The translations under genes were made by a program, and so were the position numbers. DNA of 64,000 nucleotides, from assembly GCA_016842065.1 (NCBI GenBank), contig JAEPDS010000022.1, positions 1 through 64,000 of the forward strand, read 5' to 3'. Positions 1 through 64,000 of the stretch are shown piece by piece. The notes below the pieces were generated by a model. It did no database searches, was not told where the DNA came from, and was given only the letters and a program-made list of their open reading frames with translations. Every line of letters begins with the position of its first letter. The stretch's first letter is position 1. Source of the stretch: Candidatus Thiodiazotropha sp. 'RUGA' (lineage in GTDB: Bacteria; Pseudomonadota; Gammaproteobacteria; Chromatiales; Chromatiaceae).

Positions 1-363
1 ATTCAGCGGGTGGCCAGAAACATCCGCAAACTGGTCGATGCGGAGGAGCGTTATGCCCATCTCTATCTCGGCCATATTGTGCGTATGCAGGAGGAGATCG
101 GTACCGGTGGCGGCGGATTTCGCTTTATGTATGCGGCCTTCCTGCAGGAGGCGGCTGAGATTCTGGCGTCGGATCAGCTGGCCGAGGCGGCCGATGAGAT
201 GTCGTTGATCGGTGATGAGTGGCGGCTGTTCGCCCTGATGTGTGCACGCAAGAGCAAAGCCCGCTATGACGATACCTTTGACTCAATCGCCGACCAATTG
301 GATAAGATCGCCTTGCGTGAAGGGGCGCTGTTTGCCCGCCTCAGTGCTTTAGAATCAAAGTGA
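1..363 (+). CDS. C-terminal fragment of a BtrH/DUF4872-like protein (5' end outside window)
   Basis: The reading frame is open from the first base, so the gene starts upstream of the window; the GTG at 10 is probably internal. The visible 120 residues are mostly helical and acidic, with a GTGGGGFRFMYAAFLQEAAEIL segment (shown only in part by family resemblance) typical of the DUF4872 C-terminal half of BtrH-like acyltransferase/peptidase-fold proteins. Such proteins often sit beside ketosynthase/ACP/ABC-transporter clusters, and one lies immediately alongside here on the opposite strand. The 3' end overlaps the convergent chain-length-factor-like gene by 23 nt. The family assignment is from recalled resemblance of a fragment and could be wrong; the substrate is unknown. 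Confidence 0.5.
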   Translation: MQRVARNIRKLVDAEERYAHLYLGHIVRMQEEIGTGGGGFRFMYAAFLQEAAEILASDQLAEAADEMSLIGDEWRLFALMCARKSKARYDDTFDSIADQLDKIALREGALFARLSALESK

Positions 364-1210
364 CGGTCAGTCGGTCGCTGCCGGCGGTACCGTTCAACAT
401 CCCCAGACGCTCACCGGGTTGCGCCTGATCCAGCCATTGCTGCAGATAGTCTGCGTTTTGGGTCAGGTAGTGCCCTAGGTTCTGCGTGTCGAGTCGCTCT
501 CCCGGCAGCTGCATCTCATTCACTGCACTGTTGCGCAGGAAATCCCCGATCAGGTGGTGGCTGATCTGACGCTGGTGTAGAAATTCATCGATTCGTCTGC
601 TGTCGCGCATCGGTCCACAATACTCGATTGTGGCAAGGGCGGCTTGCTGTTGCTGTGGGTGGCCACAATGAAACCAGAAGCTGCCTTCAGCCAGTGGGGT
701 TGTGGCTGGCATATCCAAGCGTTGTCGATGTTGATCCGGATCATTGGGTACTTCATCGACGGTGCCGAGCAGGATCGGTGATGGGTCGCTGTGTTGTAAG
801 GTTGCTGCAATCTGCAGTCCGGCCTCAAGTGAGCAGTGGTCCCTGGAGACGCTGATCGCCTGCCCCTGGATCCCCAGGGTGACACAGATATGGTAGGCGG
901 TTGAGTTGTTGACGGTGTTTATGAAACCGATCGGATTGGGTAGTGTGCCGCTGTCAAAGATCTGCTCGCTATTGAGGATGGTGCTGTTGAGGTTGGCGTC
1001 GCCACTTGCCAGAACCAGGTGAGTCCCGGCATCGAAACTACCATCCCCGCAGCTCTGGTGCAGGCCCAGCAGGCTGAGCTGGGTGAGCCGATCCGAGCGG
1101 CGAGGCAGCTTATAGGGTAGCGCCTTCAACGCCTGGTTCAGATCGGGCAGCTGTTGCTCAACAGTCTGACTAAAGCCACCATAAGAAAACAGCGAGAGGT
1201 TCAAATCCAT
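341..1210 (-). CDS. Ketosynthase-like chain length factor (PF13723-type)
   Basis: This 289-residue protein resembles the short beta-ketoacyl synthase N-terminal-like family seen as the second ketosynthase in aryl-polyene and other type II clusters. It has the early LPRRSDRLTQLSLLGL segment and a central INTVNNSTAYHI segment where a ketosynthase would have its nucleophile elbow. The catalytic Cys is not at the expected place (nearest is the Cys of RDHCS, one residue off by simple alignment) and the two catalytic His motifs are absent. It is therefore probably a non-catalytic partner of the upstream ketosynthase. Its ATG overlaps the stop of that gene as TAATG, indicating translational coupling. 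The chain-length role is inferred from family and position. Confidence 0.7.
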   Translation of the reverse strand: MDLNLSLFSYGGFSQTVEQQLPDLNQALKALPYKLPRRSDRLTQLSLLGLHQSCGDGSFDAGTHLVLASGDANLNSTILNSEQIFDSGTLPNPIGFINTVNNSTAYHICVTLGIQGQAISVSRDHCSLEAGLQIAATLQHSDPSPILLGTVDEVPNDPDQHRQRLDMPATTPLAEGSFWFHCGHPQQQQAALATIEYCGPMRDSRRIDEFLHQRQISHHLIGDFLRNSAVNEMQLPGERLDTQNLGHYLTQNADYLQQWLDQAQPGERLGMLNGTAGSDRLTVTLILKH

Positions 1211-2358
1211 TAGACCTTTTCCACGACGAGTACGGTATTGCTACCGCCGAATCCAAAATAGTTGAGAAGATAGACGCCATCCGTAGCGTCAAGATCCTCA
1301 TGCAGTGGGGTTAGCGAGAGCTCCGGATCGGAGATTTCAAAGTTGGGGGTCTTTGGTATGTACCCCTGTTCAAGTGCCTCGGCAAACAGAATCAGTTCCA
1401 GTGTGCCACATGCACCGAGAGTATGACCGACGTAGGGTTTGATGGCGGTGATCGGTGGTGTCTGTTCGGGAAATGCAGTGAGAATCCCCTGCGACTCTGA
1501 AATGTCATTCATATAGGTCGCTGTACCGTGGGTTTTGATCGCAACCACATCGGATCTTTCGGTAGCTGTCTCGCGCAGCGCATTTTCCAGCGTCTGGGCG
1601 ATGGTCGAACCATCCGGATTCGATGTGGTGATACTGTACGGGTCGAAGCAACTGCCGCCACCGCGCAGCATCAAAGAGGCTGAACCTGTGCTCGGCTTGC
1701 TGATGATCACAGCGGAGCAGGATTCGCCCAGGATGATGCCGTCCCGGGTCTTGTCGAAGGGAGCAACACGCTGCTCGGCGATCAGTTGCATGCCGGCGAA
1801 ACCGTTAAGGGTGGTCTCGTTATAGAGTTCGATGCCCACCACCAGCGCATGCTCGTAAAAACCCTGCTGCACCATATTCTGGGCCAGCAACAGGGCATTG
1901 GCACTGGAGGTGCAGGCCGAGTTGATATTAAAGGGTTCACTGTCGATGCAAAATTTGCGGCAGATCGATTCGCCTAGCCGGTTGTAGCCGGTAAACGGCA
2001 TCGGCACTGCGGATTGATCTCCCGCCTCAAGCTTCTGTCTGTAATCAATCTCACTGCCGCGCAGGTCATAGGAGGATGAGCCAATGAACAGACCGGTGTG
2101 ACGGATCTCTGCTAGGTTCAACTGACTCCTCTGCAGAGCCTTTTCGATGACTTCGAAGAGGATGCGTTCGGTTCGATCCGGATCGTCGAAATTATCGTCG
2201 AGCGAATAGTAGGGCAGCTGCAGTCGGGTGGAATCGAGTTGCAGTGTGGGCGGTCCGTATTGCCCGGTTGCACCGCGCGGACCCGACGGATTGCTCAGTG
2301 ATTCGCCGAGGTGGGATGCGCAGGCATATCCGATGATGGGAAGCTTAACTGACTCCAT
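1210..2358 (-). CDS. Beta-ketoacyl-[ACP] synthase, FabF/KAS II type
   Basis: This 382-residue condensing enzyme would elongate acyl chains carried on the ACP encoded just upstream. The Cys-His-His triad is visible: nucleophile Cys in SACTSSANA near residue 150, His in KTHGTATYMND and His in KPYVGHTLGACG. The start is placed at the ATG at 2358, four bases after the ACP stop; a longer frame to 2562 would only read through the ACP gene. It is part of a minus-strand operon (ABC ATPase, permease, ACP, KS, KS-like). As a dedicated KS with its own ACP and a defective partner it looks like a specialised lipid or polyketide enzyme, not the housekeeping FabF. The product is unknown. Confidence 0.88.
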   Translation of the reverse strand: MESVKLPIIGYACASHLGESLSNPSGPRGATGQYGPPTLQLDSTRLQLPYYSLDDNFDDPDRTERILFEVIEKALQRSQLNLAEIRHTGLFIGSSSYDLRGSEIDYRQKLEAGDQSAVPMPFTGYNRLGESICRKFCIDSEPFNINSACTSSANALLLAQNMVQQGFYEHALVVGIELYNETTLNGFAGMQLIAEQRVAPFDKTRDGIILGESCSAVIISKPSTGSASLMLRGGGSCFDPYSITTSNPDGSTIAQTLENALRETATERSDVVAIKTHGTATYMNDISESQGILTAFPEQTPPITAIKPYVGHTLGACGTLELILFAEALEQGYIPKTPNFEISDPELSLTPLHEDLDATDGVYLLNYFGFGGSNTVLVVEKV

Positions 2359-2362
2359 GTCC

Positions 2363-2632
2363 TTACTCTGGGCGTAAATGGTCTGCCAGGTTGTTGATGG
2401 TGGCAAGAATCTCTCTTGATTCGGCGTCATTCTGGATGTGTACGCCGTAGCGGTTTTTGATCGTGACGATGACTTGAAGCATATCGATGGAATCGAGTCC
2501 AAAGCGAGCCTCCGGCCCGGCCAGATATTCGTCGTCCTTGATATCCTGGGGATCGAAATCATCTAACCGGCATTCTTCAACGATCATCTGTTTGAGTTCC
2601 GATTTGAACTGTGTATCCGTTGAACCTTTCAT
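2363..2632 (-). CDS. Acyl carrier protein
   Basis: This acidic 89-residue protein has the phosphopantetheine attachment motif GLDSIDML, the Ser carrying the prosthetic arm, followed by a helix III pattern. It would tether the growing acyl chain for the ketosynthase pair downstream. The start at 2632 is chosen because the ATG overlaps the stop codon of the ABC permease (TAATG) and gives a normal ACP length; upstream in-frame codons lie inside the permease. The spacer before the motif (EYLAGPEARF) is slightly longer than in primary-metabolism ACPs, fitting a specialised carrier. Confidence 0.88.
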   Translation of the reverse strand: MKGSTDTQFKSELKQMIVEECRLDDFDPQDIKDDEYLAGPEARFGLDSIDMLQVIVTIKNRYGVHIQNDAESREILATINNLADHLRPE

Positions 2633-3822
2633 TATTTGATTTCCGTCAGGCCTTTGTATGAATGGAGCGAAAGTAAAAACAAACAGCCGGAGAATGCCAG
2701 CAGCTTGAGAATCTCGGGCCCGGCCATGGCCCATCCACCTTGTCTCAATAGGATGGAGAAGAAGCCTTCCAGTGCCCAGTTCATGGGAGAGAGGGCGGCG
2801 ATCTGCTGCATCAGTTCAGGCATTACAAAAGTCGGCACCATGATACCACCAATGGCGGCCAGAATAAGGTTGCTGATTCCGCCAAGCGTGGTGGCCTGCT
2901 CAGTGGTCTTGGCCTGGGTGGCGATCAGCAGGGCGAAGCTGATTGCCGACAGGCTGGTGGCTATGATCAACGGCAGCAGCAACCAGCTCTGCTCGTTGAG
3001 TTGCAGTCCCTCACCGGTCAGTAGTGGTACCAGGTGGATGCCAACCAGCAGCATCAATGCCGCCTGTATCAGGTTGATTCCCAGGTAGGGTATCAGCTTG
3101 CCGATCAGCAGATAGCTGCGGGGTACCGGCAGGGTCTGCAGGCGATGCAGTGTGCCTTGCTGTCGTTCTGTCAGCAGGGTTGTGGAGATCGGCAGCACCA
3201 CAAAGAACATCGCAAAAATCAGCCAGGCAGGAACACTCTGCTGAACGGAATTGGGCTGGGATTGCGCCTCGGCACCAAGGGTCTCGGTGACAACCAGGGA
3301 TTTACCCAGCAGATGGTCGACCCGCTGCTGGCGCTCTGTTGCAGTGAGGTCGTCGTGTTTGAACAGCTGATTGACCTGATAGGCGCCGAGGGCCTGCCGT
3401 ACCGCGCCCAGGATCGATCGACGCATTGAACCTGGGAGGGTGGCCGCATAGAGCACCCGCAGCTTTTCAGAACTTTCGGTCACCGGGGATTGGATGATCT
3501 TCTCAAACCGAGCGGGCAGCATGACGCCACCGATAATCACTCCCTGCTGCAGGGCGCGGGTCAACTCTGCCGCGCTTTCGTAATATTCAACCCGAACCCC
3601 TTCAAGTTGTTGGAAATGCTGGCTCAGCTCCCCATCGTCATGATTGTCGGCTGCCATCCACAGGCCCACAGCAGGGCGGTCCTTGGACTCACCGCTCATG
3701 CGGTCCTGCAGTGCCAGGGACATGATCAGGATGAATACGATCGGCAGCAGGAACAGTACCAGCAGGGCATGAATGTCACGGGAGACCAGTAACAGCTCTT
3801 TCTTGATCACTGCAAACAGCAT
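2632..3822 (-). CDS. ABC-2 type transporter permease
   Basis: This 396-residue inner-membrane protein has one N-terminal membrane segment (about residues 15-40), a large extracytoplasmic domain (about 45-200) and five C-terminal membrane segments. This is the YhhJ/linearmycin-type ABC-2 exporter permease layout. The segment TTLLTERQQGTLHRLQTLPVPR, quoted only by its core ERQQGT, is characteristic of the family just after the second membrane segment. It starts four bases after the ATPase gene and ends overlapping the ACP start, so it probably exports the product of the ketosynthase system. The transported compound is not known. Confidence 0.88.
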   Translation of the reverse strand: MLFAVIKKELLLVSRDIHALLVLFLLPIVFILIMSLALQDRMSGESKDRPAVGLWMAADNHDDGELSQHFQQLEGVRVEYYESAAELTRALQQGVIIGGVMLPARFEKIIQSPVTESSEKLRVLYAATLPGSMRRSILGAVRQALGAYQVNQLFKHDDLTATERQQRVDHLLGKSLVVTETLGAEAQSQPNSVQQSVPAWLIFAMFFVVLPISTTLLTERQQGTLHRLQTLPVPRSYLLIGKLIPYLGINLIQAALMLLVGIHLVPLLTGEGLQLNEQSWLLLPLIIATSLSAISFALLIATQAKTTEQATTLGGISNLILAAIGGIMVPTFVMPELMQQIAALSPMNWALEGFFSILLRQGGWAMAGPEILKLLAFSGCLFLLSLHSYKGLTEIK

Positions 3823-3826
3823 ACTT

Positions 3827-4750
3827 TCAATCTCTCAAGCGGGTATGGGTCAATTCGAAAAACAGCTTTTCCAGGGTATGTTTACCGTAGGAAAGATTGA
3901 CCACAGACAGGTTGAGTGAAGCCAATACCTGCAGCAGTTCGCCGATTTCTGTCTGATCTTTCGGATGCCCGCTGATCGTCAGTTCGGAGAGGCTGAAGCC
4001 CTTAGTCTGCAGGCTATTATTCAGCTGCGCGTATCGGTTTTGGTCGTCTATTGGTGCCAGTTCGACGATCAGTTGAGGATCCCGTTTGAGGATCTGGCGG
4101 AGCGCACCCTGCACCAGGATCCTGCCATGATCCATGATTGCCACCTGGTCACACAGCTGCTCGATCTCTTCCATGTAGTGGCTGGTGTAGACGATGGTGC
4201 TGCCAGCCTTGTTCAGCTCCCGGATCGATTGCAGGATGAAATGGCGGGATTGAGGGTCTATCCCCACGGTGGGTTCATCGAGAAAGATCAGTCGCGGTTT
4301 GTTGAGCAGGCCGATTGCCAGGTTGAGGCGCCGTTTCAAACCGCCGGAGAAGTGTTTTGCCAGCCTTTGTCTCTGTTCTGTCAGTCCGGTCAGCTCCAGC
4401 GCCTGATCGATCAGCCGGCTCCTGTTACCCGCCTGTCCGGGATAGAGGCTGGCGAAGAACTGCAGATTCTCCGATACGCTCAACTGTGGGTAGAAGGCAT
4501 ATTCCTGGGGGATGTGGGCCAGCTTTTGCAGGATCGATGTTCGGTCTGCCAGGTAGCTTTCGCCATCGATCTCGATGTCGCCAGCTGAGGGTTGCAGCTG
4601 ACCGGTCATCAACGAGATGAGGGTCGTTTTACCCGCGCCATTGGGGCCGAGCAAGCCAAATAGGGAACCCTTGGCGACAGCCAGGTCCACACCCTCGAAG
4701 AGCGGGGGGTGGTGTGGGTAGTGATACGCTATTTGCTGCAGCTTGATCAT
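3827..4750 (-). CDS. ABC transporter ATP-binding protein (exporter type)
   Basis: The 307-residue nucleotide-binding subunit has Walker A GPNGAGKTT near residue 35, signature SGGLKRRLN, Walker B LIFLDEPTVGID and the switch His of YTSHYMEEIE. This is the CcmA/DrrA-like class that pairs with ABC-2 permeases. About 90 C-terminal residues extend beyond the ATPase core, as in that class. It is first in the minus-strand operon, so the promoter should lie in 4751-4963, shared divergently with glnE. Confidence 0.92.
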   Translation of the reverse strand: MIKLQQIAYHYPHHPPLFEGVDLAVAKGSLFGLLGPNGAGKTTLISLMTGQLQPSAGDIEIDGESYLADRTSILQKLAHIPQEYAFYPQLSVSENLQFFASLYPGQAGNRSRLIDQALELTGLTEQRQRLAKHFSGGLKRRLNLAIGLLNKPRLIFLDEPTVGIDPQSRHFILQSIRELNKAGSTIVYTSHYMEEIEQLCDQVAIMDHGRILVQGALRQILKRDPQLIVELAPIDDQNRYAQLNNSLQTKGFSLSELTISGHPKDQTEIGELLQVLASLNLSVVNLSYGKHTLEKLFFELTHTRLRD

Positions 4751-4963
4751 GCCTGATCTGGTCTCTGGCGCCAGTTTGCGGAGAGAGCAACCCTATGTGA
4801 TTTGTAACGCCTTGGCAATAATCGTTATCCCCAGCTAGTCTTGCCTGCTGAATTGTGCCGCCTGCCGGGTTTCGCGGGATCGATAGCAGCGGCCAATAAC
4901 AGGTTGGTAGAATCTCGCTGCCGGTGTAACCTGAACACGGTGCCAAAAGAATAATTCAGATTG

Positions 4964-7858
4964 ATGAGAAGAGGCGTGGAGCTAGACCAAGAGCACGAAC
5001 AACAGTGGCAGCTGTGGTGTGAGAAACTGGCCGATGCGGAACTGAGTCCGCCGGAGGACCGGCTGTTTATCAACCAATTGAAGCGGGTCTGGGAGGGCAG
5101 TGATTTTGTCCTCCAGGTGGCCAACCGTTTTCCGGAACTGTTGCCGGAACTGCACCAGCAGGGCCTGCTGGGAGGCCGTTTCGAGGCGGGTGAAATGGCC
5201 TCCCGGCTGGCTGACCATCTGAGTGGAATCAGCGATGAGCAGACACTGGGCAGGCAACTTCGCAAGTTCCGCCGTGAACAGATGGTGCGCATCATCTGGC
5301 GTGACCTGACCGGCCTGGCGGAGCTGGCTGAAACCTTGGAGGATCTCTCTGCACTGGCGGATGCCTCGATTGAGCTGGCGCTGCAGCACCTCTATGAGTG
5401 GTGTTGCAACGAGATGGGGGTGCCGAGAAACGAACAGGGGGAGGCTCAGCCCCTGGTAGTGTTGGGGATGGGTAAGCTGGGCGCCCGTGAGCTCAATCTC
5501 TCCTCCGATATCGATCTGATCTTCGCCTATCCCGAGTCAGGCCAGACCGATGGCGCACGACGCCTTACCAATGAGCAGTTTTTCATCCGTCTCTGCCAGA
5601 AGCTGGTGCAGGCGCTGGATAACCATACGGCGGATGGCTTCGTCTTCCGGGTGGATACCCGCTTGCGTCCGTTTGGCACGGTTGGCCCACTGGCGATGAG
5701 CTTCTCCGCGATGGAGAGCTACTACGGTTCCCAGGCCCGTGAGTGGGAGCGCTATGCCATGATCAAGGCCAGGGTGGTTGCCGGCGATGCGGAGGCGGGC
5801 GATGAGTTGATGGCGATGCTCAGGCCCTTCGTCTACCGCCGTTACCTGGATTTCAGCGCCATCGAGTCACTGCGGGAGATGAAGCAGCTGATCAGCAGTG
5901 AACTGCATAAGAAAGGTATGGCCGCCAACATCAAACTTGGACCTGGCGGAATCCGTGAGATCGAGTTCGTCGGGCAGGCCTTTCAGTTGATCCGGGGTGG
6001 GCGGGACAAAGATCTGCAGATCCGCCCCATACTCTCTGTGTTGAAACTGTTGCAGGCGCGCAAGCTGCTGCCGGAGTATGCGGTTAGGGAACTGACCGAA
6101 GCCTACGAGTTTCTGCGCCTGGTGGAAAACCGCATTCAAGCCTGGCAGGACAAGCAGACCCATCTATTGCCATCGGACGAGATGCTGAGATTGCGTCTGG
6201 CCCGCTCCATGGGGTTTGACGACTGGCCGCTTTTCTCACAGGTGCTGGAGCAGCATCGCAAACGGGTACAGAGCCATTTCGATATGGTTTTCGCGGCTCC
6301 GCAGGCTGAAGCGGATCAGGAGAATCAGCCTTTTGCTGCGGTATGGAACGATCTATTGGATGAGGAGCAGGCCGAATCGGTGCTCCATCAATATGGCTTC
6401 AGTAAGCCGGATCAGGCGCTTCATCTGTTGAATCACCTGCGCAACAGCCACGCCTGCCGTCAGTTGAGCAGCAAGGGCCGGGAGCGTCTCGACCAGTTGA
6501 TGCCGCTGTTGTTGCAAGCGGTCGGACAGTCCGAGAGTGCCGATGTCACCCTGCCCAGAGTGCTCAATCTGCTGGAGGCGGTTGCCCGCCGAACCGCCTA
6601 TATCGCCCTGTTGATTGAAAATCCGATGGTGCTCTCCCAGCTGGTCAAGCTGGCCGGAATCAGCCCCTGGGTGGCGAGCATGCTGACCCGTCATCCGATC
6701 CTGATGGATGAGTTACTCGATCCGCGCAGGCTCTATTCACCCCTCAAGCGGGAGGCGCTCAGCGAAGAGCTGGCCGAGCAGATATCCCGTATCGATGCGG
6801 ATGACCTGGAGAGCCAGATGGAGCGGTTACGCCAGTTTGCCCAGAGCAACCGCCTGAGAGTGGCAGCGGCGGACATCGCCGATCAGATCCCGTTGATGGT
6901 GGTCAGTGACTATCTCACCTGGATCGCCGAAAGCATCATCGAGCAGGTGATTCAGCTGACTTACCAGGAGATGGTGCGGCGGCATGGAGAACCGCCTGGG
7001 ATCGAGCCGGGAGAGACCGGTTTCGCAGTGGTCGGCTACGGCAAGCTGGGGGGTATCGAATTGGGCTTCGGCTCTGACCTGGATATGGTGTTTCTGCATG
7101 GCTGTGCCGATCGGAATGCCTATACCAAAGGCAGGAAACCGGTTTCAGTGGATGTTTTCTATGCCCGCATGGCGCAGCGGTTCATCCATCTCATGACTAC
7201 CCGAACCCCGTCGGGGATACTCTACGAAGTGGATATGCGTCTGCGGCCGAACGGCAACTCCGGCATGATGGTGGCCTCCCTGGAGACCTTCGAGACCTAC
7301 CAGAAGAGCAGCGCCTGGACCTGGGAACATCAGGCGTTGGTGCGGGCCAGAGTGGTCGCCGGGGATGCCAGGCTGGCTGAACGCTTCGATAAGATACGGC
7401 GCGGCATCATCGGTTCCGAGCGGGAGCCGGAGAAGCTGCGTGCTGAGGTTGTCGAGATGCGGGAAAAGATGCGTTCCGCGCTGGATAAGAGCAGCCAGGA
7501 GCTGTTTGACCTGAAGCAGGGCCGGGGCGGTATCGTCGATATTGAATTTATGGTTCAATACACGGTCCTTCGGTGGGCGCATCACCACCCAGAACTGTTG
7601 GTCTGGACGGATAACATTCGCCTGCTGGAGACGCTTTCCAAACTGGGATTGCTCGACAATCAAGCCGCAGATCGCATGATGGGGATCTACAAGGTGCTGC
7701 GGGCAGTCTACCATCGCAGTGCGCTACAGGATCAGCCGGCGCTGGTGGAGAGTGAGAAGCTTGCCGAAGAGCGGGCACTGGTGCAGGATCTCTGGTCCTG
7801 TCTGATGCACAATGATGAGTTGAACGAGAGAAGTTTTCATGATGTCGACAATGGCTGA
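4964..7858 (+). CDS. glnE: Bifunctional glutamine synthetase adenylyltransferase/deadenylase
   Basis: This 964-residue enzyme adenylylates and deadenylylates glutamine synthetase in response to PII and glutamine. Both nucleotidyltransferase domains are present with their metal-binding motifs: GMGKLGARELNLSSDIDLIF begins near residue 165 and GYGKLGGIELGFGSDLDMVF near 690. Each is followed by its helical GlnE-type domain. Length matches the family (about 950). The ATG at 4964 is preferred over an adjacent TTG at 4961; no strong ribosome binding site is visible. The 3' end overlaps ilvE by about 20 nt, suggesting co-transcription of two nitrogen-metabolism genes. Confidence 0.96.
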   Translation: MRRGVELDQEHEQQWQLWCEKLADAELSPPEDRLFINQLKRVWEGSDFVLQVANRFPELLPELHQQGLLGGRFEAGEMASRLADHLSGISDEQTLGRQLRKFRREQMVRIIWRDLTGLAELAETLEDLSALADASIELALQHLYEWCCNEMGVPRNEQGEAQPLVVLGMGKLGARELNLSSDIDLIFAYPESGQTDGARRLTNEQFFIRLCQKLVQALDNHTADGFVFRVDTRLRPFGTVGPLAMSFSAMESYYGSQAREWERYAMIKARVVAGDAEAGDELMAMLRPFVYRRYLDFSAIESLREMKQLISSELHKKGMAANIKLGPGGIREIEFVGQAFQLIRGGRDKDLQIRPILSVLKLLQARKLLPEYAVRELTEAYEFLRLVENRIQAWQDKQTHLLPSDEMLRLRLARSMGFDDWPLFSQVLEQHRKRVQSHFDMVFAAPQAEADQENQPFAAVWNDLLDEEQAESVLHQYGFSKPDQALHLLNHLRNSHACRQLSSKGRERLDQLMPLLLQAVGQSESADVTLPRVLNLLEAVARRTAYIALLIENPMVLSQLVKLAGISPWVASMLTRHPILMDELLDPRRLYSPLKREALSEELAEQISRIDADDLESQMERLRQFAQSNRLRVAAADIADQIPLMVVSDYLTWIAESIIEQVIQLTYQEMVRRHGEPPGIEPGETGFAVVGYGKLGGIELGFGSDLDMVFLHGCADRNAYTKGRKPVSVDVFYARMAQRFIHLMTTRTPSGILYEVDMRLRPNGNSGMMVASLETFETYQKSSAWTWEHQALVRARVVAGDARLAERFDKIRRGIIGSEREPEKLRAEVVEMREKMRSALDKSSQELFDLKQGRGGIVDIEFMVQYTVLRWAHHHPELLVWTDNIRLLETLSKLGLLDNQAADRMMGIYKVLRAVYHRSALQDQPALVESEKLAEERALVQDLWSCLMHNDELNERSFHDVDNG

Positions 7859-8765
7859 CCGTGACGGTGTCATCTGGCTGGATGGCAAAATGGTTCCCTG
7901 GCGCGAGGCGAAAACCCATGTGCTGACCCACACCCTGCACTATGGGATGGGGGTGTTTGAAGGGGTGCGCGCCTACCATGCCGAAAAGGGTACCGCGATC
8001 TTCCGTCTGCAGGAGCATACCGACCGACTGTTTCGTTCCGGCCATATCCTGAACATGACCATTCCCTTCGATCGAGAGACCATCAATGAGGCTCAGCGGG
8101 CGGTGGTGCGGGAGAACAATCTCGACTCGGCCTATATCCGGCCGATGTGCTTCTATGGCTCCGAAGGCATGGGACTGCGGGCGGACAATCTGAAAGTCCA
8201 CTGCATGGTTGCCGCCTGGGAGTGGGGCGCCTATCTGGGGGCGGAAAACATGGAGAAGGGTATCCGCATCCGGGTCTCATCGTTTACCCGTCACCATGTG
8301 AATATCACCATGTGCCGGGCCAAGGCCAACGGTAACTACATGAACTCCATGATGGCCCTGCAGGAAGCGCTGCATGACGGCTATGACGAGGCTCTGCTGC
8401 TCGACGCTGAAGGCTATGTCATGGAGGGTTCGGGAGAGAACATCTTCATCGTTCGCGATGGGGTGATCTATACCCCGGATCTGACTTCGGCGCTGGACGG
8501 GATAACCCGCAAGACGGTGATCGAGCTGGCTGAAGAGTTGAATTACAAAGTGGTTGAGAAGCGCATCACCCGGGATGAGGTCTATATCGCTGACGAGGCC
8601 TTTTTCACCGGTACCGCAGCGGAAGTGACGCCGATCCGCGAGGTCGACAACCGGGCCATCGGTGCAGGTGGCCGTGGGCCGATTACCGGCGAGCTGCAAA
8701 AGCGCTATTTCGACCTGGTGCATGGTCGCTTGGCATCCCATCCGGAATGGCTGGACTATGTCTGA
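7839..8765 (+). CDS. ilvE: Branched-chain amino acid aminotransferase
   Basis: The product catalyses the last step of valine, leucine and isoleucine synthesis with PLP. It has the fold-type IV pattern: LHYGMGVFEGVRAY near the N-terminus, WGAYLGAE in the middle, the PLP lysine in CRAKANGNYMNS, EGSGENIF, and FFTGTAAEVTPI near the C-terminus. Length (308) equals E. coli IlvE. Three ATGs (7839, 7842, 7851) lie close together; GAGAG upstream supports the first two. The start lies inside the end of glnE. Confidence 0.95.
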   Translation: MMSTMADRDGVIWLDGKMVPWREAKTHVLTHTLHYGMGVFEGVRAYHAEKGTAIFRLQEHTDRLFRSGHILNMTIPFDRETINEAQRAVVRENNLDSAYIRPMCFYGSEGMGLRADNLKVHCMVAAWEWGAYLGAENMEKGIRIRVSSFTRHHVNITMCRAKANGNYMNSMMALQEALHDGYDEALLLDAEGYVMEGSGENIFIVRDGVIYTPDLTSALDGITRKTVIELAEELNYKVVEKRITRDEVYIADEAFFTGTAAEVTPIREVDNRAIGAGGRGPITGELQKRYFDLVHGRLASHPEWLDYV

Positions 8766-8790
8766 TCAACAGGTCAGAGGAGAATCGCAT

Positions 8791-8979
8791 ATGACTCAGG
8801 CAGAAACACAATCCACCCAGCAGGAGATACACAAGGTCACCCGAAAGGACCTGCCGCTCTGCTGCCCTCGCCCCGGTGAAACCCTGGCGGCACTCCATCC
8901 GCGGGTCTATCTGCCGATTGAAAAGACCGGCAGCGCCACCTGTCCCTATTGCGGCGCCAGGTATCAATTGACTGAATAA
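8791..8979 (+). CDS. Zinc-finger domain protein, zf-CHCC family
   Basis: This 62-residue protein contains LCCPRPGETLAALHPRVYLPIE followed by ATCPYCGARYQL; the zinc ligands are a Cys, a His and the CPYC pair. It is the bacterial counterpart of the zinc domain of mitochondrial complex I subunit NDUFS6. It lies 25 nt after ilvE with an AGAGGAGAA ribosome binding site. Proteins of this family commonly follow ilvE in gammaproteobacteria. The biological role is not established. Confidence 0.85.
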   Translation: MTQAETQSTQQEIHKVTRKDLPLCCPRPGETLAALHPRVYLPIEKTGSATCPYCGARYQLTE

Positions 8980-9317
8980 CTGAACCTGTCAACCCGGTAA
9001 CCCTAGATCCGGTTGCCGGGTTGGTCAGCCCGAAAATCCACAACCTCGCACAGCTACGCTTCAACACCGGCAGGGGAATCCCCTGTTGTCTCATCACTGT
9101 TCAACTAGACCACTTCCGCATTCAACCCACTACCAATCTACAGATTTCCAGACGATTGGACGATATAGACAGAGATGATTGATCGACTTCAGATTCATAG
9201 GATGTGTTTATGTCTTAGATCAATGTCGGCAGGCGAACAAAATGGCACCATCAGCGGTCATGGAGGACCGATGCTCTCGGTCTGGATTGGTTGTGGATGA
9301 CCGACTGGATTACGGTT
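8980..9317. other. Intergenic region with one hairpin
   Basis: No credible gene is seen in these 338 bases. The stretch begins with the hairpin listed at 8991-9022 and must contain the promoter of the response regulator gene at 9318. The DNA is moderately A+T rich toward its right half. I could not identify convincing -35/-10 boxes. Confidence 0.5.
8991..9022 (+). terminator. Hairpin after the glnE-ilvE-zf-CHCC operon
   Basis: The arms AACCCGGTAACC and GGTTGCCGGGTT pair over 12 positions with one G-T wobble around an 8-nt loop. It lies 11 nt after the stop codon of the last gene. There is no T-run after it, so it is a weak or mRNA-stabilising terminator at best. Confidence 0.5.
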
Positions 9318-9743
9318 ATGAACGAAAATCATATTTTGCTGGTTGAAGACAATCCCGATGATGAGCTGCTGGCTTTACGTGCATTTAAAAAGTCGAACAT
9401 CAGCCATCGGGTTGAAGTCGCTCGCGATGGCAGTGAAGCGGTGAATTACCTGTTGAAGATGGATCAGGGCAAATCCCTGCCGAAAGTTGTATTACTGGAT
9501 CTGCAGTTGCCAAAAATGAGTGGTTTGGATGTATTGAAGACAATACGTGAATACCCGCGAACCCAGTTGTTACCGGTGGTGATACTCACCTCATCCGACG
9601 AGCAGCGGGACATGATAGAGAGTTACCGGCTGGGTGCGAACAGCTTTATCAGAAAGCCGGTGGACTTCACACAGTTCACGGATCTGATTCGTCAGTTGGT
9701 GGCCTATTGGATGACGATGAATCTGACACCGGGGAATTGCTAA
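9318..9743 (+). CDS. Rcp1-type single-domain response regulator
   Basis: This CheY-like receiver of 141 residues is alone in its protein. The acidic pair in LVEDNPDDE, the phospho-acceptor Asp in VVLLDLQLPKMSG, the TSS switch segment and the Lys in IRKPVDF are all present. The DNPDDELLALRA start is typical of Rcp1-like receivers that partner phytochrome-style histidine kinases. Such a kinase, with SHDLRAPLR, is encoded at 15996. The start at 9318 gives the normal receiver N-terminus; an upstream ATG (9297) and TTG (9291) would add only a few residues. Three bases separate it from the next gene. Confidence 0.88.
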   Translation: MNENHILLVEDNPDDELLALRAFKKSNISHRVEVARDGSEAVNYLLKMDQGKSLPKVVLLDLQLPKMSGLDVLKTIREYPRTQLLPVVILTSSDEQRDMIESYRLGANSFIRKPVDFTQFTDLIRQLVAYWMTMNLTPGNC

Positions 9744-9746
9744 CGG

Positions 9747-11444
9747 ATGGATAAGCCGCCACTACGTCTGTTGTTGGCCGAGGACTCGGAAGATGATGCG
9801 GTGTTACTGCTGCACTATCTGAAGAAAGATCAGTGGACGATTGAACACCATGTACGTGTGGACAGTCCGGAAACCCTGGCCAACGCATTGACCGACCCGT
9901 CCTGGGATCTGGTGATTACCGATCACAATATGCCCTCCTTCGACTCTGAAGAGGTGCTGAGGATGGTGAACGAGGCGAATGGCGACATTCCGGTGATCAT
10001 CGTCTCGGGCAGTATTGGTGAAGAGCTGGCGGTCTCGATGATGAAGTGTGGTGCGGCCGACTACATCATGAAGAGCAATCTGACCCGTCTGGGTGCCGCC
10101 ATCGAGCGTGAGTTGCAAGAGGCTAAATCCCGCGAGGCCAGGCGTTTGGCGGAAGACCGGTTGCAGCACATGGCCTTCCACGACTCTCTGACCAACCTCA
10201 AAAACCGGCATGAACTGGAGCAGGCGCTGCAGAAGGCCCTGGACGAGGCGCGTCATGCGAACCAATCCCACGCCTTCATGTATCTGGACCTGGATCAGTT
10301 CAAAGTAGTGAATGACACCTGTGGCCACATGGCCGGCGACGAGCTGTTGCGACAGGTCTCTGCGGTATTGAAAAAACGGGTGCGGGAGAGTGATCTGCTG
10401 GCCCGACTTGGCGGCGATGAGTTTGGTGTCCTGCTGCTCAACTGTCCCCTCGACCGGGCAGAGCAGTTGGCCAACATTCTCAGGGAGACGGTGGAGGCGT
10501 TTCGGTTTATCTGGGAGGGGCGGCCATTCAATACCAGTGTGAGCATCGGCCTGGTCGATATCACACCGATGACCGAGAGTGGCATCGAAGTCCTGAGTAA
10601 TGCGGATATGGCCTGTTTTGCTGCAAAGAGCCGTGGCCGTAACCGGGTGCATATCTATACCGCTGAAGATGATGAGCTGGCGCTGCGACGGGATGAGATG
10701 CAGTGGGTCAGTCGCATCAACAGTGCGCTGAGCGAAAATCGTTTTCTGCTCTATCAGCAGCAGATCGTTCCTTTGGTGGAGGTGGATGGGCCGAGTCATA
10801 CCGAGGTGTTGCTGCGTATGCAGGGTCCGGATGGGGAGATCATCTCACCCGGGGCATTCATACCGGCTGCAGAGCGATACGATCTGATGCAGCGATTGGA
10901 CCGCTGGGTGGTCAACTCCATCTTCACCTATCTGGGAGAACACAGGCAGGATCGGGATCAGGGGCAGCTGTTCTTTATCAACCTGTCCGGGACTTCGCTG
11001 AGTGATCCCGACTTTTTCGAGTTCATTCGGGAGCGGATGAACAGCCTCAAGGTGCCGCCCCGATCGATCTGTTTCGAGGTGACTGAAACCGCCGCCATCA
11101 ACAATCTTGAGATCACCGAGAGCTTTATTCAGGAGATCCGTGAGATGGGGTGCCACTTCGCGCTGGATGACTTCGGTGCCGGGCTCAGCTCCTTCTCCTA
11201 TCTGAAATCTCTGTCGGTGGATTTTCTCAAGGTGGATGGATCGTTCGTCAAGCAGGTTGAGGAGGATGAGATGAGTCGGGCGATTGTCGATGCGATCAAC
11301 ACCATCGGTCATGTGGCCGGTTTGAAGACCATTGCCGAATTTGTCGAACGGCAACAGACCCGGGAGATGCTGCAGTCGATGGGGGTCGACTTCGCTCAGG
11401 GTTACGGGATTCAGAGGCCGCAGCCGCTTATCGAACTGGCTTAA
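9747..11444 (+). CDS. Response regulator with receiver, GGDEF and EAL domains
   Basis: The 565-residue protein should control c-di-GMP level on phosphorylation. The receiver (about 1-125) has AEDSEDD and the acceptor Asp in VITDHNMP. The GGDEF domain (about 145-300) has an intact LARLGGDEFG and an RESD inhibitory site five residues before it. The EAL domain (about 320-560) keeps the metal and catalytic residues (INLSG, EVTET, DDFGAGLSS, KVDGSF, AEFVE, FAQGYG), although the name motif reads EVL. It may therefore act both as cyclase and phosphodiesterase. It is co-transcribed with the Rcp1-like receiver and ends convergently with the TonB receptor gene, sharing TTAA. Confidence 0.93.
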   Translation: MDKPPLRLLLAEDSEDDAVLLLHYLKKDQWTIEHHVRVDSPETLANALTDPSWDLVITDHNMPSFDSEEVLRMVNEANGDIPVIIVSGSIGEELAVSMMKCGAADYIMKSNLTRLGAAIERELQEAKSREARRLAEDRLQHMAFHDSLTNLKNRHELEQALQKALDEARHANQSHAFMYLDLDQFKVVNDTCGHMAGDELLRQVSAVLKKRVRESDLLARLGGDEFGVLLLNCPLDRAEQLANILRETVEAFRFIWEGRPFNTSVSIGLVDITPMTESGIEVLSNADMACFAAKSRGRNRVHIYTAEDDELALRRDEMQWVSRINSALSENRFLLYQQQIVPLVEVDGPSHTEVLLRMQGPDGEIISPGAFIPAAERYDLMQRLDRWVVNSIFTYLGEHRQDRDQGQLFFINLSGTSLSDPDFFEFIRERMNSLKVPPRSICFEVTETAAINNLEITESFIQEIREMGCHFALDDFGAGLSSFSYLKSLSVDFLKVDGSFVKQVEEDEMSRAIVDAINTIGHVAGLKTIAEFVERQQTREMLQSMGVDFAQGYGIQRPQPLIELA

Positions 11445-13633
11445 TGGTAGTTGACCTCGAGTGCCAGCCAATAGGCCCGGCTGTCCATGGGATACTCGTT
11501 GATGATGGTCGAACTGGCGGGTTCCGCAATCTCATCGTCCAGCAGATTCCTGATACCGAATGCCAGATCCAGATGCTCGATCAAGCGATCTTTACGCAGT
11601 GTCAGATTGAGCAGATGGTAAGCGTCGATATCATCCCGGTTGTCCCCTTTCGCCCGTTTCTGTTCTCCGATCCAGAACCACTGGCCGTCGAGTGACCAGT
11701 TCGGCAAAAATTGCCAATTCGCCCGGGCGTAGTACTGGAATCCATGGGAGTTGGCCAGATGCTTGCCGCTGTCACTGTCTTCGCTGCGTTGCCAGGCACC
11801 GTTGCTCTGCAGTCGGAGTTGCTGGTTGATCTGCCAGTCGAGCTCGAATTCGATGCCCTGTCCCCGCTGGTCCCTGGCGTTCTGATTGGTGTTGCTGGCG
11901 CCACCCTCATCGGGTACTGCCTCGATCAGGTCTTTGATCTCATAAACGAACAGGTTGCTGGCCATTCTCAGGTCCGGGGTGGGTCGCCAGTCGATGGCAA
12001 ATTCCAGGGTGTCGATGGTCTCCGGGTCCAGCTCCCTGTTGCCCAGTTGAACCGGATTGTTCTGCGCATAGAGTTCGGAGAATGAGGGGGGGCGGAAGGC
12101 CCGGCCGTAGAGCAGTTTGGTGGTCAGGTCGTAGCGTGTCTGCCAGACCAGCGCCAGCCTGGGGTTGAAGGTGTCACCGAAGTCCGAGTAGTGATCATAA
12201 CGGGCGCCGAGGGTCAGATCCCAGTTCTTCGCCAAAGCCCATTCGTCCTGCAGGGAGAGATACCAGAGTTCCCGTTTTACATTCGGGCTGTAGTTATAGG
12301 GGGTACCGGTGACATCGGTCAGGTTGCCATCCACCTCCTGTGGACTTCCTTCGAGCACACCGGGACCGAAATTCTGTTTCGCCCCGGCCTTGTATTGCAT
12401 ACTGTCGTAACCCATTGAGAGGCGAATCAGATGGTGCGCCAGGCCATCATAGACACCGATGATATTGTTACGGTAGATACGGTTGGTCGCCGACGGATGG
12501 CCAATGTAGCCGTCACTGAAGCGGGTAACGCCGACCGGATTGTTGAAGTCCAGATTACCATCAGCGCCAATCGGCAGGGTGGCGCCTGGTGGGAAGAGAT
12601 TGAACCGGCTGACATAGTCGGCGTAGTTGTAGTTAAAGCGAAGCTCCAGATTCCAGTCCGGGTGAAACGCCTGATTCTGGTAGAGCAGGTCGAAGTTATA
12701 GATATCCTTGTCGTGCGAACCTTCGTCATCCAGCACTGGAGCGGCCCCTACACCGACACCGGCATCCCGCTGCCTTATTCCCCATAGGCGGGCGGTCCAC
12801 TCATCCTTGCGCAGGCCGAGGTGGTAATTGATCAGGCGATTATCCAGATTCATGGCGCCAGGAGCCTGGGAGGCCTGGGTGCCGAAACTCTCATCCAGCG
12901 TGGTTTGCAGATCCTGCTGAATGATCCGCTGGTCATCGGTCTCCTGTTCCAACGCTTCGATGCTGGCGACCAGATCCCAACCCTGACGATTGCCACCGTA
13001 CTGCAGCCAGCCGCTGTGGCTATCGAATGACCCCTGTCGGTAGCCGACACGGGCGCCATCGATCTCCTGGCCATCCTTGGTGATGATGTTGATCGTGCCG
13101 GCAAAGGCATCAGCGCCATGGATCGCGGAACCCGGTCCTCTGACCACCTCGACCCTGGAGATCATCTCCACTGGCATCTCAAAACGGTGGCCGAGATTAC
13201 CGTTCCACAGATCCTTGATCGGCGCGCCATTGATCAATACCAGCACTTGCGGGTTCAGTGCGGTGGTGATGCCTCGAATGTTGATGTTGGTAATCAGCGG
13301 GCCGAAGTTGCTCGAGGGGGTGACATGCAGTCCGGGTACCGTCTCCAATACTTCATAGAGACTCCTCGCCCCCATCTCCCGGATCTCCTGCTTGCTGATG
13401 ACACTCGTCACCGAAGGGGCCAGAAACACCGGTTTGGCGCTGCCGGTGGCGGTTACCAGCTCGGCGTCGGTCCGATAGTAGTCCTCTTCACCCGGTCCGC
13501 TGAAGAGGCTTTCAGCCTCACTCATCTGTTGCTCTGTGATCACCGGTGGGTTGGCCATTGCGGCTACAGAAAACAGCAGTGGCAAGAGTGAGACGAAGAA
13601 GCTATTAGTCAGGGGCGTAGAGGCGTGTGTCAT
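11441..13633 (-). CDS. TonB-dependent outer-membrane receptor (copy B)
   Basis: This 730-residue protein has a signal peptide ending near AMA-N (about residue 27), a short N-terminal extension, a TonB-box-like DAELVTATGSA, a plug domain (about 65-190, with IRGI, VLVLINGAP and EVVRGPGSAIHGADAFAGTINI) and a beta-barrel to the C-terminal aromatic residue. It closely matches the next gene over its whole length, including the unusual extension, so the two are tandem duplicates. Its ATG overlaps the stop of that gene (ATGA). The ligand is not known; siderophore, corrinoid or other small molecules are all possible. Confidence 0.92.
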   Translation of the reverse strand: MTHASTPLTNSFFVSLLPLLFSVAAMANPPVITEQQMSEAESLFSGPGEEDYYRTDAELVTATGSAKPVFLAPSVTSVISKQEIREMGARSLYEVLETVPGLHVTPSSNFGPLITNINIRGITTALNPQVLVLINGAPIKDLWNGNLGHRFEMPVEMISRVEVVRGPGSAIHGADAFAGTINIITKDGQEIDGARVGYRQGSFDSHSGWLQYGGNRQGWDLVASIEALEQETDDQRIIQQDLQTTLDESFGTQASQAPGAMNLDNRLINYHLGLRKDEWTARLWGIRQRDAGVGVGAAPVLDDEGSHDKDIYNFDLLYQNQAFHPDWNLELRFNYNYADYVSRFNLFPPGATLPIGADGNLDFNNPVGVTRFSDGYIGHPSATNRIYRNNIIGVYDGLAHHLIRLSMGYDSMQYKAGAKQNFGPGVLEGSPQEVDGNLTDVTGTPYNYSPNVKRELWYLSLQDEWALAKNWDLTLGARYDHYSDFGDTFNPRLALVWQTRYDLTTKLLYGRAFRPPSFSELYAQNNPVQLGNRELDPETIDTLEFAIDWRPTPDLRMASNLFVYEIKDLIEAVPDEGGASNTNQNARDQRGQGIEFELDWQINQQLRLQSNGAWQRSEDSDSGKHLANSHGFQYYARANWQFLPNWSLDGQWFWIGEQKRAKGDNRDDIDAYHLLNLTLRKDRLIEHLDLAFGIRNLLDDEIAEPASSTIINEYPMDSRAYWLALEVNYH

Positions 13634-15807
13634 AGATTGATCTGCAATTCTGCCCAGATCTCGCGTCCATTCATCGGGTAGTCGTCGGGAATTACTGAGG
13701 TGCTGGGTTCCCGCACGTCCTCATCGAACAGGTTGCGCACCGCCAGGGCCAGATCGAGATGTTCAAACAGGGCCTGTCGGCGCAGTGTCAGATTGGTGAT
13801 TGAGTAGTCGTCAACCGCTTTGCGGTTATCGCCCCTGGCCCGTTCACGCTGGCCGATCCAGATCCATTGGGCATTGATCGACCAGTCCGGCAGAAATTGC
13901 CAATCACCAGCCAGATAGGCCTGCAGGCCGGGGGCGTTCGGTACCGGGTCACCGCTTGCTTTGTCTTCCGAGTCCTGCCAAGCCATATTCGAAGACAGTT
14001 GCAGGCTGTTGGTCACCTGCCATTCTCCCTCCAGCTCTATTCCGTGGCCTTTCTGATCCCTGGCATTTTGCGATGTTGTGGTGGCCTCACCTTGATCCGG
14101 CAGAAACTCGATCAGGCCGTCGATTGTATAGGCAAAGAGATTGGCGGCCAGCCGCAGATCGGGGGTGGGCCGGTAGTCGAAAACCAGTTCCAAGGTATCC
14201 AGAATGGCCGGGTCCAGATCCGGATTACCCAGACCGATGGGGTTGTTCTGCGCATGGATGTTGGTAAAACTGGGTGCCCGGAATGCGCGTCCATAGAGCA
14301 GTTTGGTGGTCAGGTCATAGCGGGACTGCCAGACCAAAGCGGCGCGTGGATTGAAAGTGCCGCCAAAATCCGAATAGTGGTCGTAGCGTGCGCCCAGGGT
14401 CAGTTCCCAGCCTTTGCTGAAGTTCCACTCATCCTGTGCGGAGAGATACCAGAGGCGGCGATCCACATCGGGCATAAAGATTCTCGGATCGCCGGTGAGA
14501 TCAGTCAGGCTGCCATCGACAACCGTTTGCGTGCCATCCAGGACGCCGGGTCCCCAGTTCTGATACGCCTCATAGGTAACATCCGTATACTGATAGCCAA
14601 CAGAAAAGCGCATTTGATGTTGAGCGATGCCGTCATACAGGGCGACACCCTCTGTGCTGTATTGGTTCTGGGTACGGATTGGAAAGCCGATAAAACCATC
14701 CGTGAACAGGGTGAATCCGGCGGGATTCGTAAAGCTGAGATTGCCGTCGCTGCCAATTGGTAGCACGGATCCCGGGGGAAAGAGTTGCAGGTTGGTTATT
14801 GCCTGATGGTAGAAATAGTTGAAGTCTAAATCGAATTCCCAGCCGTCAAACCAGTGATCGTTATGGTAGGCGACACTTCCCAGCACGACATCACTTTCAA
14901 GACGGTTACCGTCAGCCATGGCGTTGGCCAGACCCGCACCGGCACCACGATCGTTCTCCCGCCAGCCCCACAGATAGATCTGCCAGTTCTCCCGGTTCAG
15001 GCCAAGATAGGCATTCAGGATGTTGTGCTGGGTATCCATGGCGCGGGGGGCCAATGAAGCGGAGGTATTGAAGCCCTCATCCAGCAGGGTCTGAAAATCC
15101 CGCTCGATGATTCGTTCGTTATCCCCATCCGATTTCATCATATCCAGGGTCATGGCAATGTCCCAGCCCTGGTATTGGCCGCCAGTCATCGCCCAGGCAT
15201 CCTTTCTTGCAAAGGAGCCTCCCCGGTATCCGCCTTGTGTTCCAGCGATCTCCTGGCCATCTTTAGTGATGACATTGATGGTGCCCGCAAATGCGTCGGC
15301 ACCATGAACCGCAGAGCCGGGGCCCCGGATCACCTCAACCCTTGAAATCATACTGACTGGCAGCCGAAACTGACTGGGACGTCCCCCCTGATGAAAATCC
15401 TGAACCGGTTGGCCATTGATCAGTAGAAGCACATGAGGATTGGCATTGGAATGGATACCGCGAATCGACCACTGGGCCTGATAGTTGGGTGAGGGTGACA
15501 TAGAGACATGCAAGCCGGGTACGCTCTCCAGAACTTCATCCAGTGTGGTGGCACCCATCGCTTTGATCTCGTCCTTGGTAATCACGCTGGCAACGGATGG
15601 CGCCAGGAATACCGGTTTGGCGCTGCCGGTGGCACTGACCAATACGGCATCGGTTCTGTAGTAGTCCTCTTCAACCGGTCCACTGAACAGACGCTCTGCC
15701 TCCTCCATCTGCTGGTCCGTAATGAGTGGGGTGTCGCTTGCCTGGGCGGCAAGCGGGTAGCTTGAGAAGAGTATCGGTATGAGGCTCTTGCAGAGAGTGC
15801 GTGACAT
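13630..15807 (-). CDS. TonB-dependent outer-membrane receptor (copy A)
   Basis: This 725-residue paralogue of the downstream receptor has a signal peptide (AAQASD junction near residue 24), the same extension TDQQMEEAERLFSGPVEEDYYRTDA, a TonB box region and plug with VEVIRGPGSAVHGADAFAGT, then a barrel. The copies differ most in extracellular-loop-like parts of the barrel, suggesting different ligand preferences. It is first of the pair; the promoter must lie in the 188-nt gap shared divergently with the histidine kinase. The position beside binding proteins and a sensor kinase suggests regulated uptake. Confidence 0.92.
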   Translation of the reverse strand: MSRTLCKSLIPILFSSYPLAAQASDTPLITDQQMEEAERLFSGPVEEDYYRTDAVLVSATGSAKPVFLAPSVASVITKDEIKAMGATTLDEVLESVPGLHVSMSPSPNYQAQWSIRGIHSNANPHVLLLINGQPVQDFHQGGRPSQFRLPVSMISRVEVIRGPGSAVHGADAFAGTINVITKDGQEIAGTQGGYRGGSFARKDAWAMTGGQYQGWDIAMTLDMMKSDGDNERIIERDFQTLLDEGFNTSASLAPRAMDTQHNILNAYLGLNRENWQIYLWGWRENDRGAGAGLANAMADGNRLESDVVLGSVAYHNDHWFDGWEFDLDFNYFYHQAITNLQLFPPGSVLPIGSDGNLSFTNPAGFTLFTDGFIGFPIRTQNQYSTEGVALYDGIAQHQMRFSVGYQYTDVTYEAYQNWGPGVLDGTQTVVDGSLTDLTGDPRIFMPDVDRRLWYLSAQDEWNFSKGWELTLGARYDHYSDFGGTFNPRAALVWQSRYDLTTKLLYGRAFRAPSFTNIHAQNNPIGLGNPDLDPAILDTLELVFDYRPTPDLRLAANLFAYTIDGLIEFLPDQGEATTTSQNARDQKGHGIELEGEWQVTNSLQLSSNMAWQDSEDKASGDPVPNAPGLQAYLAGDWQFLPDWSINAQWIWIGQRERARGDNRKAVDDYSITNLTLRRQALFEHLDLALAVRNLFDEDVREPSTSVIPDDYPMNGREIWAELQINL

Positions 15808-15995
15808 ATTGAATCTCTGTTTGTTCCTATTCGTTGCTCTGCATCACTACCCCTGGTTGGAGAGTGATTCGAGGCTGAAATCTACCAGCAAATCTATGAC
15901 GAAAATTGTAAACCTAGGAGGGTGATTGAGAAAAATCAAGAGAAAACGCATTCTTAGCTGACATGACTCAATGTGCTATCTAAACTAGTGCCTCT

Positions 15996-17600
15996 ATGGG
16001 ACTTAAAAGTATTCGCTATCCTGCCGGCAAGCTGCCTTCGATCCGGGTCTATCTGGTGTCGATGAACCTGGCATTGCTACTGCTTTTTACCGCGATCAGC
16101 CTGTTGTTCTGGCAGCAGATAAGTAACTTCTATCAAACTGAGCAGGCCGAGGATATCGTCTCGATTCATGAAGCCATGCAGGCCCGCAGTGCTTCACTGG
16201 TTCGCAGTATGGCCCTCAGCGCAAACCAGGCAATCACCGGATACGATTTCAGTTTTCTGATCAATCTGATGAAACAGGTCACAGATGGTGATCAGGATAT
16301 CCAGTACTGCACCGTGCTCAGCAGCCTGGGACAGGTAGTGGCTCACAATCGGGTTGACCAGGTCGGTACTCTCGCGGGCACCCCTGTCGATAAGCAGGCA
16401 TTGGCCTTGCTGAAAGATGAGTTCATCGATGATCAGGTAACGGATTTTTCGATTCAGATCATCGACACGCCGGGTGCCGTGGAGATGCAGAGCCAGATGA
16501 TGCAGGTTGTGACTCCGGTATTCAATGGTCAGGAGCTGTGGGGCATTTTGTATTGCGGTATCTCATTGGCGGGTATGCAGCAGAGCATCGATGAAAGGAC
16601 CGCTGAATGGGATGAAGAGATTTCCCGGATCTGGATTTTCTACGTCACTGTGGCCGCTATCTTCATCCTGTTCGGTTTTATGGTTTCACTGTTTATCACA
16701 AGGCGTCTGCTGCAAGCGGTCGACCAGCTTGATGCCGGCGTCAAGGAGGTCTCTGCCGGTGATCTCAACTACCGCCTGAGCATGCAGGGGTTGATGTGTG
16801 CAGAGTTCGGCACCTTTGCCACTTCGTTCAACCGTATGACCAGCAATCTGGAAAGTTCACATCGGACGCTGGATGAGTACAACCGTTCACTGGAGTACAA
16901 GGTAAAAGAGAGAACCGTCGAGCTTGCCCGCAGCAATAAAGAGCTTGAAGCGTTCAACTACTCGGTATCCCACGATCTGCGTGCCCCATTGCGCAGTATT
17001 GAAGGGTTCAGTCAGGTGCTTTCAGAAGAGTATCAGGAGAGTCTTGATGAGACCGGACTCGACTACCTGCGTCGGGTCAGAGCCGCGGCATCCCGAATGG
17101 GGGTGTTGATCGACGACATGCTGAGGCTCTCAAGGCTTGGGCGACAGGAGATGCAGGTCGCTGAGGTCGATTTGAGCGAACTGGCCAATGCCACCCTCAG
17201 CAAGCTGGCAGAGAGTGAGCCGGAACGTCAGGTAAGTTTCCAGGTTGAGCCCGGCCTGATGATCCAGGGCGACCGTCAATTGCTGGCTATCGCTCTGGAT
17301 AATCTGATCGGCAATGCCTGGAAGTACACCGGCCGCCGGGAAAAAGCCGAGATTGTTTTCGGTAAAGCTGTAAAGGAGGGCAAATCCTGCTACTTTGTAC
17401 AGGACAATGGCGCCGGGTTCGATATGCGTTATGCCGATAAGCTGTTCGGTGCATTTCAGCGGTTACATAAAAGCAGTGATTTTGAAGGTACCGGTATCGG
17501 TCTGGCGACTGTCGCCAGAATCATACATCGACATGGTGGTTCCGTATGGGCGGAATCCGAAGTGGATGCGGGCGCAACGTTTTACTTCCAGCTGCCTTAG
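15996..17600 (+). CDS. Membrane sensor histidine kinase with Cache-like periplasmic domain
   Basis: The 534-residue kinase has a membrane segment at about 17-38, a periplasmic domain (about 40-208, Cache-like in size and pattern), a second membrane segment (211-234), HAMP (about 235-285), coiled coil, and a phytochrome-style HisKA with His326 in VSHDLRAPLR. The ATPase domain has N box DNLIGNAWKY, G1 DNGAGFDM, F box FGAFQRLH and G2 GTGIGLAT. It lacks a receiver and no response regulator follows it directly. The Rcp1-like receiver and receiver-GGDEF-EAL genes on the far side of the TonB pair are the likely partners. The two downstream binding-protein genes may supply its ligand signal. Confidence 0.9.
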   Translation: MGLKSIRYPAGKLPSIRVYLVSMNLALLLLFTAISLLFWQQISNFYQTEQAEDIVSIHEAMQARSASLVRSMALSANQAITGYDFSFLINLMKQVTDGDQDIQYCTVLSSLGQVVAHNRVDQVGTLAGTPVDKQALALLKDEFIDDQVTDFSIQIIDTPGAVEMQSQMMQVVTPVFNGQELWGILYCGISLAGMQQSIDERTAEWDEEISRIWIFYVTVAAIFILFGFMVSLFITRRLLQAVDQLDAGVKEVSAGDLNYRLSMQGLMCAEFGTFATSFNRMTSNLESSHRTLDEYNRSLEYKVKERTVELARSNKELEAFNYSVSHDLRAPLRSIEGFSQVLSEEYQESLDETGLDYLRRVRAAASRMGVLIDDMLRLSRLGRQEMQVAEVDLSELANATLSKLAESEPERQVSFQVEPGLMIQGDRQLLAIALDNLIGNAWKYTGRREKAEIVFGKAVKEGKSCYFVQDNGAGFDMRYADKLFGAFQRLHKSSDFEGTGIGLATVARIIHRHGGSVWAESEVDAGATFYFQLP

Positions 17601-17631
17601 GGCCTGTTAACACTCCCAGGGAGCAGACTGA

Positions 17632-18426
17632 TTGCATAACCTGAAACGACTTAACCTGGGGTGGTGGCTGTTATGGCTGCACCTGCTGATTGTGCCTGGT
17701 CAAGTGACCGGGGATGATGGGTTGCGTTTCTATTACTTCAATCCCGACTCGCCACAAAACAATCTTGGCCGCCTGAAGAGCGACATGGAGTCGCTGCTGG
17801 AAGGTTTCGATCTGGCCATCGAGTTTCAACCGTTCGCACACTTAACCGATTTTGATGCCCGGGTACGCAGTGATCGCCCGGCTTTTGTATTTGCCCCTCA
17901 CTGGTATCTGAAACGTAATGCGGATGAGATTCGCTTTAATCCCCTGTTGCAATCCGTTCATCAGCAGCAAAACAGCTATCGCAAATTGTTGGTCGCCAGG
18001 CTTGGCAGCGATGAGATCAACAGGCCTGAACGACTGACCCTGGCCATGACCAGTCTTGGCCCGGGTTCAAAACAGTTACTGGCAAATATGCTCAACTCCG
18101 ACGGCTTCGTGGCATTCGACAAGCTGAGTATTGTTGAAGTGCCTAAAGACGCCGATGCGATCTTTGCGGCGGCATTGGGACAGGTTGATGTGGCTCTGGT
18201 CTCCCAGGCCAACATGAAGCTGTTTCGGAAGATCAATCCGAGACTGATTGATTCTCTCAAAGTCATCAGTGAATCGACGCCGATCGATATGCCTGTGCTG
18301 GGCTATATCGATGGGGTTGTGACTAAGGAACAGGCGGCTGCACTCAAACAATTCATGTTTTCCTCTCAAAACAGTACTGTCATGCAAACACTTCAGATTG
18401 AAGGGTGGAGCAGTCATGAAAGATAG
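17632..18426 (+). CDS. Periplasmic binding protein, PhnD-like
   Basis: This 264-residue protein has a hydrophobic signal peptide (about 10-27) and a fold pattern of the phosphate/phosphonate (PhnD) solute-binding class: early FYYFNPDSPQNN, GPGSKQLLANML in the middle, and VDVALVSQANM later. The start is a TTG at 17632 preceded by AGGGAG nine bases away; no nearby ATG fits. It follows the histidine kinase by 31 nt and overlaps the next gene by 11 nt. No ABC permease is nearby, so sensing rather than transport is more likely. Family assignment is moderate. Confidence 0.65.
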   Translation: MHNLKRLNLGWWLLWLHLLIVPGQVTGDDGLRFYYFNPDSPQNNLGRLKSDMESLLEGFDLAIEFQPFAHLTDFDARVRSDRPAFVFAPHWYLKRNADEIRFNPLLQSVHQQQNSYRKLLVARLGSDEINRPERLTLAMTSLGPGSKQLLANMLNSDGFVAFDKLSIVEVPKDADAIFAAALGQVDVALVSQANMKLFRKINPRLIDSLKVISESTPIDMPVLGYIDGVVTKEQAAALKQFMFSSQNSTVMQTLQIEGWSSHER

Positions 18427-19342
18427 ATATCTGCTGATTTTTATCTTGCTGTTGTTCACCCAACCAGTTTGGTCGGCCCAACAGACGATAGCCGTGCTGC
18501 TGTCGGATTCGGAGGCTGTTTACCAACAACCTTTGGATGAGTTCAAGGCGAAAGTGAAACGTCCGATCGTGGTCTTCAATCTGCAGGGGGACATCCAGCA
18601 GGCACCGCAGGTGTTAGGCAAAGTGATGTCGTCAAATCCTTCACTGATCGTGGCGTTTGGCGCCAAGGCTGCCTACTTTGCCAAAGCCGCAACGCAGAAC
18701 AGCCAGCAGGTGCCGGTGATTTTTGCCATGGTGCTGAACTGGCAGCGCTATCGCCTGTTGGAGGGACAGGAGAATCTGGCCGGCATCAACGCCGAGGTTT
18801 CACCTGGTACCCAATTGCTCTCCATGAATCTGCTGTTTCCGGAGGTTGGCCGATTGGGGGTGATCTACAGCAAGTCACACAGCGAAATGAGTGTCCAGGA
18901 AGCGAAAAGTGCCGCAGAACTGGTGGGTATCGAGATCAATGCCAGGTCGATTGAACGGGCGAAAGAGCTGAAGCAGGCCTATCGCAGGCTGGCTGGTGAG
19001 GTGGATGCAATCTGGCTGCCGACAGATCCGGTGCTCTATACCCTGGAAAATATCCACTGGCTGAAGCGGCAGTGTGTCAAGGACCGACTGATCTGTATCG
19101 GCCAGTCGGACAATGTGGTCAAGCTTGGGTTGCTGTTGGCCGTCAACCCGGATATCCCGAGTATTGGTGGACAGGCCGCATCCCTGGCGACACAGATACT
19201 CTCGCTGGGGGTCAAGCCGACACAGATCGGTGTGCAGGATCCCTTGGGTACCCGCCTGACACTGAATGCCAAAACCGCCAGTAAGATCGGTGTCAAGCTG
19301 GCAGAAGATGTACTTCATCTGGCCGATGAAGTGATTGAGTGA
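18416..19342 (+). CDS. ABC transporter substrate-binding protein, PF04392 type
   Basis: The 308-residue protein has a signal peptide cut near VWSAQQ (about residue 21), then the PF04392 (ABC_sub_bind) pattern: VLLSDSEAVYQQPLDEF, LIVAFGAKAAYFA, PVIFAMVLNW, GINAEVSPGTQL, and VDAIWLPTDPVLYT. The ATG at 18416 is preferred because GGGTGGAG lies seven bases upstream. No permease or ATPase gene accompanies it, so it may serve as a sensor accessory to the kinase two genes upstream or work with a transporter elsewhere. The ligand is unknown. Confidence 0.78.
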   Translation: MKDRYLLIFILLLFTQPVWSAQQTIAVLLSDSEAVYQQPLDEFKAKVKRPIVVFNLQGDIQQAPQVLGKVMSSNPSLIVAFGAKAAYFAKAATQNSQQVPVIFAMVLNWQRYRLLEGQENLAGINAEVSPGTQLLSMNLLFPEVGRLGVIYSKSHSEMSVQEAKSAAELVGIEINARSIERAKELKQAYRRLAGEVDAIWLPTDPVLYTLENIHWLKRQCVKDRLICIGQSDNVVKLGLLLAVNPDIPSIGGQAASLATQILSLGVKPTQIGVQDPLGTRLTLNAKTASKIGVKLAEDVLHLADEVIE

Positions 19343-19357
19343 GTATGCTCTTGTTAA

Positions 19358-19379
19358 CCTGGCATACTCTGATGCCGGG
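19358..19379. terminator. Hairpin between convergent genes
   Basis: CCTGGCAT and ATGCCGGG form an 8-bp stem (one T-G wobble) around ACTCTG. It lies 15 nt after the binding protein gene and 14 nt from the end of the convergent small gene, so it may act in both directions. There is no long T tract. Confidence 0.55.
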
Positions 19380-19393
19380 TTGATAATATCGGG

Positions 19394-19636
19394 TCAGCGG
19401 CGAAAGTCGGAGACCGGATGGACGCTGACTTCGCCATCCAGTTCCAGTGTGCCAATCTGGTCACCGGTCGGATTGGTCACCACAATGGTGATATCCTGAA
19501 ACAGGGGGCGTCGGATGAATTTCACCCGCCAGCCAAAATTTTCAATTCTCTGTAGCGTGTTCTGTTGCCACTGATTGAGAAGTTCCGCGAAGTTCTCCGG
19601 AACCGGTGGTATGCCTGTGCGTTTTTCCCTGGTCAT
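19394..19636 (-). CDS. Small protein of unknown function (80 aa)
   Basis: I do not recognise this protein. It is soluble, without signal peptide or membrane segment. It has a helical start with ENFAELLNQWQQNTLQRIENFGW and a beta-rich second half (KFIRRPLFQDITIVVTNPTGDQIGTLELDG). The start is the ATG at 19636 because a GGGAG ribosome binding site sits seven bases upstream. A longer frame to 19702 lacks one. The clear ribosome binding site and terminator context support it as a real gene. Confidence 0.65.
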   Translation of the reverse strand: MTREKRTGIPPVPENFAELLNQWQQNTLQRIENFGWRVKFIRRPLFQDITIVVTNPTGDQIGTLELDGEVSVHPVSDFRR

Positions 19637-19846
19637 GTGATCTACTCCCTCAGTTATGATGCTTGAAGCTGCCTGTTGACACTCCAATGTCACTAAGTTC
19701 ATTTTAATTGTTTTCGGATTTGATGTACAAAACTAATGGGCATCCCGGTTGACAGGGAGCCGGCTCTGGGCGCAGTCTTGGCCCATGAACGCTCGACAGA
19801 GCGTCAGGATCACAATCGATAAAACAAAATTAAGATATTGACAGAT

Positions 19847-20437
19847 ATGCCAAAATTCAGTGCACTCACATGGCTGGTTATCATCGTTGCGCAGATCACC
19901 TATGGTCTGATGGTCTATGCAATCACCCGAAGCTACTATGAACAGAGACCGGTGGTTGCTGTGACACCCGCAACTTCCGCTCCGGTTGCCCCCCATTCGA
20001 TGCCCAGTCCCAGTTCCAGTCCTAGTCCGGCCGCTTTGAATCCTGGAATGGGCTATACCCCAACGATCGAGGATCTCAAGGAGGAGGATCCAAAGCTGAT
20101 CGCCAGGCTGGCGGACAGTTATTTCGCACAGAAAAACTACCCCCAGGCAATTGAGCTCTACGAGCGCGCATTGACCATCGACCCAAAGGATGTGGAAACC
20201 TATAACGATCTTGGTCTGGCGCTGTTCTATACCGGCCAGAATGCACAGGCGGTCGATATCCTGTTGGCAGGCATTCAGCAGGATGGTGAGTTTCAACGTA
20301 TCCGCTTGTCATTGGGATTCATCCTGGCTCAGATCGGCGATAAAGAGGGGGCTGCGGCCGCCTTCAATAAAGCCATCGAACTGGGCGCGGAGAACAGTGT
20401 CGGCAGAGAGGCGAAACGCATGCTGGGTGAGCTGTAA
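19847..20437 (+). CDS. Membrane-anchored TPR protein
   Basis: This 196-residue protein has one N-terminal membrane segment (about 5-25), a Pro/Ser/Ala-rich linker (about 40-65), then about three tetratricopeptide repeats (about 75-190; for example YFAQKNYPQAIELYERALTI, quoted in part, with the canonical A-L pattern). It is likely anchored in the inner membrane with repeats outside and mediates protein contacts. It stands alone between a convergent and a co-directional gene. No specific partner is evident. Confidence 0.8.
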   Translation: MPKFSALTWLVIIVAQITYGLMVYAITRSYYEQRPVVAVTPATSAPVAPHSMPSPSSSPSPAALNPGMGYTPTIEDLKEEDPKLIARLADSYFAQKNYPQAIELYERALTIDPKDVETYNDLGLALFYTGQNAQAVDILLAGIQQDGEFQRIRLSLGFILAQIGDKEGAAAAFNKAIELGAENSVGREAKRMLGEL

Positions 20438-20519
20438 CTTTGCCTCGCTCAACAGCGCTGGGATCGGTGTCAGGATAGAACTCATAAAATTGCATGGATA
20501 ACGGATCCTGGAGGTAGCT

Positions 20520-21338
20520 ATGGCTCAGCAGATCGACTTCTCCGGACAGTCGGTATTGGTGGTTGGTGGAACCAGTGGCATCAACCTGGGAATTGCTGAA
20601 GCCTTTGCTGCGAATGGGGCGAGGGTGGCGGTTGTCGGCCGTTCCAGTGAGCGGATGGAGCGTGCTTTGTCACGTCTCTCAGCATCTGGGGGGGAGACCA
20701 TTGGTCGCTGTGCCGATGTGCGGGATCTGTCGGCAGTGGAGCAGGTGATCGGCGAGATCAGCGAGCACTTCGGTGGTATCGATGTGCTGGTCTCCGGGGC
20801 AGCCGGTAACTTTCCAGCCAGCGCCCTGGATATGTCCCCGGCGGGCTTCTCCGCTGTGGTCGATATCGATCTGTTGGGTAGTTACCATGTCCTGCGCACC
20901 GCTTATGCCTACCTGTCGAAGCCAGGTGCCTCTGTAATCAATATCTCAGCTCCCCAAGCCTACATACCCATGCCCTTACAGCTGCATGTCTGTGCTGCCA
21001 AGGCGGGGGTGGACATGCTGACCCGGGTGCTGGCGATGGAGTGGGGTGAGTCCGGGGTAAGGGTCAACTCGATCGTACCCGGTCCGATTGCCGACACCGA
21101 AGGGATGAAGCGCCTGGCGCCTACCGCCGAAGCCAGGGCGATGATCACCGACTCCGTGCCTCTGAAGCGGCTGGGCAGAGCCGGGGATGTGGCCAATCTG
21201 GCACTGTTTCTCGCTTCACCGATGGCCAGCTATATCACCGGTGCGGTGATGCCGGTGGATGGGGGCTGGTCGTTGGGTGGTCTGAGTGCCATGGCGCTGG
21301 AGCTGCAGCGACACTTCAAACCGGGAGGTCGGGACTGA
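20520..21338 (+). CDS. Short-chain dehydrogenase/reductase, 2,4-dienoyl-CoA reductase-like
   Basis: The 272-residue NAD(P)-binding enzyme has the Rossmann motif VVGGTSGINLGIA near residue 14, the NNAG-equivalent SGAAGNFP, and a C-terminal GAVMPVDGGWS. The usual YxxxK is replaced by HVCAAK: the Lys is kept but no Tyr stands four residues before it. Dienoyl-CoA reductases also deviate here and have similar VDxLTRxLAxEWG sequence after the Lys. Function in oxidation of unsaturated acyl chains is therefore likely but inferred. A good GGAGGT ribosome binding site precedes the ATG. Confidence 0.82.
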   Translation: MAQQIDFSGQSVLVVGGTSGINLGIAEAFAANGARVAVVGRSSERMERALSRLSASGGETIGRCADVRDLSAVEQVIGEISEHFGGIDVLVSGAAGNFPASALDMSPAGFSAVVDIDLLGSYHVLRTAYAYLSKPGASVINISAPQAYIPMPLQLHVCAAKAGVDMLTRVLAMEWGESGVRVNSIVPGPIADTEGMKRLAPTAEARAMITDSVPLKRLGRAGDVANLALFLASPMASYITGAVMPVDGGWSLGGLSAMALELQRHFKPGGRD

Positions 21339-21460
21339 AAGTCGTATTGAAATCGGTAATAATGGCGCAGCTGCCTGTCAGGATCCGAACCGTTATCAAC
21401 TAATAAACGGGAATGGCTGCCTTAGCGGTAATGGTGTCGATGTAGAGGAAACAAAACGAG

Positions 21461-21685
21461 ATGTTCAACTGGCTTGATCGCATTCCCATGCATATGGTCG
21501 TACTGCCTGCACTGCTGCTTGGGCTGGCGCCATTCGTCCCAGAGCCCCACTTATGGGAGAAGCTGAAGATGCTGATGGCCGGTACGCTGCATCGCCCGAT
21601 CGATATCTTCGACCTGCTGTTGCACGGCATTCCGGTGATTCTGCTGGTGATCAAGGTGGTTCGTGGGGAACGGGAGCCTGAATAG
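21461..21685 (+). CDS. Small membrane protein of unknown function (74 aa)
   Basis: It has two hydrophobic segments, about 10-27 and 50-67, separated by a short PEPHLWEKLKMLMAGTL stretch. Similar small proteins are sometimes labelled RND transporter in databases, but nothing here resembles an RND pump. The ATG has an upstream GAGGAAAC and the frame has normal codon use. It converges with fetB, 27 nt apart. No function is claimed. Confidence 0.7.
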   Translation: MFNWLDRIPMHMVVLPALLLGLAPFVPEPHLWEKLKMLMAGTLHRPIDIFDLLLHGIPVILLVIKVVRGEREPE

Positions 21686-21712
21686 GTTCTCAGGGGGGGC
21701 TGGCTCAGCAAG

Positions 21713-22516
21713 TCAGGCGCGCTTTTTTCCCAGCCGGTCGAGCCGTAACCGCTCCCGGTCATCGAACAGCCGTTTGGCGCCGATCCATACCGCTGCAGTG
21801 GCGCCGAAGCCGGTTCCTGCCGCAATCAGCAGCATAATCAGAATTTGGTATTTTGAGGCTTCCATCGGTGGCGCTCCGGCGAGGATCTGACCGGTCATCA
21901 TCCCGGGCAGGCTGACGATGCCGGCTGCAGCCATCGCATTGATGATCGGGATCAGGCCGCTGCGCAGGGCGTTGCGGCGAATCTCCCGGATGGATTGGTC
22001 CCAGGTGTGGCCGAGGATCAGACGGGCCTCGATCTCCTGGCGTCTCTGCCAGGCGTGCTGGGTGAGATTGTCCAGGGCGATGGCGATCCCCGACATGGTG
22101 TTGCCCAGCATCATGCCGAGTAAGGGGATCAGGTATTGCACCGAATACCAGGGCTCTGCCTGGATGATTACGGTCAAGGCGAGGATGGTGACACTGAATG
22201 ATGAGATGAACATCGAGAGGGTGCCCACGCCAAACCCCCAGATGCCGCTGAAACGGCGCTGCTGTCTCGCCATCACCTCATAGCCGGCGACAAACAGCAT
22301 GAACATTGCCAGCGCACTGATCAGCAGCGGATGGGATTGAACAAACAGAAACTTCAATACCAGGCCGAGCAGGCTGAGCTGAATCACGGTCCTCAGAGCG
22401 GCAATCAGCAGCTTGCCTTCGATGCCCAGGGAGAGCCGCAGTGAGATCAGCGCCAGCGCCACCACCAGGGTTGCGGCGATGGCAAGATCGAGTGGGGTCA
22501 GCAGGATCAGGTTCAA
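21713..22516 (-). CDS. fetB: ABC transporter permease, iron export FetB type (UPF0014)
   Basis: This 267-residue protein has about seven membrane segments and the UPF0014 hallmarks: LLGMMLGNTMSGIAIALD (about residues 120-140), EIEARLILGHTWDQSIREI, and IVSLPGMMTGQILAGAPP. In E. coli FetAB exports iron and protects from oxidative stress. The start is TTG at 22516, overlapping the stop of fetA as TTGA and preceded by AGGGAGG, a strong site that compensates for the weak start codon. Confidence 0.9.
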   Translation of the reverse strand: MNLILLTPLDLAIAATLVVALALISLRLSLGIEGKLLIAALRTVIQLSLLGLVLKFLFVQSHPLLISALAMFMLFVAGYEVMARQQRRFSGIWGFGVGTLSMFISSFSVTILALTVIIQAEPWYSVQYLIPLLGMMLGNTMSGIAIALDNLTQHAWQRRQEIEARLILGHTWDQSIREIRRNALRSGLIPIINAMAAAGIVSLPGMMTGQILAGAPPMEASKYQILIMLLIAAGTGFGATAAVWIGAKRLFDDRERLRLDRLGKKRA

Positions 22517-23109
22517 GAGACCTCCCTGAGTCGTCCCGATTCGATCAGCCAGCTGCGCTCACTGACCCGTTTTCGCTGTTGCGGATCATGGGTGACCCAG
22601 AGGACGGCCACCTGGTGCCGCTCTCGCCAGTCAGCAATCAGTGCTTCCACTTTGGCCGTATTGGCCTGGTCCAGGTTGGCTGTGGCCTCATCCAGCAGCA
22701 GAACCTGGGGCTGGTTGCTGAGCAGTCGGATCAGGGAGAGTCGCTGGCGTTCACCGCTGGAGAGGCGGCTGACCTCCCAGTTGATCGCTTCCTTCGGTAA
22801 CTCCAGCTGTTCGAACAGTTCCGTCTGCGGCTGTTTGAAATGGTCGCCGACCCGCTCCAACCACCAACCGCTCTCAGCCAGCAGCAGGCCCACTTTACTG
22901 CGCCACTGGGGGGCGCTGAAGGTCGACCTCTCCTGATCGTTGAGCGACACCTCCCCTGCGCACGGATCAAGATCGGCCAGCGCTCTTAACAGGCGGGTTT
23001 TACCCGATCCGGACGGGCCGCTGAGGGTCTGGCATTCGCCTGCCTGCAGATGCAGGTCGATCGGCTCCAGCAGCGGTGCACGGAACTGCTTCAGGGTCAG
23101 GCTGCCCAT
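22513..23109 (-). CDS. fetA: ABC transporter ATP-binding protein, FetA type
   Basis: The 198-residue ATPase has Walker A GPSGSGKT near residue 33, signature LSSGERQRLSL, Walker B VLLLDEATANLD and the switch His in VTHD. Small size and the coupling to a UPF0014 permease identify the FetAB system. It overlaps the end of trmB by one base (TAATG) and the start of fetB by four, so the three genes are one transcription unit. Confidence 0.9.
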   Translation of the reverse strand: MGSLTLKQFRAPLLEPIDLHLQAGECQTLSGPSGSGKTRLLRALADLDPCAGEVSLNDQERSTFSAPQWRSKVGLLLAESGWWLERVGDHFKQPQTELFEQLELPKEAINWEVSRLSSGERQRLSLIRLLSNQPQVLLLDEATANLDQANTAKVEALIADWRERHQVAVLWVTHDPQQRKRVSERSWLIESGRLREVS

Positions 23110-23801
23110 TACGCAAGCCGCTCGAAAAGCAGATCCCAGACCCCATGGCCAAGACGTTCGCCACGCTGTTCGAATTTGGTTAATGGCCGGGTTTCGGGGC
23201 GTGGGGAGAAATTGCCGTCACCCGCCTGATTTTGGAATCCCTGATGGGCTGACAAAACGCTCATCATCTGGCGGGCGTAATCTTCCCAGTCGGTTGCCAT
23301 ATGCAAAATACCGCCAGGGATCAACGCCCGCTGGATCAGTTCGGCAAACTCATCCTGCACAATGCGTCGTTTGTTGTGTTTGCGTTTATGCCATGGGTCT
23401 GGAAAGTAGAGCTGCACCCGTTGCAGAGAGCCGGGCTGAAGGTGGTGGCGCAGCAGCTCCATGGCATCGTGTTTGAGGATGCGGACGTTGTTGAGTTGAT
23501 GTTGATCCAGCTGAATCATCAGATGGCCAACCCCTGGGCCATGCACCTCAACCCCGAGGAAATTATGCTGCGGCTGGTTCTGCGCCATCTGACGCAGGCT
23601 CTCACCGTTGCCGAAACCGATCTCAAGGGTGACCGGTTGTATCTGTTCGAACAGTCCGGAGAGATCGAGCGGGCCACTCTCAAGCTCCAAGCCATATCGG
23701 GGCCAGAGTGCCTCGTAGGCTTTTTGCTGGCCTTCGGTCATGCGACCCTGGCGCAGTACGTAGCTGCGTATTGGACGTGACTTTTGCTCAGATTGGGACA
23801 T
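23109..23801 (-). CDS. trmB: tRNA (guanine-N7-)-methyltransferase
   Basis: The product forms m7G46 in tRNA using SAM. It has EIGFGNGESL (SAM site) near residue 60, LGVEVHGPGVG, and the TrmB signature FPDPWHKRKHNKRR near 145. Length 230 fits the family. The start at 23801 gives the usual short basic N-terminus (SRPIRSYVLRQGRM); an upstream ATG at 23852 adds an untypical leader. Confidence 0.95.
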   Translation of the reverse strand: MSQSEQKSRPIRSYVLRQGRMTEGQQKAYEALWPRYGLELESGPLDLSGLFEQIQPVTLEIGFGNGESLRQMAQNQPQHNFLGVEVHGPGVGHLMIQLDQHQLNNVRILKHDAMELLRHHLQPGSLQRVQLYFPDPWHKRKHNKRRIVQDEFAELIQRALIPGGILHMATDWEDYARQMMSVLSAHQGFQNQAGDGNFSPRPETRPLTKFEQRGERLGHGVWDLLFERLA

Positions 23802-23832
23802 AAGGGTCGCCGGTCGGGCTTCTGCTGGCAAT

Positions 23833-23855
23833 CCGGTGCGACGCTGTCGCACCGG
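23833..23855. terminator. Perfect 10-bp hairpin between thiG and trmB
   Basis: CCGGTGCGAC and GTCGCACCGG flank a 3-nt loop. On the minus strand this hairpin lies after thiG and before trmB, so it could end thiSG transcripts or reduce read-through. No T-run follows on the minus strand. Confidence 0.55.
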
Positions 23856-23888
23856 AGTTCGCCGATTTGGTGAGTGGACGCATATCCG

Positions 23889-24683
23889 TTAGAAAAAGAG
23901 TCCGTCCGTCGGGGATGAGGCAGAGGCAAAGCGCTTTGCCGGCATACGGCCTGCGAGATAAGCCTCGCGACCCGCCTGGATGCCCTTCTTCATCGCCGAG
24001 GCCATCAGCACCGGGTTCTGGGCTGCGGCAATGGCGGTGTTCATCAATACCCCGTCACAACCCAGCTCCATGGCGACAGCCGCATCGGATGCGGTACCCA
24101 CTCCGGCGTCGACCAGAATCGGTACCTTGGCGTTTTCAACGATGGTGCGGATGTTGAGGCGATTGCGTACCCCAAGGCCGGAACCGATTGGTGCTGCGAG
24201 CGGCATCACGGCGGCACAACCCAACTCCTCGAGCCGTTTGGCCATGATCGGATCGTCGTTGGTATAGACCATCACATCAAAACCCTCTTTGATCAGGACC
24301 TCGGCCGCTTCCAGGGTCTGCACCACATCGGGAAACAGGGTCTGCTCGTCACCGAGCACTTCGAGTTTGACCAGATTGTGGCCATCCAGCAGCTCTCTGG
24401 CGAGACGGCAGGTGCGGATCGCCGTTTTCGCGTCGTAGCAACCAGCCGTGTTGGGCAGATAGGTATACTCGCTCGGCGGCAAGGTCTCCAGGATATTTGG
24501 CTCATCCTGGTTCTGGCCGATATTGGTGCGTCGGACCGCAATGGTGACGATCTCCGCGCCACTGGCGTCGATTGCCGCTCGGGTCTCCGCCATATCCTTG
24601 TACTTGCCGGTTCCCACCAAGAGTCGGGATGTAAATGTGCGTCCGGCGACGCTAAAGCTGTCTGTCTGATTATCGTTTGACAT
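23889..24683 (-). CDS. thiG: Thiazole synthase
   Basis: ThiG builds the thiazole phosphate of thiamine from deoxyxylulose phosphate, dehydroglycine and ThiS-thiocarboxylate. Visible features are the N-terminal [14 protein letters not shown], the Schiff-base Lys in [10 protein letters not shown] near residue 107, GSGLGVRN, and the phosphate-binding [11 protein letters not shown]. Length 264 is normal. It follows thiS by 44 nt. Confidence 0.95.
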
Positions 24684-24727
24684 CGGATTCTATCTGTAGA
24701 AGTTGAAATAAAAAGTCTGTCTGCAAC

Positions 24728-24928
24728 TCAACCGCCGCCGACCGCATGAATGATCTCAATGCGGTCCTGGTCGTTGAGGATATGGCCACTGAAAGTCGTG
24801 CGCGGAACCAGCTCCTCATTGACCTCGACGGCGATGCGCTGGTCAGTCAAATCGAGCATTTCAATCAATCCGGCCATATCCAGTGAGTCAGGAATTTGCT
24901 TTTCCAAGCCGTTTAAGTAAATCTGCAT
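24728..24928 (-). CDS. thiS: Sulfur carrier protein ThiS
   Basis: This is a 66-residue ubiquitin-like protein whose C-terminus AVGGG ends in the glycine pair that is adenylated and thiocarboxylated. The MQIYLNG start and LLE-like hydrophobic core are typical. It lies upstream of thiG in a two-gene operon. I looked for a TPP riboswitch upstream and saw none. Confidence 0.93.
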   Translation of the reverse strand: MQIYLNGLEKQIPDSLDMAGLIEMLDLTDQRIAVEVNEELVPRTTFSGHILNDQDRIEIIHAVGGG

Positions 24929-25057
24929 CTCATATGATCTCTGTCAGGAGTAGAGTCAGGTTCAGTTTCTGGATTCTACCTCAACTCAAGGAGACAACCT
25001 AAGCAAAGGACAAAATGATAACAGCCCCTGATCTGACAGAGCCAAACAAAGGGGTGG

Positions 25058-26890
25058 ATGCAGGAGAGAAAAGTGGATTGGAGTGAAGACCTCATACCCT
25101 TGGATCAGGCAGGAACCCTGGATGGGCTCTTTTTCCAGCGGGTGCGTCGCACCCCGGATGGGATTGCCTACCGGAATTACGACCGTACCAAAAAACAGTG
25201 GTATGAGTTGAGCTGGGATGACATGGCCCGTCATGTGGCCCGCTGGCGCCAGGCGCTGAGTGGTGAGGATCTGGAGCCGGGTGACCGGGTGGCGGTACTG
25301 CTGCGCAACAGTCCGGAGTGGGTGATGTTCGATCAGGCTGCCCTTGCTCTGGGGCTGGTGGTGGTCCCCCTCTATACCGACGATCGTGCGGATGCGATCG
25401 CCTACATCCTCAAAGACGCCGCGGTAAAGCTGCTGTTGGTACAGGATACCGGGCGTTGGAACCGAATGGCGAATGTGGTTGAGGAGCTGCCTGATCTGCA
25501 GCGGGTGGTGGTGCTCGAGACGGCCAAGCAGCCCGATCCTGGAGAGGATGACCTGGTGCGGGAAGCCAATAACTGGTTGCCGCCCCATGGTGAGGCGCTG
25601 CAGAAGCGCAAGGCGGATCCCCATGCACTTGCCTCGATCGTCTACACCTCCGGCACCACCGGGCGACCCAAAGGGGTGATGTTGAGCCATTACAATATGC
25701 TCTCTGTTTCCCACGCCTCGGTGACGGTGGTGGATTGTTATCAGCAGGACAGCTTTCTCTCGTTTCTGCCTCTCTCCCATACCCTGGAGCGGACCGGGGG
25801 ATACTACCTGCCGATGATGGCGGGTGCCTCGGTCTCATTTGCCCGTTCCATCCCGCAACTGGCGGAAGACCTGCAAACCATTCAACCCACGGCGATTATT
25901 GCCGTACCGAGGATTTTTGAACGGGTCTATGCGCGGGTTCAGGACCAGCTGAAACATAAACCGGCGTTTGCCCGGATGCTGTTTCAGATGGCGTTGTCGG
26001 TGGGTTTCAAGGAGTTTGAATATCGCATGGGACGCCAGCGCTGGTTTCCCGGCCTGTTGCTCTATCCCCTGTTACGGCATCTGGTGTCGGCAAAGATTCT
26101 CGACAAGCTGGGTGGCCGGCTACGGGTCGCTGTGAGTGGTGGCGCCGCCATCTCACCGGAGATTGCCAAAGTGTTCCTTGGCCTGGGATTGCCGATGCTG
26201 CAGGGCTATGGCCTGACGGAAACCAGTCCGGTGATCAGTGTCAATCCAATGGATAACATCAAGCCGGAGAGTGTCGGCGTGCCACTGCGCGGGGTAACCA
26301 CCAAGATCGGTGAGGATGATGAGTTGCTGGTAAAGACTCCGGGCATGATGCTCGGCTACTGGAACAACCACGCCGCCACCGCTGCGATGATCGACCCGCA
26401 GGGCTGGCTGCATACCGGTGATCAGGCACGTATCGATGAAGATGGCCATATCCATATTACCGGCCGAATCAAGGATATTCTGGTGCTCTCCAATGGAGAG
26501 AAGATTCCGCCATCGGACATGGAGATGGCCATTGCGCTGGACCCGTTGGTGGAACAGGCGATGGTGGTGGGTGAGGGCAAGCCCTATCTGGGCGCATTGG
26601 TGGTGCTCAATCCGGATCTATGGGGAGGCCTGGCCGAGGAGTTTGATCTGGACTCCTCAAATGAGGAGAGTCTGAATGACGAAAAGATTCAGGGCGTTTT
26701 ACTCAAGCGCATACGGGGTGTGCTCAAGGATTTTCCAGGCTACGCCAAGATCAGGCGGGTTGCCGTGTTGCTGGAGCCCTGGAGTATTGAGAATGGTCTG
26801 ATGACGCCGACGATGAAGATCAAACGGCAGAAAGTTACGCAGCATCATCAGGCGTTGATCGAAACCCTCTATAAAGGTGGACCGGTGTGA
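25058..26890 (+). CDS. Long-chain acyl-CoA synthetase (AMP-forming)
   Basis: The 610-residue enzyme activates fatty acids with ATP and CoA. The adenylation motifs are clear: YTSGTTGRPKGVMLSH near 195, YGLTETSPV near 385, TGDQARIDEDGHIHITGR near 450 and the C-terminal-domain KIKRQKV. It belongs to the FAA1/FadD15-like branch of about 600 residues, not the E. coli FadD branch. It is divergent from thiS. A weak AAAGGGGTGG precedes the ATG at 25058. Confidence 0.9.
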   Translation: MQERKVDWSEDLIPLDQAGTLDGLFFQRVRRTPDGIAYRNYDRTKKQWYELSWDDMARHVARWRQALSGEDLEPGDRVAVLLRNSPEWVMFDQAALALGLVVVPLYTDDRADAIAYILKDAAVKLLLVQDTGRWNRMANVVEELPDLQRVVVLETAKQPDPGEDDLVREANNWLPPHGEALQKRKADPHALASIVYTSGTTGRPKGVMLSHYNMLSVSHASVTVVDCYQQDSFLSFLPLSHTLERTGGYYLPMMAGASVSFARSIPQLAEDLQTIQPTAIIAVPRIFERVYARVQDQLKHKPAFARMLFQMALSVGFKEFEYRMGRQRWFPGLLLYPLLRHLVSAKILDKLGGRLRVAVSGGAAISPEIAKVFLGLGLPMLQGYGLTETSPVISVNPMDNIKPESVGVPLRGVTTKIGEDDELLVKTPGMMLGYWNNHAATAAMIDPQGWLHTGDQARIDEDGHIHITGRIKDILVLSNGEKIPPSDMEMAIALDPLVEQAMVVGEGKPYLGALVVLNPDLWGGLAEEFDLDSSNEESLNDEKIQGVLLKRIRGVLKDFPGYAKIRRVAVLLEPWSIENGLMTPTMKIKRQKVTQHHQALIETLYKGGPV

Positions 26891-26990
26891 TAGGTTTGGC
26901 TCTGTCCGGGTGGCAATTTGAGTCTGGGCTGGTGTAGGATTCCCATTGTTGACACGACGGTCTCAGTCGCCGGGTTAATCGCGCTACGCA

Positions 26991-27064
26991 GCGGGTGTAG
27001 TTCAATGGTAGAACTGTAGCTTCCCAAGCTACTAACGTGGGTTCGATTCCCATCACCCGCTCCA
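26991..27064 (+). tRNA. tRNA-Gly (anticodon CCC)
   Basis: A full cloverleaf can be drawn. The acceptor arms are GCGGGTG and CACCCGC with discriminator T and an encoded CCA. The anticodon stem is GTAGC/GCTAC around loop TTCCCAA (anticodon CCC), and the T arm is GTGGG TTCGATT CCCAT. It lies downstream of the acyl-CoA synthetase gene on the same strand. Confidence 0.96.
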
Positions 27065-27116
27065 TTCATCCCCCTCTGCGGCCTGGTACTGACAATCCTT
27101 ATATTCAGGCGACGGG

Positions 27117-27368
27117 CTATTCCAAGCAGGTTTTTTTATGTCTTTCAATCGCTGCGTGGCGACGTTGCGGTTTACCCTTCAACGCTTCGATCTGCTGCTG
27201 CAACTGCTGGCATTTCTCAGCCTCGCTCTGCTGTTTTGGCGGTGGCTCGGTAAACGGATGTGCTTTGGGTTCGAACATCACTGACTCACCCCTTTCGGCA
27301 ATCGCGTTTGAGAGGGGTAGCGCGAATAGTGTCAGTAACAGGATCAATCGGGTTGAATTGTGTCTCAT
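27117..27368 (-). CDS. Small secreted protein of unknown function (83 aa)
   Basis: It has a signal peptide (about residues 1-23, ending near NAIAER) and a mature part of about 60 residues rich in Lys, Gln and Glu with two Cys (SEAEKCQQLQQQIEAL and a near-terminal KKTCLE), which could form a disulfide. The coiled-coil-like middle is recognisable but the family is not. The start at 27368 gives a clean signal peptide; a frame to 27392 exists. Confidence 0.6.
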   Translation of the reverse strand: MRHNSTRLILLLTLFALPLSNAIAERGESVMFEPKAHPFTEPPPKQQSEAEKCQQLQQQIEALKGKPQRRHAAIERHKKTCLE

Positions 27369-27392
27369 TTTCTCTTTGTTGCACTGTTTCAA

Positions 27393-27727
27393 TCAGCTTA
27401 ATGAACGGTGATGCGGGATCAGGAAAGCGCAGTGGTAGTGTGCTGAATCCTTCATCAGTTCTATCCTGATCCGGCTGCAGGATCCATGCATTGAAACCAA
27501 TGTATCACTAAATTTACACAATGTTACACAGTCAAAGTGGGGATATTCTCTTGTATGTCTTGATAGCATGTATGATTTAAGCTATTCAGGAGTGTTGGAC
27601 AATGACTGAAATGACTGCCGTTGGTCTCGGAATCCGGCTGTCACCTGAATCAATTTAAGTCACTGCTGGGACCCGTCGGGTGAGAGATGGCTGGTCCTGA
27701 GACGAAGTGGAACTGCAGGGGGTGCTC
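27393..27727. other. Intergenic region with a long-loop inverted repeat
   Basis: No gene is seen in these 335 bases. A perfect 9-bp inverted repeat, GGATCAGGA at 27416-27424 and TCCTGATCC at 27464-27472, is separated by 39 nt. The A+T-rich stretch after it (about 27500-27590) probably carries the promoter of the secreted protein gene at 27728. Confidence 0.5.
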
Positions 27728-28102
27728 GTGAGAACAATCAAAAACCTGGTCGCTATCCTAAGCTTGATGGCGCTAACGGCAACAGCCTCTGCGTTGGGAC
27801 TGCGCCTGGAGGAATTCACCCCGATCAAATACTTTACCAAAGAGGATTGGAGTCAGGCCAAACAGGTGGCGAAAACGGCGCTGGAGCAGGGCAAACCCGA
27901 TGAAACCTTTGACTGGCATAATGAGTCTACCGGTCATCGTGGCTCCTACACGGTGTTGCGCCGACTGGAGATCGATGGGCGGAAATGCGGCGACCTGTTG
28001 ATAAAACATAAGGCTGGGCCGGCCAACGCCCGTGGGGACTATCGCTTCTGTCAGACGCCGAACGGTGAGTGGAAAACCATGGGCAGGGCGCCCTCCAATT
28101 GA
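27728..28102 (+). CDS. Small secreted protein, RT0821/Lpp0805-like
   Basis: The 124-residue product has a signal peptide (about 1-22, ASA-LG) and a C-terminal domain with FDWHNESTGHRGSYTV, a central Cys (GRKCGDLLI) and YRFCQTPNGEWK. This matches the pattern of the C-terminal domain of 17-kDa-type surface antigens (tWxN.tG..G.v... C ..fCr..dG.W). The GTG at 27728 is chosen because GCAGGGGGTG precedes it; an earlier GTG at 27707 would delay the signal peptide. Function is unknown. Confidence 0.65.
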   Translation: MRTIKNLVAILSLMALTATASALGLRLEEFTPIKYFTKEDWSQAKQVAKTALEQGKPDETFDWHNESTGHRGSYTVLRRLEIDGRKCGDLLIKHKAGPANARGDYRFCQTPNGEWKTMGRAPSN

Positions 28103-28220
28103 TTGCGGGGTGACCGGTAGAGAGTTGTTAACGCTATGTTTGTAAATAAAAATATACCGTTCTTATGGGGCTGTCCCAGGTCGGGGTTCATGTGGCTTGA
28201 ATTGTTGGTATGTGGCAAAG

Positions 28221-28547
28221 ATGATTGAGCTTTTTCAGGCGCAGGACCGGATTGAGGCGCAGATGCTGAAAGATTATCTGCAGGAACAGGGAATCGAAAC
28301 AGTGATACTCAACGATCACCTCAGTGGCGCACTGGGTGAACTACCGGCTAATATATTCCCAACGCTTTGGTTATTGGAAGACCAGGACCTGAGCAAGGCC
28401 AGGAAACTGAAACAGCAGTTTTTAAACCTGCATGCACCGAAGGCCGCCGCATGGCGCTGCCCGGCCTGCGGTGAACAGATCGATGGCGGATATGAGATTT
28501 GCTGGAACTGTTCCACCCCTGGCCCAAAAGATAACAATAAGGAGTAG
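28221..28547 (+). CDS. DUF2007 protein with C-terminal zinc ribbon
   Basis: This 108-residue protein begins IELFQAQDRIEAQMLKDYLQ and continues VILNDHLSGALGELPA, the DUF2007 (putative signal transducing protein) pattern. It ends in a CPACGEQ...CWNC zinc ribbon. It lies three bases before the AsmA-like gene, so the two are co-transcribed. No experimentally known role is recalled. Confidence 0.8.
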   Translation: MIELFQAQDRIEAQMLKDYLQEQGIETVILNDHLSGALGELPANIFPTLWLLEDQDLSKARKLKQQFLNLHAPKAAAWRCPACGEQIDGGYEICWNCSTPGPKDNNKE

Positions 28548-28550
28548 AGG

Positions 28551-30695
28551 ATGGGTAAGACCCTGAAAGTGTTAGGCTGGTTGGTCGGGATGGTCGTGGT
28601 GCTGGTCATCGCAGCTATCATCCTGATTCCGATGTTTGTCGATCCCAATGATCACAAAGATCGAATTGTTGCCGAAGTGAAACGGGCCACCGGCAGGGAT
28701 CTGAGCATCAGTGGCGATATCGGTCTGTCTGTATTTCCTCGCATGGCACTGGAGCTGAACGGCCTTACCCTGAGTAATGCACCTGGTTTCAACGGTTCCG
28801 AATTCGCTTCGGTCAAACACGCCTCGGTAAGTGTCAACCTGCTACCCCTGTTATTCAAACAGCTGCTGGAGGTTGATACGGTTCAGGTGGACGGGGCCAG
28901 GTTGAATCTGGCGAAAAGCAAAGACGGCATCACCAACTGGGAGGATATGGCCGGTGGTAAGGCGACAGGCAAGAAGCCGGGGTCGGCCCCTGAGACTGGA
29001 GAGTCCAGAGACATGGGCCTGCTCGCATTCACCATTGGTGGCCTGAATATCAATCAGGCGAGTGTTGTCTGGGACGATCAATCCACCGGTGAGCGTTACA
29101 GCGTGGACAACATCCAGCTGGAGACAGGGGAGGTGGCGCCGGGTGAGCCGGTGGATCTGAAGTTCAGTCTCTCGGCCGGCAGCCAAAAGCCGTTAATGGA
29201 CGGTAAGCTCTCCATGACCACCCAGTTGGTGGTAAATCCCGACACTCAGTCGATCGGCATGGATGATCTGGATCTTGATGTAGAGGTCAGTGGTGAGGGC
29301 TTGCCCGAGAAGGGAGTGGCTGTTTCACTGCAGTCGGATGTGGCGCTCAACATGATTAGTGGCACTCTGGATATCCAGGATCTTAGCCTGGTGTCAGGCA
29401 ACCTCAAATTGACCGGCCGCCTGGAAGGCCTCGATATCCAAAACAATCCCAGCATGAAGGGAGAACTTCGGCTGGCTGAATTCAATCTGAGGGAGTGGAT
29501 GGAGCAGTTCGGTATGGCTGCGCCGGATACAGCCGATGAGACTGTGTTGGAGAAACTTCACTTCTCCACCAGCTTCGTCGCCAATCCTGAACAACTGCAA
29601 CTGGACGACCTGGTGGCGACCCTGGATCAGACCAACCTGAGAGGCAAATTTGAAATTGTCGATTTTGCTGATCCCACCTATCTGTTCAATCTGGATGTGA
29701 CCAGCATCAATCTGGATCGCTATCTTCCTCCACCCAGTGAACAGACATCACCACCGGCTGGTCGTCCGGGTAAACAGAAAGGGGGCAAAGAGGAGCCCCT
29801 GTTCCCGACCGAAATGCTAAGAAAGCTGAAGCTCAACGGCACCATCCGTATCGATAATCTGACGGTCAACAATCTCCACTCCGAGGCGATTCTGGTGAAG
29901 CTGAGAAGCCGGGACGGCAAGCTCAGCGTGGAGCATGAGATCGGTCGCTTTTACGATGGCCTGCTGAAGGGGGATATGGAGTTGGATGTGAAAGGCGCCG
30001 AGCCCCGTTTGAAGCTGAATCAGTCGATATCGAGAATATTGTCGGGTCCGCTGCTGAAAGACCTGACTGGGGAGGACACCCTGCTGGGCAGCGGTGATCT
30101 GGAGATGGCCCTGACCAGCCGAGGGGAGACCGTCGGTCAGCTCAAGCGGTGGTTGAGTGGGGATGTTTCATTCGACTTTCGTGATGGGGCTGTTAAGGGA
30201 TTCAATCTGGCGAAAATGATCCGTGATACCAAAGCCCGTTTGAGTGGTGAGCCGATCCCGGTATTCAATGAGCCTGAGCAGACCGATTTTTCCGAACTGA
30301 CCGGTGTCGCAAAGATCGTCAACGGGGTGGTCGACAATCAACGCCTGCATGCCAAGTCCCCCTATATCCGGTTGGAGGGCAGTGGCAAAGCCTATCTACT
30401 GGAGGAGCGGCTCAAATATACCATCCGGCCGGTGATCGTGAATACCTCGACCGGGCAGGGGGGCAAGACCCTGGAAGACCTGAAAGGCATTCCAATACCG
30501 GTGAAGATCAAAGGCAACTGGAATGACCCCGAGTTCTCGGTACAGCTCTCCAAGATTCTGGAAGAGCAGCAGAAGGCCAAGCTGAAAAAGAAATTCGATG
30601 ACAAGATCGATGAGAAGGTCAGTGAAGAGTTGGAAGAGAAGCTGCCCGAAGAGCTGCAGGATCAGTTGAAGGACAAGCTGAAAAACCTGCTTTGA
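28551..30695 (+). CDS. AsmA family protein
   Basis: The 714-residue protein has one N-terminal membrane anchor (about 5-30), then a long beta-strand-rich periplasmic region. The AsmA start FVDPNDHKDRIVAEVKRATG is followed by DLSISGDIGLSVFPRMALEL. The AsmA C-terminal domain lies at about 430-660. AsmA-like proteins are thought to aid phospholipid transfer to the outer membrane. The C-terminus is a highly charged helical tail (KKKFDDKIDEKVSEELEEK). It overlaps mutY by four bases. Confidence 0.9.
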   Translation: MGKTLKVLGWLVGMVVVLVIAAIILIPMFVDPNDHKDRIVAEVKRATGRDLSISGDIGLSVFPRMALELNGLTLSNAPGFNGSEFASVKHASVSVNLLPLLFKQLLEVDTVQVDGARLNLAKSKDGITNWEDMAGGKATGKKPGSAPETGESRDMGLLAFTIGGLNINQASVVWDDQSTGERYSVDNIQLETGEVAPGEPVDLKFSLSAGSQKPLMDGKLSMTTQLVVNPDTQSIGMDDLDLDVEVSGEGLPEKGVAVSLQSDVALNMISGTLDIQDLSLVSGNLKLTGRLEGLDIQNNPSMKGELRLAEFNLREWMEQFGMAAPDTADETVLEKLHFSTSFVANPEQLQLDDLVATLDQTNLRGKFEIVDFADPTYLFNLDVTSINLDRYLPPPSEQTSPPAGRPGKQKGGKEEPLFPTEMLRKLKLNGTIRIDNLTVNNLHSEAILVKLRSRDGKLSVEHEIGRFYDGLLKGDMELDVKGAEPRLKLNQSISRILSGPLLKDLTGEDTLLGSGDLEMALTSRGETVGQLKRWLSGDVSFDFRDGAVKGFNLAKMIRDTKARLSGEPIPVFNEPEQTDFSELTGVAKIVNGVVDNQRLHAKSPYIRLEGSGKAYLLEERLKYTIRPVIVNTSTGQGGKTLEDLKGIPIPVKIKGNWNDPEFSVQLSKILEEQQKAKLKKKFDDKIDEKVSEELEEKLPEELQDQLKDKLKNLL

Positions 30696-31798
30696 GCAGC
30701 ACGCCCCCAGCCGCTCTACCCGACAGCACGGAAAGCCGCAAATTCGCTGAGCAGGTTCTCGCCTGGTTTGCTCAACATGGCCGCAAACACCTCCCCTGGC
30801 AGAACCCCCGGAATCCCTATCGGGTATGGGTCTCAGAGATCATGCTGCAGCAGACTCAGGTCAGCACGGTGATCGACTACTTCAATCGCTTCATGGAGAC
30901 CTTTCCGGAGCTCAAATCCCTGGCTGAGGCGGATTCGGATCTGGTCATGCACCACTGGTCCGGGTTGGGTTACTACGCCCGGGCACGCAATCTGCATCGC
31001 TGTGCTCAACAGGTGATGGCCGAATACCAGGGCAAGCTGCCAGAGGAGCTTGAGAGTTTGCAAGCCCTGCCCGGGATCGGACGGTCCACTGCCGGTGCAA
31101 TCCGCTCACTGGGGTTTGGACGCTACGCAGCGATACTGGACGGCAATGTGAAGCGGGTATTGGCTCGCCACTACGCCGTCGAAGGCTGGCCAGGGCAGGC
31201 GGCGGTAGTGAAAAGGTTGTGGCAGTTGAGTGAGCATCTGACTCCGCAGCGTCAGTGCGCCGATTACAACCAGGCGATGATGGATCTTGGTGCAATGGTC
31301 TGTGTTCGCACGAAACCTCTATGCGAAACCTGTCCGTTGGCGCACAGTTGTATCGCCAGAGCGCGGCACGAGATCGATCGATATCCTGGTAAAAAGCCCA
31401 AAACGAGTAAGCCGGAACGCTCAGCACAACTGCTGGTTGTTCTGGATGGGGCTGACAATGTGTTGCTGCAGAAGCGGCCGCCCAGTGGCATCTGGGGTGG
31501 CTTGTGGAGTCTGCCCGAGTGTCCTGCGGAACAGGGGGGAGAGCACTGGTGCCAGGCCAATCTGGGGTTGCGGGTGAAGCAGTTGCGCCGATTGGCTCCC
31601 CGCAGGCACACATTCAGCCACTTCCATCTGGATATCACTCCGGTTCTGTTGAAAATGGAAAAACCACTCAAAACGGTCATGGATGAGAATTCCCTGGTTT
31701 GGTATAACCTGTCGGAACCCGAGGATCTCGGTCTGGCGGCGCCGGTGTCGACGATCCTGCAACAGATCGACTCCAAGCCCGATCGCCGAAAACAATGA
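30692..31798 (+). CDS. mutY: Adenine DNA glycosylase
   Basis: MutY removes adenine mispaired with 8-oxoguanine. Visible features are LPWQ near residue 36, MLQQTQVSTV, the helix-hairpin-helix LPGIGRSTAGAI, the catalytic Asp region NQAMMDLGAMVC, and the 4Fe-4S ligands CX6CX2CX5C (C in VCVRTKPLCETCPLAHSC). A NUDIX-like C-terminal domain (about 235-355) recognises oxoG. The start is a TTG overlapping the asmA stop (TTGA); no closer ATG exists before the conserved domain. Confidence 0.95.
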   Translation: MSSTPPAALPDSTESRKFAEQVLAWFAQHGRKHLPWQNPRNPYRVWVSEIMLQQTQVSTVIDYFNRFMETFPELKSLAEADSDLVMHHWSGLGYYARARNLHRCAQQVMAEYQGKLPEELESLQALPGIGRSTAGAIRSLGFGRYAAILDGNVKRVLARHYAVEGWPGQAAVVKRLWQLSEHLTPQRQCADYNQAMMDLGAMVCVRTKPLCETCPLAHSCIARARHEIDRYPGKKPKTSKPERSAQLLVVLDGADNVLLQKRPPSGIWGGLWSLPECPAEQGGEHWCQANLGLRVKQLRRLAPRRHTFSHFHLDITPVLLKMEKPLKTVMDENSLVWYNLSEPEDLGLAAPVSTILQQIDSKPDRRKQ

Positions 31799-31810
31799 AG
31801 GAGAGGCCAG

Positions 31811-32080
31811 ATGAGCCGTACAGTAGCGTGTGTCAAATTGAAACGAGAGGCCGAAGGGCTGGATCGGCAACCCTATCCGGGCGACCTGGGCCTAAGGATT
31901 TTCGAGAATGTCTCCAAACAGGCCTGGCAGGAGTGGTTGCGGCATCAGACGATGTTGATCAACGAGAACCGGTTGAGTCCGGTGGATCCCAAGGCAAGAA
32001 AGTTTCTTGAAGAGCAGATGGAGCAGTTCTTTTTTGGCGAGGGATCGGAGCTGCCACCGGATTACAAACCACAGGCCTGA
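31811..32080 (+). CDS. yggX: Fe(2+)-trafficking/oxidative-damage protein YggX
   Basis: The 89-residue protein has the family pattern [20 protein letters not shown] near the start with the single conserved Cys, then [19 protein letters not shown] and FFFGE. YggX protects Fe-S proteins from oxidative damage. It follows mutY by 12 nt with AAGGAGAGG, a gene pair conserved in gammaproteobacteria and sensible since MutY is itself an Fe-S enzyme. Confidence 0.95.
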
Positions 32081-32170
32081 ACAACCCTCCGATGGGAAAA
32101 CGGGGTACCAGAATGGCAATCCAACTTGACTCGGCCCTGTAACCTCGGTTTAATACGGCCCTCTCACCGA

Positions 32171-32246
32171 GGCCAGGTAGCTCAGTCGGTAGAGCAGGGG
32201 ACTGAAAATCCCCGTGTCGGCAGTTCGATTCTGTCCCTGGCCACCA
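32171..32246 (+). tRNA. tRNA-Phe (anticodon GAA)
   Basis: A 76-nt cloverleaf is present: acceptor GGCCAGG/CCTGGCC with discriminator A and an encoded CCA, anticodon stem GGGGA/TCCCC around CTGAAAA (anticodon GAA), and a TTCGATT T-loop. It lies just before the A+T-rich respiratory block, but I found no repeat of its 3' end further right and no integrase. Confidence 0.97.
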
Positions 32247-32437
32247 CTTAACACTGCACTCTTTCAAGATCGCGCTCCCTGACCGGTTTCAGCTGGTCTC
32301 CTTCTGTGACTGACCGGCCTGTCCATGAATGAACTACATGGACTGTGTAGAGATCTTTGAGCGTTTAATCCTGTTTTTCTGAATAGTTGTATCGAGATAG
32401 CATTCGATCTCTAGCTCTTGATTTCTGCGGGGCTGGT

Positions 32438-33424
32438 TTATCCTCCAGACTTCGCCATGAAACGGATCAACTTTTCAGGCCTTTCCCTGAATTCATGACG
32501 CTCTGGTTTAAGGGCGATGGCTCGGCGCAGGTGGTCAGCCAATCCGCTGTCGTCTATCCCATCCCGGAGCAGCTGACGCAGTGGGTATGCGTGCTCATGG
32601 CCCAGACATAAATAGAGATCACCGTCCACGGTCAGTCTCACCCGATTGCAGGTTTCACAAAAATGTTGTGATATGGGGGTGATGAAGCCGATGCGGGTAT
32701 CGGTTCCCGCAAGCCGGTAGTAGCGAGCAGGACCACCGCCGGGCAGTATGTCTGGTATCAACTCGATGCGCCGTTCCAGGCGTTGCTTAACGGTTTGTAG
32801 ATCGATGTACTTATCCACAGCTTTGCGACCGGTATCGCCCATGGGCATGGTCTCTATGAGACGTAGTGTGAATCCTCGCTCAATGCAGTAGTCCAGGATG
32901 GCCTCGATTTCATTGTCATTCACTCCTCGCATCACAACCGTGTTTACTCGGATTGGATCAAATCCTGCTGTTTGGCAGGCCTCTATACCCGCCAGTACTT
33001 TGCTCAGAGAGCCGCCAGTAATCTCTTCAAACACCTTTGGGTGGAGGCTGTCCAAACTTACGTTGAGGCGCCTTACGCCGGCCCTGTAGAGGGGGGCGGC
33101 GAGTTTGTCCATGCGAGTGCAGTTGCTGGATAAAGCCAAGTCGCATATGCCTGGAATGTGGGCCAGACGGTCGACAAGTTCTGTTAGATCCCGACGCATC
33201 AGAGGTTCGCCACCTGTGAGGCGTATCCTGTGCACGCCCATGAACGCAAATGCCCTGGTAACACGTTCGATTTCTTCAAAGCTGAGCCAGTTGGCAGGTT
33301 CCTCGAAGCCTTTAAAGCCTTTGGGCAGGCAATAACTGCAGCGCAGATCACACCGGTCGATTACTGAAATCCTCAGATATTCAATGCGGCGCCCATACAA
33401 GTCTGTCAAGGTGGTGGTTGGCAT
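32438..33424 (-). CDS. moaA: GTP 3',8-cyclase (molybdenum cofactor synthesis)
   Basis: This is the radical-SAM enzyme for the first step of molybdopterin synthesis. The N-terminal cluster motif CX3CX2C is in CDLRCSYCLP near residue 25, and RLTGGEPLMRRDL follows. The C-terminal cluster Cys are in CETCNRVRLTVDGDLYLC. Length 328 is normal. The gene sits next to a molybdoenzyme operon and its regulators, on the same strand as the regulators, so it may be a dedicated or co-regulated copy. No other mo cofactor gene is in the window. Confidence 0.95.
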   Translation of the reverse strand: MPTTTLTDLYGRRIEYLRISVIDRCDLRCSYCLPKGFKGFEEPANWLSFEEIERVTRAFAFMGVHRIRLTGGEPLMRRDLTELVDRLAHIPGICDLALSSNCTRMDKLAAPLYRAGVRRLNVSLDSLHPKVFEEITGGSLSKVLAGIEACQTAGFDPIRVNTVVMRGVNDNEIEAILDYCIERGFTLRLIETMPMGDTGRKAVDKYIDLQTVKQRLERRIELIPDILPGGGPARYYRLAGTDTRIGFITPISQHFCETCNRVRLTVDGDLYLCLGHEHAYPLRQLLRDGIDDSGLADHLRRAIALKPERHEFRERPEKLIRFMAKSGG

Positions 33425-33509
33425 GGAATGTCCTCCGGCAAACTATATAAAGTAGGTATATTTCAGACTGCTTTTACTTGGTTCTGGTGCAGCCAGAAAT
33501 TACAAAAAA

Positions 33510-34901
33510 CTACTTCTCAATCTCGTATCGTTTCATCTTCTCCCATAGATTCTTTCGTGAGATACCCAAAGTATCTGCAGCCAGATTAATTTTTCTGTTG
33601 TTTTCAGACAGCGCCTTATTGATCGCCTTTCGCTCCGCTTCCTCGATTGATTGTCTCAATGTCGTTGTATTAATCTCCTGGCTGTCAACCACCTGGGTCT
33701 GAAGGTCGCTGGTACCGATCCAGGGGGCATCGCACAAAGCGACGGCTCTCTCTATCACATTTTTGAGTTCGCGTACGTTACCTGGAAAAGTCATGGATTG
33801 AAGCAGTAACTCCGCCTCTTTTGACAAGCCTTTAATTGTGCTTCCAGATTTTTTAGTCAGATCACTGACAAATAACCTGGCCAGATAGATGATGTCCTCC
33901 CGGCGCTCCCGCAAAGGGGGGATATCTACGTGTATTACGTTGAGTCGCCAATAGAGATCAGACCTGAACTCCGAGGATTCTATGGATCTTTTCAGATTGA
34001 CCTGGGTTGCGGCAATGACTCTGACATCCAGTGTGATAGGTTCTGCACCACCTACACGTTCAATTTCACGCTCTTGCAGGACGCGCAGTAGTTTGACCTG
34101 TATGTCGGGAGATACTTCGGCAATCTCGTCAAGGAAGATGGTACCTCCTTGTGCTTGTTCAAATCGGCCGATGCGTTGATGCATTGCCCCGGTGAATGCG
34201 CCTTTTTCATGCCCAAACAGTTCACTTTCGATCAGGCTGGAGGATAGAGCGGCACAGTTGACCCGGATCATAGGTGCGTTGGCGCGCTGGCTGTTGTTGT
34301 GAATGAGACTGGCGACAACCTCTTTACCGACACCCGACTCACCGGTGAGTAAGACTGAGCTGTCACTCCCGCCAAGGCGTGCGACCAGTCGCTCGATTCG
34401 ACGCATTGCAGAACTCTTTCCAAGGCGCCCACTGCCGGGTTTGAATTGACTTTCTTCTGCGTCAGAACTGAGTAAAGTTAAGCGGGTATCAGCGATACGT
34501 GAGAGATGGCGCTCGACCTTCTGAATGAAGTTGTTGATATCAAACGGTTTGGTCAAGTAGTCGAGTGCTCCGGCTTTAACCAGTGTGACAGCATCGGCTA
34601 TCTCACCGTAGGCCGTTATGAGGATAACCGGAACACCAGGAAAGTGGCATGAAATATCCTTGAACAGTTCGATGCCAGTACCGTCTGGTAGACGGATGTC
34701 TGTAACGACAAGATCAATGTCGCCCTTTTCGAGTTCTCTTCTTGCGCTGGCTATATTGCTTACGGCGCGGGCAGGGATCTCCTCTAGGTGCAGTCTATCT
34801 TCAAGTGACAGGCGCATGATCTCATCGTCCTCAACAAGGAGTACGCAATAATCCTTCAGGCTATTGTTTGTCGAGGTTTTGTCGATACTGTTTTGTATCA
34901 T
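33510..34901 (-). CDS. NtrC-family sigma-54-dependent response regulator
   Basis: The 463-residue activator has a receiver (about 17-135, acceptor Asp68 in VVTDIRLPDG), a AAA+ domain (about 157-390) with Walker A GESGVGKE at 187-194 and the sigma-54 contact loop GAFTGA at 234-239, and a C-terminal Fis-type helix-turn-helix (NLAADTLGISRKNLWEKMK). Its ATG overlaps the stop of the kinase gene (ATGA). The divergent operon has a sigma-54 promoter and paired palindromes upstream, which this protein probably binds. Confidence 0.94.
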   Translation of the reverse strand: MIQNSIDKTSTNNSLKDYCVLLVEDDEIMRLSLEDRLHLEEIPARAVSNIASARRELEKGDIDLVVTDIRLPDGTGIELFKDISCHFPGVPVILITAYGEIADAVTLVKAGALDYLTKPFDINNFIQKVERHLSRIADTRLTLLSSDAEESQFKPGSGRLGKSSAMRRIERLVARLGGSDSSVLLTGESGVGKEVVASLIHNNSQRANAPMIRVNCAALSSSLIESELFGHEKGAFTGAMHQRIGRFEQAQGGTIFLDEIAEVSPDIQVKLLRVLQEREIERVGGAEPITLDVRVIAATQVNLKRSIESSEFRSDLYWRLNVIHVDIPPLRERREDIIYLARLFVSDLTKKSGSTIKGLSKEAELLLQSMTFPGNVRELKNVIERAVALCDAPWIGTSDLQTQVVDSQEINTTTLRQSIEEAERKAINKALSENNRKINLAADTLGISRKNLWEKMKRYEIEK

Positions 34902-36373
34902 GCTGCCTTCTTGGTGATTACCGGTATTGCTACATGGAAAGTTGTACCCTGACCTTCTTCACTTTTGATTTCAATGATGCCTTCCATACTCTGGACAAGA
35001 CGGTAAATTATCCAGAGGCCCAATCCTGTGCCGTCCGGTTTCGTGGTAAAAAAAGGATCAAAGAGTTTGCTTCTTATGTTGGATGGGATTCCCGGACCGT
35101 TATCGCTGACTTCAATGATCAGGAACGGTCCGCTCTGATGAAGGTTGCAGATAACTGTGCCGCCATCGGCAACAATCTCTACGGCATTCTTTAACAGGTT
35201 GCATACAATCTGCTCTGTCTTGCCGGGAATGTGAAGATTTTGATCAGTATTGTTTTCCCAGATAAAGTCGATATTTTTGTCGCCGCTCTCGGCGGCTATG
35301 AGATCATGTAATTTATCGATGCGTTGAATGCTAATGGATTCATCGCCCCCTTCGATCTTGAGTCCCACCAGCAGATTGTGGACGATTTCTTTGATTCTGT
35401 GCAGACCCTGGTCAATGACAGGTAAGTAACGATCGATGAGATCTTTATCGTTAGGATGTTTGCGTAAAGTATCGATACAATTCAATAGGCCAGCAAGTGG
35501 ATTGTTGACTTCGTGAGCAACACCTGCAGTGATGCGACCGAGGGCCACAAGCTTTTCATTCATGGCAATCTCTTCCTCAAGCATTTTTTTCTCAGCTAAT
35601 TCCGCCATGATTTGATTGAAGGTTACGCTGAGACGGCCGATTTCATCCCGCTCTTTTATCGGAATCGGTGAGAATTCAGTCATTTCTCCCCGGCCGACTG
35701 CTTCCAGGCCTTGAGTGACTGCGGTGAGGGGTTTGACCATGCGTCTAGAGACAATGGTGCCCAGCGCGCTGCCGATGATAACGAAGCAGAATATCAGGGC
35801 AAGAATGAGAATTGCTGTACTTGTTGCTTTTTCGTATAACTGGGCGATCGACAAACGAACTCTTACAACTCCCAGATATTTTTGATCTGAGAATAGTGGT
35901 ACAACCCCTTCCTGGAAGCCCGTTTTTGAGAAACTGTCACTGCTTAGCACGATGGGTGTCCTGGTGCTCATGGCCTGCTCGTAGAATTCTTGCTCGAGTC
36001 TGTTGCGTGGTGTAAAGGGTAGACCCATCGGGTTGTCTGCAGGGTGAAGGTGCGCCTGAATTCTGCCCTCGGCATCGAGTATCATTGCTGTTATGACGCC
36101 ATGATTGCCTTTTGCTTCAGGTCTTCCGGAAGCCATGTTCTTAAGGCTTTGGTAAAGCTGCCAATAGTCTTTGCGCAACATGGCCTTGGGAGTGGTGGCG
36201 GCAATTGATTCTGATAGTAACAGCGCCTTTTCACCCAGTACATCATGAAAGCGTTTCCAATCCTGGACAATCATGACTCCTCCGATCATGAAGCCAACAG
36301 CAGCTACGACGGCGGTAATGGTGAGTGATAACTTTATCGCCAATGGCCAGGATTTAGGTTGATATAGATGCAT
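34898..36373 (-). CDS. Membrane sensor histidine kinase
   Basis: The 491-residue kinase has two membrane segments (about 14-36 and 184-208) enclosing a periplasmic sensor domain, HAMP (about 209-262), and HisKA with His287 in GVAHEVNNPLAG. The ATPase domain has NLLKNAVE, DNGPGIP, FDPFFTTK and GTGLGLWI. It is of the NtrB/AtoS type that pairs with NtrC-like regulators, encoded directly after it. The binding protein gene directly before it (36405) suggests that ligand sensing is done by a separate periplasmic protein, as in a split TtrS. Confidence 0.93.
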   Translation of the reverse strand: MHLYQPKSWPLAIKLSLTITAVVAAVGFMIGGVMIVQDWKRFHDVLGEKALLLSESIAATTPKAMLRKDYWQLYQSLKNMASGRPEAKGNHGVITAMILDAEGRIQAHLHPADNPMGLPFTPRNRLEQEFYEQAMSTRTPIVLSSDSFSKTGFQEGVVPLFSDQKYLGVVRVRLSIAQLYEKATSTAILILALIFCFVIIGSALGTIVSRRMVKPLTAVTQGLEAVGRGEMTEFSPIPIKERDEIGRLSVTFNQIMAELAEKKMLEEEIAMNEKLVALGRITAGVAHEVNNPLAGLLNCIDTLRKHPNDKDLIDRYLPVIDQGLHRIKEIVHNLLVGLKIEGGDESISIQRIDKLHDLIAAESGDKNIDFIWENNTDQNLHIPGKTEQIVCNLLKNAVEIVADGGTVICNLHQSGPFLIIEVSDNGPGIPSNIRSKLFDPFFTTKPDGTGLGLWIIYRLVQSMEGIIEIKSEEGQGTTFHVAIPVITKKAA

Positions 36374-36404
36374 ATTGGATTAGTGTTAACAGGTCCTAGA
36401 AAAA

Positions 36405-37274
36405 CTAGTCAGTTGCGATCATTTGGGTCATTAGTTCATTTCTTTTTGTTGTGTTTGCCAATGCGCGTATGCCATTGAACAGGGAATCAGGGTAATGATC
36501 AAAACCATCCAGTTTGAGTCGAGCAAGAAGGCGTTTACCGATTGGATCCTGGTCCATGTCTTCAAGTGTTTGTTTCATTAATTTAACGGTTGCAGAATCC
36601 ACGCCTAAGCGAGAAACGATAGGTGGAAAACCAAAACCAGGAGATTTGTTGATGATGCGGGTCTGTTGCGTGATGTCCGGCCTGAAGATGGCAAGATATT
36701 CCCAGATATAGGAGTCGACCGCCCCGCCATCGGCTACCTGTTCAGAGACCGCTTGCACTGTCTCGGCGTGATTGAAGGTGAAAAAAGAGTGACGAAAAAA
36801 GCTTTCGGTACCCTTATTATGTTCTGTTATCAGGCTTAGGGGATAGAGAAATCCTGAATTTGAGTCCGGGTCGGAAAAGGCGAAAATCTTGTCTTGAAGA
36901 TCTGTAAATCGTGTATAGGGGCTGGAATGGTGGACGATGATATAGGAGTGATATCGAGGTGCTCCACGATAGACAGGTACTGTCAAAAGCGCTAAGGATT
37001 CGGGGGTTCTTTTTTGAACATAGGGATAGCCACAGATCCAGGCGAATTCAATGCCTCCAGCGGTTACCAGATCCATCACTTCACGATATGATTTCCTGAG
37101 TACAAACTCTATCTGGCGACCCATCTTTTGTTCAAGGTATTGGCTCCACTGATCAAGGAATCTGAGATTTTCGGTAAGTACTACAGCCGTTAAGCCAAAG
37201 CGGATAGGCTGTTCTGGTGTGGCCGCATAGGTAGGTGGGAGCCACAACAGTAAACAAAAGTATATCAATCGCAC
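36405..37274 (-). CDS. PhnD-like periplasmic binding protein, probable signal input
   Basis: The 289-residue protein has a signal peptide (about 1-18, TYAAT) and the PhnD/TtrS-sensor pattern: FGLTAVVLTENLRFLDQW, EFAWICGYPYV, FSDPDSNSGFLYPL and VDSYIWEYLA. TtrS of Salmonella carries a PhnD-like domain fused to its kinase; here it is a separate protein, 31 nt upstream of the kinase gene. It likely binds the respiratory substrate or a related oxyanion. No transporter genes accompany it. It would be first in the operon with the kinase and regulator. Confidence 0.8.
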   Translation of the reverse strand: MRLIYFCLLLWLPPTYAATPEQPIRFGLTAVVLTENLRFLDQWSQYLEQKMGRQIEFVLRKSYREVMDLVTAGGIEFAWICGYPYVQKRTPESLALLTVPVYRGAPRYHSYIIVHHSSPYTRFTDLQDKIFAFSDPDSNSGFLYPLSLITEHNKGTESFFRHSFFTFNHAETVQAVSEQVADGGAVDSYIWEYLAIFRPDITQQTRIINKSPGFGFPPIVSRLGVDSATVKLMKQTLEDMDQDPIGKRLLARLKLDGFDHYPDSLFNGIRALANTTKRNELMTQMIATD

Positions 37275-37570
37275 ATGGACTCCTCATTTTCCAATTACTG
37301 GTAAGCTTTACCACCAGGGTTGATGCTGTACCTGTTTCGATCTGCACAGTATTTCTTGTTCGGATTGAAAAGCCGCAACGGCAACCTACCGTTGAGCTTT
37401 AACGAATATTGTCATCCAAGTACAAGATAATTTATTTATTATAATATTTATGGATGCTGCTTTATGATTCTCGGAACAGATCAATTGATTAACCATGAAG
37501 ATAGTATTAGCTGCTTTTTCGTAAAGAGTGAAGTGAGTTTTCTATCTGTCCCTCCAACATCATGCGTATT

Positions 37571-37586
37571 GTTACCTATCGGTAAC
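37571..37586. promoter_or_regulatory. Upstream activator palindrome 1
   Basis: GTTACCTATCGGTAAC is a 6-bp inverted repeat around 4 nt. The same arms and spacing recur at 37664-37678, about 93 bp to the right (about nine helical turns). The centre is about 165 bp upstream of the -24 element, a usual position for an NtrC-family enhancer site. The binding protein is inferred, not shown. Confidence 0.7.
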
Positions 37587-37662
37587 TTTGTACGTCCTTC
37601 TAGTGAACATAACTGTCTGAAATAAGTTAAGAAAAGCAGGTTAGTTACTAAAACTCGGGAAA

Positions 37663-37679
37663 CGTTACCATCAGGTAAC
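37663..37679. promoter_or_regulatory. Upstream activator palindrome 2
   Basis: CGTTACCATCAGGTAACG is a 7-bp inverted repeat around 4 nt, containing the same GTTACC and GGTAAC arms as the site at 37571. The first base of the motif is at 37663. It lies about 65 bp before the -24 element. Two like-spaced sites suggest cooperative binding by a dimeric regulator such as the product of 33510-34901. Confidence 0.7.
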
Positions 37680-37742
37680 GAAAGTCTTGGTCATCTCTAC
37701 GTCGATTGCTTTTATTTGTGGTTTTTCAGTCATCTGAGTGAT

Positions 37743-37757
37743 TGGCAAGCCTCTTGC
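37743..37757 (+). promoter_or_regulatory. Sigma-54 (-24/-12) promoter
   Basis: TTGGCAAGCCTCTTGC has the invariant GG (37744-37745) and GC (37756-37757) at the exact spacing of the consensus TGGCAC-N5-TTGC. Transcription would start near 37769, leaving a leader of about 55 nt before the ATG at 37825. Presence of a sigma-54 activator gene next door supports it. Confidence 0.75.
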
Positions 37758-37824
37758 TGTACCACTTTCGAAGAATAAATAGAAAAACAGTGAACATTTC
37801 ACAGCATTGGTATGGGAGGAGTGG

Positions 37825-39408
37825 ATGACTATAAGTGGTGGCAGTGGTGATGGGTTACATGTGACCTGGAGACTGTTATTGCTTCTATTCACTGTTGTCG
37901 CTGTAGCGCTCTTTATTGCTTATCAGGGGGTTGAGTATTACACCTCACAGTCCTCTTTTTGTGGTGGTAGTTGTCACACCATGACAGAGCAGTATGAAGC
38001 CTGGAAGAGTGATTATCATCATAAAGAAAACAATCCCAACGGGATGCAGGCGGATTGTATTGATTGCCACTTTCTGCCGGGTGAGCATAAGTCATTGAAG
38101 GCAAAGTATGAGGGTTTACGCCATCTTGCAGCTTATCTATACGACCCTAAAGCTCCACTACCTATTCGGCCGGTAATTCAGGATGGGGCCTGCCTACAGT
38201 CAGGTTGTCATAATCAGAAGAAGCTGGCACAGAAAGAGATAGCGATGACGGAAAATGTTCGTTTTAAGCATGCAGTACATCTTGGAGACAAGGCGCTTGA
38301 TGGAGACAAGATCACTTGTGATACATGTCATTTCAAAACGACAGAAAAAAAACATTTCGAGGTGCCGTATGAGATCTGCTTTCTTTGTCACTTAAAACTC
38401 CAAAAACCCACGCTTGAAATAGCCAGAATGGGTGAGTGCTGTGAAGATGGCAGTTATCAAAAGATCAGTTTTGCAGGTAAACCATCTGTGAACTTCAACG
38501 AGGGTAAATCCCGGTGCGATATCTGTCATACAATCCCTACAAGCTCATTACAGAGCCAGTTGCAGGTTGATGATGATACGACGACAAAGAAACCGATTAC
38601 CCATCAGACCATACAGCAGGCGGATGTTGCCTGTGAGAGCTGCCATTTTGAGGTGGTAAAAGGTCACGGCGAGATCGAAACAGGAAATGTGGTCTCGAAT
38701 GGATGTCTGACCTGTCACAATCGGAGTCAAACGCTACTGGCTTCTGCGAGCGACCGGTCATTGATGCATGGCAAGCATATACCAGACAAGGCCGACTGCT
38801 TTGACTGTCATAGTGTAGTTGAACACAGAAACAGAACGGATCATCTTGACTTTGTGCGGGAGGATTGTCAGCTATGTCATGTCAATCAACATAAGTATCA
38901 GAAACTCCTCCTCTCCGGCGCGCCTGTAGACAGTGAAATTTCCGGCGCGCCACATCTAATGTACGAGGTCAATGTCAATTGTATGGCCTGTCACCTTAAA
39001 AAGGCAGTGAGTCGTGGTCACGATGTTAGAACTGCTGCCGGAGATACCTGTGCGGCCTGTCATACAGAGCAGCACTACAAAATGCTCGATGATTGGAAAA
39101 GTCAATTAACGAGAGAAGTCGAAAGTGCAGAGGAGGTTGAAGCTGAGGCGATTCAACTTCTTACTGCATCAAGAGGCAGTCTAAGCCAGCAGCAGCTGAA
39201 TCAAGCTGAAGAGATGATCGCAAAGGGGAGTGAGCTGCTCAATGTTGTCCGAGTCGGTAATGGTGTGCATAACAAGAAGTACGCAATCACCATACTTGAT
39301 GGTGCGTTTGGCAATTTCGAAGACACTATTGAGCTGATTAAAGGAGCAGTGGTAATTGACCAGGGAGTGTCTCAAGCGCCATTAACAAGTTCGGAGGTGA
39401 TGAGATGA
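37825..39408 (+). CDS. Membrane-anchored multihaem cytochrome c, 12 haem motifs (NapC/NirT-like N-terminus)
   Basis: This 527-residue protein has one membrane anchor (about 14-34). Ten CXXCH motifs follow, with first Cys at residues 78, 165, 185, 231, 270, 294, 325, 348, 386 and 409. There is also a CX3CH at 46-51 and a CX4CH at 123-129, so up to 12 haems. The first motif is followed by HTM as in NapC/NrfH quinol dehydrogenases, where Met can ligate haem. The haem-free C-terminal 110 residues are helical. It probably takes electrons from quinol and passes them to the ferredoxin and molybdo-subunit encoded next. The ATG at 37825 has GGGAGGAG upstream; an in-frame TTG at 37807 lies before that site. 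Confidence 0.85.
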   Translation: MTISGGSGDGLHVTWRLLLLLFTVVAVALFIAYQGVEYYTSQSSFCGGSCHTMTEQYEAWKSDYHHKENNPNGMQADCIDCHFLPGEHKSLKAKYEGLRHLAAYLYDPKAPLPIRPVIQDGACLQSGCHNQKKLAQKEIAMTENVRFKHAVHLGDKALDGDKITCDTCHFKTTEKKHFEVPYEICFLCHLKLQKPTLEIARMGECCEDGSYQKISFAGKPSVNFNEGKSRCDICHTIPTSSLQSQLQVDDDTTTKKPITHQTIQQADVACESCHFEVVKGHGEIETGNVVSNGCLTCHNRSQTLLASASDRSLMHGKHIPDKADCFDCHSVVEHRNRTDHLDFVREDCQLCHVNQHKYQKLLLSGAPVDSEISGAPHLMYEVNVNCMACHLKKAVSRGHDVRTAAGDTCAACHTEQHYKMLDDWKSQLTREVESAEEVEAEAIQLLTASRGSLSQQQLNQAEEMIAKGSELLNVVRVGNGVHNKKYAITILDGAFGNFEDTIELIKGAVVIDQGVSQAPLTSSEVMR

Positions 39409-39423
39409 ACAGGAGAGAACACG

Positions 39424-40278
39424 ATGAGTGATAGAAAAACATCCGATATCAGTCGGCGAAAATTCTTAACTGATGCTGGGGCAGCAGCAGCTGGGGTTGC
39501 CGCAGTGGCAGCACCTGGCGTAAGCCTTCATGCAGCAGAAGGAAAGAAAGCTCCGCGCTGGGGAATGGTTATGGACCTGCGACGGTGTATAGGATGCAGG
39601 GCCTGTACAGTTGCCTGTAAATCGGAAAATAGGGTCTCACTTGGTCGATTCAGAGCCGTTATACAAGAAAAAACCATGGGAACTTTTCCAAATACAAAGA
39701 AGGCGTTTTTACCTTTGATGTGTAATCACTGTGAAGGAAATAAGAAAGACGGTGTTCCTCCTTGTGTTAAAGCGTGTCCAGAGTATCCTGGCGAGCGAGC
39801 CAAGTTCAAGACAGCTGATGGTAAGACCATACGTTACCGTAGTGGTGCAACCTATAAGCGACCGGATGGCTTGATCCTGATCGATAAGGAGAAGTGCATC
39901 GGTTGTGGAAAATGTATTGATGCCTGCCCATATGGTGTTCGATCATTCGATCCATTTGTAAAGGCCGGCGGTGATCCCACCAAGCAGGCAGCAGACAAAT
40001 GCGACATGTGCGCTCATCGAGTGGATAACGGCGTTGAACCGTCCTGTGTCAATACCTGTCAAGGTCGAGCTCGAATATTTGGCGATCTAAATGATCCAGA
40101 CAGTCAGGTGTCCAAGCTTGTCAAAGAGCATAATCTGGCTACACCTGACAATGTACTGCTTCATGAGAAAGGTACCAATCCTCAGGTGTTTTATATCGAT
40201 CCCGATAACATATTAAAAACACTCTATACACAACGAAAGAAGGGTAAACTGGATCATTTTGTGGATCAGATCGTGTAA
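39424..40278 (+). CDS. Tat-exported ferredoxin-type electron transfer subunit (TtrB/PsrB-like)
   Basis: The 284-residue protein has a twin-arginine signal (SRRKFL, Arg11-Arg12) and Cys patterns for four 4Fe-4S clusters: CIGCRACTVAC (from Cys55), CNHCEGNKKDGVPPCVKAC, CIGCGKCIDAC and CDMCAHRVDNGVEPSCVNTC. MVMDLRRCIGC resembles tetrathionate reductase subunit B. It would relay electrons between the multihaem cytochrome and the catalytic subunit in the periplasm. It follows the cytochrome by 15 nt. Confidence 0.92.
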   Translation: MSDRKTSDISRRKFLTDAGAAAAGVAAVAAPGVSLHAAEGKKAPRWGMVMDLRRCIGCRACTVACKSENRVSLGRFRAVIQEKTMGTFPNTKKAFLPLMCNHCEGNKKDGVPPCVKACPEYPGERAKFKTADGKTIRYRSGATYKRPDGLILIDKEKCIGCGKCIDACPYGVRSFDPFVKAGGDPTKQAADKCDMCAHRVDNGVEPSCVNTCQGRARIFGDLNDPDSQVSKLVKEHNLATPDNVLLHEKGTNPQVFYIDPDNILKTLYTQRKKGKLDHFVDQIV

Positions 40279-40310
40279 TCCCTGTGAGCTTGTATTGGAG
40301 AGGAATTGAT

Positions 40311-42833
40311 ATGAAAAAATTAAATCGTCGTGGTTTTATGAAACTGGCTGCAGGCAGCAGCTGTGCAATGGCAGCAGGGTTGGGCTTTACTCAAAAAACA
40401 CTGGCCGGATCGATCAAGCTGCAGGAAGGCGGGCGTGATTTTTCTCCCACAACGAAGAAGGAGCTTCAAGCAATCCCTACAGCTTGCTGGCAGTGCGTCA
40501 CGCGCGATGCGATGATCGGTTTTGTCGAGGATGGTCGTGTGGTGAAGTTGGAGGGGCATCCGGATTCTATCCGGACTTTGGGTAAACTTTGCGCCAAGGG
40601 ACAGGCTGGTATAAATCATGTGTATTTTCCGGATCGCATACTCTATCCGATGTTGCGTGTTGGTAAGCGTGGTGAGCACAAATGGAAACGGATTTCTTGG
40701 GATGATGCTCTGGACTTGATGGCATCAAAGTTAAAGCCGCTGCTTGATGCAGGTACACCTGAGCTGTTCATGTATCAGTACGGACGCCATAAGGGCAGTC
40801 AATCTTCGATCATGCATGACTTCATGGATGCCTTCGGTTCACAAACCATCGGCACCCACACATCAGTATGTGAGGGACCCAAGTGGGTTGGGCAGGAGAG
40901 TCTGTGGGGAGGCATGTACGATAATTGGGACTACGATCATACCGATTTCGTGGTCAATTTCGGCTCCAATCAGTTCGAGACCCATACCAACCACATTCCG
41001 ACGTCACAGCGCCTGATCCGGGCTATGGTTGAACGAAATGTACCGCTATATACTTTCGATGTGCGGCTTTCAAATACCGCTGCCAAGTCCACTGAATGGA
41101 TTCCTATCAAGGTCGGTAAGGACGGTTTGGTGATGTTGTCGATGGTCAATGTGATCATGAACGAAGGCCTTTTTAGAAAGGATCACCTGAAATACATGCG
41201 AGTTTCACCGGATTATCATGCGACTGAAAGTGAAAAAATAGCCGCTATTAAAGAGCATGTGGCCAAGTTTACCCCGGAATATGCTGAAAAAGAGAGTGGG
41301 GTGCCGGCTGATAAACTCAGACAGATTGCCCGAGGATATGCAAAAGCAAAATCGGCCTGCCTCATCGGCTATCGTGGTACGGTCATGCATTACCACGGAG
41401 CTGACCAGGAGCGTGCAGCAATGCTGCTGTCTGCGATTACCAATAACCTTGACAGAAAAGGCGGTCGGATCATGGGTGTCGGTGCTGGATGGAAGCATCC
41501 GCATTCACAAAAAGCCAAAATACAGAGGGGGCTTGATATCGTAAACGGTTTTCCTGGAGAGGCTGCTTTCCCCACACATCAATGCAGCCAGCAGAATCTT
41601 CCGATGATCAAGGATGGTCAAAATGGGCGACCGAAAGTCTACTGGTCGAGTTGTAATAATCAAGCCTTCATTAATGGCAATAACGTAGAAGCGGAAGCTG
41701 TTCTGAAAGATGAGAGCCTGATACCTTTCTACGTGAATACAAACATTGTCTATGACGAATCATCTCAATACGCCGATCTCATCTTGCCGGATGTTACCTA
41801 TCTGGAACGCTGGGATTATGAGGATATGGTGTCACCAACCGGGGTTGCAGAGTACTACATTCGTCAGCCCTTGATAAAGCCACTTGGCGAGTCGCGGGAT
41901 CAGGGTGAAGTATTTGCCGGTCTGGCGGAACGGTTAGGTATTAAACTTGCGTACTCAACCAAGGAGGACTATGTCCGGCAATCTTGTGAGATGACACCCG
42001 GTGTCAAAGAGGCTGGTGGTTTTGAGTACATGAAAAAGCATGGTGTCTGGCACGATAAGAATGCCAAACCCAATTATGGTTTTTATGAAGCCAAAGTGGA
42101 TGTAACTGGAGACGGGATTATTCTCGATGATAAGACCGGCGTTTATTGGAACTATAAGAAAGCAGGGGTGACTGAGGCTGAAGCCAGAAGTAAAGGCTAT
42201 CTTGGAGTAGAGGGTGCCAAAAATGCCTATGTAGCTCAAGACATTGAAGGTACGCCACGCAAGGCCTATCCTCCGAACACATCGTTTGTGAAATCCGGAT
42301 TGCTAGATTTCTACTCCGATAATTTTGCGGCAAAGGGATTTCCGGCATTCCCCACCTACACGCCTGTACCTGAGCATCAGAAGATGGGCAAGGATGACTT
42401 GCATCTGACCACCTATAAAGTTGCTGTACATACTCACTCACGTACAGCTCATTGTAAGTGGCTTTCCGAGATAAAGCATGATAATCCGGCATGGATCAAC
42501 AGCAGAACCGCTGCTGAGCGGGGTATTAAAGAGGGTGATCTAATCAAGGTTGCCAGTGACCTCGGTGAGATAACTACAACTGCACACGTTACCGAGGGCA
42601 TAATTCCCGGCATAGTTGCTATCTCACACCACTTTGGGCGTCAGCAGTCGGGTATCTACGGTTCAGGGAAAAAATCACCCACTCCAGGAGGGGCTGCAGC
42701 AGATCCGGATGTTGCTAATAAGTGGTGGGACAAACACGGCATTCATCCTAACACGATCATTCCAAACAGTTCGGATCCGATCAGTGGTGGGCAACGGTGG
42801 ATGGATACGGTTGTCAAGGTTGTCAAAGCGTAA
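40311..42833 (+). CDS. Periplasmic molybdopterin oxidoreductase, catalytic subunit (Psr/Phs/Ttr/Arr-like)
   Basis: The 840-residue protein has a twin-arginine signal (NRRGFMKLA). The Fe-S motif is Cys59-X2-Cys62-X3-Asp66-X27-Cys94: spacing is canonical but the third Cys is Asp (codon GAT at 40506). The Mo ligand is Cys187 in HTSVCEGPK, as in polysulfide, thiosulfate, tetrathionate, arsenate and selenite reductases, unlike the Ser or Asp of DMSO and nitrate reductases. ISWDDAL, YADLILPD and a C-terminal dinucleotide-binding domain follow. The start at 40311 has GGAGAGGAA upstream. The substrate cannot be assigned; nearby sulfur genes hint at a sulfur oxyanion, but arsenic or selenium compounds or an oxidative direction remain possible. 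Confidence 0.9.
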   Translation: MKKLNRRGFMKLAAGSSCAMAAGLGFTQKTLAGSIKLQEGGRDFSPTTKKELQAIPTACWQCVTRDAMIGFVEDGRVVKLEGHPDSIRTLGKLCAKGQAGINHVYFPDRILYPMLRVGKRGEHKWKRISWDDALDLMASKLKPLLDAGTPELFMYQYGRHKGSQSSIMHDFMDAFGSQTIGTHTSVCEGPKWVGQESLWGGMYDNWDYDHTDFVVNFGSNQFETHTNHIPTSQRLIRAMVERNVPLYTFDVRLSNTAAKSTEWIPIKVGKDGLVMLSMVNVIMNEGLFRKDHLKYMRVSPDYHATESEKIAAIKEHVAKFTPEYAEKESGVPADKLRQIARGYAKAKSACLIGYRGTVMHYHGADQERAAMLLSAITNNLDRKGGRIMGVGAGWKHPHSQKAKIQRGLDIVNGFPGEAAFPTHQCSQQNLPMIKDGQNGRPKVYWSSCNNQAFINGNNVEAEAVLKDESLIPFYVNTNIVYDESSQYADLILPDVTYLERWDYEDMVSPTGVAEYYIRQPLIKPLGESRDQGEVFAGLAERLGIKLAYSTKEDYVRQSCEMTPGVKEAGGFEYMKKHGVWHDKNAKPNYGFYEAKVDVTGDGIILDDKTGVYWNYKKAGVTEAEARSKGYLGVEGAKNAYVAQDIEGTPRKAYPPNTSFVKSGLLDFYSDNFAAKGFPAFPTYTPVPEHQKMGKDDLHLTTYKVAVHTHSRTAHCKWLSEIKHDNPAWINSRTAAERGIKEGDLIKVASDLGEITTTAHVTEGIIPGIVAISHHFGRQQSGIYGSGKKSPTPGGAAADPDVANKWWDKHGIHPNTIIPNSSDPISGGQRWMDTVVKVVKA

Positions 42834-42862
42834 GTTTGATTGTATCTAATCGGAGGGTTGAG

Positions 42863-43516
42863 ATGGGAACTGACTGGAAAGAGTTGGCTTCGGGTGCAAA
42901 ATCAAGAAGCGATATATATGGTCTGTTGAGCGCAGTTTACCGTGAGGAACCCACCGAGACCCTGATCAAACAGATGAAAGGTCCCCAGTTGCTGGGGGCC
43001 TTCACCAGTTTGGGTGTCAAATTAGGTGAGCGGTTCTATACCGACCCTGAATCTGAGGTGGCGGAACAGTTGGCTATCGAATTTACTCGCTTGTTTATAG
43101 GGCCTGGCCCGCATATATCGCCCCATGAATCGGTTTTTGTCGATGCAGACGCTGGAGCAGGTGGACTGTGGGGAGTGCAAACCGTTGAAGTTAAGAAATT
43201 TATTGAAACAACTGGTCTCGATTATGACTTGGGATTTTGCGGTGTTCCCGACCACGTTAGTGTTGAGCTGGAGTTCATGCAGAAACTGAGTGAGTGGGAG
43301 GCGGATCAATGGTTACAAGAAGATCGCAAGAGTGCCGAATACTGTTTGACAGTACAGCGTATGTTTCTGGAAAAACATCTGCTTTGTTGGCTGGCACGCT
43401 TCTGTGATGAGGTAATGGATCAGGCAGAAATGCCTTTCTACCGAGCTATTGCAGATTTAACTAAAACTTATATGGAATATGAAAGGGAGAGTGTTGCAAC
43501 CTTGGCATCTGCCTAG
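42863..43516 (+). CDS. TorD/DmsD-family chaperone for the molybdoenzyme
   Basis: The 217-residue all-helical protein has the TorD-like pattern: an early YGLLSAVYREEP, a central FTRLFIGPGPHISPHESVF (the conserved P-H-ES region) and YDLGFCGVPDHVSVELEFM (DH-VS-ELEF). Such chaperones hold the Tat substrate until cofactor insertion. The start at 42863 has GGAGGG upstream. It is last in the operon; the next gene converges. Confidence 0.9.
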   Translation: MGTDWKELASGAKSRSDIYGLLSAVYREEPTETLIKQMKGPQLLGAFTSLGVKLGERFYTDPESEVAEQLAIEFTRLFIGPGPHISPHESVFVDADAGAGGLWGVQTVEVKKFIETTGLDYDLGFCGVPDHVSVELEFMQKLSEWEADQWLQEDRKSAEYCLTVQRMFLEKHLLCWLARFCDEVMDQAEMPFYRAIADLTKTYMEYERESVATLASA

Positions 43517-43672
43517 AGTGTAGTAATCCATTCTGATCGATAGCCTGATGAGCCCTGCCGATCTCAATGTACTCCTCCACAGTGCATGGGCGCTTATACT
43601 ATCCAGCTCGATTAGATAGCAGTAGCTGTGTCAGTGATGCTCTTTAATGGAGCGGCTTGAAAAGTGAGGCTA

Positions 43673-45691
43673 TCAGGGTGGTTGGGTTGCCTCCTCCACT
43701 CGATTCCGCCCTGATTCCTTCGCATGATAAAGTGCGCTGTCTGCAAGCGATACCAGCTGGTCCGGCCCTTTTACCTTCTCATGAACACCGGCCACACCGA
43801 CGCTGATGGTGACTTTTAGAGGGTTTCCCTGTTCGTCTTCGACAACCGCATTATGGGCCACCTGAATACGGATTCGCTCTGCCAGGGCCAATGCTCCTTC
43901 CAAGGGGGTTTCAGGCAATACCAGAATGAACTCTTCTCCCCCATATCGTCCGGCGCAATCCACGTCTCGGGTCATCTTACTGATGATCTGGCTTATTGAT
44001 CGTAACACCTCGTCACCGATTTGGTGGCCGTGGGAATCGTTAACCTGTTTGAATAGGTCGATATCCAGCATGCAGATCGCCAGATCCTTTTTGTAGCGCT
44101 GAGCTTGAGTGAAACTTTGTTTTAAAAACTCTTCTGTCATGCGACGGTTACACAGACCCGTCAGAGCATCGTGAGTTGCCATACGTGTCAACTCATCCTG
44201 CATACGTTTGCGATCGGTAATATCCTGAAATGAGACCACCACCCCGTGGACGGCATCATCTATGCTGACTGGTGCAGCGGTATAGGTAACTGGCAGTGTA
44301 CTGCCATCCTGGCGGCGGAACGCACCTTCCTCCACTCGATGAACTTTCTGCAAATCGAGTGCATCTTCAATTGGGGTTGGTCCCAGTTCTCTAGTTTCAG
44401 TTTCGAGTAATTGATCCAGCAGCGGGCGGCCTTTTTGGTTTTTCTCCCGCCAGCCCAATATCTCTTCTGCTTCACGATTCATCATTACCAGATTGCCATC
44501 GGCATCCATCACAATCAGTCCCTCAGCCAGTTCTGAGGTAATGCTTCGCAGACGTTGCTCATTCCTTCTCAAACTCGAGATGGCCGCCTTCTCCTGAAGG
44601 CGGGCAGACGCCATGAACACACTTCCGATAAGGGCCAGCAGTGACAATGCTAATAACAACGCCAGACCATAGCCTAAGCGTTTAAGGGATGCCCGATCCA
44701 GGATCTCCCGAGGCACATGAGAGACCACCTTCCAGAAATATTCCTGATTCCCGACAGCTGCCCCGCTGGCACCATCGGGATCCACACTGCCGGTGCTGGA
44801 AGTGGCTTCCTGGCTCAGTGGATAGACTGTGCGCCAGGTGAAGATACCTGCTTCGCTGCTTCTTTGGCCGTTGTCCTGCGCTAGCATTTCCTGCCAAACA
44901 TTAGGATAGCGCGTGGAAAAACGTCGCTCGTTCTTGAACATAAAACCCCATTCATCAGCCGGGCTTGGAGCACTTAGCCAGTAACCATCGCTATTCAGCA
45001 GCATCACACCGCCTGTAGCGCCAGACATTGCGCTCTTCAGGTAGGCGACCAACTCATTGCCAAAATAGTTGACCAGTACTATCCCCCGCTTCTCTCCCCT
45101 TGTATCGAAAACGGGAGTGCCAACTCGAATCATGGGTTTTAGGGGCTGTTCAATACGTCCCTGCTCCACATTGAGATCAAAGGGTGAAATAAAAAGTGTG
45201 CCAGGATCGAGCTTAAATGTGTCGCGAAAGTAGTAGCGCGTGCCCTTGTTCTGCAAGCTCTCCTCACTGACCGCAGCTACACTTCCCCGATTATAGTTTA
45301 CCCGTACAACCTCTTTGCCTGTTGTATCCAAGAACCGGATCTGATCGAAGGAAGCCTTATTGCGGGCAAAATTGAGAAACTCCTCCTGCAATTGTCTCTT
45401 GGATTGGAGGCCTTGACCATTGAGCAGGTTTTGAAGGTTGGTAGATTGGGAAAGTACGTGTACATCCTTGGCAATGTTTTCCAGGATTCGAGTAATACTT
45501 CGACTGCCGAGCAGGACCTGATTATTCTCCCGCTCTGCCAGTAGCTCTGTTTCGACAGAATATTCCAGGTAGAAAAAAACACTCAATATGAGGGTGAGTA
45601 CAAGCAGGCTGGGTATGAATATCTGTAGAATTTCCCCGGCATAGCTGGTTCTCTTAACCTTCAGAGGTGTCGTTGTTCTCGGGATCGGCAT
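43673..45691 (-). CDS. Cache-PAS-GGDEF diguanylate cyclase
   Basis: The 672-residue membrane protein has a membrane segment (about 20-42), a large periplasmic double-Cache domain (about 45-330), a second membrane segment, a PAS domain (about 375-490), then GGDEF (about 505-665) with active GGEEF in AGRYGGEEFILVLPE and an RDVD inhibitory site five residues before it. It should make c-di-GMP in response to an extracellular ligand. The start at 45691 is preferred for its adjacent GGGAGAGGGAG; a frame to 45775 has no ribosome binding site. It is convergent with the TorD gene. Confidence 0.9.
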   Translation of the reverse strand: MPIPRTTTPLKVKRTSYAGEILQIFIPSLLVLTLILSVFFYLEYSVETELLAERENNQVLLGSRSITRILENIAKDVHVLSQSTNLQNLLNGQGLQSKRQLQEEFLNFARNKASFDQIRFLDTTGKEVVRVNYNRGSVAAVSEESLQNKGTRYYFRDTFKLDPGTLFISPFDLNVEQGRIEQPLKPMIRVGTPVFDTRGEKRGIVLVNYFGNELVAYLKSAMSGATGGVMLLNSDGYWLSAPSPADEWGFMFKNERRFSTRYPNVWQEMLAQDNGQRSSEAGIFTWRTVYPLSQEATSSTGSVDPDGASGAAVGNQEYFWKVVSHVPREILDRASLKRLGYGLALLLALSLLALIGSVFMASARLQEKAAISSLRRNEQRLRSITSELAEGLIVMDADGNLVMMNREAEEILGWREKNQKGRPLLDQLLETETRELGPTPIEDALDLQKVHRVEEGAFRRQDGSTLPVTYTAAPVSIDDAVHGVVVSFQDITDRKRMQDELTRMATHDALTGLCNRRMTEEFLKQSFTQAQRYKKDLAICMLDIDLFKQVNDSHGHQIGDEVLRSISQIISKMTRDVDCAGRYGGEEFILVLPETPLEGALALAERIRIQVAHNAVVEDEQGNPLKVTISVGVAGVHEKVKGPDQLVSLADSALYHAKESGRNRVEEATQPP

Positions 45692-46143
45692 CTCCCTCTC
45701 CCCTTTTTTTCTCTTATTAAATTTAATTCTAGTAGGGTATTTGTCTGTTTCAATGCCGGTGGCAAATTGTTGCATTGGCTGATGAGGCAGGGTCAGCTGG
45801 TTGCCAATACCCTCATAGAACGCCTGCTTGTCTGGACTTCAATCTTTGCGTCCTGCCTTGGATGCCCTTATATCCGATTCATTCTTATATCAGTTGGTGC
45901 GTCTTGAACTGCAGCTAACTCCCTGCCTGTGTGATCTCTGGTGTGCTTTTGGTGTGCCATGGCTGCGGCTTACGTTTGGTCTCGTGTCGAGCCAGCTCGT
46001 ATGTGAGGCAATAACCCTGTTGTTTATAACGGGTAATAGCTCGGAAATTTCGAGCATAGTGCATAAAGAAATCGATTTTTAATCCGAGGTTTCTGCCCAT
46101 ACCATTTAATACAAGATCCAACATGAATTAGAGGTGGCATCAA
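45692..46143. other. Intergenic region between cyclase and rhodanese operon
   Basis: No credible gene is seen in these 452 bases; short open frames on both strands have no ribosome binding sites or recognisable products. The region should contain promoters for both diverging units. I saw neither a -24/-12 element nor a GTTACC palindrome here, so the rhodanese operon is probably not a member of the same regulon. Confidence 0.5.
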
Positions 46144-46719
46144 ATGGCAATAAACAGAGTACCAACGATTTCTCCTTCAGATCTGTTTGCCAGGCAGAAT
46201 CAGGGGGTAAAGATTGAGCTACTTGATGTACGTACGCCTGTAGAGTACAGAGCTGGCCATATTCCGGGAGCAAAACTGTTGTCGCTTGATGAAATCAGTA
46301 AAGAATCTCTGGCGCGGGAAGTTGGTCAGCCAAACGAGACGGAGCAGACTTCTATCTACCTTACCTGTAAAGGTGGTTTTCGTGCTGAACAGGCAGTGGA
46401 TAAGTTGCGTGACTCCGGATATCAGGATTTTGTGCTTGTGGAAGGTGGTACCGATAGCTGGGAACAGTCAGGTCTGCCTTTAAAGCGATGTGGCGGAGTC
46501 ATCTCACTGGAACGACAGGTGCAGATTGTCATAGGCGGCATACTTCTCCTGAAAGTGGTGTTTGGATTTACCTTGCATGAGATGTTCTTCCTCACCGGAG
46601 CCTTGATTGGGGCAGGTTTGATTATGGCCGGGATAACCCGTTGGTGTGGAATGGCCAAACTGATAGCAATGATGCCTTGGAACAGAAATATCAATTGCCG
46701 TGAAAAAGCATTGGTTTGA
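46144..46719 (+). CDS. Rhodanese with C-terminal membrane domain (YgaP-like)
   Basis: The 191-residue protein has a rhodanese domain (about 1-115) with the persulfide Cys in YLTCKGGFR and the substrate loop after DVRTPVEYRAGHIPGA. A DUF2892-type pair of membrane segments (about 125-175) follows. E. coli YgaP has the same layout. It likely handles sulfane sulfur at the inner membrane face. It leads an operon with a persulfide dioxygenase-like protein. Confidence 0.9.
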   Translation: MAINRVPTISPSDLFARQNQGVKIELLDVRTPVEYRAGHIPGAKLLSLDEISKESLAREVGQPNETEQTSIYLTCKGGFRAEQAVDKLRDSGYQDFVLVEGGTDSWEQSGLPLKRCGGVISLERQVQIVIGGILLLKVVFGFTLHEMFFLTGALIGAGLIMAGITRWCGMAKLIAMMPWNRNINCREKALV

Positions 46720-46747
46720 TAGGGTTTTCTGAATAGGAGTGATCAAG

Positions 46748-47485
46748 ATGATCTTTCGTCAATTTTTCGACCATGAGTCTTCCACATATACCTATTTGAT
46801 TGCTGAACGCATGGGTGGTGAAGTGTTACTGATCGATCCGGTGAAGTCTAACGTTGACCAGTACATGCATTCGATCAGCGGAATGGAGATGAAACTGGTG
46901 TTAGCCGTAGATACACATATCCACGCAGATCATGTGACCGGTCTTGGTGATCTGAGGCATGCTACTGGTTGTGCCAGTGCAATGGGTGAGATGTCCAATA
47001 CTGAATGTGTCTCGATCCATTTCAAAGAGGGTGACAAACTCAAGGTGGACAATCTGCGTCTGGATGTACTCTATACCCCAGGGCATACCGATGATTCCTA
47101 CAGTTTCGTATTGCCGGATCGCGTTCTAACCGGAGATACGCTGTTGATTCGCGGTACCGGGCGTACTGATTTTCAGAATGGAGATCCAGCAGATCAATAC
47201 GACAGTCTGTTTGATAAATTACTCAGGCTTCCCGATGAAACACTGGTCTATCCGGCGCATGACTACAACGGCAAGACAGTGAGTACCATCCACGAAGAGA
47301 AACTGTTCAATCCAAGATTGCAGGTAGCGAATAAGCAGGCCTATGTGGAGTTGATGAACGGTCTGCAGTTGGATAATCCCCGCCTGATGGATGTTGCTGT
47401 TCCGGCAAATCGTAATTGCGGCCTGAAGTCTGCTGCTCAGGTCAGTCAACAGACTCTTTGTGATTCATACAATATAGGAGGGTGA
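46748..47485 (+). CDS. MBL-fold persulfide dioxygenase-like protein (ETHE1 type)
   Basis: The 245-residue protein has THIHADH near residue 57, a His in TPGHTDDS, an Asp in LTGDTLLIRGTGRTDFQNGD and a His in PAHDYNGK, the metal ligands and the GRTDFQ signature of ETHE1-type persulfide dioxygenases. These oxidise glutathione persulfide to sulfite. The rhodanese next to it would be its partner. The ATG at 46748 follows AGGAGT; a GTG nine bases earlier overlaps that site. Confidence 0.9.
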   Translation: MIFRQFFDHESSTYTYLIAERMGGEVLLIDPVKSNVDQYMHSISGMEMKLVLAVDTHIHADHVTGLGDLRHATGCASAMGEMSNTECVSIHFKEGDKLKVDNLRLDVLYTPGHTDDSYSFVLPDRVLTGDTLLIRGTGRTDFQNGDPADQYDSLFDKLLRLPDETLVYPAHDYNGKTVSTIHEEKLFNPRLQVANKQAYVELMNGLQLDNPRLMDVAVPANRNCGLKSAAQVSQQTLCDSYNIGG

Positions 47486-47489
47486 TATC

Positions 47490-47678
47490 ATGACATTGAC
47501 TACAATGCTTTTTTTGGCGATGACCGGTAGTGTGATACTGCTGAAGATCGGACTGATCGCATTTGCCCTGCTGTTGCTTGTAAGAGGGACCATGCGTGCT
47601 GCGCATCCTGGTTCGATGGATCCGAACTACGCAGAACTCCCGCTTGAGGCTCGGCTGCAGGGTTCGTATAAGCCCTGA
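47490..47678 (+). CDS. Small membrane protein of unknown function (62 aa)
   Basis: One long hydrophobic stretch (about 6-32) is followed by a short polar tail (RAAHPGSMDPNYAELPLEARL). It begins five bases after the dioxygenase stop, with GGAGGGTG as ribosome binding site, so it belongs to the same operon. I do not recognise a family. Its tail may lie in the cytoplasm, by the positive-inside rule. Confidence 0.65.
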   Translation: MTLTTMLFLAMTGSVILLKIGLIAFALLLLVRGTMRAAHPGSMDPNYAELPLEARLQGSYKP

Positions 47679-47791
47679 GCGATTGTTTATATAGGGTTGC
47701 TGACACTGCTGTATGAGATTTTAGGCATGAAAAGCAAAGGTCGATAAGGCTGCATAATTGTCCCACTGTCAGTTCAGCAGATATATGAGCT

Positions 47792-47815
47792 CCCCTCTCC
47801 CTTGTGGGAGAGGGG
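47792..47815. repeat. CCCTCTCCC hairpin, first copy
   Basis: CCCCTCTCCC and GGGAGAGGGG form a perfect 10-bp stem around TTGT. The same arms occur at 47922-47946, about 130 bp right. No T-run follows this copy. Such CCCTCTCCC elements are scattered in many proteobacterial genomes; a REP-like role is inferred. Confidence 0.65.
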
Positions 47816-47919
47816 TAGAATAGGCTCATTTGCCTATATGAAATCTCAATGGGATAAATGTGGCAGTTTAGTAAGCTTTTCTTTAGTCTGGTCTAACGCT
47901 TCGTGTACACCCTCTCTCC

Positions 47920-47950
47920 AACCCCTCTCCCATCAAGGGAGAGGGGTTTT
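47920..47950. repeat. CCCTCTCCC hairpin, second copy, with T-run
   Basis: AACCCCTCTCCC and GGGAGAGGGGTT form a perfect 12-bp stem around ATCAA and are followed by TT, giving TTTT at the 3' side. It can act as an intrinsic terminator in the rightward direction for the rhodanese operon. The flanking ACCCTCTCTCC extends the similarity to dispersed repeats. The rest of the gap 47679-48152 holds nothing else that I recognise. Confidence 0.65.
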
Positions 47951-48152
47951 CAGTCAGTAAACCTTCCTCTTCAACCATTCCTTCCTTTGGGTATTGAGTA
48001 GATGTGATTATTCTGATGATCGGAATAATCGAAATATTTAGCGGCGAAATACGACTCAAATGGAAGAACTGAAATTGAGACAGAAGAGTCAATATGAATG
48101 TGACTAAGATTCAATAGACTGATATCGCAGATGAAGCGAGTCGGAGGAGAAA

Positions 48153-48920
48153 ATGGATACTACATATTCTGAAACGTTAAACAGTTCCAACACACCTGAG
48201 GTCCGCACTCTGAGTGAACGGGCACCATACGACTGGTTGCGTAATGGCTGGCAGGATTTTCGACAGGCTAGCTTGCCGAGTCTGACGCTTGGGTTGCTGT
48301 TTGTTGTGGCAGGTTATGCCCTGGTCTCAGCAAGCTGGAACACGCCGTTGTTGACGATCACTTTCGTTACAGGGTTCTTACTCGTTGCTCCGGTGTTCGC
48401 ATTGGGTTTCTATGAGATCAGCAGACGCATTCAGCAAGGCGAGCCTGTTGGCTTCAAATCAATCGCCTACAGTTGGCAAAATCATGGCTGGTCGGTACTG
48501 CTATTTGGTCTGATCCTGGGTATCGTGATGGTTGCCTGGGGTAGACTAACCGGCCTGTTGGTTGCTCTTTCCCTGCCCACATTCGGTCCATTCAACGATC
48601 TGCTGAGCTGGCAGGCCCTATCGGATCCAGGTTTTGTGGTTCTCTACGCCGTGGTGGGTTTTGTATTGGCGGCACTGGTCTTCAGTATCAGTGTGGTTTC
48701 AATACCGATGCTGATTGAGCGTAAGATCGATGTGATAACCGCTGTGATGACCAGTCTGAGAGTGGTTCATAAGAACCCGAGAGTGATGGCCCGCTGGGCC
48801 TTTATAATTGCCTTATTGACCATTGTCGGAATGGTTACCGGGTTCATCGGTCTGCTTATCATCATGCCTCTGTTGGGTCATGCAAGTTGGCATGCTTATA
48901 AAGCGGCAGTTGCTGATTGA
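48153..48920 (+). CDS. DUF2189 membrane protein
   Basis: The 255-residue protein has about six membrane segments after a polar N-terminus. The DUF2189 pattern is visible: APYDWLRNGWQDFRQASLPSL, FALGFYEISRRIQQGEP, SVVSIPMLIERKIDV and MPLLGHASWHAYKA. The function of the family is unknown. A good GGAGGAG site precedes the ATG. It converges with the cardiolipin synthase gene at 18 nt. Confidence 0.85.
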   Translation: MDTTYSETLNSSNTPEVRTLSERAPYDWLRNGWQDFRQASLPSLTLGLLFVVAGYALVSASWNTPLLTITFVTGFLLVAPVFALGFYEISRRIQQGEPVGFKSIAYSWQNHGWSVLLFGLILGIVMVAWGRLTGLLVALSLPTFGPFNDLLSWQALSDPGFVVLYAVVGFVLAALVFSISVVSIPMLIERKIDVITAVMTSLRVVHKNPRVMARWAFIIALLTIVGMVTGFIGLLIIMPLLGHASWHAYKAAVAD

Positions 48921-48938
48921 TAACCGCTCAAAGCCTCT

Positions 48939-50372
48939 TTACAGCAGTGGCGATAAGAGCCTACACGCCGACTCAACCATTCTTCTTGATCGGGGTAGGC
49001 TCTTCCTGTAATCCAGCTTGATTTCATCGGCAGTGGCGCAGAGTTTTACGAAGTCCTGCTCCATTTGACTGGTTATGGCCTGGTCCAGAAAAAATAGGTT
49101 GGATTCAAAATTCAGGCGAAAACTGCGTTGGTCGAGGTTGGCTGAGCCGATGGTGGAGAGGTATCCGTCAATGGTAATGGTTTTTGCGTGTGTCATGCTG
49201 TTTTTCAATTCGAATATTTTTACACCGGCCTCCAGCAGTTGATCCTGAAATGACCTTCCCGCATGGAGTACAAGAGGATGATCCGATTGACTGGGCAGCA
49301 GTAAGCGTACATCGATGCCCCTAAGGGCTGCAGTTCTTAGCGCGAGCAGTATCGGTTGGTCAGGGACGAAGTAGGGTGTTTCGATGAATACCTTCTGCTG
49401 GGCAAGGGTGATTGCGGTGAAGATGAACAGATGAATGCTTTTCCAGCGTTCATCTGCCGGTCCGCTTGACAGGAGCTGTGCATGAACCGGTCCATAGTGT
49501 GTTGGTTGCGGAAAATAGTCACGTCTGACCAAATCTTCAGCTGAGGCATGAAACCAGTCCTGGCAGAAGGTCTCTTGTATGGAATGCACCACCGGTCCTT
49601 CCACGCGTGCATGCAGATCGATCCATGGTTCATTGATGGCTGCATACTGATCACCAATATTCATGCCGCCAATGAAAGCCTGGTCACCGTCGATTATCAC
49701 CAGCTTACGGTGATTTCTATTGTTCAGGGCGAGTTGGCGATTCAGAGGATTGACTGGAAGAAAGCGTTTGATGCATCCCCCAGCCTGCTGCAGAGGCTGA
49801 AAGAAAGTGTGTTTGACTGCGCGTGAGCCGACATCGTCAATCAGCAGTCGGACTTCAACCCCTCGGTCGGCAGCGCGCACAAGGGCGTGCAGAATTCTTT
49901 GTCCGGTGCTGTCGGCCTGCCAGATGTAGTAATCGAGATGGACATGCTGGGTTGCCTTGTCGATCGCCTGCTGCAGATCGTCGAACAGCAATTGACCGGA
50001 TCTGAATATCATGATCCGGTTACCGGCCAGAGGGCCATGGCCATCGAATTGCCGAGCCAGGTGGATTAAGGACCGGGGAGCCAAGTCGGGCTCTGAATGG
50101 CGCTTGGCCTGAGCCTGTAAACGTTGAATTTCCGGTGCGAGGCGTGTCTCTATTCGATGGCGTTTTCTGCGCCTCAGGTGTAAACGGGTTGTTCCAAACA
50201 ACCAGAAAGCGAGCAGCCCCAAAAAGGGTATGAAGACGATCACCAGAATCCAAGCCAGGGTGGCACCTGACTCTCTGCGTTGAAGCAGGATTGTGGGGAT
50301 CAAAATCGCCACAATGGCTAGGTCGAGGAGAATCCACGAAAGATTGAGCCAGCCGGTCGTGCTGATGGTCAT
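48939..50372 (-). CDS. cls: Cardiolipin synthase-type phospholipase D protein
   Basis: The 477-residue inner-membrane enzyme has two N-terminal membrane segments (about 10-30 and 40-62) and two HKD motifs: HRKLVIIDGDQAFIGGMN (about 220-237) and HAKTITIDGYLSTIGSANLD (about 395-415). It joins two phosphatidylglycerols to cardiolipin. Length matches ClsA (486). Which Cls subtype it is cannot be settled from motifs. Confidence 0.93.
   Translation of the reverse strand: MTISTTGWLNLSWILLDLAIVAILIPTILLQRRESGATLAWILVIVFIPFLGLLAFWLFGTTRLHLRRRKRHRIETRLAPEIQRLQAQAKRHSEPDLAPRSLIHLARQFDGHGPLAGNRIMIFRSGQLLFDDLQQAIDKATQHVHLDYYIWQADSTGQRILHALVRAADRGVEVRLLIDDVGSRAVKHTFFQPLQQAGGCIKRFLPVNPLNRQLALNNRNHRKLVIIDGDQAFIGGMNIGDQYAAINEPWIDLHARVEGPVVHSIQETFCQDWFHASAEDLVRRDYFPQPTHYGPVHAQLLSSGPADERWKSIHLFIFTAITLAQQKVFIETPYFVPDQPILLALRTAALRGIDVRLLLPSQSDHPLVLHAGRSFQDQLLEAGVKIFELKNSMTHAKTITIDGYLSTIGSANLDQRSFRLNFESNLFFLDQAITSQMEQDFVKLCATADEIKLDYRKSLPRSRRMVESACRLLSPLL
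48955..49004. terminator. Inverted repeat at the 3' end of cls
   Basis: AAGAGCCTAC (48955-48964) and GTAGGCTCTT (48995-49004) form a perfect 10-bp stem with a 30-nt loop. It begins 35 nt after the DUF2189 stop and lies within the last codons of cls. It may terminate the rightward transcript, though the loop is long. Confidence 0.35.
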
Positions 50373-50514
50373 AGTTTATTCAACAGATTGTGTAGCCGTT
50401 ATGCCTGTCATCTCAAGAATCGAAAAAAGTGAATCATATCGAGCCCGATTCCGAATGTGCCAATCATGACTTCATACGATAATCCATAGTGTAAAGACAT
50501 TATGGAGAAGATTC

Positions 50515-51711
50515 ATGGCTTGTTCAGAAACAGTCACCCAGGTATCCCTCGATTCACTCGATAGAAGTATCGAGCTATTGACTTCGGTTGATGCAGCGGA
50601 TGCCCCATTCCTCAGTTGTTACCTTGACCTGGAAACCGGTGCCGAAGCCTGTCGGGAATTTCTTGCCTCGGAGGCGCAATTCATAAGGTCGGGATTGGAC
50701 GACATACCGCAGCTCGATTTTGATGAAGCCTATCAGAGGTTGCTGGAGCAGTTCGATGGTGTCTGTGGAGAAGGGGTTCGCGGTGTGGCAATTTTTACCC
50801 GCAGCATGATGGGCGGACGTTTTAGTGAAGTGATACCCAGCATGCTGCCTTTCAGGAATCAATTGAGCTTCTACCGGGTGCCCGATATTCGGCCTCTGTT
50901 GAGTCTCAGGGATGCTTACGCAGAGCGCTATCTGTTGTGGGCGGCTTCTGATGGGGTCGAGTTGTTACGGATTGAGGGTGGAGGTGTTCAGACCCTGGCC
51001 TGGGTGGCTGAGAAGCGAGTGGAGTGGCATGCCGCCAGGCAGAAGAGTCTGTTGTCGAGAAAGAGACCGCTAAAGAGCGGGCGACAATTTGGCGGATTTG
51101 CCCTGCAGACCTTCTCAAGGGTTTTGAAATCGGCGGGTAGACTCAAACTGGTTTTGGCAGGTGACGCCAATCGAATAGAGAAACTGCGGCAGTGGTTGCC
51201 CCGCCATCTTTTAAAGGCCGTGTCACAAACCGTAACAGTCTCACCGTTTCTGGATCGGGGCAGGGCATTGAGACAGATTATCGATCACTCTGCAGCCGGT
51301 TGTCGTGCGGCTGTGGATCTGTTTACGAAGTCCTGTCTGCAGGTTCCACTGGTCAGGCGCCGATGTGTTATCGGCCCAAGTAGTACACTTGAGGCAATCG
51401 AATCCCGGGTGCTGGATACCTTGCTCATTACCAGCAACACGACCCCCTCTCTGATCAACTCAACACAATCGAGTGTGTTGCAATCTGTGGACAAAGAGAG
51501 TGGGCAAGCAACTCTGGTCAATCGGGGCAGGTACTGGGATCCCGGGATTGAGCTGAGCCGGCTGGCATGTCAACAGGGTATAAAAACCCTGGTAAGCAAT
51601 ACCCGTGAGCTGTTTCGCCAGGGAGGGGTTGGTGGATTGCTCAGTGATGCAACCAATGTGGCTGTGATGCCCAGGCCGAACGCTTCGGTAGCCACCGATA
51701 GGGTCGCTTAG
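50515..51711 (+). CDS. Bacterial eRF1-like (baeRF) family protein
   Basis: The 398-residue protein has the baeRF pattern: FLSCYLDLETGAEACREF near residue 27, GVRGVAIFTRS near 90, VPDIRPLLSLRDAYAERYLLW, and KLVLAGDANRIEKLRQWLP near 208, where Pelota/eRF1 central-domain homologues have a similar strand. I see no GGQ peptide-release motif. A role at stalled or resting ribosomes is inferred from homology. The next gene, 12 nt away, encodes a hibernation-factor-like protein, supporting that idea. It diverges from cls. Confidence 0.75.
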   Translation: MACSETVTQVSLDSLDRSIELLTSVDAADAPFLSCYLDLETGAEACREFLASEAQFIRSGLDDIPQLDFDEAYQRLLEQFDGVCGEGVRGVAIFTRSMMGGRFSEVIPSMLPFRNQLSFYRVPDIRPLLSLRDAYAERYLLWAASDGVELLRIEGGGVQTLAWVAEKRVEWHAARQKSLLSRKRPLKSGRQFGGFALQTFSRVLKSAGRLKLVLAGDANRIEKLRQWLPRHLLKAVSQTVTVSPFLDRGRALRQIIDHSAAGCRAAVDLFTKSCLQVPLVRRRCVIGPSSTLEAIESRVLDTLLITSNTTPSLINSTQSSVLQSVDKESGQATLVNRGRYWDPGIELSRLACQQGIKTLVSNTRELFRQGGVGGLLSDATNVAVMPRPNASVATDRVA

Positions 51712-51723
51712 CGGTGTGTCATC

Positions 51724-52020
51724 ATGGTCAAAAAGATACATTGTGACGATCCCCGGCTGGAGCATCAGATACAGGAGTTGTTGAACCTGCATATGGGACC
51801 GATGGACGAACTGGTCGATAAGCTGGAGATGCGTGTTGCACAGACCGATGAGGGGACGCAAGAGCCGCTCTATCATTGCAGCGTGGTGGTTACGGATCCC
51901 CAAACCGGCAAACTGGCTGTGGAGGAGCGGCATGCTGATATCAGCCTGACGGTGAACCGTGCACTTGCGCGTATTGTTCGTAGCCTGATGCGTCGACAGC
52001 TCAACCGATACTCCTTCTGA
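51724..52020 (+). CDS. Short ribosome hibernation factor-like (HPF/RaiA) protein
   Basis: This 98-residue protein has an N-terminal helix (LEHQIQELLNLHMGPMDELVDKLEMRV), two strands (LYHCSVVVTD, KLAVEERHADI) and a final basic helix (VNRALARIVRSLMRRQLNR). This matches HPF, which blocks ribosomal A and P sites in stationary phase, though similarity is weak and the usual first beta strand is different. It is co-transcribed with the baeRF gene. Confidence 0.6.
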   Translation: MVKKIHCDDPRLEHQIQELLNLHMGPMDELVDKLEMRVAQTDEGTQEPLYHCSVVVTDPQTGKLAVEERHADISLTVNRALARIVRSLMRRQLNRYSF

Positions 52021-52187
52021 AGCCTTTCCAACCCGGCTCTACTTCCTTGGGTCATTGCTGCGGAAACAGTGAGCGGCTGTTTCCCTGCAATTGACCCCTT
52101 TTTCCATTGATTCAATGCAGGATTTCTGGTTCCGTTTGAGATCCATGGAAATTCGTAATAGATCGAAAAAACCGACTCATTTTTTGT

Positions 52188-52203
52188 GAAAATTCGAATT
52201 TTC
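52188..52203. promoter_or_regulatory. 16-bp perfect palindrome before the Mrp operon
   Basis: GAAAATTCGAATTTTC is a perfect palindrome without a loop, centred 87 bp before the first mrp start. It is followed by a T-rich stretch TTTTTCTTTG. It could be an operator or part of a terminator of the preceding pair. The gap 52021-52282 contains nothing else recognised. Confidence 0.45.
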
Positions 52204-52282
52204 TTTTTCTTTGCGAAGTCTCATAACTATTACCAAGCGTTTTCAAGACGCTGAGGAGTGATCCTTCAGGTAGTGAAAAAAT

Positions 52283-52849
52283 ATGAGGCCAGATTCCATG
52301 AGTGACAGCGACAAGAGTTCCCGGAGGGTTGCGAAGCCGGTCAGTGATGTTCTGTCAAACAGACAGCTGATTGTTGTAAATCCCCTCTATACGCTATCCA
52401 TCCTGGCTCTGTTATCCCTGCTCTGGTTATTGCTCACCGGGGAGGATTGGAGCTCCTGGCTGGTCGGTTTGCCGGTGGTGATTTTGGCCACTTGGAGCAT
52501 CCTGCTGTTGCGTGCTCCGACTGAGGGACGATTCAATCTGATGGGCTTTTTCAGATTCCTGCCCTACTTCATCTGGGAGTCCGTATTGGGTGGTATCGAT
52601 GTGGCCTCTCGAGTGGTCGGTCCGAAGATGCGTATCGCACCAGGCTTCCTCAGCTACCAGATGCGGCTGTCCCATCCATCGGCAAGACGGTTGTTCGTCA
52701 ACAGTCTCAGCCTGTTGCCTGGAACCCTGGCGGCAGACCTGGATGGGGATACCCTGCAGATCCACGCGTTGGATCGTGCTATCGATCCCGATGCTGAGTT
52801 GAAACGACTGGAGCAGATGGTCTCCGCCGTCTATGGGGAGGATTTATGA
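52283..52849 (+). CDS. mrpE: Mrp-type cation/proton antiporter subunit E
   Basis: The 188-residue protein has two or three membrane segments (about 35-75) followed by the MnhE pattern FRFLPYFIWESVLGGIDVASRVV and SLSLLPGTLAADLDGDTLQIHALD. MrpE helps assembly and ion gating of the Mrp complex. Starts at 52283 or 52298 are both possible; the latter has GAGG at a good distance. It is first of eight overlapping genes. Confidence 0.9.
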   Translation: MRPDSMSDSDKSSRRVAKPVSDVLSNRQLIVVNPLYTLSILALLSLLWLLLTGEDWSSWLVGLPVVILATWSILLLRAPTEGRFNLMGFFRFLPYFIWESVLGGIDVASRVVGPKMRIAPGFLSYQMRLSHPSARRLFVNSLSLLPGTLAADLDGDTLQIHALDRAIDPDAELKRLEQMVSAVYGEDL

Positions 52850-53124
52850 ATCTGCAGATCCTGTCCCTGGACTCCCTGTTGCTATTGGCGCTGATTCTGC
52901 TGCTGTTGAGCCTGGTGTTGGGAATGGTCAGAGCGTTGAAAGGACCGAGTCTGGAAGACCGGCTGTTATCGATTCTGTTGCTCGGTACCGGAGGAGTAGC
53001 AATTCTGTTGCTGCTCTCTGTTTCGATGCAGCTTACTGCGCTGCTCGATGTGGGATTGGTGCTGGTGCTGCTGGCGGCGGTTGTTGCTGCTGCCATGACA
53101 CGACGGGAGAGTGACGATGCTTGA
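52846..53124 (+). CDS. mrpF: Mrp-type antiporter subunit F
   Basis: This 92-residue protein has three membrane segments and the MrpF pattern LGMVRALKGPSLEDRLLSI...TGGVAILLLLS. Its ATG overlaps the mrpE stop as ATGA. The subunit is small and integral to the complex. Confidence 0.9.
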   Translation: MNLQILSLDSLLLLALILLLLSLVLGMVRALKGPSLEDRLLSILLLGTGGVAILLLLSVSMQLTALLDVGLVLVLLAAVVAAAMTRRESDDA

Positions 53125-53398
53125 TCTGTTAGCGCTGCTTCTGATCTTCAGTGGTATCAGCTTCTTTTTCTTAGGTGCGATCGGTCTGTTGCGACTGCCT
53201 GATCTGCACGCCCGGCTGCATGCGTTGACCAAAGCGGACAATCTGGGCCTGGGGCTGCTGATTGTCGGTGTGGCACTGCTGCATGGCTCTCTGCTTATGG
53301 CGATGAAACTGCTGCTGATCTGGTTGCTGGCACTGCTTGCCAGTGCCGCATCGGCCCATCTGATCTCCCAGTATGCCTTGCGGAGGAATCGGTCGTGA
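53117..53398 (+). CDS. mrpG: Mrp-type antiporter subunit G
   Basis: The 93-residue protein has three membrane segments and the MrpG signature FFFLGAIGLLRLPDLHARLHALTKADNLG. The ATG at 53117 is chosen over a GTG at 53111. The start overlaps mrpF by eight bases. Confidence 0.9.
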   Translation: MLDLLALLLIFSGISFFFLGAIGLLRLPDLHARLHALTKADNLGLGLLIVGVALLHGSLLMAMKLLLIWLLALLASAASAHLISQYALRRNRS

Positions 53399-54357
53399 TG
53401 AATCTGACGCTGCTTCCGGATCTGCTGTTGGCGGGGATGTTGATCGGACTGGCCTGGGCGGTGCTCAACAGTGATGACCTGAGGCGGGGTGTGGTTCTGT
53501 TCATCGCCTTTGGTCTGCTGTTGGCGATTGTCTGGGCAAGGCTGCTCGCCCCCGACCTGGCCTTGGCCGAAGCGGCCATCGGGGCTGGTCTCTCCGGCGC
53601 CTTGCTGCTGGTCGCATTAAGGGATGGCAGTGGTGGTGATCAGCGCAGCGCAAAGCGCTCAACACTCAACCGTTGGTTGATCGACCTGTTCGTGCTGGTC
53701 ATGACCTGCCTGATCGGTTGGGTGCTCTGGCTCACCATTTACGCCGAGCCGGTGGAGAGATTGGCCCAGCTTGCCAACGCCATGCTGGAGCGCAGCGGTG
53801 TGAGTAATCCGGTTACCGCCGTACTTCTCAACTATCGGGCCTACGACACCCTGCTCGAGTTGGTGGTGGTGTTGGCTGCGGTGCTCGGAGTGCTTGTGGT
53901 CGGACGGGAGCGTAGAGGCTATCGAGAGCCAGGTCCGGTGTTCCATGGTCTGGTCCACTGGCTGGTTCCTTTGTTGATCGTGACCGCCGGTTATCTGCTC
54001 TGGGTTGGTGCTCATGCACCTGGGGGAGCCTTCCAGGCAGGGGCAACCCTGGCGGCGGCCGGCATTGTGCTGCGGCTGGCTGGATATGATGCAGCGGGTT
54101 TACCGGATGGCAGGCTGTTGCGTTGGTTACTGGTGGCCGGAACCGGGGTATTTCTGCTGCTCGGTCTTGGCATGACCGTCAGCGGTGGAGGTTTCCTGCA
54201 ATACCCGGAAGCCTGGTCTGGCAGCCTGATTCTTGTCATCGAAGTCGCTGCTACAGCTTCGATTGCTGCTGCTCTGGTGTTGGCGTACCGAGGTGGCAGG
54301 AGCGATGGCTGGTTGCTTGTGGATGAAAAGGATAAAAATCGGGAGATCTCCTCATGA
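53398..54357 (+). CDS. mrpB: DUF4040-MnhB fusion subunit (Mrp subunit B with MrpA C-terminal part)
   Basis: The 319-residue membrane protein has an N-terminal DUF4040-like domain (about 1-80: GVVLFIAFGLLLAIVWARLLAPDLALAEAAIGAGLSGALLL, the MbhD-like signature) joined to an MnhB domain (about 175-310: HAPGGAFQAGATLAAAGIVLRLAGY). In classical Mrp these parts are the C-terminus of MrpA and MrpB. Here there is no full MrpA in the operon. The ATG at 53398 overlaps the mrpG stop (TGATG). Confidence 0.85.
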   Translation: MNLTLLPDLLLAGMLIGLAWAVLNSDDLRRGVVLFIAFGLLLAIVWARLLAPDLALAEAAIGAGLSGALLLVALRDGSGGDQRSAKRSTLNRWLIDLFVLVMTCLIGWVLWLTIYAEPVERLAQLANAMLERSGVSNPVTAVLLNYRAYDTLLELVVVLAAVLGVLVVGRERRGYREPGPVFHGLVHWLVPLLIVTAGYLLWVGAHAPGGAFQAGATLAAAGIVLRLAGYDAAGLPDGRLLRWLLVAGTGVFLLLGLGMTVSGGGFLQYPEAWSGSLILVIEVAATASIAAALVLAYRGGRSDGWLLVDEKDKNREISS

Positions 54358-54635
54358 CCCAGGCTCTGATCTATGCACTGACCGGTGCGGTTCTGTTCAT
54401 GCTGGGGGTGCGGGCTACCCTGTTACGGGAAACCCTCTTGCCAAGATTGTTGGCATTGAACGTCTGTGGTGCCGGGGTTTTCCTGATCTTTGTCTCCCTC
54501 GCCTACCGGGGCGATTCACTGCCGGTGGACCCGGTTCCCCATGCCCTGGTGCTGACAGGTCTGGTGGTGGCGATCAGCGCCACCGCGCTGGCGTTGGCAC
54601 TCAACCGTCGTTTGCGGGAGATGGCCGATGAATAA
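54354..54635 (+). CDS. mrpC: Mrp-type antiporter subunit C (NuoK-like)
   Basis: This 93-residue protein has three membrane segments and the NuoK/MrpC pattern with VDPVPHALVLTGLVVAISATALALAL. It overlaps mrpB by ATGA and mrpD by eight bases. Confidence 0.9.
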   Translation: MTQALIYALTGAVLFMLGVRATLLRETLLPRLLALNVCGAGVFLIFVSLAYRGDSLPVDPVPHALVLTGLVVAISATALALALNRRLREMADE

Positions 54636-56082
54636 CCCGCTGATATGGCCCGTTGCCGTCCCACTGCTGAGTGCATTGCTGGCGCTGCTGTGGCCCCGCA
54701 GATCCACCTGGATCGGTTTGCTGGGGAGCGCTCTGTCACTGGCGGCAGTCGTGCTGGTCAGCCGGCAGGTGATTGAGTCGGGTGCGATTGAATTGGCGCT
54801 GGGTGGCTGGTCACCGGGATTGGGTATTGCGCTGCGTGCCGATGGTTTGAGTGTGTTGATGCTGTTGATGTCGACGTTGGTGAGTATGGCGGTGGCCGTC
54901 TATGCCAGTGTCTACTTCTCCCGTTCAGAGCGACGCAGCGAGTTCTGGGTGTTGTGGCTGTTGCTGATCACTGCCCTGCATGCTTTGTTTCTCTCCGGAG
55001 ACCTTTTTAACCTCTATGTCACCCTGGAATTGCTGGGTCTGTCAGCGGTGGTGCTGGCCTGCCTGGGTGGCAGCCGTGAGTCACTGCAAGCGGCATTGAA
55101 TTATCTGGTGTTGGGACTGCTTGCCTCGATGGCCTTTCTGATCGGAGTCGCGCTGATCTATGCCGGCTATGGCACACTCGATATGGCTGCCTTGGCCGCT
55201 GCGATCGAGTCGGGCCCCACCGCTTGGGTGGCCCTCAGTCTGATGACCGGTGGACTGCTCATCAAGTCGGCCCTGTTTCCGCTCCATTTCTGGCTGCCCC
55301 CTGCCCATTCCAATGCACCGGCGCCGGTGAGTGCCGTACTCTCGGCACTGGTGGTGAAGGCGGCTGTGTACCTGATACTCAGACTCTGGCTGGCGCTGTT
55401 CGACGAAGTCGTCACCCAGACGGCGGCACTGGTCCTTGGTCTACTGGGCGGGGTTGCTGTGCTGTGGGGATCCTGGGTCGCCCTGCAGGCTGAGCGCCTG
55501 AAGCTGATGGCCGCTTACTCCACGGTTGCCCAAGTGGGTTATCTGTTCCTGTTTCTACCCCTGTTGGCCGCACTGCCTGAAGGGACGACAAGAGATGTTG
55601 CCCTGGGCGCCCTGGTGCTGTTGGCGCTGACTCACGGCTTTGCCAAGAGCGCTTTTTTCCTCGCCGCCGGTGTGATCATGCAGCGGGCGGGCCATGATCG
55701 CATCGCCGAGCTGGGTGGCACTGCACGGGCGCTGCCGGTGACCGCTTTTACCCTTGCACTGGCCGGCGTGGCATTGATCGGCCTGCCTCCCAGCGGCAGC
55801 TTCCTGGCAAAGTGGCAGCTGCTCTCCAGCGTATTCATCACCGGGCAGTGGATCTGGTTACCGGTGATCGCTGTCGGCACACTGCTGGCCGGGGCCTACA
55901 CATTCCGCCTGTTGGGGTATGCGTTTGCGCCCGGTGAAGGGGTTGGTCCCTCACTCTCAGTGGGGCGGGAAGAGATACCGGCCGTACTGTTGGCGCTCGC
56001 TGCAACCTTGTTATTGGGTTTCTGGGCCTCGGTGGTGTGGGAACTGGTTCCAATCAGTGCCTATGCTGGCGGGGGGGGATGA
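54628..56082 (+). CDS. mrpD: Mrp-type antiporter subunit D, proton-translocating (NuoN/M-like)
   Basis: The 484-residue protein has about 14 membrane segments. It carries the NuoL/M/N hallmark Glu in SGDLFNLYVTLELLGLSAVV near residue 135, the Lys in LLIKSALFPLHFWLPPAHSNAPAPVSA near 210, and LMAAYSTVAQVGYLFL. These residues carry protons in complex I and Mrp. Confidence 0.9.
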   Translation: MNNPLIWPVAVPLLSALLALLWPRRSTWIGLLGSALSLAAVVLVSRQVIESGAIELALGGWSPGLGIALRADGLSVLMLLMSTLVSMAVAVYASVYFSRSERRSEFWVLWLLLITALHALFLSGDLFNLYVTLELLGLSAVVLACLGGSRESLQAALNYLVLGLLASMAFLIGVALIYAGYGTLDMAALAAAIESGPTAWVALSLMTGGLLIKSALFPLHFWLPPAHSNAPAPVSAVLSALVVKAAVYLILRLWLALFDEVVTQTAALVLGLLGGVAVLWGSWVALQAERLKLMAAYSTVAQVGYLFLFLPLLAALPEGTTRDVALGALVLLALTHGFAKSAFFLAAGVIMQRAGHDRIAELGGTARALPVTAFTLALAGVALIGLPPSGSFLAKWQLLSSVFITGQWIWLPVIAVGTLLAGAYTFRLLGYAFAPGEGVGPSLSVGREEIPAVLLALAATLLLGFWASVVWELVPISAYAGGGG

Positions 56083-57581
56083 TGGCGATGTCGGTCTGGC
56101 TACCGGTGGGGATTCTGCTCAGCTCCTTGATCCCCGGCGTGTTGATCTTCTTCCAGCCGGAAGAGCGTCACCGTTTGAGGACCTGGCTCAATCTGCTGGG
56201 TGCCCTGATCAAGCTGCTGCTGGTGGGCATGCTCATCTGGGGGGTCTTTCATGAGCAGGTCTTCGAGACGCGTTGGACGATGGCGCCAGGTCTCGAGTTT
56301 GTACTGCATGCGGATGCCCTGTCAGTGCTGTTCGTCTCCCTCTCCACCCTTTTGTGGTTGGTCACCACCATCTACGCCATTGGCTATCTGGAGCAGACTC
56401 CCCACCGCAGCCGTTTCTTCGGTTTCTTCAGTCTCTGCGTGACCGCTACGGTGGGTCTGGCCCTGGCGGGTAATCTGTTCACCTTCGTGGTCTTCTATGA
56501 GTTGCTGACCCTGGCCACCTATCCGTTAATTGCCCATAAAGGCTCGCCGGAGGCGCTGCGCGGGGCGCGTATCTATCTGCGCTACACCCTGTTCGGTGGT
56601 CTGTTGTTGATGATCGGCGCAGTCTGGCTGCATACCCTGACCGGTGGCGTCGAATTTGTTGAGGGTGGCATTCTTCAGACTGCGAATCTTGATCAGAGCA
56701 CCTTGCGCTGGATCTTTCTGCTGCTGATCGTGGGGCTTGGCGTGAAGGCGGCACTGGTACCTCTGCATGGCTGGTTGCCCCAGGCGATGGTGGCGCCGGC
56801 GCCGGTCAGCGCTCTGCTGCACGCGGTGGCGGTGGTCAAGGCGGGAGCCTTCGGTATCGTGCGGGTGATCTATGACGTCTATGGGGTTGAGTTTGCCGCT
56901 GAACTGGGGGTACTGACGCTGCTTGGTGCGGTTGCGGCGATCACCATCATCTACGGTTCACTGAAGGCACTCTCCCAGGATCATCTGAAAAAGAGGCTCG
57001 CCTATTCAACGGTGAGCCAGGTCTCCTACATCGTGCTCGGTACGGCGATCGTCGGTCCTCTGGCGACCATCGGCGGTCTGGTCCATCTGGTGCATCAGGG
57101 GGTGATGAAGATCACCCTGTTCTTCGCCGCCGGTAACTATGCGGAAGCGCTCGGTATCCACCGGGTCAGCGAGATGGATGGAGTGGGGCGGCGTATGCCC
57201 GGCACCACACTGGCTTTCACCATTGGCGCGCTGGGTATGATCGGTATCCCCCCGGTGGCCGGTTTCATCTCCAAGTGGTACCTGGGATTGGGGGCGGTGG
57301 AAGCCGGTGCTGCGGCCTGGGTGCTGCCGGTCCTGATTGCAAGCAGTCTGCTCAATGCCGCCTATTTTCTGCCCATCCTCTACCGGGCCTGGTTCAAATC
57401 CCAGAGTGCGCCCTGGCCGGCGGATAAGACGGCCGGTTGTGTCAGGGAGTTGCCCGATGCCCTGCTTTGGCCTCCGCTGACCACCGCTGCGATGGCGTTG
57501 TTGATCGGCCTGTTGGCTGCGGCACCTTACAGTCCCCTGGAATGGGCCGAGCTGATTGCCGGCAGGGAGTACAGACAATGA
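56079..57581 (+). CDS. Second NuoL/M-like proton-translocating subunit
   Basis: The 500-residue membrane protein has about 14 segments, the key Glu in NLFTFVVFYELLTLATYPL, Lys in LGVKAALVPLHGWLPQAMVAPAPVSALLHAVAVVKAGAFG (in core GVKAALVPLHGWLP) and RLAYSTVSQVSYIVLG. It is one of three such subunits in this operon. The ATG overlaps the mrpD stop (ATGA). A long run of G (56071-56078) just precedes the start. Confidence 0.88.
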   Translation: MMAMSVWLPVGILLSSLIPGVLIFFQPEERHRLRTWLNLLGALIKLLLVGMLIWGVFHEQVFETRWTMAPGLEFVLHADALSVLFVSLSTLLWLVTTIYAIGYLEQTPHRSRFFGFFSLCVTATVGLALAGNLFTFVVFYELLTLATYPLIAHKGSPEALRGARIYLRYTLFGGLLLMIGAVWLHTLTGGVEFVEGGILQTANLDQSTLRWIFLLLIVGLGVKAALVPLHGWLPQAMVAPAPVSALLHAVAVVKAGAFGIVRVIYDVYGVEFAAELGVLTLLGAVAAITIIYGSLKALSQDHLKKRLAYSTVSQVSYIVLGTAIVGPLATIGGLVHLVHQGVMKITLFFAAGNYAEALGIHRVSEMDGVGRRMPGTTLAFTIGALGMIGIPPVAGFISKWYLGLGAVEAGAAAWVLPVLIASSLLNAAYFLPILYRAWFKSQSAPWPADKTAGCVRELPDALLWPPLTTAAMALLIGLLAAAPYSPLEWAELIAGREYRQ

Positions 57582-59176
57582 ATGCACTGATCCTGATGTT
57601 ATCGCCTCTGATACCTCTGTTGATGGCCTGTTTCGCCTATCGTCTGCAGAGCCGCTGGTGGCTCTTCGCTGCCGCCTTGCCCGCACTCTATCTGGGGCTG
57701 ATGGGGGAGCAGGGAAGCACCATCACTCTGCCCTGGCTGATGCTGGGGATGCATTTGAGTCTCGATGCCACCGCTCAACAGTTTCTTCTTTTCGGCGCCA
57801 TGATCTGGATGCTGGCCTCTCTCTATATACCTGGCCGTGATCTACTGCCGGGAGCGATGGGTTATCGCAAACAGAGTTTTCTTCTCGCCATGGCGGGCAA
57901 TCTGATGTTGATCATTGCGGCTGACATGTTGACCTTCTATGTGGGTTTCGCATTGATGGGATTGAGCGCTTACGGTTTGATCTGGGGCCCATCCCAACGT
58001 GCCAGAAAGGCGGCGCGTGTCTACCTGGTATTTACCCTGATCGGAGAGCTGGCGCTCTTCTCTGCATTACTGTTGCTGTTGGTGAACAGCCAATCACTGC
58101 TGTTCGCAGAGCTGCACAGCGAATCGATACCACAGTCTGCCATGGCGCTGTTGCTGCTGGGGTTTGGCATCAAGGTTGCGCTTCCCGGACTGCATCTGTG
58201 GCTGCCTGGAGCCTATACCCTGGCACCCATATTCGGTGTGGCACTGCTCAGCGGACCGATGATGAAGGCGGGGCTGTTGGGTTGGTTGCGCTTTCTCCCG
58301 TTTGGTGAGCCGCTCGATCCGTTGTGGGGAAATCTGTTGCTCTTGCTGGGCGTGGCGGGTGTGGTCCTGGGCATGCTGGTGGGCATGTTTCAGCGGGATC
58401 CCCGCAGCGTGCTGGCTTATTCGAGTATCTCAAAGATGGGGCTGTTCAGTGCACTGATCGGTTTCGCTCTGAATCACCCCGGTATGGTTGCCGGGCTGTT
58501 GCCGGTCATCGTGCTGTTGGCACTGCACCATCTGATGGTTAAACCGATGCTCTTCATGGGGCTGGATCTCTGGCAGAAAGGGACAGCGGCTTACTGGCTG
58601 TTGCCTGCTTTGACCTTGTTGAGCCTTTCCCTGATGGGGTTTCCCCTGACCGGTGGTGGCGCGGTTAAGAATCTCATCTCTGATGCACTGAATGAGAACC
58701 TCGCCTGGTTGCTGTTTCTCGGGGGTATTGCTGGCGCGTTGCTGATGAGTCGTTTCCTCTGGTTGCTGTGGACCAGTAAGCAGTCGGCTGAGTATCACCG
58801 GCTCACTCTCTCGGCATGGCTGATGGTGCTGCCGCTCGCTGTCTGGGCGCCTTTTGCTTGGGACGGCATGTCAGTTAAAGCCAGCGCTCTGCTGCCCCTG
58901 TTGTCAGCTGCTGTTTTGCTTCTGGTTGGGCAGTTCTTACGGCGACGGTTCGATCTACTGCAACAGCCCATGTTATCCGTGGGCAATTCGATGAGCTGGC
59001 GAATGCCACTGCTTGCCGGAGAGCGCGTTAAAGCTGAGTCCGATTGGCAGCTGGTGAAACGGTTACGCCAGCGCTATTGCCAGGGTTTCGCTCGATGGCA
59101 GGTCATGGGACTGCGGGATAGCGCCGTCTGGTGGCTGATGTTGATGCTTTTGCTGGCTCTGGCTTTGAGGAACTAG
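57578..59176 (+). CDS. Third NuoL/M-like subunit, divergent
   Basis: The 532-residue membrane protein has about 14 segments with ADMLTFYVGFALMGLSAYGLI, where the usual Glu of the E-L-L motif is replaced (GFALMG), and FGIKVALPGLHLWLPGAYTLAPIFG with the Lys kept. Loss of the key Glu suggests altered or absent proton pumping in this subunit. The C-terminus has a basic tail (about 480-510) and a final membrane segment. It overlaps the previous gene by ATGA. Confidence 0.82.
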   Translation: MNALILMLSPLIPLLMACFAYRLQSRWWLFAAALPALYLGLMGEQGSTITLPWLMLGMHLSLDATAQQFLLFGAMIWMLASLYIPGRDLLPGAMGYRKQSFLLAMAGNLMLIIAADMLTFYVGFALMGLSAYGLIWGPSQRARKAARVYLVFTLIGELALFSALLLLLVNSQSLLFAELHSESIPQSAMALLLLGFGIKVALPGLHLWLPGAYTLAPIFGVALLSGPMMKAGLLGWLRFLPFGEPLDPLWGNLLLLLGVAGVVLGMLVGMFQRDPRSVLAYSSISKMGLFSALIGFALNHPGMVAGLLPVIVLLALHHLMVKPMLFMGLDLWQKGTAAYWLLPALTLLSLSLMGFPLTGGGAVKNLISDALNENLAWLLFLGGIAGALLMSRFLWLLWTSKQSAEYHRLTLSAWLMVLPLAVWAPFAWDGMSVKASALLPLLSAAVLLLVGQFLRRRFDLLQQPMLSVGNSMSWRMPLLAGERVKAESDWQLVKRLRQRYCQGFARWQVMGLRDSAVWWLMLMLLLALALRN

Positions 59177-59186
59177 GAGGCGTGTA

Positions 59187-60116
59187 ATGAAACGATTCAA
59201 GAATATTCTGTTTTTCGCGGATGGCAGTAAACAGGCGGACCATGCACTGGAACGGGCCTTTCTGTTGGCTGAAAGCAACCATGCCAGGCTGACCTTGCTG
59301 GATGTGATTGAACCGATCGACATACCGCAGGATTTCTCCCAGCGGTTTGATTTCGACCTGCAGGAGATACTCAAGCAGCAACGATTGGAGCAGTTGCAGG
59401 AGCTTGCCGAACCTTTCCGAACCGCTGACAACCTGGTCTATGCCAAGGTGTTAGTGGGTAAACCTTTTCTTGAAGTGATCAAGGCGGTGATATCCCATGG
59501 TTACGATCTGCTGATCAAATCCGCCCGCTGCTGTGACGGATTATCCGATCGTCTGCTGGGCAGTACCGACTTGCATCTGTTGCGCAAGTGCCCCTCTCCT
59601 GTCTGGGTCGACAGGCCGGGAGGCGATAGTGACTACAAACAGGTGCTGGCGGCAGTCGATCCGATGGCCGAGGCGAGTGACAACTGTGCCTCGCTTGTCA
59701 TGGATCTGGCCACATCCCTGGCGCGTCGGGAGTCGGCTCAACTGAGTGTGGCGCATGCCTGGAAAATGAAGGGTGAATCGATGTTGCGTGATGGCCGTTC
59801 CCGTCTCTCCCAGACTGAATTCAATCTGTTGATCAACATGACTGAAATGAGTCACAAGAGACGACTTGAGGAGCTACTGAAAGACTATGGTATGACAACC
59901 GATGATCCAGCAGTAGAGTTGGTTCATGGCGATGCCTCAAAAGTGATTCATCAGCTTTCAGACAGTCTCGATGCTGATCTGATTGTCATGGGTACGGTAG
60001 GAAGAACGGGTGTGCCGGGGCTGTTTATCGGTAATACGGCGGAGGATGTATTACAGACGACCAAAGCTTCGATACTGGCGGTCAAGCCGCCAAATTTTGT
60101 GTCGCCGGTAAAATGA
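59187..60116 (+). CDS. Universal stress protein with two UspA domains
   Basis: The 309-residue soluble protein has domain 1 at about 1-145 (ILFFADGSKQADHALERAF) and domain 2 at about 150-305 with an ATP-binding pattern G-X2-G-X9-G in MGTVGRTGVPGLFIGN. Domain 1 lacks the ATP-binding glycines (RLLGSTD only). It follows the antiporter operon by 10 nt with AGGAGGCG, so it is likely co-transcribed and coupled to salt or pH stress. Confidence 0.9.
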   Translation: MKRFKNILFFADGSKQADHALERAFLLAESNHARLTLLDVIEPIDIPQDFSQRFDFDLQEILKQQRLEQLQELAEPFRTADNLVYAKVLVGKPFLEVIKAVISHGYDLLIKSARCCDGLSDRLLGSTDLHLLRKCPSPVWVDRPGGDSDYKQVLAAVDPMAEASDNCASLVMDLATSLARRESAQLSVAHAWKMKGESMLRDGRSRLSQTEFNLLINMTEMSHKRRLEELLKDYGMTTDDPAVELVHGDASKVIHQLSDSLDADLIVMGTVGRTGVPGLFIGNTAEDVLQTTKASILAVKPPNFVSPVK

Positions 60117-60149
60117 GTTGCGTTAATCCGAAAGGTCAGTTTAACTCAA

Positions 60150-60168
60150 GGATCATTGATGGTGATCC
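60150..60168. promoter_or_regulatory. Inverted repeat upstream of nhaR
   Basis: GGATCA and TGATCC flank TTGATGG, 64 bp before the nhaR ATG. LysR-type regulators often bind such short dyads at their own promoter. It could also be a weak terminator after the Usp gene. Confidence 0.3.
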
Positions 60169-60232
60169 AAGTCATTGGCTGATTGCTGCAACTGTTGTTC
60201 GGAATGGTTTGTCTGCCTGACCTGGAGGCTAT

Positions 60233-61138
60233 ATGCAGAATCTCAAACTGAATCTTAAACATCTGCGCTACTTCTGGGCTGTCGCCAGTCACGGAACGAT
60301 TGTGCAGGCAGCGGAGGCGCTGTTTATTACGCCGCAGACGATCAGTGGCCAGTTGAGAGAGTTGGAGTCACAGGTCGGCAGTGAACTGTTTCGTAAAGAG
60401 GGACGACGTCTGGTGCTGACCGAGACCGGGCGACTGGTCTTCTCCTACGCGGATGAGATGTTTCGTCTCGGTATCGAGCTGCAGGATATGCTCGCCGGTC
60501 GTACCCAGGGAACGGTCATAACACTCAAAGTGGGGGTGGCCATGGTCGTCCCAAAACTGCTTGCCTATCGTGTGCTCGAACCGGTGCTGCAGATGCAGGA
60601 TCCGGTGAAGCTGATCTGTCATGAAGCGCCATTGGTCGACTTGCTGGCCGATCTCTCGGTACATAAACTCGATATGGTGTTGGCCGACAGCCCGATCAAT
60701 CCGACCCTCAACATTCGTGCCTATAATCATGCCTTGGGTGAAAGCGGTATTACTTTTTTTGCCGCACCTGATGATGCGCAACGATTACGTAACGAGTTTC
60801 CTGTGAGTCTGCATGGGCAGAATATTCTGATGCCGAGTAGTGGCAGCAGCCTGAGACGTAATCTTGAAATCTGGTTCCAGCGTCAGCAGATCGAGCCGGT
60901 GGTGGTTGCGGAGTTTGAGGACCGGGCGCTGATGAAGACCTTTGGTGAACGCGGTACAGGGGTGTTCACCACCCCAACCGCTGTGGAGCAGGATGTGATC
61001 GACAAGTATCGTGTTGAGGTTGTCGGGCGCTCCGACGAGATAACTGAGAGCTTCTATGTGATATCCCCTGAGCGTCACATCAAACACCCGGCGATCAATA
61101 CCATTACTCAAACGGCGAAGGCTGATTTGTTCAATTAG
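60233..61138 (+). CDS. nhaR: LysR-type transcriptional activator NhaR
   Basis: The 301-residue regulator has an N-terminal winged helix-turn-helix (HLRYFWAVASHGTIVQAAEALFITPQTISGQ, about 10-40) and the NhaR-specific effector part (HEAPLVDLLADLSVHKLDMVLADSPI, and VAEFEDRALMKTFGERGTGVF). In E. coli it responds to sodium and activates nhaA. Next to an Mrp operon it probably controls the antiporter. Confidence 0.92.
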   Translation: MQNLKLNLKHLRYFWAVASHGTIVQAAEALFITPQTISGQLRELESQVGSELFRKEGRRLVLTETGRLVFSYADEMFRLGIELQDMLAGRTQGTVITLKVGVAMVVPKLLAYRVLEPVLQMQDPVKLICHEAPLVDLLADLSVHKLDMVLADSPINPTLNIRAYNHALGESGITFFAAPDDAQRLRNEFPVSLHGQNILMPSSGSSLRRNLEIWFQRQQIEPVVVAEFEDRALMKTFGERGTGVFTTPTAVEQDVIDKYRVEVVGRSDEITESFYVISPERHIKHPAINTITQTAKADLFN

Positions 61139-61164
61139 AGTCAACAGACCCGGCTTGGTGAACT

Positions 61165-61581
61165 GTGAAGATCAATCGTTTAAACCTTCTGAACTGGAGC
61201 TGGTGTCTACCCCAATCATTGCTAGGGCTTGGCTGGTACTTACTGATTACCCGGCTGCTGGATAGAGAGGCGCAAAAGGTGGATCGTTGGGATGACCTGC
61301 GTGTCATCCGCTACCGGCGATTCACCGGGGGTGTCAGCTTGGGACCGTTTCTGTTCTTCCACGCTTCGCTCGCCGGGTATGAGATGCTCTATCACGAGTA
61401 TGGACACTATCGGCAGTCGATGCTGTTGGGGCCACTCTATCTGCCATTGATCGGGGTACCTTCACTCGGTTGGGCTTTGGTAAAAAAGGCAGGGCTCTTC
61501 CAGCAAACGCCCTACACGGCTTTCCCGACAGAACGTTGGGCTGACCATTTGGCACAAAGCTGCGTCAGGTTGGAGAATTGA
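61165..61581 (+). CDS. Membrane protein with HEYGH motif, putative metalloprotease
   Basis: The 138-residue protein has a hydrophobic N-terminal segment (about 15-33), a short loop, and EMLYHEYGHYRQSMLLGPLYLPLIG, a potential zinc site (HEXGH; full HEXXH). The start is GTG at 61165. Similar short HEYGHY-QS proteins of unknown role occur in several phyla. A second hydrophobic stretch follows the motif, reminiscent of M48/M50-like membrane peptidases, but the protein is too short to be a normal member. Confidence 0.7.
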   Translation: MKINRLNLLNWSWCLPQSLLGLGWYLLITRLLDREAQKVDRWDDLRVIRYRRFTGGVSLGPFLFFHASLAGYEMLYHEYGHYRQSMLLGPLYLPLIGVPSLGWALVKKAGLFQQTPYTAFPTERWADHLAQSCVRLEN

Positions 61582-61644
61582 AAATCCCTGCTAGGGTTAT
61601 TGGTTAATAGAAAAACTGAACACGAAAGATTCAATCCGAGGTCG

Positions 61645-62556
61645 ATGATGAAAAAGTTGCGGCAACTTCTCCTGATGCTTTTTATTGCCCTGACACTGGT
61701 CGCTTGTCCGGGTGACAACGATGATGATGACAATAACGGCACTGATACCACAACCGATAGTGGTGACAATGGTGATACAGGGGATGACACCGGAGGCGAT
61801 ACAGGGGGAGATACGGGGGGTGATACCGGAGGCGACACAGGAGGTGATACTGGCGGTGACACAGGGGGCGACACAATTTCAGGTAACCTGGTGCTGCAGA
61901 CGGCTGACAGTCCGGATGTAACGCCTTGTCCAATGCAGGATATCCTGACCGACAGCTCGGCAATCGCGGCACTGCGCACCGCATTGTCTTCCGGCACCTT
62001 GCTCTACCTGGACGTTCCTTTCAACGGCAGTGACAGTGATATCTACCGAAAGAAGTGCGGCCTGGAAGGCTTTTGGAATCCGGCTGACAACAGTGCGGAG
62101 ATCAGTCTCTCCTCGATTGGACTTGATCCGGCGAATGCGCCGAATGTGACCGATCTGGTATTGTTCGGTAATGCGGGTATCTGTGCGGATGGTTTCAACA
62201 ACAGCAGTTTCGGGGTTGGTGAAGGTTTTCCTGTAGCGGGTACCTATCGCAAGGAGATCAAAGCGTCGCATCAGGGAACCACCTATCATCTGCGATTCAG
62301 GGCTGTTGTGAGTGGTACCTCGGCGGGCAATACCTTCAGCTCCGAGGGTATTACCCCATCTACCGGACTGAGTACGCTGGTATACCATGTCAATGGTGTG
62401 GAGACCGATCATGATGCAGTATTTGCTGCCTTGGTGGATGCCATGAGCGCCAGTAGCAGTGCAGCCCCAGGGGCCACGATTGAAGTTAGAAAGAGTGCCG
62501 GTGGGGCGGTGATCTTTACTGCTGTTGTTGAGGTGATTTGCGTCTCATCAAGCTGA
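61645..62556 (+). CDS. Lipoprotein with Asp/Gly/Thr repeat linker
   Basis: The 303-residue protein has a signal peptide with lipobox LVAC (Cys about residue 20). A highly acidic low-complexity linker follows (about 21-77) with seven TGGD units, then a globular domain of about 220 residues with Cys residues. The domain is not recognised. The start is the ATG at 61645 or 61648, after CCGAGG. The 3' end overlaps the convergent exporter gene by 41 nt. Confidence 0.78.
   Translation: MMKKLRQLLLMLFIALTLVACPGDNDDDDNNGTDTTTDSGDNGDTGDDTGGDTGGDTGGDTGGDTGGDTGGDTGGDTISGNLVLQTADSPDVTPCPMQDILTDSSAIAALRTALSSGTLLYLDVPFNGSDSDIYRKKCGLEGFWNPADNSAEISLSSIGLDPANAPNVTDLVLFGNAGICADGFNNSSFGVGEGFPVAGTYRKEIKASHQGTTYHLRFRAVVSGTSAGNTFSSEGITPSTGLSTLVYHVNGVETDHDAVFAALVDAMSASSSAAPGATIEVRKSAGGAVIFTAVVEVICVSSS
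61789..61872 (+). repeat. Seven 12-bp units encoding TGGD
   Basis: Seven consecutive units encode Thr-Gly-Gly-Asp. Each unit uses a different set of synonymous codons, so the protein repeat is perfect while the DNA repeat is degenerate. An eighth Thr follows the last unit. Confidence 0.9.
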
Positions 62557-64000
62557 GCAGGGCTGGCAGCAGGGTCAGGTCCAATAACAGGGCAACTGCC
62601 ATACCGACAGATAACAGTATGGCAATGTGTTGATTGGCTTGCAGTGATGAGAGGCCCAGTGTGGCAACACACAGGCATAGCATCAGAGTTGTCGATGTCA
62701 GTGCGGTACCGCTTTTGATGGCGTTGTAACGAAGCAGACGGCGAAACGATGTAGGTCTCTTGCGATGCCATAACAGGTGAATGGTGTCATCAACGGCCAG
62801 GCCAAACAGCATCGCGGGTACACCAAGCAGGGCGAGTGACCAATGGATGCCGGTTGTTCCCATGATGCCAACCACAAACCAAAGCGGTAACAGGGTCACC
62901 AGCAGTGCAGCCATCACCAGACCGACCTTACGAAAAACCGCGAAAAGCAGCAAGATAATGCCGCTCAATGAGATCAGCAGACCATTCAGCGCACCTGTTA
63001 GGCCTAATGACTCCACTTCCGGGTAGAGATAGCCGGGGCCGTCAAAGACGATCCGGTGATAGCTGAGCATGGTTTGATCGAAATGCCTCAGCCAATCGAT
63101 GATCTGCTGTTGCCGCGCTCGTTCCATAGGCGAAAACAAGACATCCAGCCTGAACACCCCCGAGTCATCCAGATACCCTTTCAGGTGAGAATTGGTTGAG
63201 CCTGTTTTGCGGCACTCATCATCGCACAGAGTAGGGATGATCGCCGCGGGTAATACCAGGCGGACCTCCGGCAATTTACTCAGGTAATCTGATGTGGCAC
63301 TGACCGCATGTAGCAGCGAGTCTCTCTCACTCCCGATGTTTTTTGTTGGAGTCAGATAGAGGGTTAACGGTCTTAAATCACTGCTGAAACGCTGTTGCAG
63401 TATCTCGGTTTGATGGCTCATCGGGTGATCACTGGCAAAGATATTCGGAAACGGGATCTCGCTTGTAACCCGAGTCGCAAACGGCGCCATTGACAGGGTA
63501 ATGACTAACCAGGCAATGAGTACCGGCAGCGGATGTCTGCCTGTTGTTCTGACCAGGGAGTGACTCAGCGCGGCAAATCGATTGACTCGTGACGGCCGTC
63601 TGGGTTTGCGATGGTTTGGTTCCAGCAACAGCCAGCCGAGCAGAAAGGTGATGACCAGCGCAAGTCCAGTGCCGGCGGCTGCGGTCAATCCGAAACTGCG
63701 CAGTAGTGGCGAACTATCCTGCAGGGCCAGGGCGCCAAAACCGATAAAGGTTGTGGCGGTGGTGATGGAGCAGGGCCCTATTAACTCCCGTAAAGCGTGC
63801 CGGAATGGCTGGGGCGTGCCACGTCGATGGTGGCTCTCCAGTCGGTCTACCAGGTGTGCCGCATCCATCGATGAGACGGCCCAGATTAGAGGTATGACCG
63901 CAAGTAGCAGGGCATTGAAACCTCCGTCCAGGCTGAAATTGAAGATCAGCAGGGTAAGGGTGGTTGTGCTGCTGGCGGTTAAAAAGATGAAAGCCGGTGC
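62516..64000 (-). CDS. MMPL/RND-superfamily exporter (5' end outside window)
   Basis: The frame is open to the right window edge, giving at least 494 residues. Visible parts are the end of an N-terminal membrane block, a periplasmic domain (about 150-290 of the visible part, beginning after FPNIFASDHPMSHQTEILQQ), and a C-terminal block of six membrane segments with GLAVDDTIHLLWHRK, the RND segment-4-type Asp pair. It likely exports a hydrophobic or lipid compound. An internal ATG at 63868 is not the true start because coding continues upstream (FLTASSTTTLTLLIFNF). Confidence 0.85.
   Translation of the reverse strand, partial: APAFIFLTASSTTTLTLLIFNFSLDGGFNALLLAVIPLIWAVSSMDAAHLVDRLESHHRRGTPQPFRHALRELIGPCSITTATTFIGFGALALQDSSPLLRSFGLTAAAGTGLALVITFLLGWLLLEPNHRKPRRPSRVNRFAALSHSLVRTTGRHPLPVLIAWLVITLSMAPFATRVTSEIPFPNIFASDHPMSHQTEILQQRFSSDLRPLTLYLTPTKNIGSERDSLLHAVSATSDYLSKLPEVRLVLPAAIIPTLCDDECRKTGSTNSHLKGYLDDSGVFRLDVLFSPMERARQQQIIDWLRHFDQTMLSYHRIVFDGPGYLYPEVESLGLTGALNGLLISLSGIILLLFAVFRKVGLVMAALLVTLLPLWFVVGIMGTTGIHWSLALLGVPAMLFGLAVDDTIHLLWHRKRPTSFRRLLRYNAIKSGTALTSTTLMLCLCVATLGLSSLQANQHIAILLSVGMAVALLLDLTLLPALLSLMRRKSPQQQQ

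Follow-up and report, generated by a model that had tools for sequence, protein, structure and literature searches.

In Shewanella, the quinol link of the Arr system is CymA, a cytochrome of the NapC/NirT type. The Qrc layout combines a multihaem cytochrome with a ferredoxin and a MopB protein. Environmental arsenic respiration is counted via aioA, arxA, and arrA, and the available part of a cold-seep survey (PMC10060404) names these three genes as its respiratory arsenic markers. In the available part of a study of arsenic sensors (PMC5908839), the pocket of AioX is formed by Tyr88, Cys106, Tyr131, Ser161, Ser163, His192, and Asp210. According to the same text, AioX and ArxX bound arsenite but not antimonite, selenate, tetrathionate, thiosulphate, or the other anions tested, and specificity is not determined by the pocket residues.

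The locus described here lies in a stretch of 64,000 nucleotides (the window) from Candidatus Thiodiazotropha, a sulfur-oxidising clam symbiont. The initial annotation had proposed a regulated periplasmic respiratory module under sigma-54 control, with an anchored multihaem cytochrome, a Tat ferredoxin, a Tat molybdoenzyme, and TorD in one operon and a kinase, an NtrC regulator, and moaA lying divergently. The ORFs and their domain families bear out this gene set and support the proposal. The operon runs from the sigma-54 site through the 12-haem cytochrome, the ferredoxin, and the catalytic molybdoenzyme to TorD, and the binding protein, kinase, NtrC-type regulator, and moaA are encoded divergently on the opposite strand:

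32438-33424, minus strand: moaA (GTP 3',8-cyclase, molybdenum cofactor synthesis); TIGR02666, 355.7 bits, cut-off 284.05
33510-34901, minus strand: sigma-54 response regulator of the NtrC/AioR/ArxR type; Response_reg, Sigma54_activat, HTH_8
34898-36373, minus strand: sensor histidine kinase in the AioS/ArxS position; sCache_3_2 (Cache-like), HAMP, HisKA, HATPase_c
36405-37274, minus strand: periplasmic binding protein of the AioX/ArxX/ArrX family, Phosphonate-bd fold; Cys81 corresponds to AioX Cys106
37743-37758, plus strand: sigma-54 (-24/-12) promoter-like site TGGCAAGCCTCTTGCT; 15/16 positions, one mismatch
37825 (ATG) or 37807 (TTG, ORF opening) to 39408, plus strand: membrane-anchored 12-haem c-type cytochrome with a NapC/NirT-type N-terminus; PF03264, PF14537, PF22113
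39424-40278, plus strand: Tat-exported ferredoxin-type subunit; twin-Arg signal, 16 Cys, PF13247
40311-42833, plus strand: catalytic molybdoenzyme, Mo-bisPGD fold, predicted ligand Cys187; twin-Arg signal, PF04879, PF00384, PF01568
about 42863-43516, plus strand: TorD/Nitrate_red_del chaperone; PF02613, 87.2 bits, cut-off 22.2

The proposed promoter was upheld by its conservation: a site matching at least 14 of 16 positions was found upstream of 35 of the 50 homologous cytochrome genes, which include near relatives, as compared to 41 of 1000 single-base shuffles. Matches to a loose sigma-54 pattern are not in excess across the window: there are 15, as against 22.4 expected. Two ORFs at 46144-47485, 2.6 kb downstream of the module, resemble rhodanese and persulfide dioxygenase. 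Inspection by eye of the ORFs at 28-48 kb revealed no gene for an ABC transporter. The labels idr and ArxB2, the 'Azoarcus-type' label of L160, and the names of the rhodanese- and persulfide dioxygenase-like ORFs in the window are provisional assignments, in part by eye.

The binding protein had been labelled PhnD-like, which was not borne out. Its scores against PDB proteins were 213.8 bits for AioX, 127.8 for ArrX, and 49.9 for PhnD, placing it in the AioX/ArxX/ArrX sensor family; this difference (50 against 214 bits) and the conserved pocket Cys rule out ordinary PhnD transport. All seven AioX pocket residues, Cys106 included, are present in the window sensor. Among 52 sensor rows, 43 had the identical pocket, seven carried Ser163Thr, which Sulfuricella ArxX likewise shows, one carried Asp210Glu, and one, L083 from outside the module, lacked three of the residues. 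The pocket alone is no proof, since it was also complete in 9/9 weaker sensors examined, beside which no molybdoenzyme was visible in the 3.9-19.5 kb read. We surveyed 398 Pseudomonadota genomes, own genome excluded, as a control and read 20 of the 27 places found (11/11 strong, 9/16 weak; some stretches only 3.9 kb). Strong homologues numbered 11, came from 9 genomes, and scored 178-237 bits; they stood with aioA in six cases, with arxA in two, and with an Azoarcus-type relative of the module enzyme in one; in the other two no molybdoenzyme was seen within about 9 kb, and none of the 11 lay beside a molybdoenzyme of another known kind.

In the sensor tree (59 of 72 rows, 13 near-duplicates dropped), module sensors were spread over several branches of the family. 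The gamma- and alphaproteobacterial ones formed branches of their own, L024 fell within the AioX-containing group (95/88), L056 and L059 grouped with ArxX and AioX (88/82), and the deltaproteobacterial ones grouped with ArrX (100/100). The window sensor formed its own branch outside the AioX, ArxX, and ArrX proteins. Since the tree joins this branch to the weaker sensors and to the groups of AioX/ArxX and of ArrX in a single polytomy, the closeness of the window sensor to AioX rests on its score and its loop. In length and in its hydrophobic residues this loop matches AioX/ArxX, although its sequence is AVVL and that of AioX is PVFL. While the ArrX loop is described as shorter in the available part of PMC5908839, the loops of the deltaproteobacterial module sensors are one residue longer, not shorter. 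Arsenic is the likely ligand of the window sensor.

The molybdoenzyme is supported as Cys-liganded, as first annotated, and alignment assigns Cys187 as the putative Mo ligand. Arg159, His183, Thr184, Cys187, Lys191, and Tyr203 were kept in 74/74 module catalytic rows. The combination of Arg, His, and Tyr occurred in 6/24 reference rows, all six of them ArrA or ArxA, and in the PDB alignment all three are missing from PsrA. Because rows of the Azoarcus, Rhodococcus, and L083 types share the Arg and the His, it is Tyr203 that carries the contrast; the Azoarcus-type relative, whose tie to ars genes is the best, shows Ile at this place. The corresponding Arg165, His189, and Tyr210 of ArrA presumably have a catalytic role. 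A Lys follows the ligand Cys at a distance of four residues in the module and of five in ArrA; in the ArxA rows, neither position holds a Lys.

The catalytic subunits formed their own clade, separate from ArxA/ArrA, in a tree of 62 rows retained from 100 after clustering at 85%. Forcing the module together with ArxA/ArrA lowered the log-likelihood by 112 (AU test, p-AU 2.2e-5; 43 rows, 22 dropped), and membership in ArxA/ArrA was thus ruled out. Of the characterised enzymes placed in the trees, which included PhsA but not PsrA, SrrA, SoeA, or SreA, none clustered tightly with the module; the outside neighbours include a Rhodococcus enzyme adjoining TusA and DsrE genes. The best NCBIfam match was PhsA (318.5 bits, cut-off 694). 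The subunit also missed the cut-offs of TtrA (105.9 of 1750 bits), QrcB (166.5 of 440), and the ArrA model NF041714 (164.7 of 1600), the last of which Sulfuricella ArxA also misses with 431. Membership in PhsA, TtrA, DmsA, and QrcB was rejected because the scores fell short of the curated cut-offs. In an AF2 model (mean pLDDT 86.4), the structural Z was highest for PsrA (36.8) and second for ArrA (34.5), and the top Foldseek match was ArrA. Within the host's own genome, the AioA model gave no match at 1e-60 among the 23 candidates scored; the ArrA model was scored on 2/15 candidates, and the NCBIfam scan covered 6/8 other molybdopterin proteins.

The annotated 12-haem anchored cytochrome was confirmed by ten CXXCH motifs, one CX3CH, and one CX4CH and by a hydrophobic N-terminal stretch matching PF03264 (NapC/NirT; 58.8 bits, cut-off 24.1), and the 12 motifs were kept in 51/53 cytochrome rows, the window included. 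The ferredoxin, whose best NCBIfam match is TtrB (190.8 bits, below the cut-off of 416), has a twin-Arg signal and 16 Cys and is expected to hold four [4Fe-4S] clusters, in agreement with the initial annotation. The claim that an NrfD-type subunit is missing holds for the window operon: PF03916 has no match on the whole contig, and its three matches in the host genome are on C4, C45, and C1. As a general rule it fails, since an NrfD-cluster ORF lies within 6 kb in 7/53 cytochrome-bearing loci, all seven of them deltaproteobacterial records; these counts come from sequence clustering with one member checked by Pfam and are thus minima. In relatives the order is ferredoxin, NrfD, catalytic subunit, and the cytochrome here occupies the place of NrfD. 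The proposal that the cytochrome replaces the quinol-oxidising subunit stands as to position; as to chemistry, we infer an exchange of electrons with quinone from the NapC/NirT-type N-terminus. Five alphaproteobacterial loci (L035, L036, L038, L040, and L064) have a dihaem cytochrome c 3' of torD, a call for which Pfam was run on L038 only.

The enzyme is present in 18/22 Thiodiazotropha genomes, and a search of other genomes found the conserved gene set in marine alpha-, gamma-, and deltaproteobacteria. An NtrC-type regulator was found in 52/73 module loci and a kinase in 47/73. A moaA-like ORF occurs in 6/73 module loci, the Sulfuricella arx cluster, and one aioA locus (L136). No arsenic gene was recognised beside the module in the window, and the ACR3 of the host genome is on another contig. 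Arsenic genes were recognised in 4/73 module loci (L019, L021, L041, and L047), a minimum because few reference proteins were used: L019 and L021 have ArsJ with its GAPDH about 3 kb past torD, and L047 has ACR3 and a gene of the ArsR type ahead of its sensor. A permease in L031 matched Pfam ArsP_1 but no NCBIfam model above its cut-off and was left out of the count. Among distant relatives, that of Azoarcus KH32C adjoins an arsC-arsD-arsA-ACR3 operon and that of G270 lies about 8 kb from arxB2A. Such neighbours count in favour of arsenic, but with 4/73 loci they were judged too weak to serve as the main evidence. An iodate-reductase-like (Idr) gene occurs in 6/22 genomes of the genus; the link to it was dropped because the gene lies near the module, within about 11 kb, in only two of those six.

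Since the binding protein belongs to an arsenic-sensor family and, among the reference rows, the enzyme shares its Arg/His/Tyr set with ArrA and ArxA alone, arsenic appears to be the leading substrate candidate. The oxyanion enzyme of the initial annotation is retained in this reading, with the substrate, which it had left unnamed, narrowed accordingly. We hold, with moderate confidence, that the module encodes an arsenic oxidoreductase of the periplasm, from a lineage apart from Aio, Arx, and Arr, and that its most likely role in the host is arsenite oxidation. The direction of arsenite oxidation is suggested by the AioX/ArxX-like loop of the window sensor and by the dihaem cytochrome c after torD in the five alphaproteobacterial loci. 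Points against the arsenic reading are the scarcity of ars genes around the module, the complete pockets of sensors that lack a molybdoenzyme, and the place of the catalytic subunit outside ArxA/ArrA. Arsenite would bind the AioX-type sensor at Cys81, and the kinase and NtrC-type regulator would then activate the sigma-54 promoter. TorD and MoaA would serve cofactor loading and supply. At the Mo bound by Cys187, the Tat-exported molybdoenzyme and the arsenic oxyanion would exchange oxygen and two electrons. Electrons would pass from the [4Fe-4S] cluster of the enzyme through the ferredoxin with its four clusters to the anchored 12-haem cytochrome; in place of NrfD/ArxC, this cytochrome would link to quinone or periplasmic cytochromes. 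The module proteins probably assemble into a complex. The wider proposal, of a further Cys-liganded arsenic oxidoreductase lineage with a 12-haem cytochrome for NrfD that oxidises arsenite in marine alpha- and gammaproteobacteria, clam symbionts included, and reduces arsenate in Desulfobacterota, seems to us close to evenly balanced.

An enzyme of the broad Psr/Phs kind acting on sulfur or selenium compounds (polysulfide, thiosulfate, tetrathionate, selenite, or similar), with a regulator borrowed from the arsenic-sensor family and now binding another oxyanion, is an unlikely explanation, though one with several points in its favour. PhsA is the best NCBIfam match, PsrA surpasses ArrA in structural Z, the host oxidises sulfur and has the rhodanese- and persulfide dioxygenase-like ORFs (by eye) 2.6 kb downstream, a related enzyme adjoins TusA and DsrE genes, and the sensor pocket is found also away from any molybdoenzyme. 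However, the score falls far short of the PhsA cut-off, the Arg/Tyr pair is absent from PsrA and PhsA, and the module is paired with sensors from several arsenic-family branches. Besides, none of the sulfur and selenium oxyanions tested was bound by AioX or ArxX, according to the available part of PMC5908839.

Distinctly doubtful, in our view, is that the same arsenic module acts as a respiratory arsenate reductase, whose 12-haem cytochrome would oxidise quinol in the manner of CymA and feed the ferredoxin and molybdoenzyme. The NapC/NirT-type N-terminus fits this reading, since such cytochromes usually oxidise quinol, and the Lys near the ligand Cys, which has a counterpart in ArrA but not in the ArxA rows, points the same way. 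At least the deltaproteobacterial members may reduce arsenate, because their sensors group with ArrX. The window sensor, however, lies outside the ArrX group, scores far higher with AioX than with ArrX, and has a loop resembling AioX/ArxX; the host oxidises sulfur, and the dihaem cytochrome c added in the five alphaproteobacterial loci is of a type that passes electrons onward. Detoxification of arsenic or a related metalloid in place of energy metabolism is very improbable: some loci adjoin ars genes and arsenic-inducible control is expected under detoxification and respiration alike, but Tat export, the quinone-type cytochrome anchor, and the costly 12-haem chain point to respiration, and the window module has no recognised ars gene beside it.

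In the titles and abstract openings of the literature searched, which mostly excluded subscription papers and preprints, we found no description of this gene set or of arsenic enzymes in Thiodiazotropha. A putative arsenic oxidoreductase lineage unnamed in that literature, with a 12-haem cytochrome for the usual membrane partner and under an arsenic-sensor-like protein, is probably new. Should arsenic be its substrate, the aioA, arxA, and arrA markers miss a marine lineage that is widespread; surveys resting on them would not be designed to count it, and chemosynthetic clam symbionts would be arsenic metabolisers. That one enzyme lineage has two membrane links, NrfD or a 12-haem cytochrome, bears on the evolution of quinone-linked molybdoenzyme complexes.

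Among described systems, Arx (arxXSR/arxB2ABCD) shares with the module the XSR-type set of binding protein, kinase, and NtrC-type regulator, a Cys-liganded Tat molybdoenzyme with the Arg/His/Tyr set, a four-cluster ferredoxin, TorD, and, in Sulfuricella, an adjoining moaA. Unlike Arx, the module has a catalytic subunit outside the ArxA clade (about 25% identity to Cereibacter ArxA), a 12-haem cytochrome in place of the NrfD-type ArxC, and an operon without ArxB2. The sensor resembles AioX, ArxX, and ArrX in score, pocket, and gene order but differs in its separate branch and its AVVL loop. Arr (ArrAB with CymA or ArrC) is similar in fold (Z 34.5), the Arg/His/Tyr set, and the Lys near the ligand, whereas the module has its cytochrome, with 12 haems, encoded within the operon, and the ArrA model is missed (164.7 against 1600 bits). 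Psr/Phs differ in the PhsA score (318.5 of 694 bits), in the NrfD-type PsrC/PhsC missing from the module operon, and in the active-site Arg and Tyr, which are not common to both. Some module relatives carry an NrfD-type gene, as Psr/Phs do. Qrc and alternative complex III likewise place a membrane-anchored multihaem cytochrome beside a ferredoxin and a MopB protein, but in contrast to Qrc the module keeps the predicted Mo-ligand Cys, has no NrfD-type QrcD, and reaches 166.5 of 440 bits with the QrcB model.

Contig C22 of a Candidatus Thiodiazotropha genome (4.77 Mb) carries the module, with the following features.

36405-37274, minus strand: AioX-type sensor, in the divergent group with a kinase, an NtrC-type regulator and moaA
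37825-43516: operon of 12-haem cytochrome, Tat ferredoxin, catalytic molybdoenzyme and TorD
40311-42833, plus strand: catalytic molybdoenzyme

The operon and divergent regulators described in the initial annotation were borne out by ORF calls, domain and family profile matches, and motif counts. The cytochrome contains ten CXXCH motifs, one CX3CH and one CX4CH, and 12 haem motifs were counted in 51 of 53 cytochrome rows including that of the window (11 and 10 in one row each). The sigma-54 site upstream of the cytochrome gene matches 15 of 16 consensus positions. When 50 upstream regions, near relatives included, were compared, matches of at least 14/16 were present in 35, versus 41 of 1,000 single-base shuffles. 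Since the loose pattern alone was not enriched within the window, the evidence for the site is its conservation in place. The closest public contig, from Ca. T. endoloripes (L009), encodes a catalytic subunit of 96% identity and has all eight genes in the same order. By eye, ORFs at 46144-47485, 2.6 kb downstream of the operon and past a GGDEF gene, resemble a membrane-helix-containing rhodanese and a metallo-beta-lactamase of the persulfide dioxygenase kind.

The search for the gene set in other genomes that had been proposed was made by one scan of genome contigs, which gave 77 loci from the best 80 of 98 stretches. Four more distant loci (L082-L085, 32-34% identity) were set aside, and the module family of 73 loci carried the cytochrome in 53, the ferredoxin in 70, TorD in 70, the AioX-type sensor in 50, the kinase in 47, the NtrC-type regulator in 52 and moaA in 6, with an NrfD-cluster ORF within 6 kb in 13. 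Where at least 6 kb upstream and 1 kb downstream were available (48 loci), the counts were 39 (cytochrome), 48 (ferredoxin), 47 (TorD), 9 (NrfD), 42 (sensor), 38 (kinase) and 43 (regulator). The cytochrome occurred without NrfD at 46 loci, NrfD without the cytochrome at six, and both together at seven, every one a deltaproteobacterial record. Cytochrome-bearing loci belonged to gammaproteobacteria (lucinid symbionts and others), marine alphaproteobacteria and deltaproteobacteria; in the same scan, the catalytic gene by itself extended to further phyla. Of 22 Candidatus Thiodiazotropha genomes, 18 have the catalytic gene. One of these (G588) has three catalytic genes: one in the module as in the window, one in a ferredoxin-NrfD-catalytic subunit-TorD arrangement (56%), and one (41%) with its own sensor set and an NrfD-like ORF, which by eye resembles the Azoarcus type. 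At gammaproteobacterial L056, and similarly L054, L058, L061 and L081, two family members lie in tandem; one of the pair at L056 is accompanied by genes for a NapC/NirT-type cytochrome and an ethylbenzene-dehydrogenase-like protein as well as by an NrfD-like ORF. Secreted proteins bearing a CGWWGDGE-like motif, encoded mostly near torD, formed a cluster of 17 loci; the L037 copy (10240-10908) gave a PTP-type Pfam match below cut-off and the L025 copy (12262-12864) no Pfam match, and a Sel1-rhodanese protein at L053 has a similar motif.

The binding protein first described as PhnD-like belongs instead to the AioX family (AioX 213.8, ArrX 127.8 and PhnD 49.9 bits). PMC5908839 describes the AioX pocket as Tyr88, Cys106, Tyr131, Ser161, Ser163, His192 and Asp210, arsenite being linked to Cys106. 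Of the anions tested there, arsenite alone was bound by AioX and ArxX; ArrX bound arsenate and, more weakly, phosphate. All seven pocket residues are present in the window sensor. Among 52 sensor rows the pocket read YCYSSHD in 43, YCYSTHD, as in Sulfuricella ArxX, in seven and YCYSSHE in one; the last row (L083) lies outside the module. As a control, 398 Pseudomonadota genomes were searched for the sensor independently of the enzyme. Eleven strong matches came from genomes other than the window's own: six were clustered with AioA (TIGR02693 1075-1310 bits, cut-off 359), two with ArxA (matching Sulfuricella ArxA at 1330 and 1368 bits) and one with an Azoarcus-type relative of the module's enzyme ca. 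8 kb from an arx operon; no molybdoenzyme was seen in the clusters of the other two (L134, L138). In the sensor tree the module sensors split over several branches: those of gamma- and alphaproteobacteria form their own, joined to the rest at an unresolved node, L024 falls within the AioX-containing group (95/88), L056 and L059 group with ArxX and AioX (88/82), and the deltaproteobacterial ones group with ArrX (100/100). That a single enzyme family is paired time and again with different branches of the arsenic-sensor family is, in our view, the strongest argument for arsenic.

Against arsenic, the pocket alone is not diagnostic, because all nine weaker sensors examined (of 16), which scored 109-129 bits and come from one bacterial family, kept it although no molybdoenzyme was seen in the sequence around them that was read. 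The window sensor's loop also differs from that of AioX; it has AioX/ArxX length and hydrophobic residues. The deltaproteobacterial loops lack the shortness given for ArrX in PMC5908839. The AioX-like sensors of nine genomes (L142-L150, family f40), which have the full arsenite pocket, lie mostly beside large kinases and showed no molybdoenzyme in the sequence read, possibly belong to another arsenic- or phosphate-sensing system.

An ArxA/ArrA lineage for the catalytic subunit was ruled out by the catalytic tree. This placement, with a Rhodococcus enzyme accompanied by sulfur-carrier genes among the outside neighbours, likewise counts against arsenic. In favour of it, all 74 module rows share Arg159, His183, Thr184, Cys187, Lys191 and Tyr203, and we take Arg159, His183 and Tyr203 to correspond to ArrA Arg165, His189 and Tyr210, which line the ArrA substrate site. 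In the same alignment these three occurred together in 6 of 24 reference rows, all ArrA or ArxA; at least one was missing from TtrA, PhsA, DmsA, NapA, Fdh-like, Rhodococcus-type, L082-L085 and Azoarcus-type rows, and PsrA had none of the three in a PDB alignment. Tyr203, which is Ile in the Azoarcus-type relative, carries the contrast because Arg and His have a wider distribution.

Arsenic genes were recognised near the module at four of 73 loci: at L047 the sensor gene follows ACR3 and an ArsR-type gene, ArsJ and its GAPDH lie ca. 3 kb past torD at L019 and L021, and L041 has the same GAPDH and a cut ACR3-like ORF. In the window no arsenic gene lies near the module, and the genome's ACR3 is on contig C14. 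The Azoarcus KH32C relative (38%) is plasmid-borne, has the same three regulators and an NrfD gene, and adjoins an operon in which an HTH regulator gene is joined by arsC, arsD, arsA and ACR3, a layout like those of the Cereibacter arx island and the Sulfuricella arx cluster, the latter of which has moaA. In G270 (contig C1, 1-32000; L131, L132), near an apparent dnaA, a 32 kb stretch holds an arx cluster together with an Azoarcus-type molybdoenzyme cluster and one further, third molybdoenzyme ORF. Separately, L155 (1756-7403), L156, L157 and L158, from Thiodiazotropha G590, G582, G588 and G572, contain an aioAB-like pair (at L155, TIGR02693 ca. 381 bits and TIGR02694 110 bits) with two dihaem proteins, presumably the iodate reductase layout (idrABP1P2). 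Six of the 22 genus genomes encode the large subunit, two of them at a distance of 7-11 kb from the module.

The module described in the initial annotation is thus real, and its "unidentified oxyanion" can be sharpened through the sensor, active-site residues and surroundings: all told, these sequences make arsenic the probable substrate. In the Thiodiazotropha host we lean slightly towards arsenite oxidation, with which the AioX/ArxX-like loop of the window sensor and the dihaem cytochrome c added after torD in five alphaproteobacterial loci are consistent. The same module would also fit an arsenate reductase whose cytochrome oxidises quinol, since NapC/NirT-type cytochromes are usually quinol-oxidising partners; however, electron flow towards quinone is also possible, as assumed for the NrfD-type ArxC. 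At the deltaproteobacterial loci, where NrfD is added (seven loci), the sensors group with ArrX and some cytochromes begin with an apparent signal peptide rather than an anchor (L045, L048; anchor-type at L060, L077), arsenate reduction would be expected.

The first reading did not recognise this exact combination, and no description of the lineage and combination was found in the literature searched. AioX-type control, a MopB enzyme and a NapC/NirT cytochrome are each already known from other systems; what appears to be new is the catalytic lineage and the combination of these parts.
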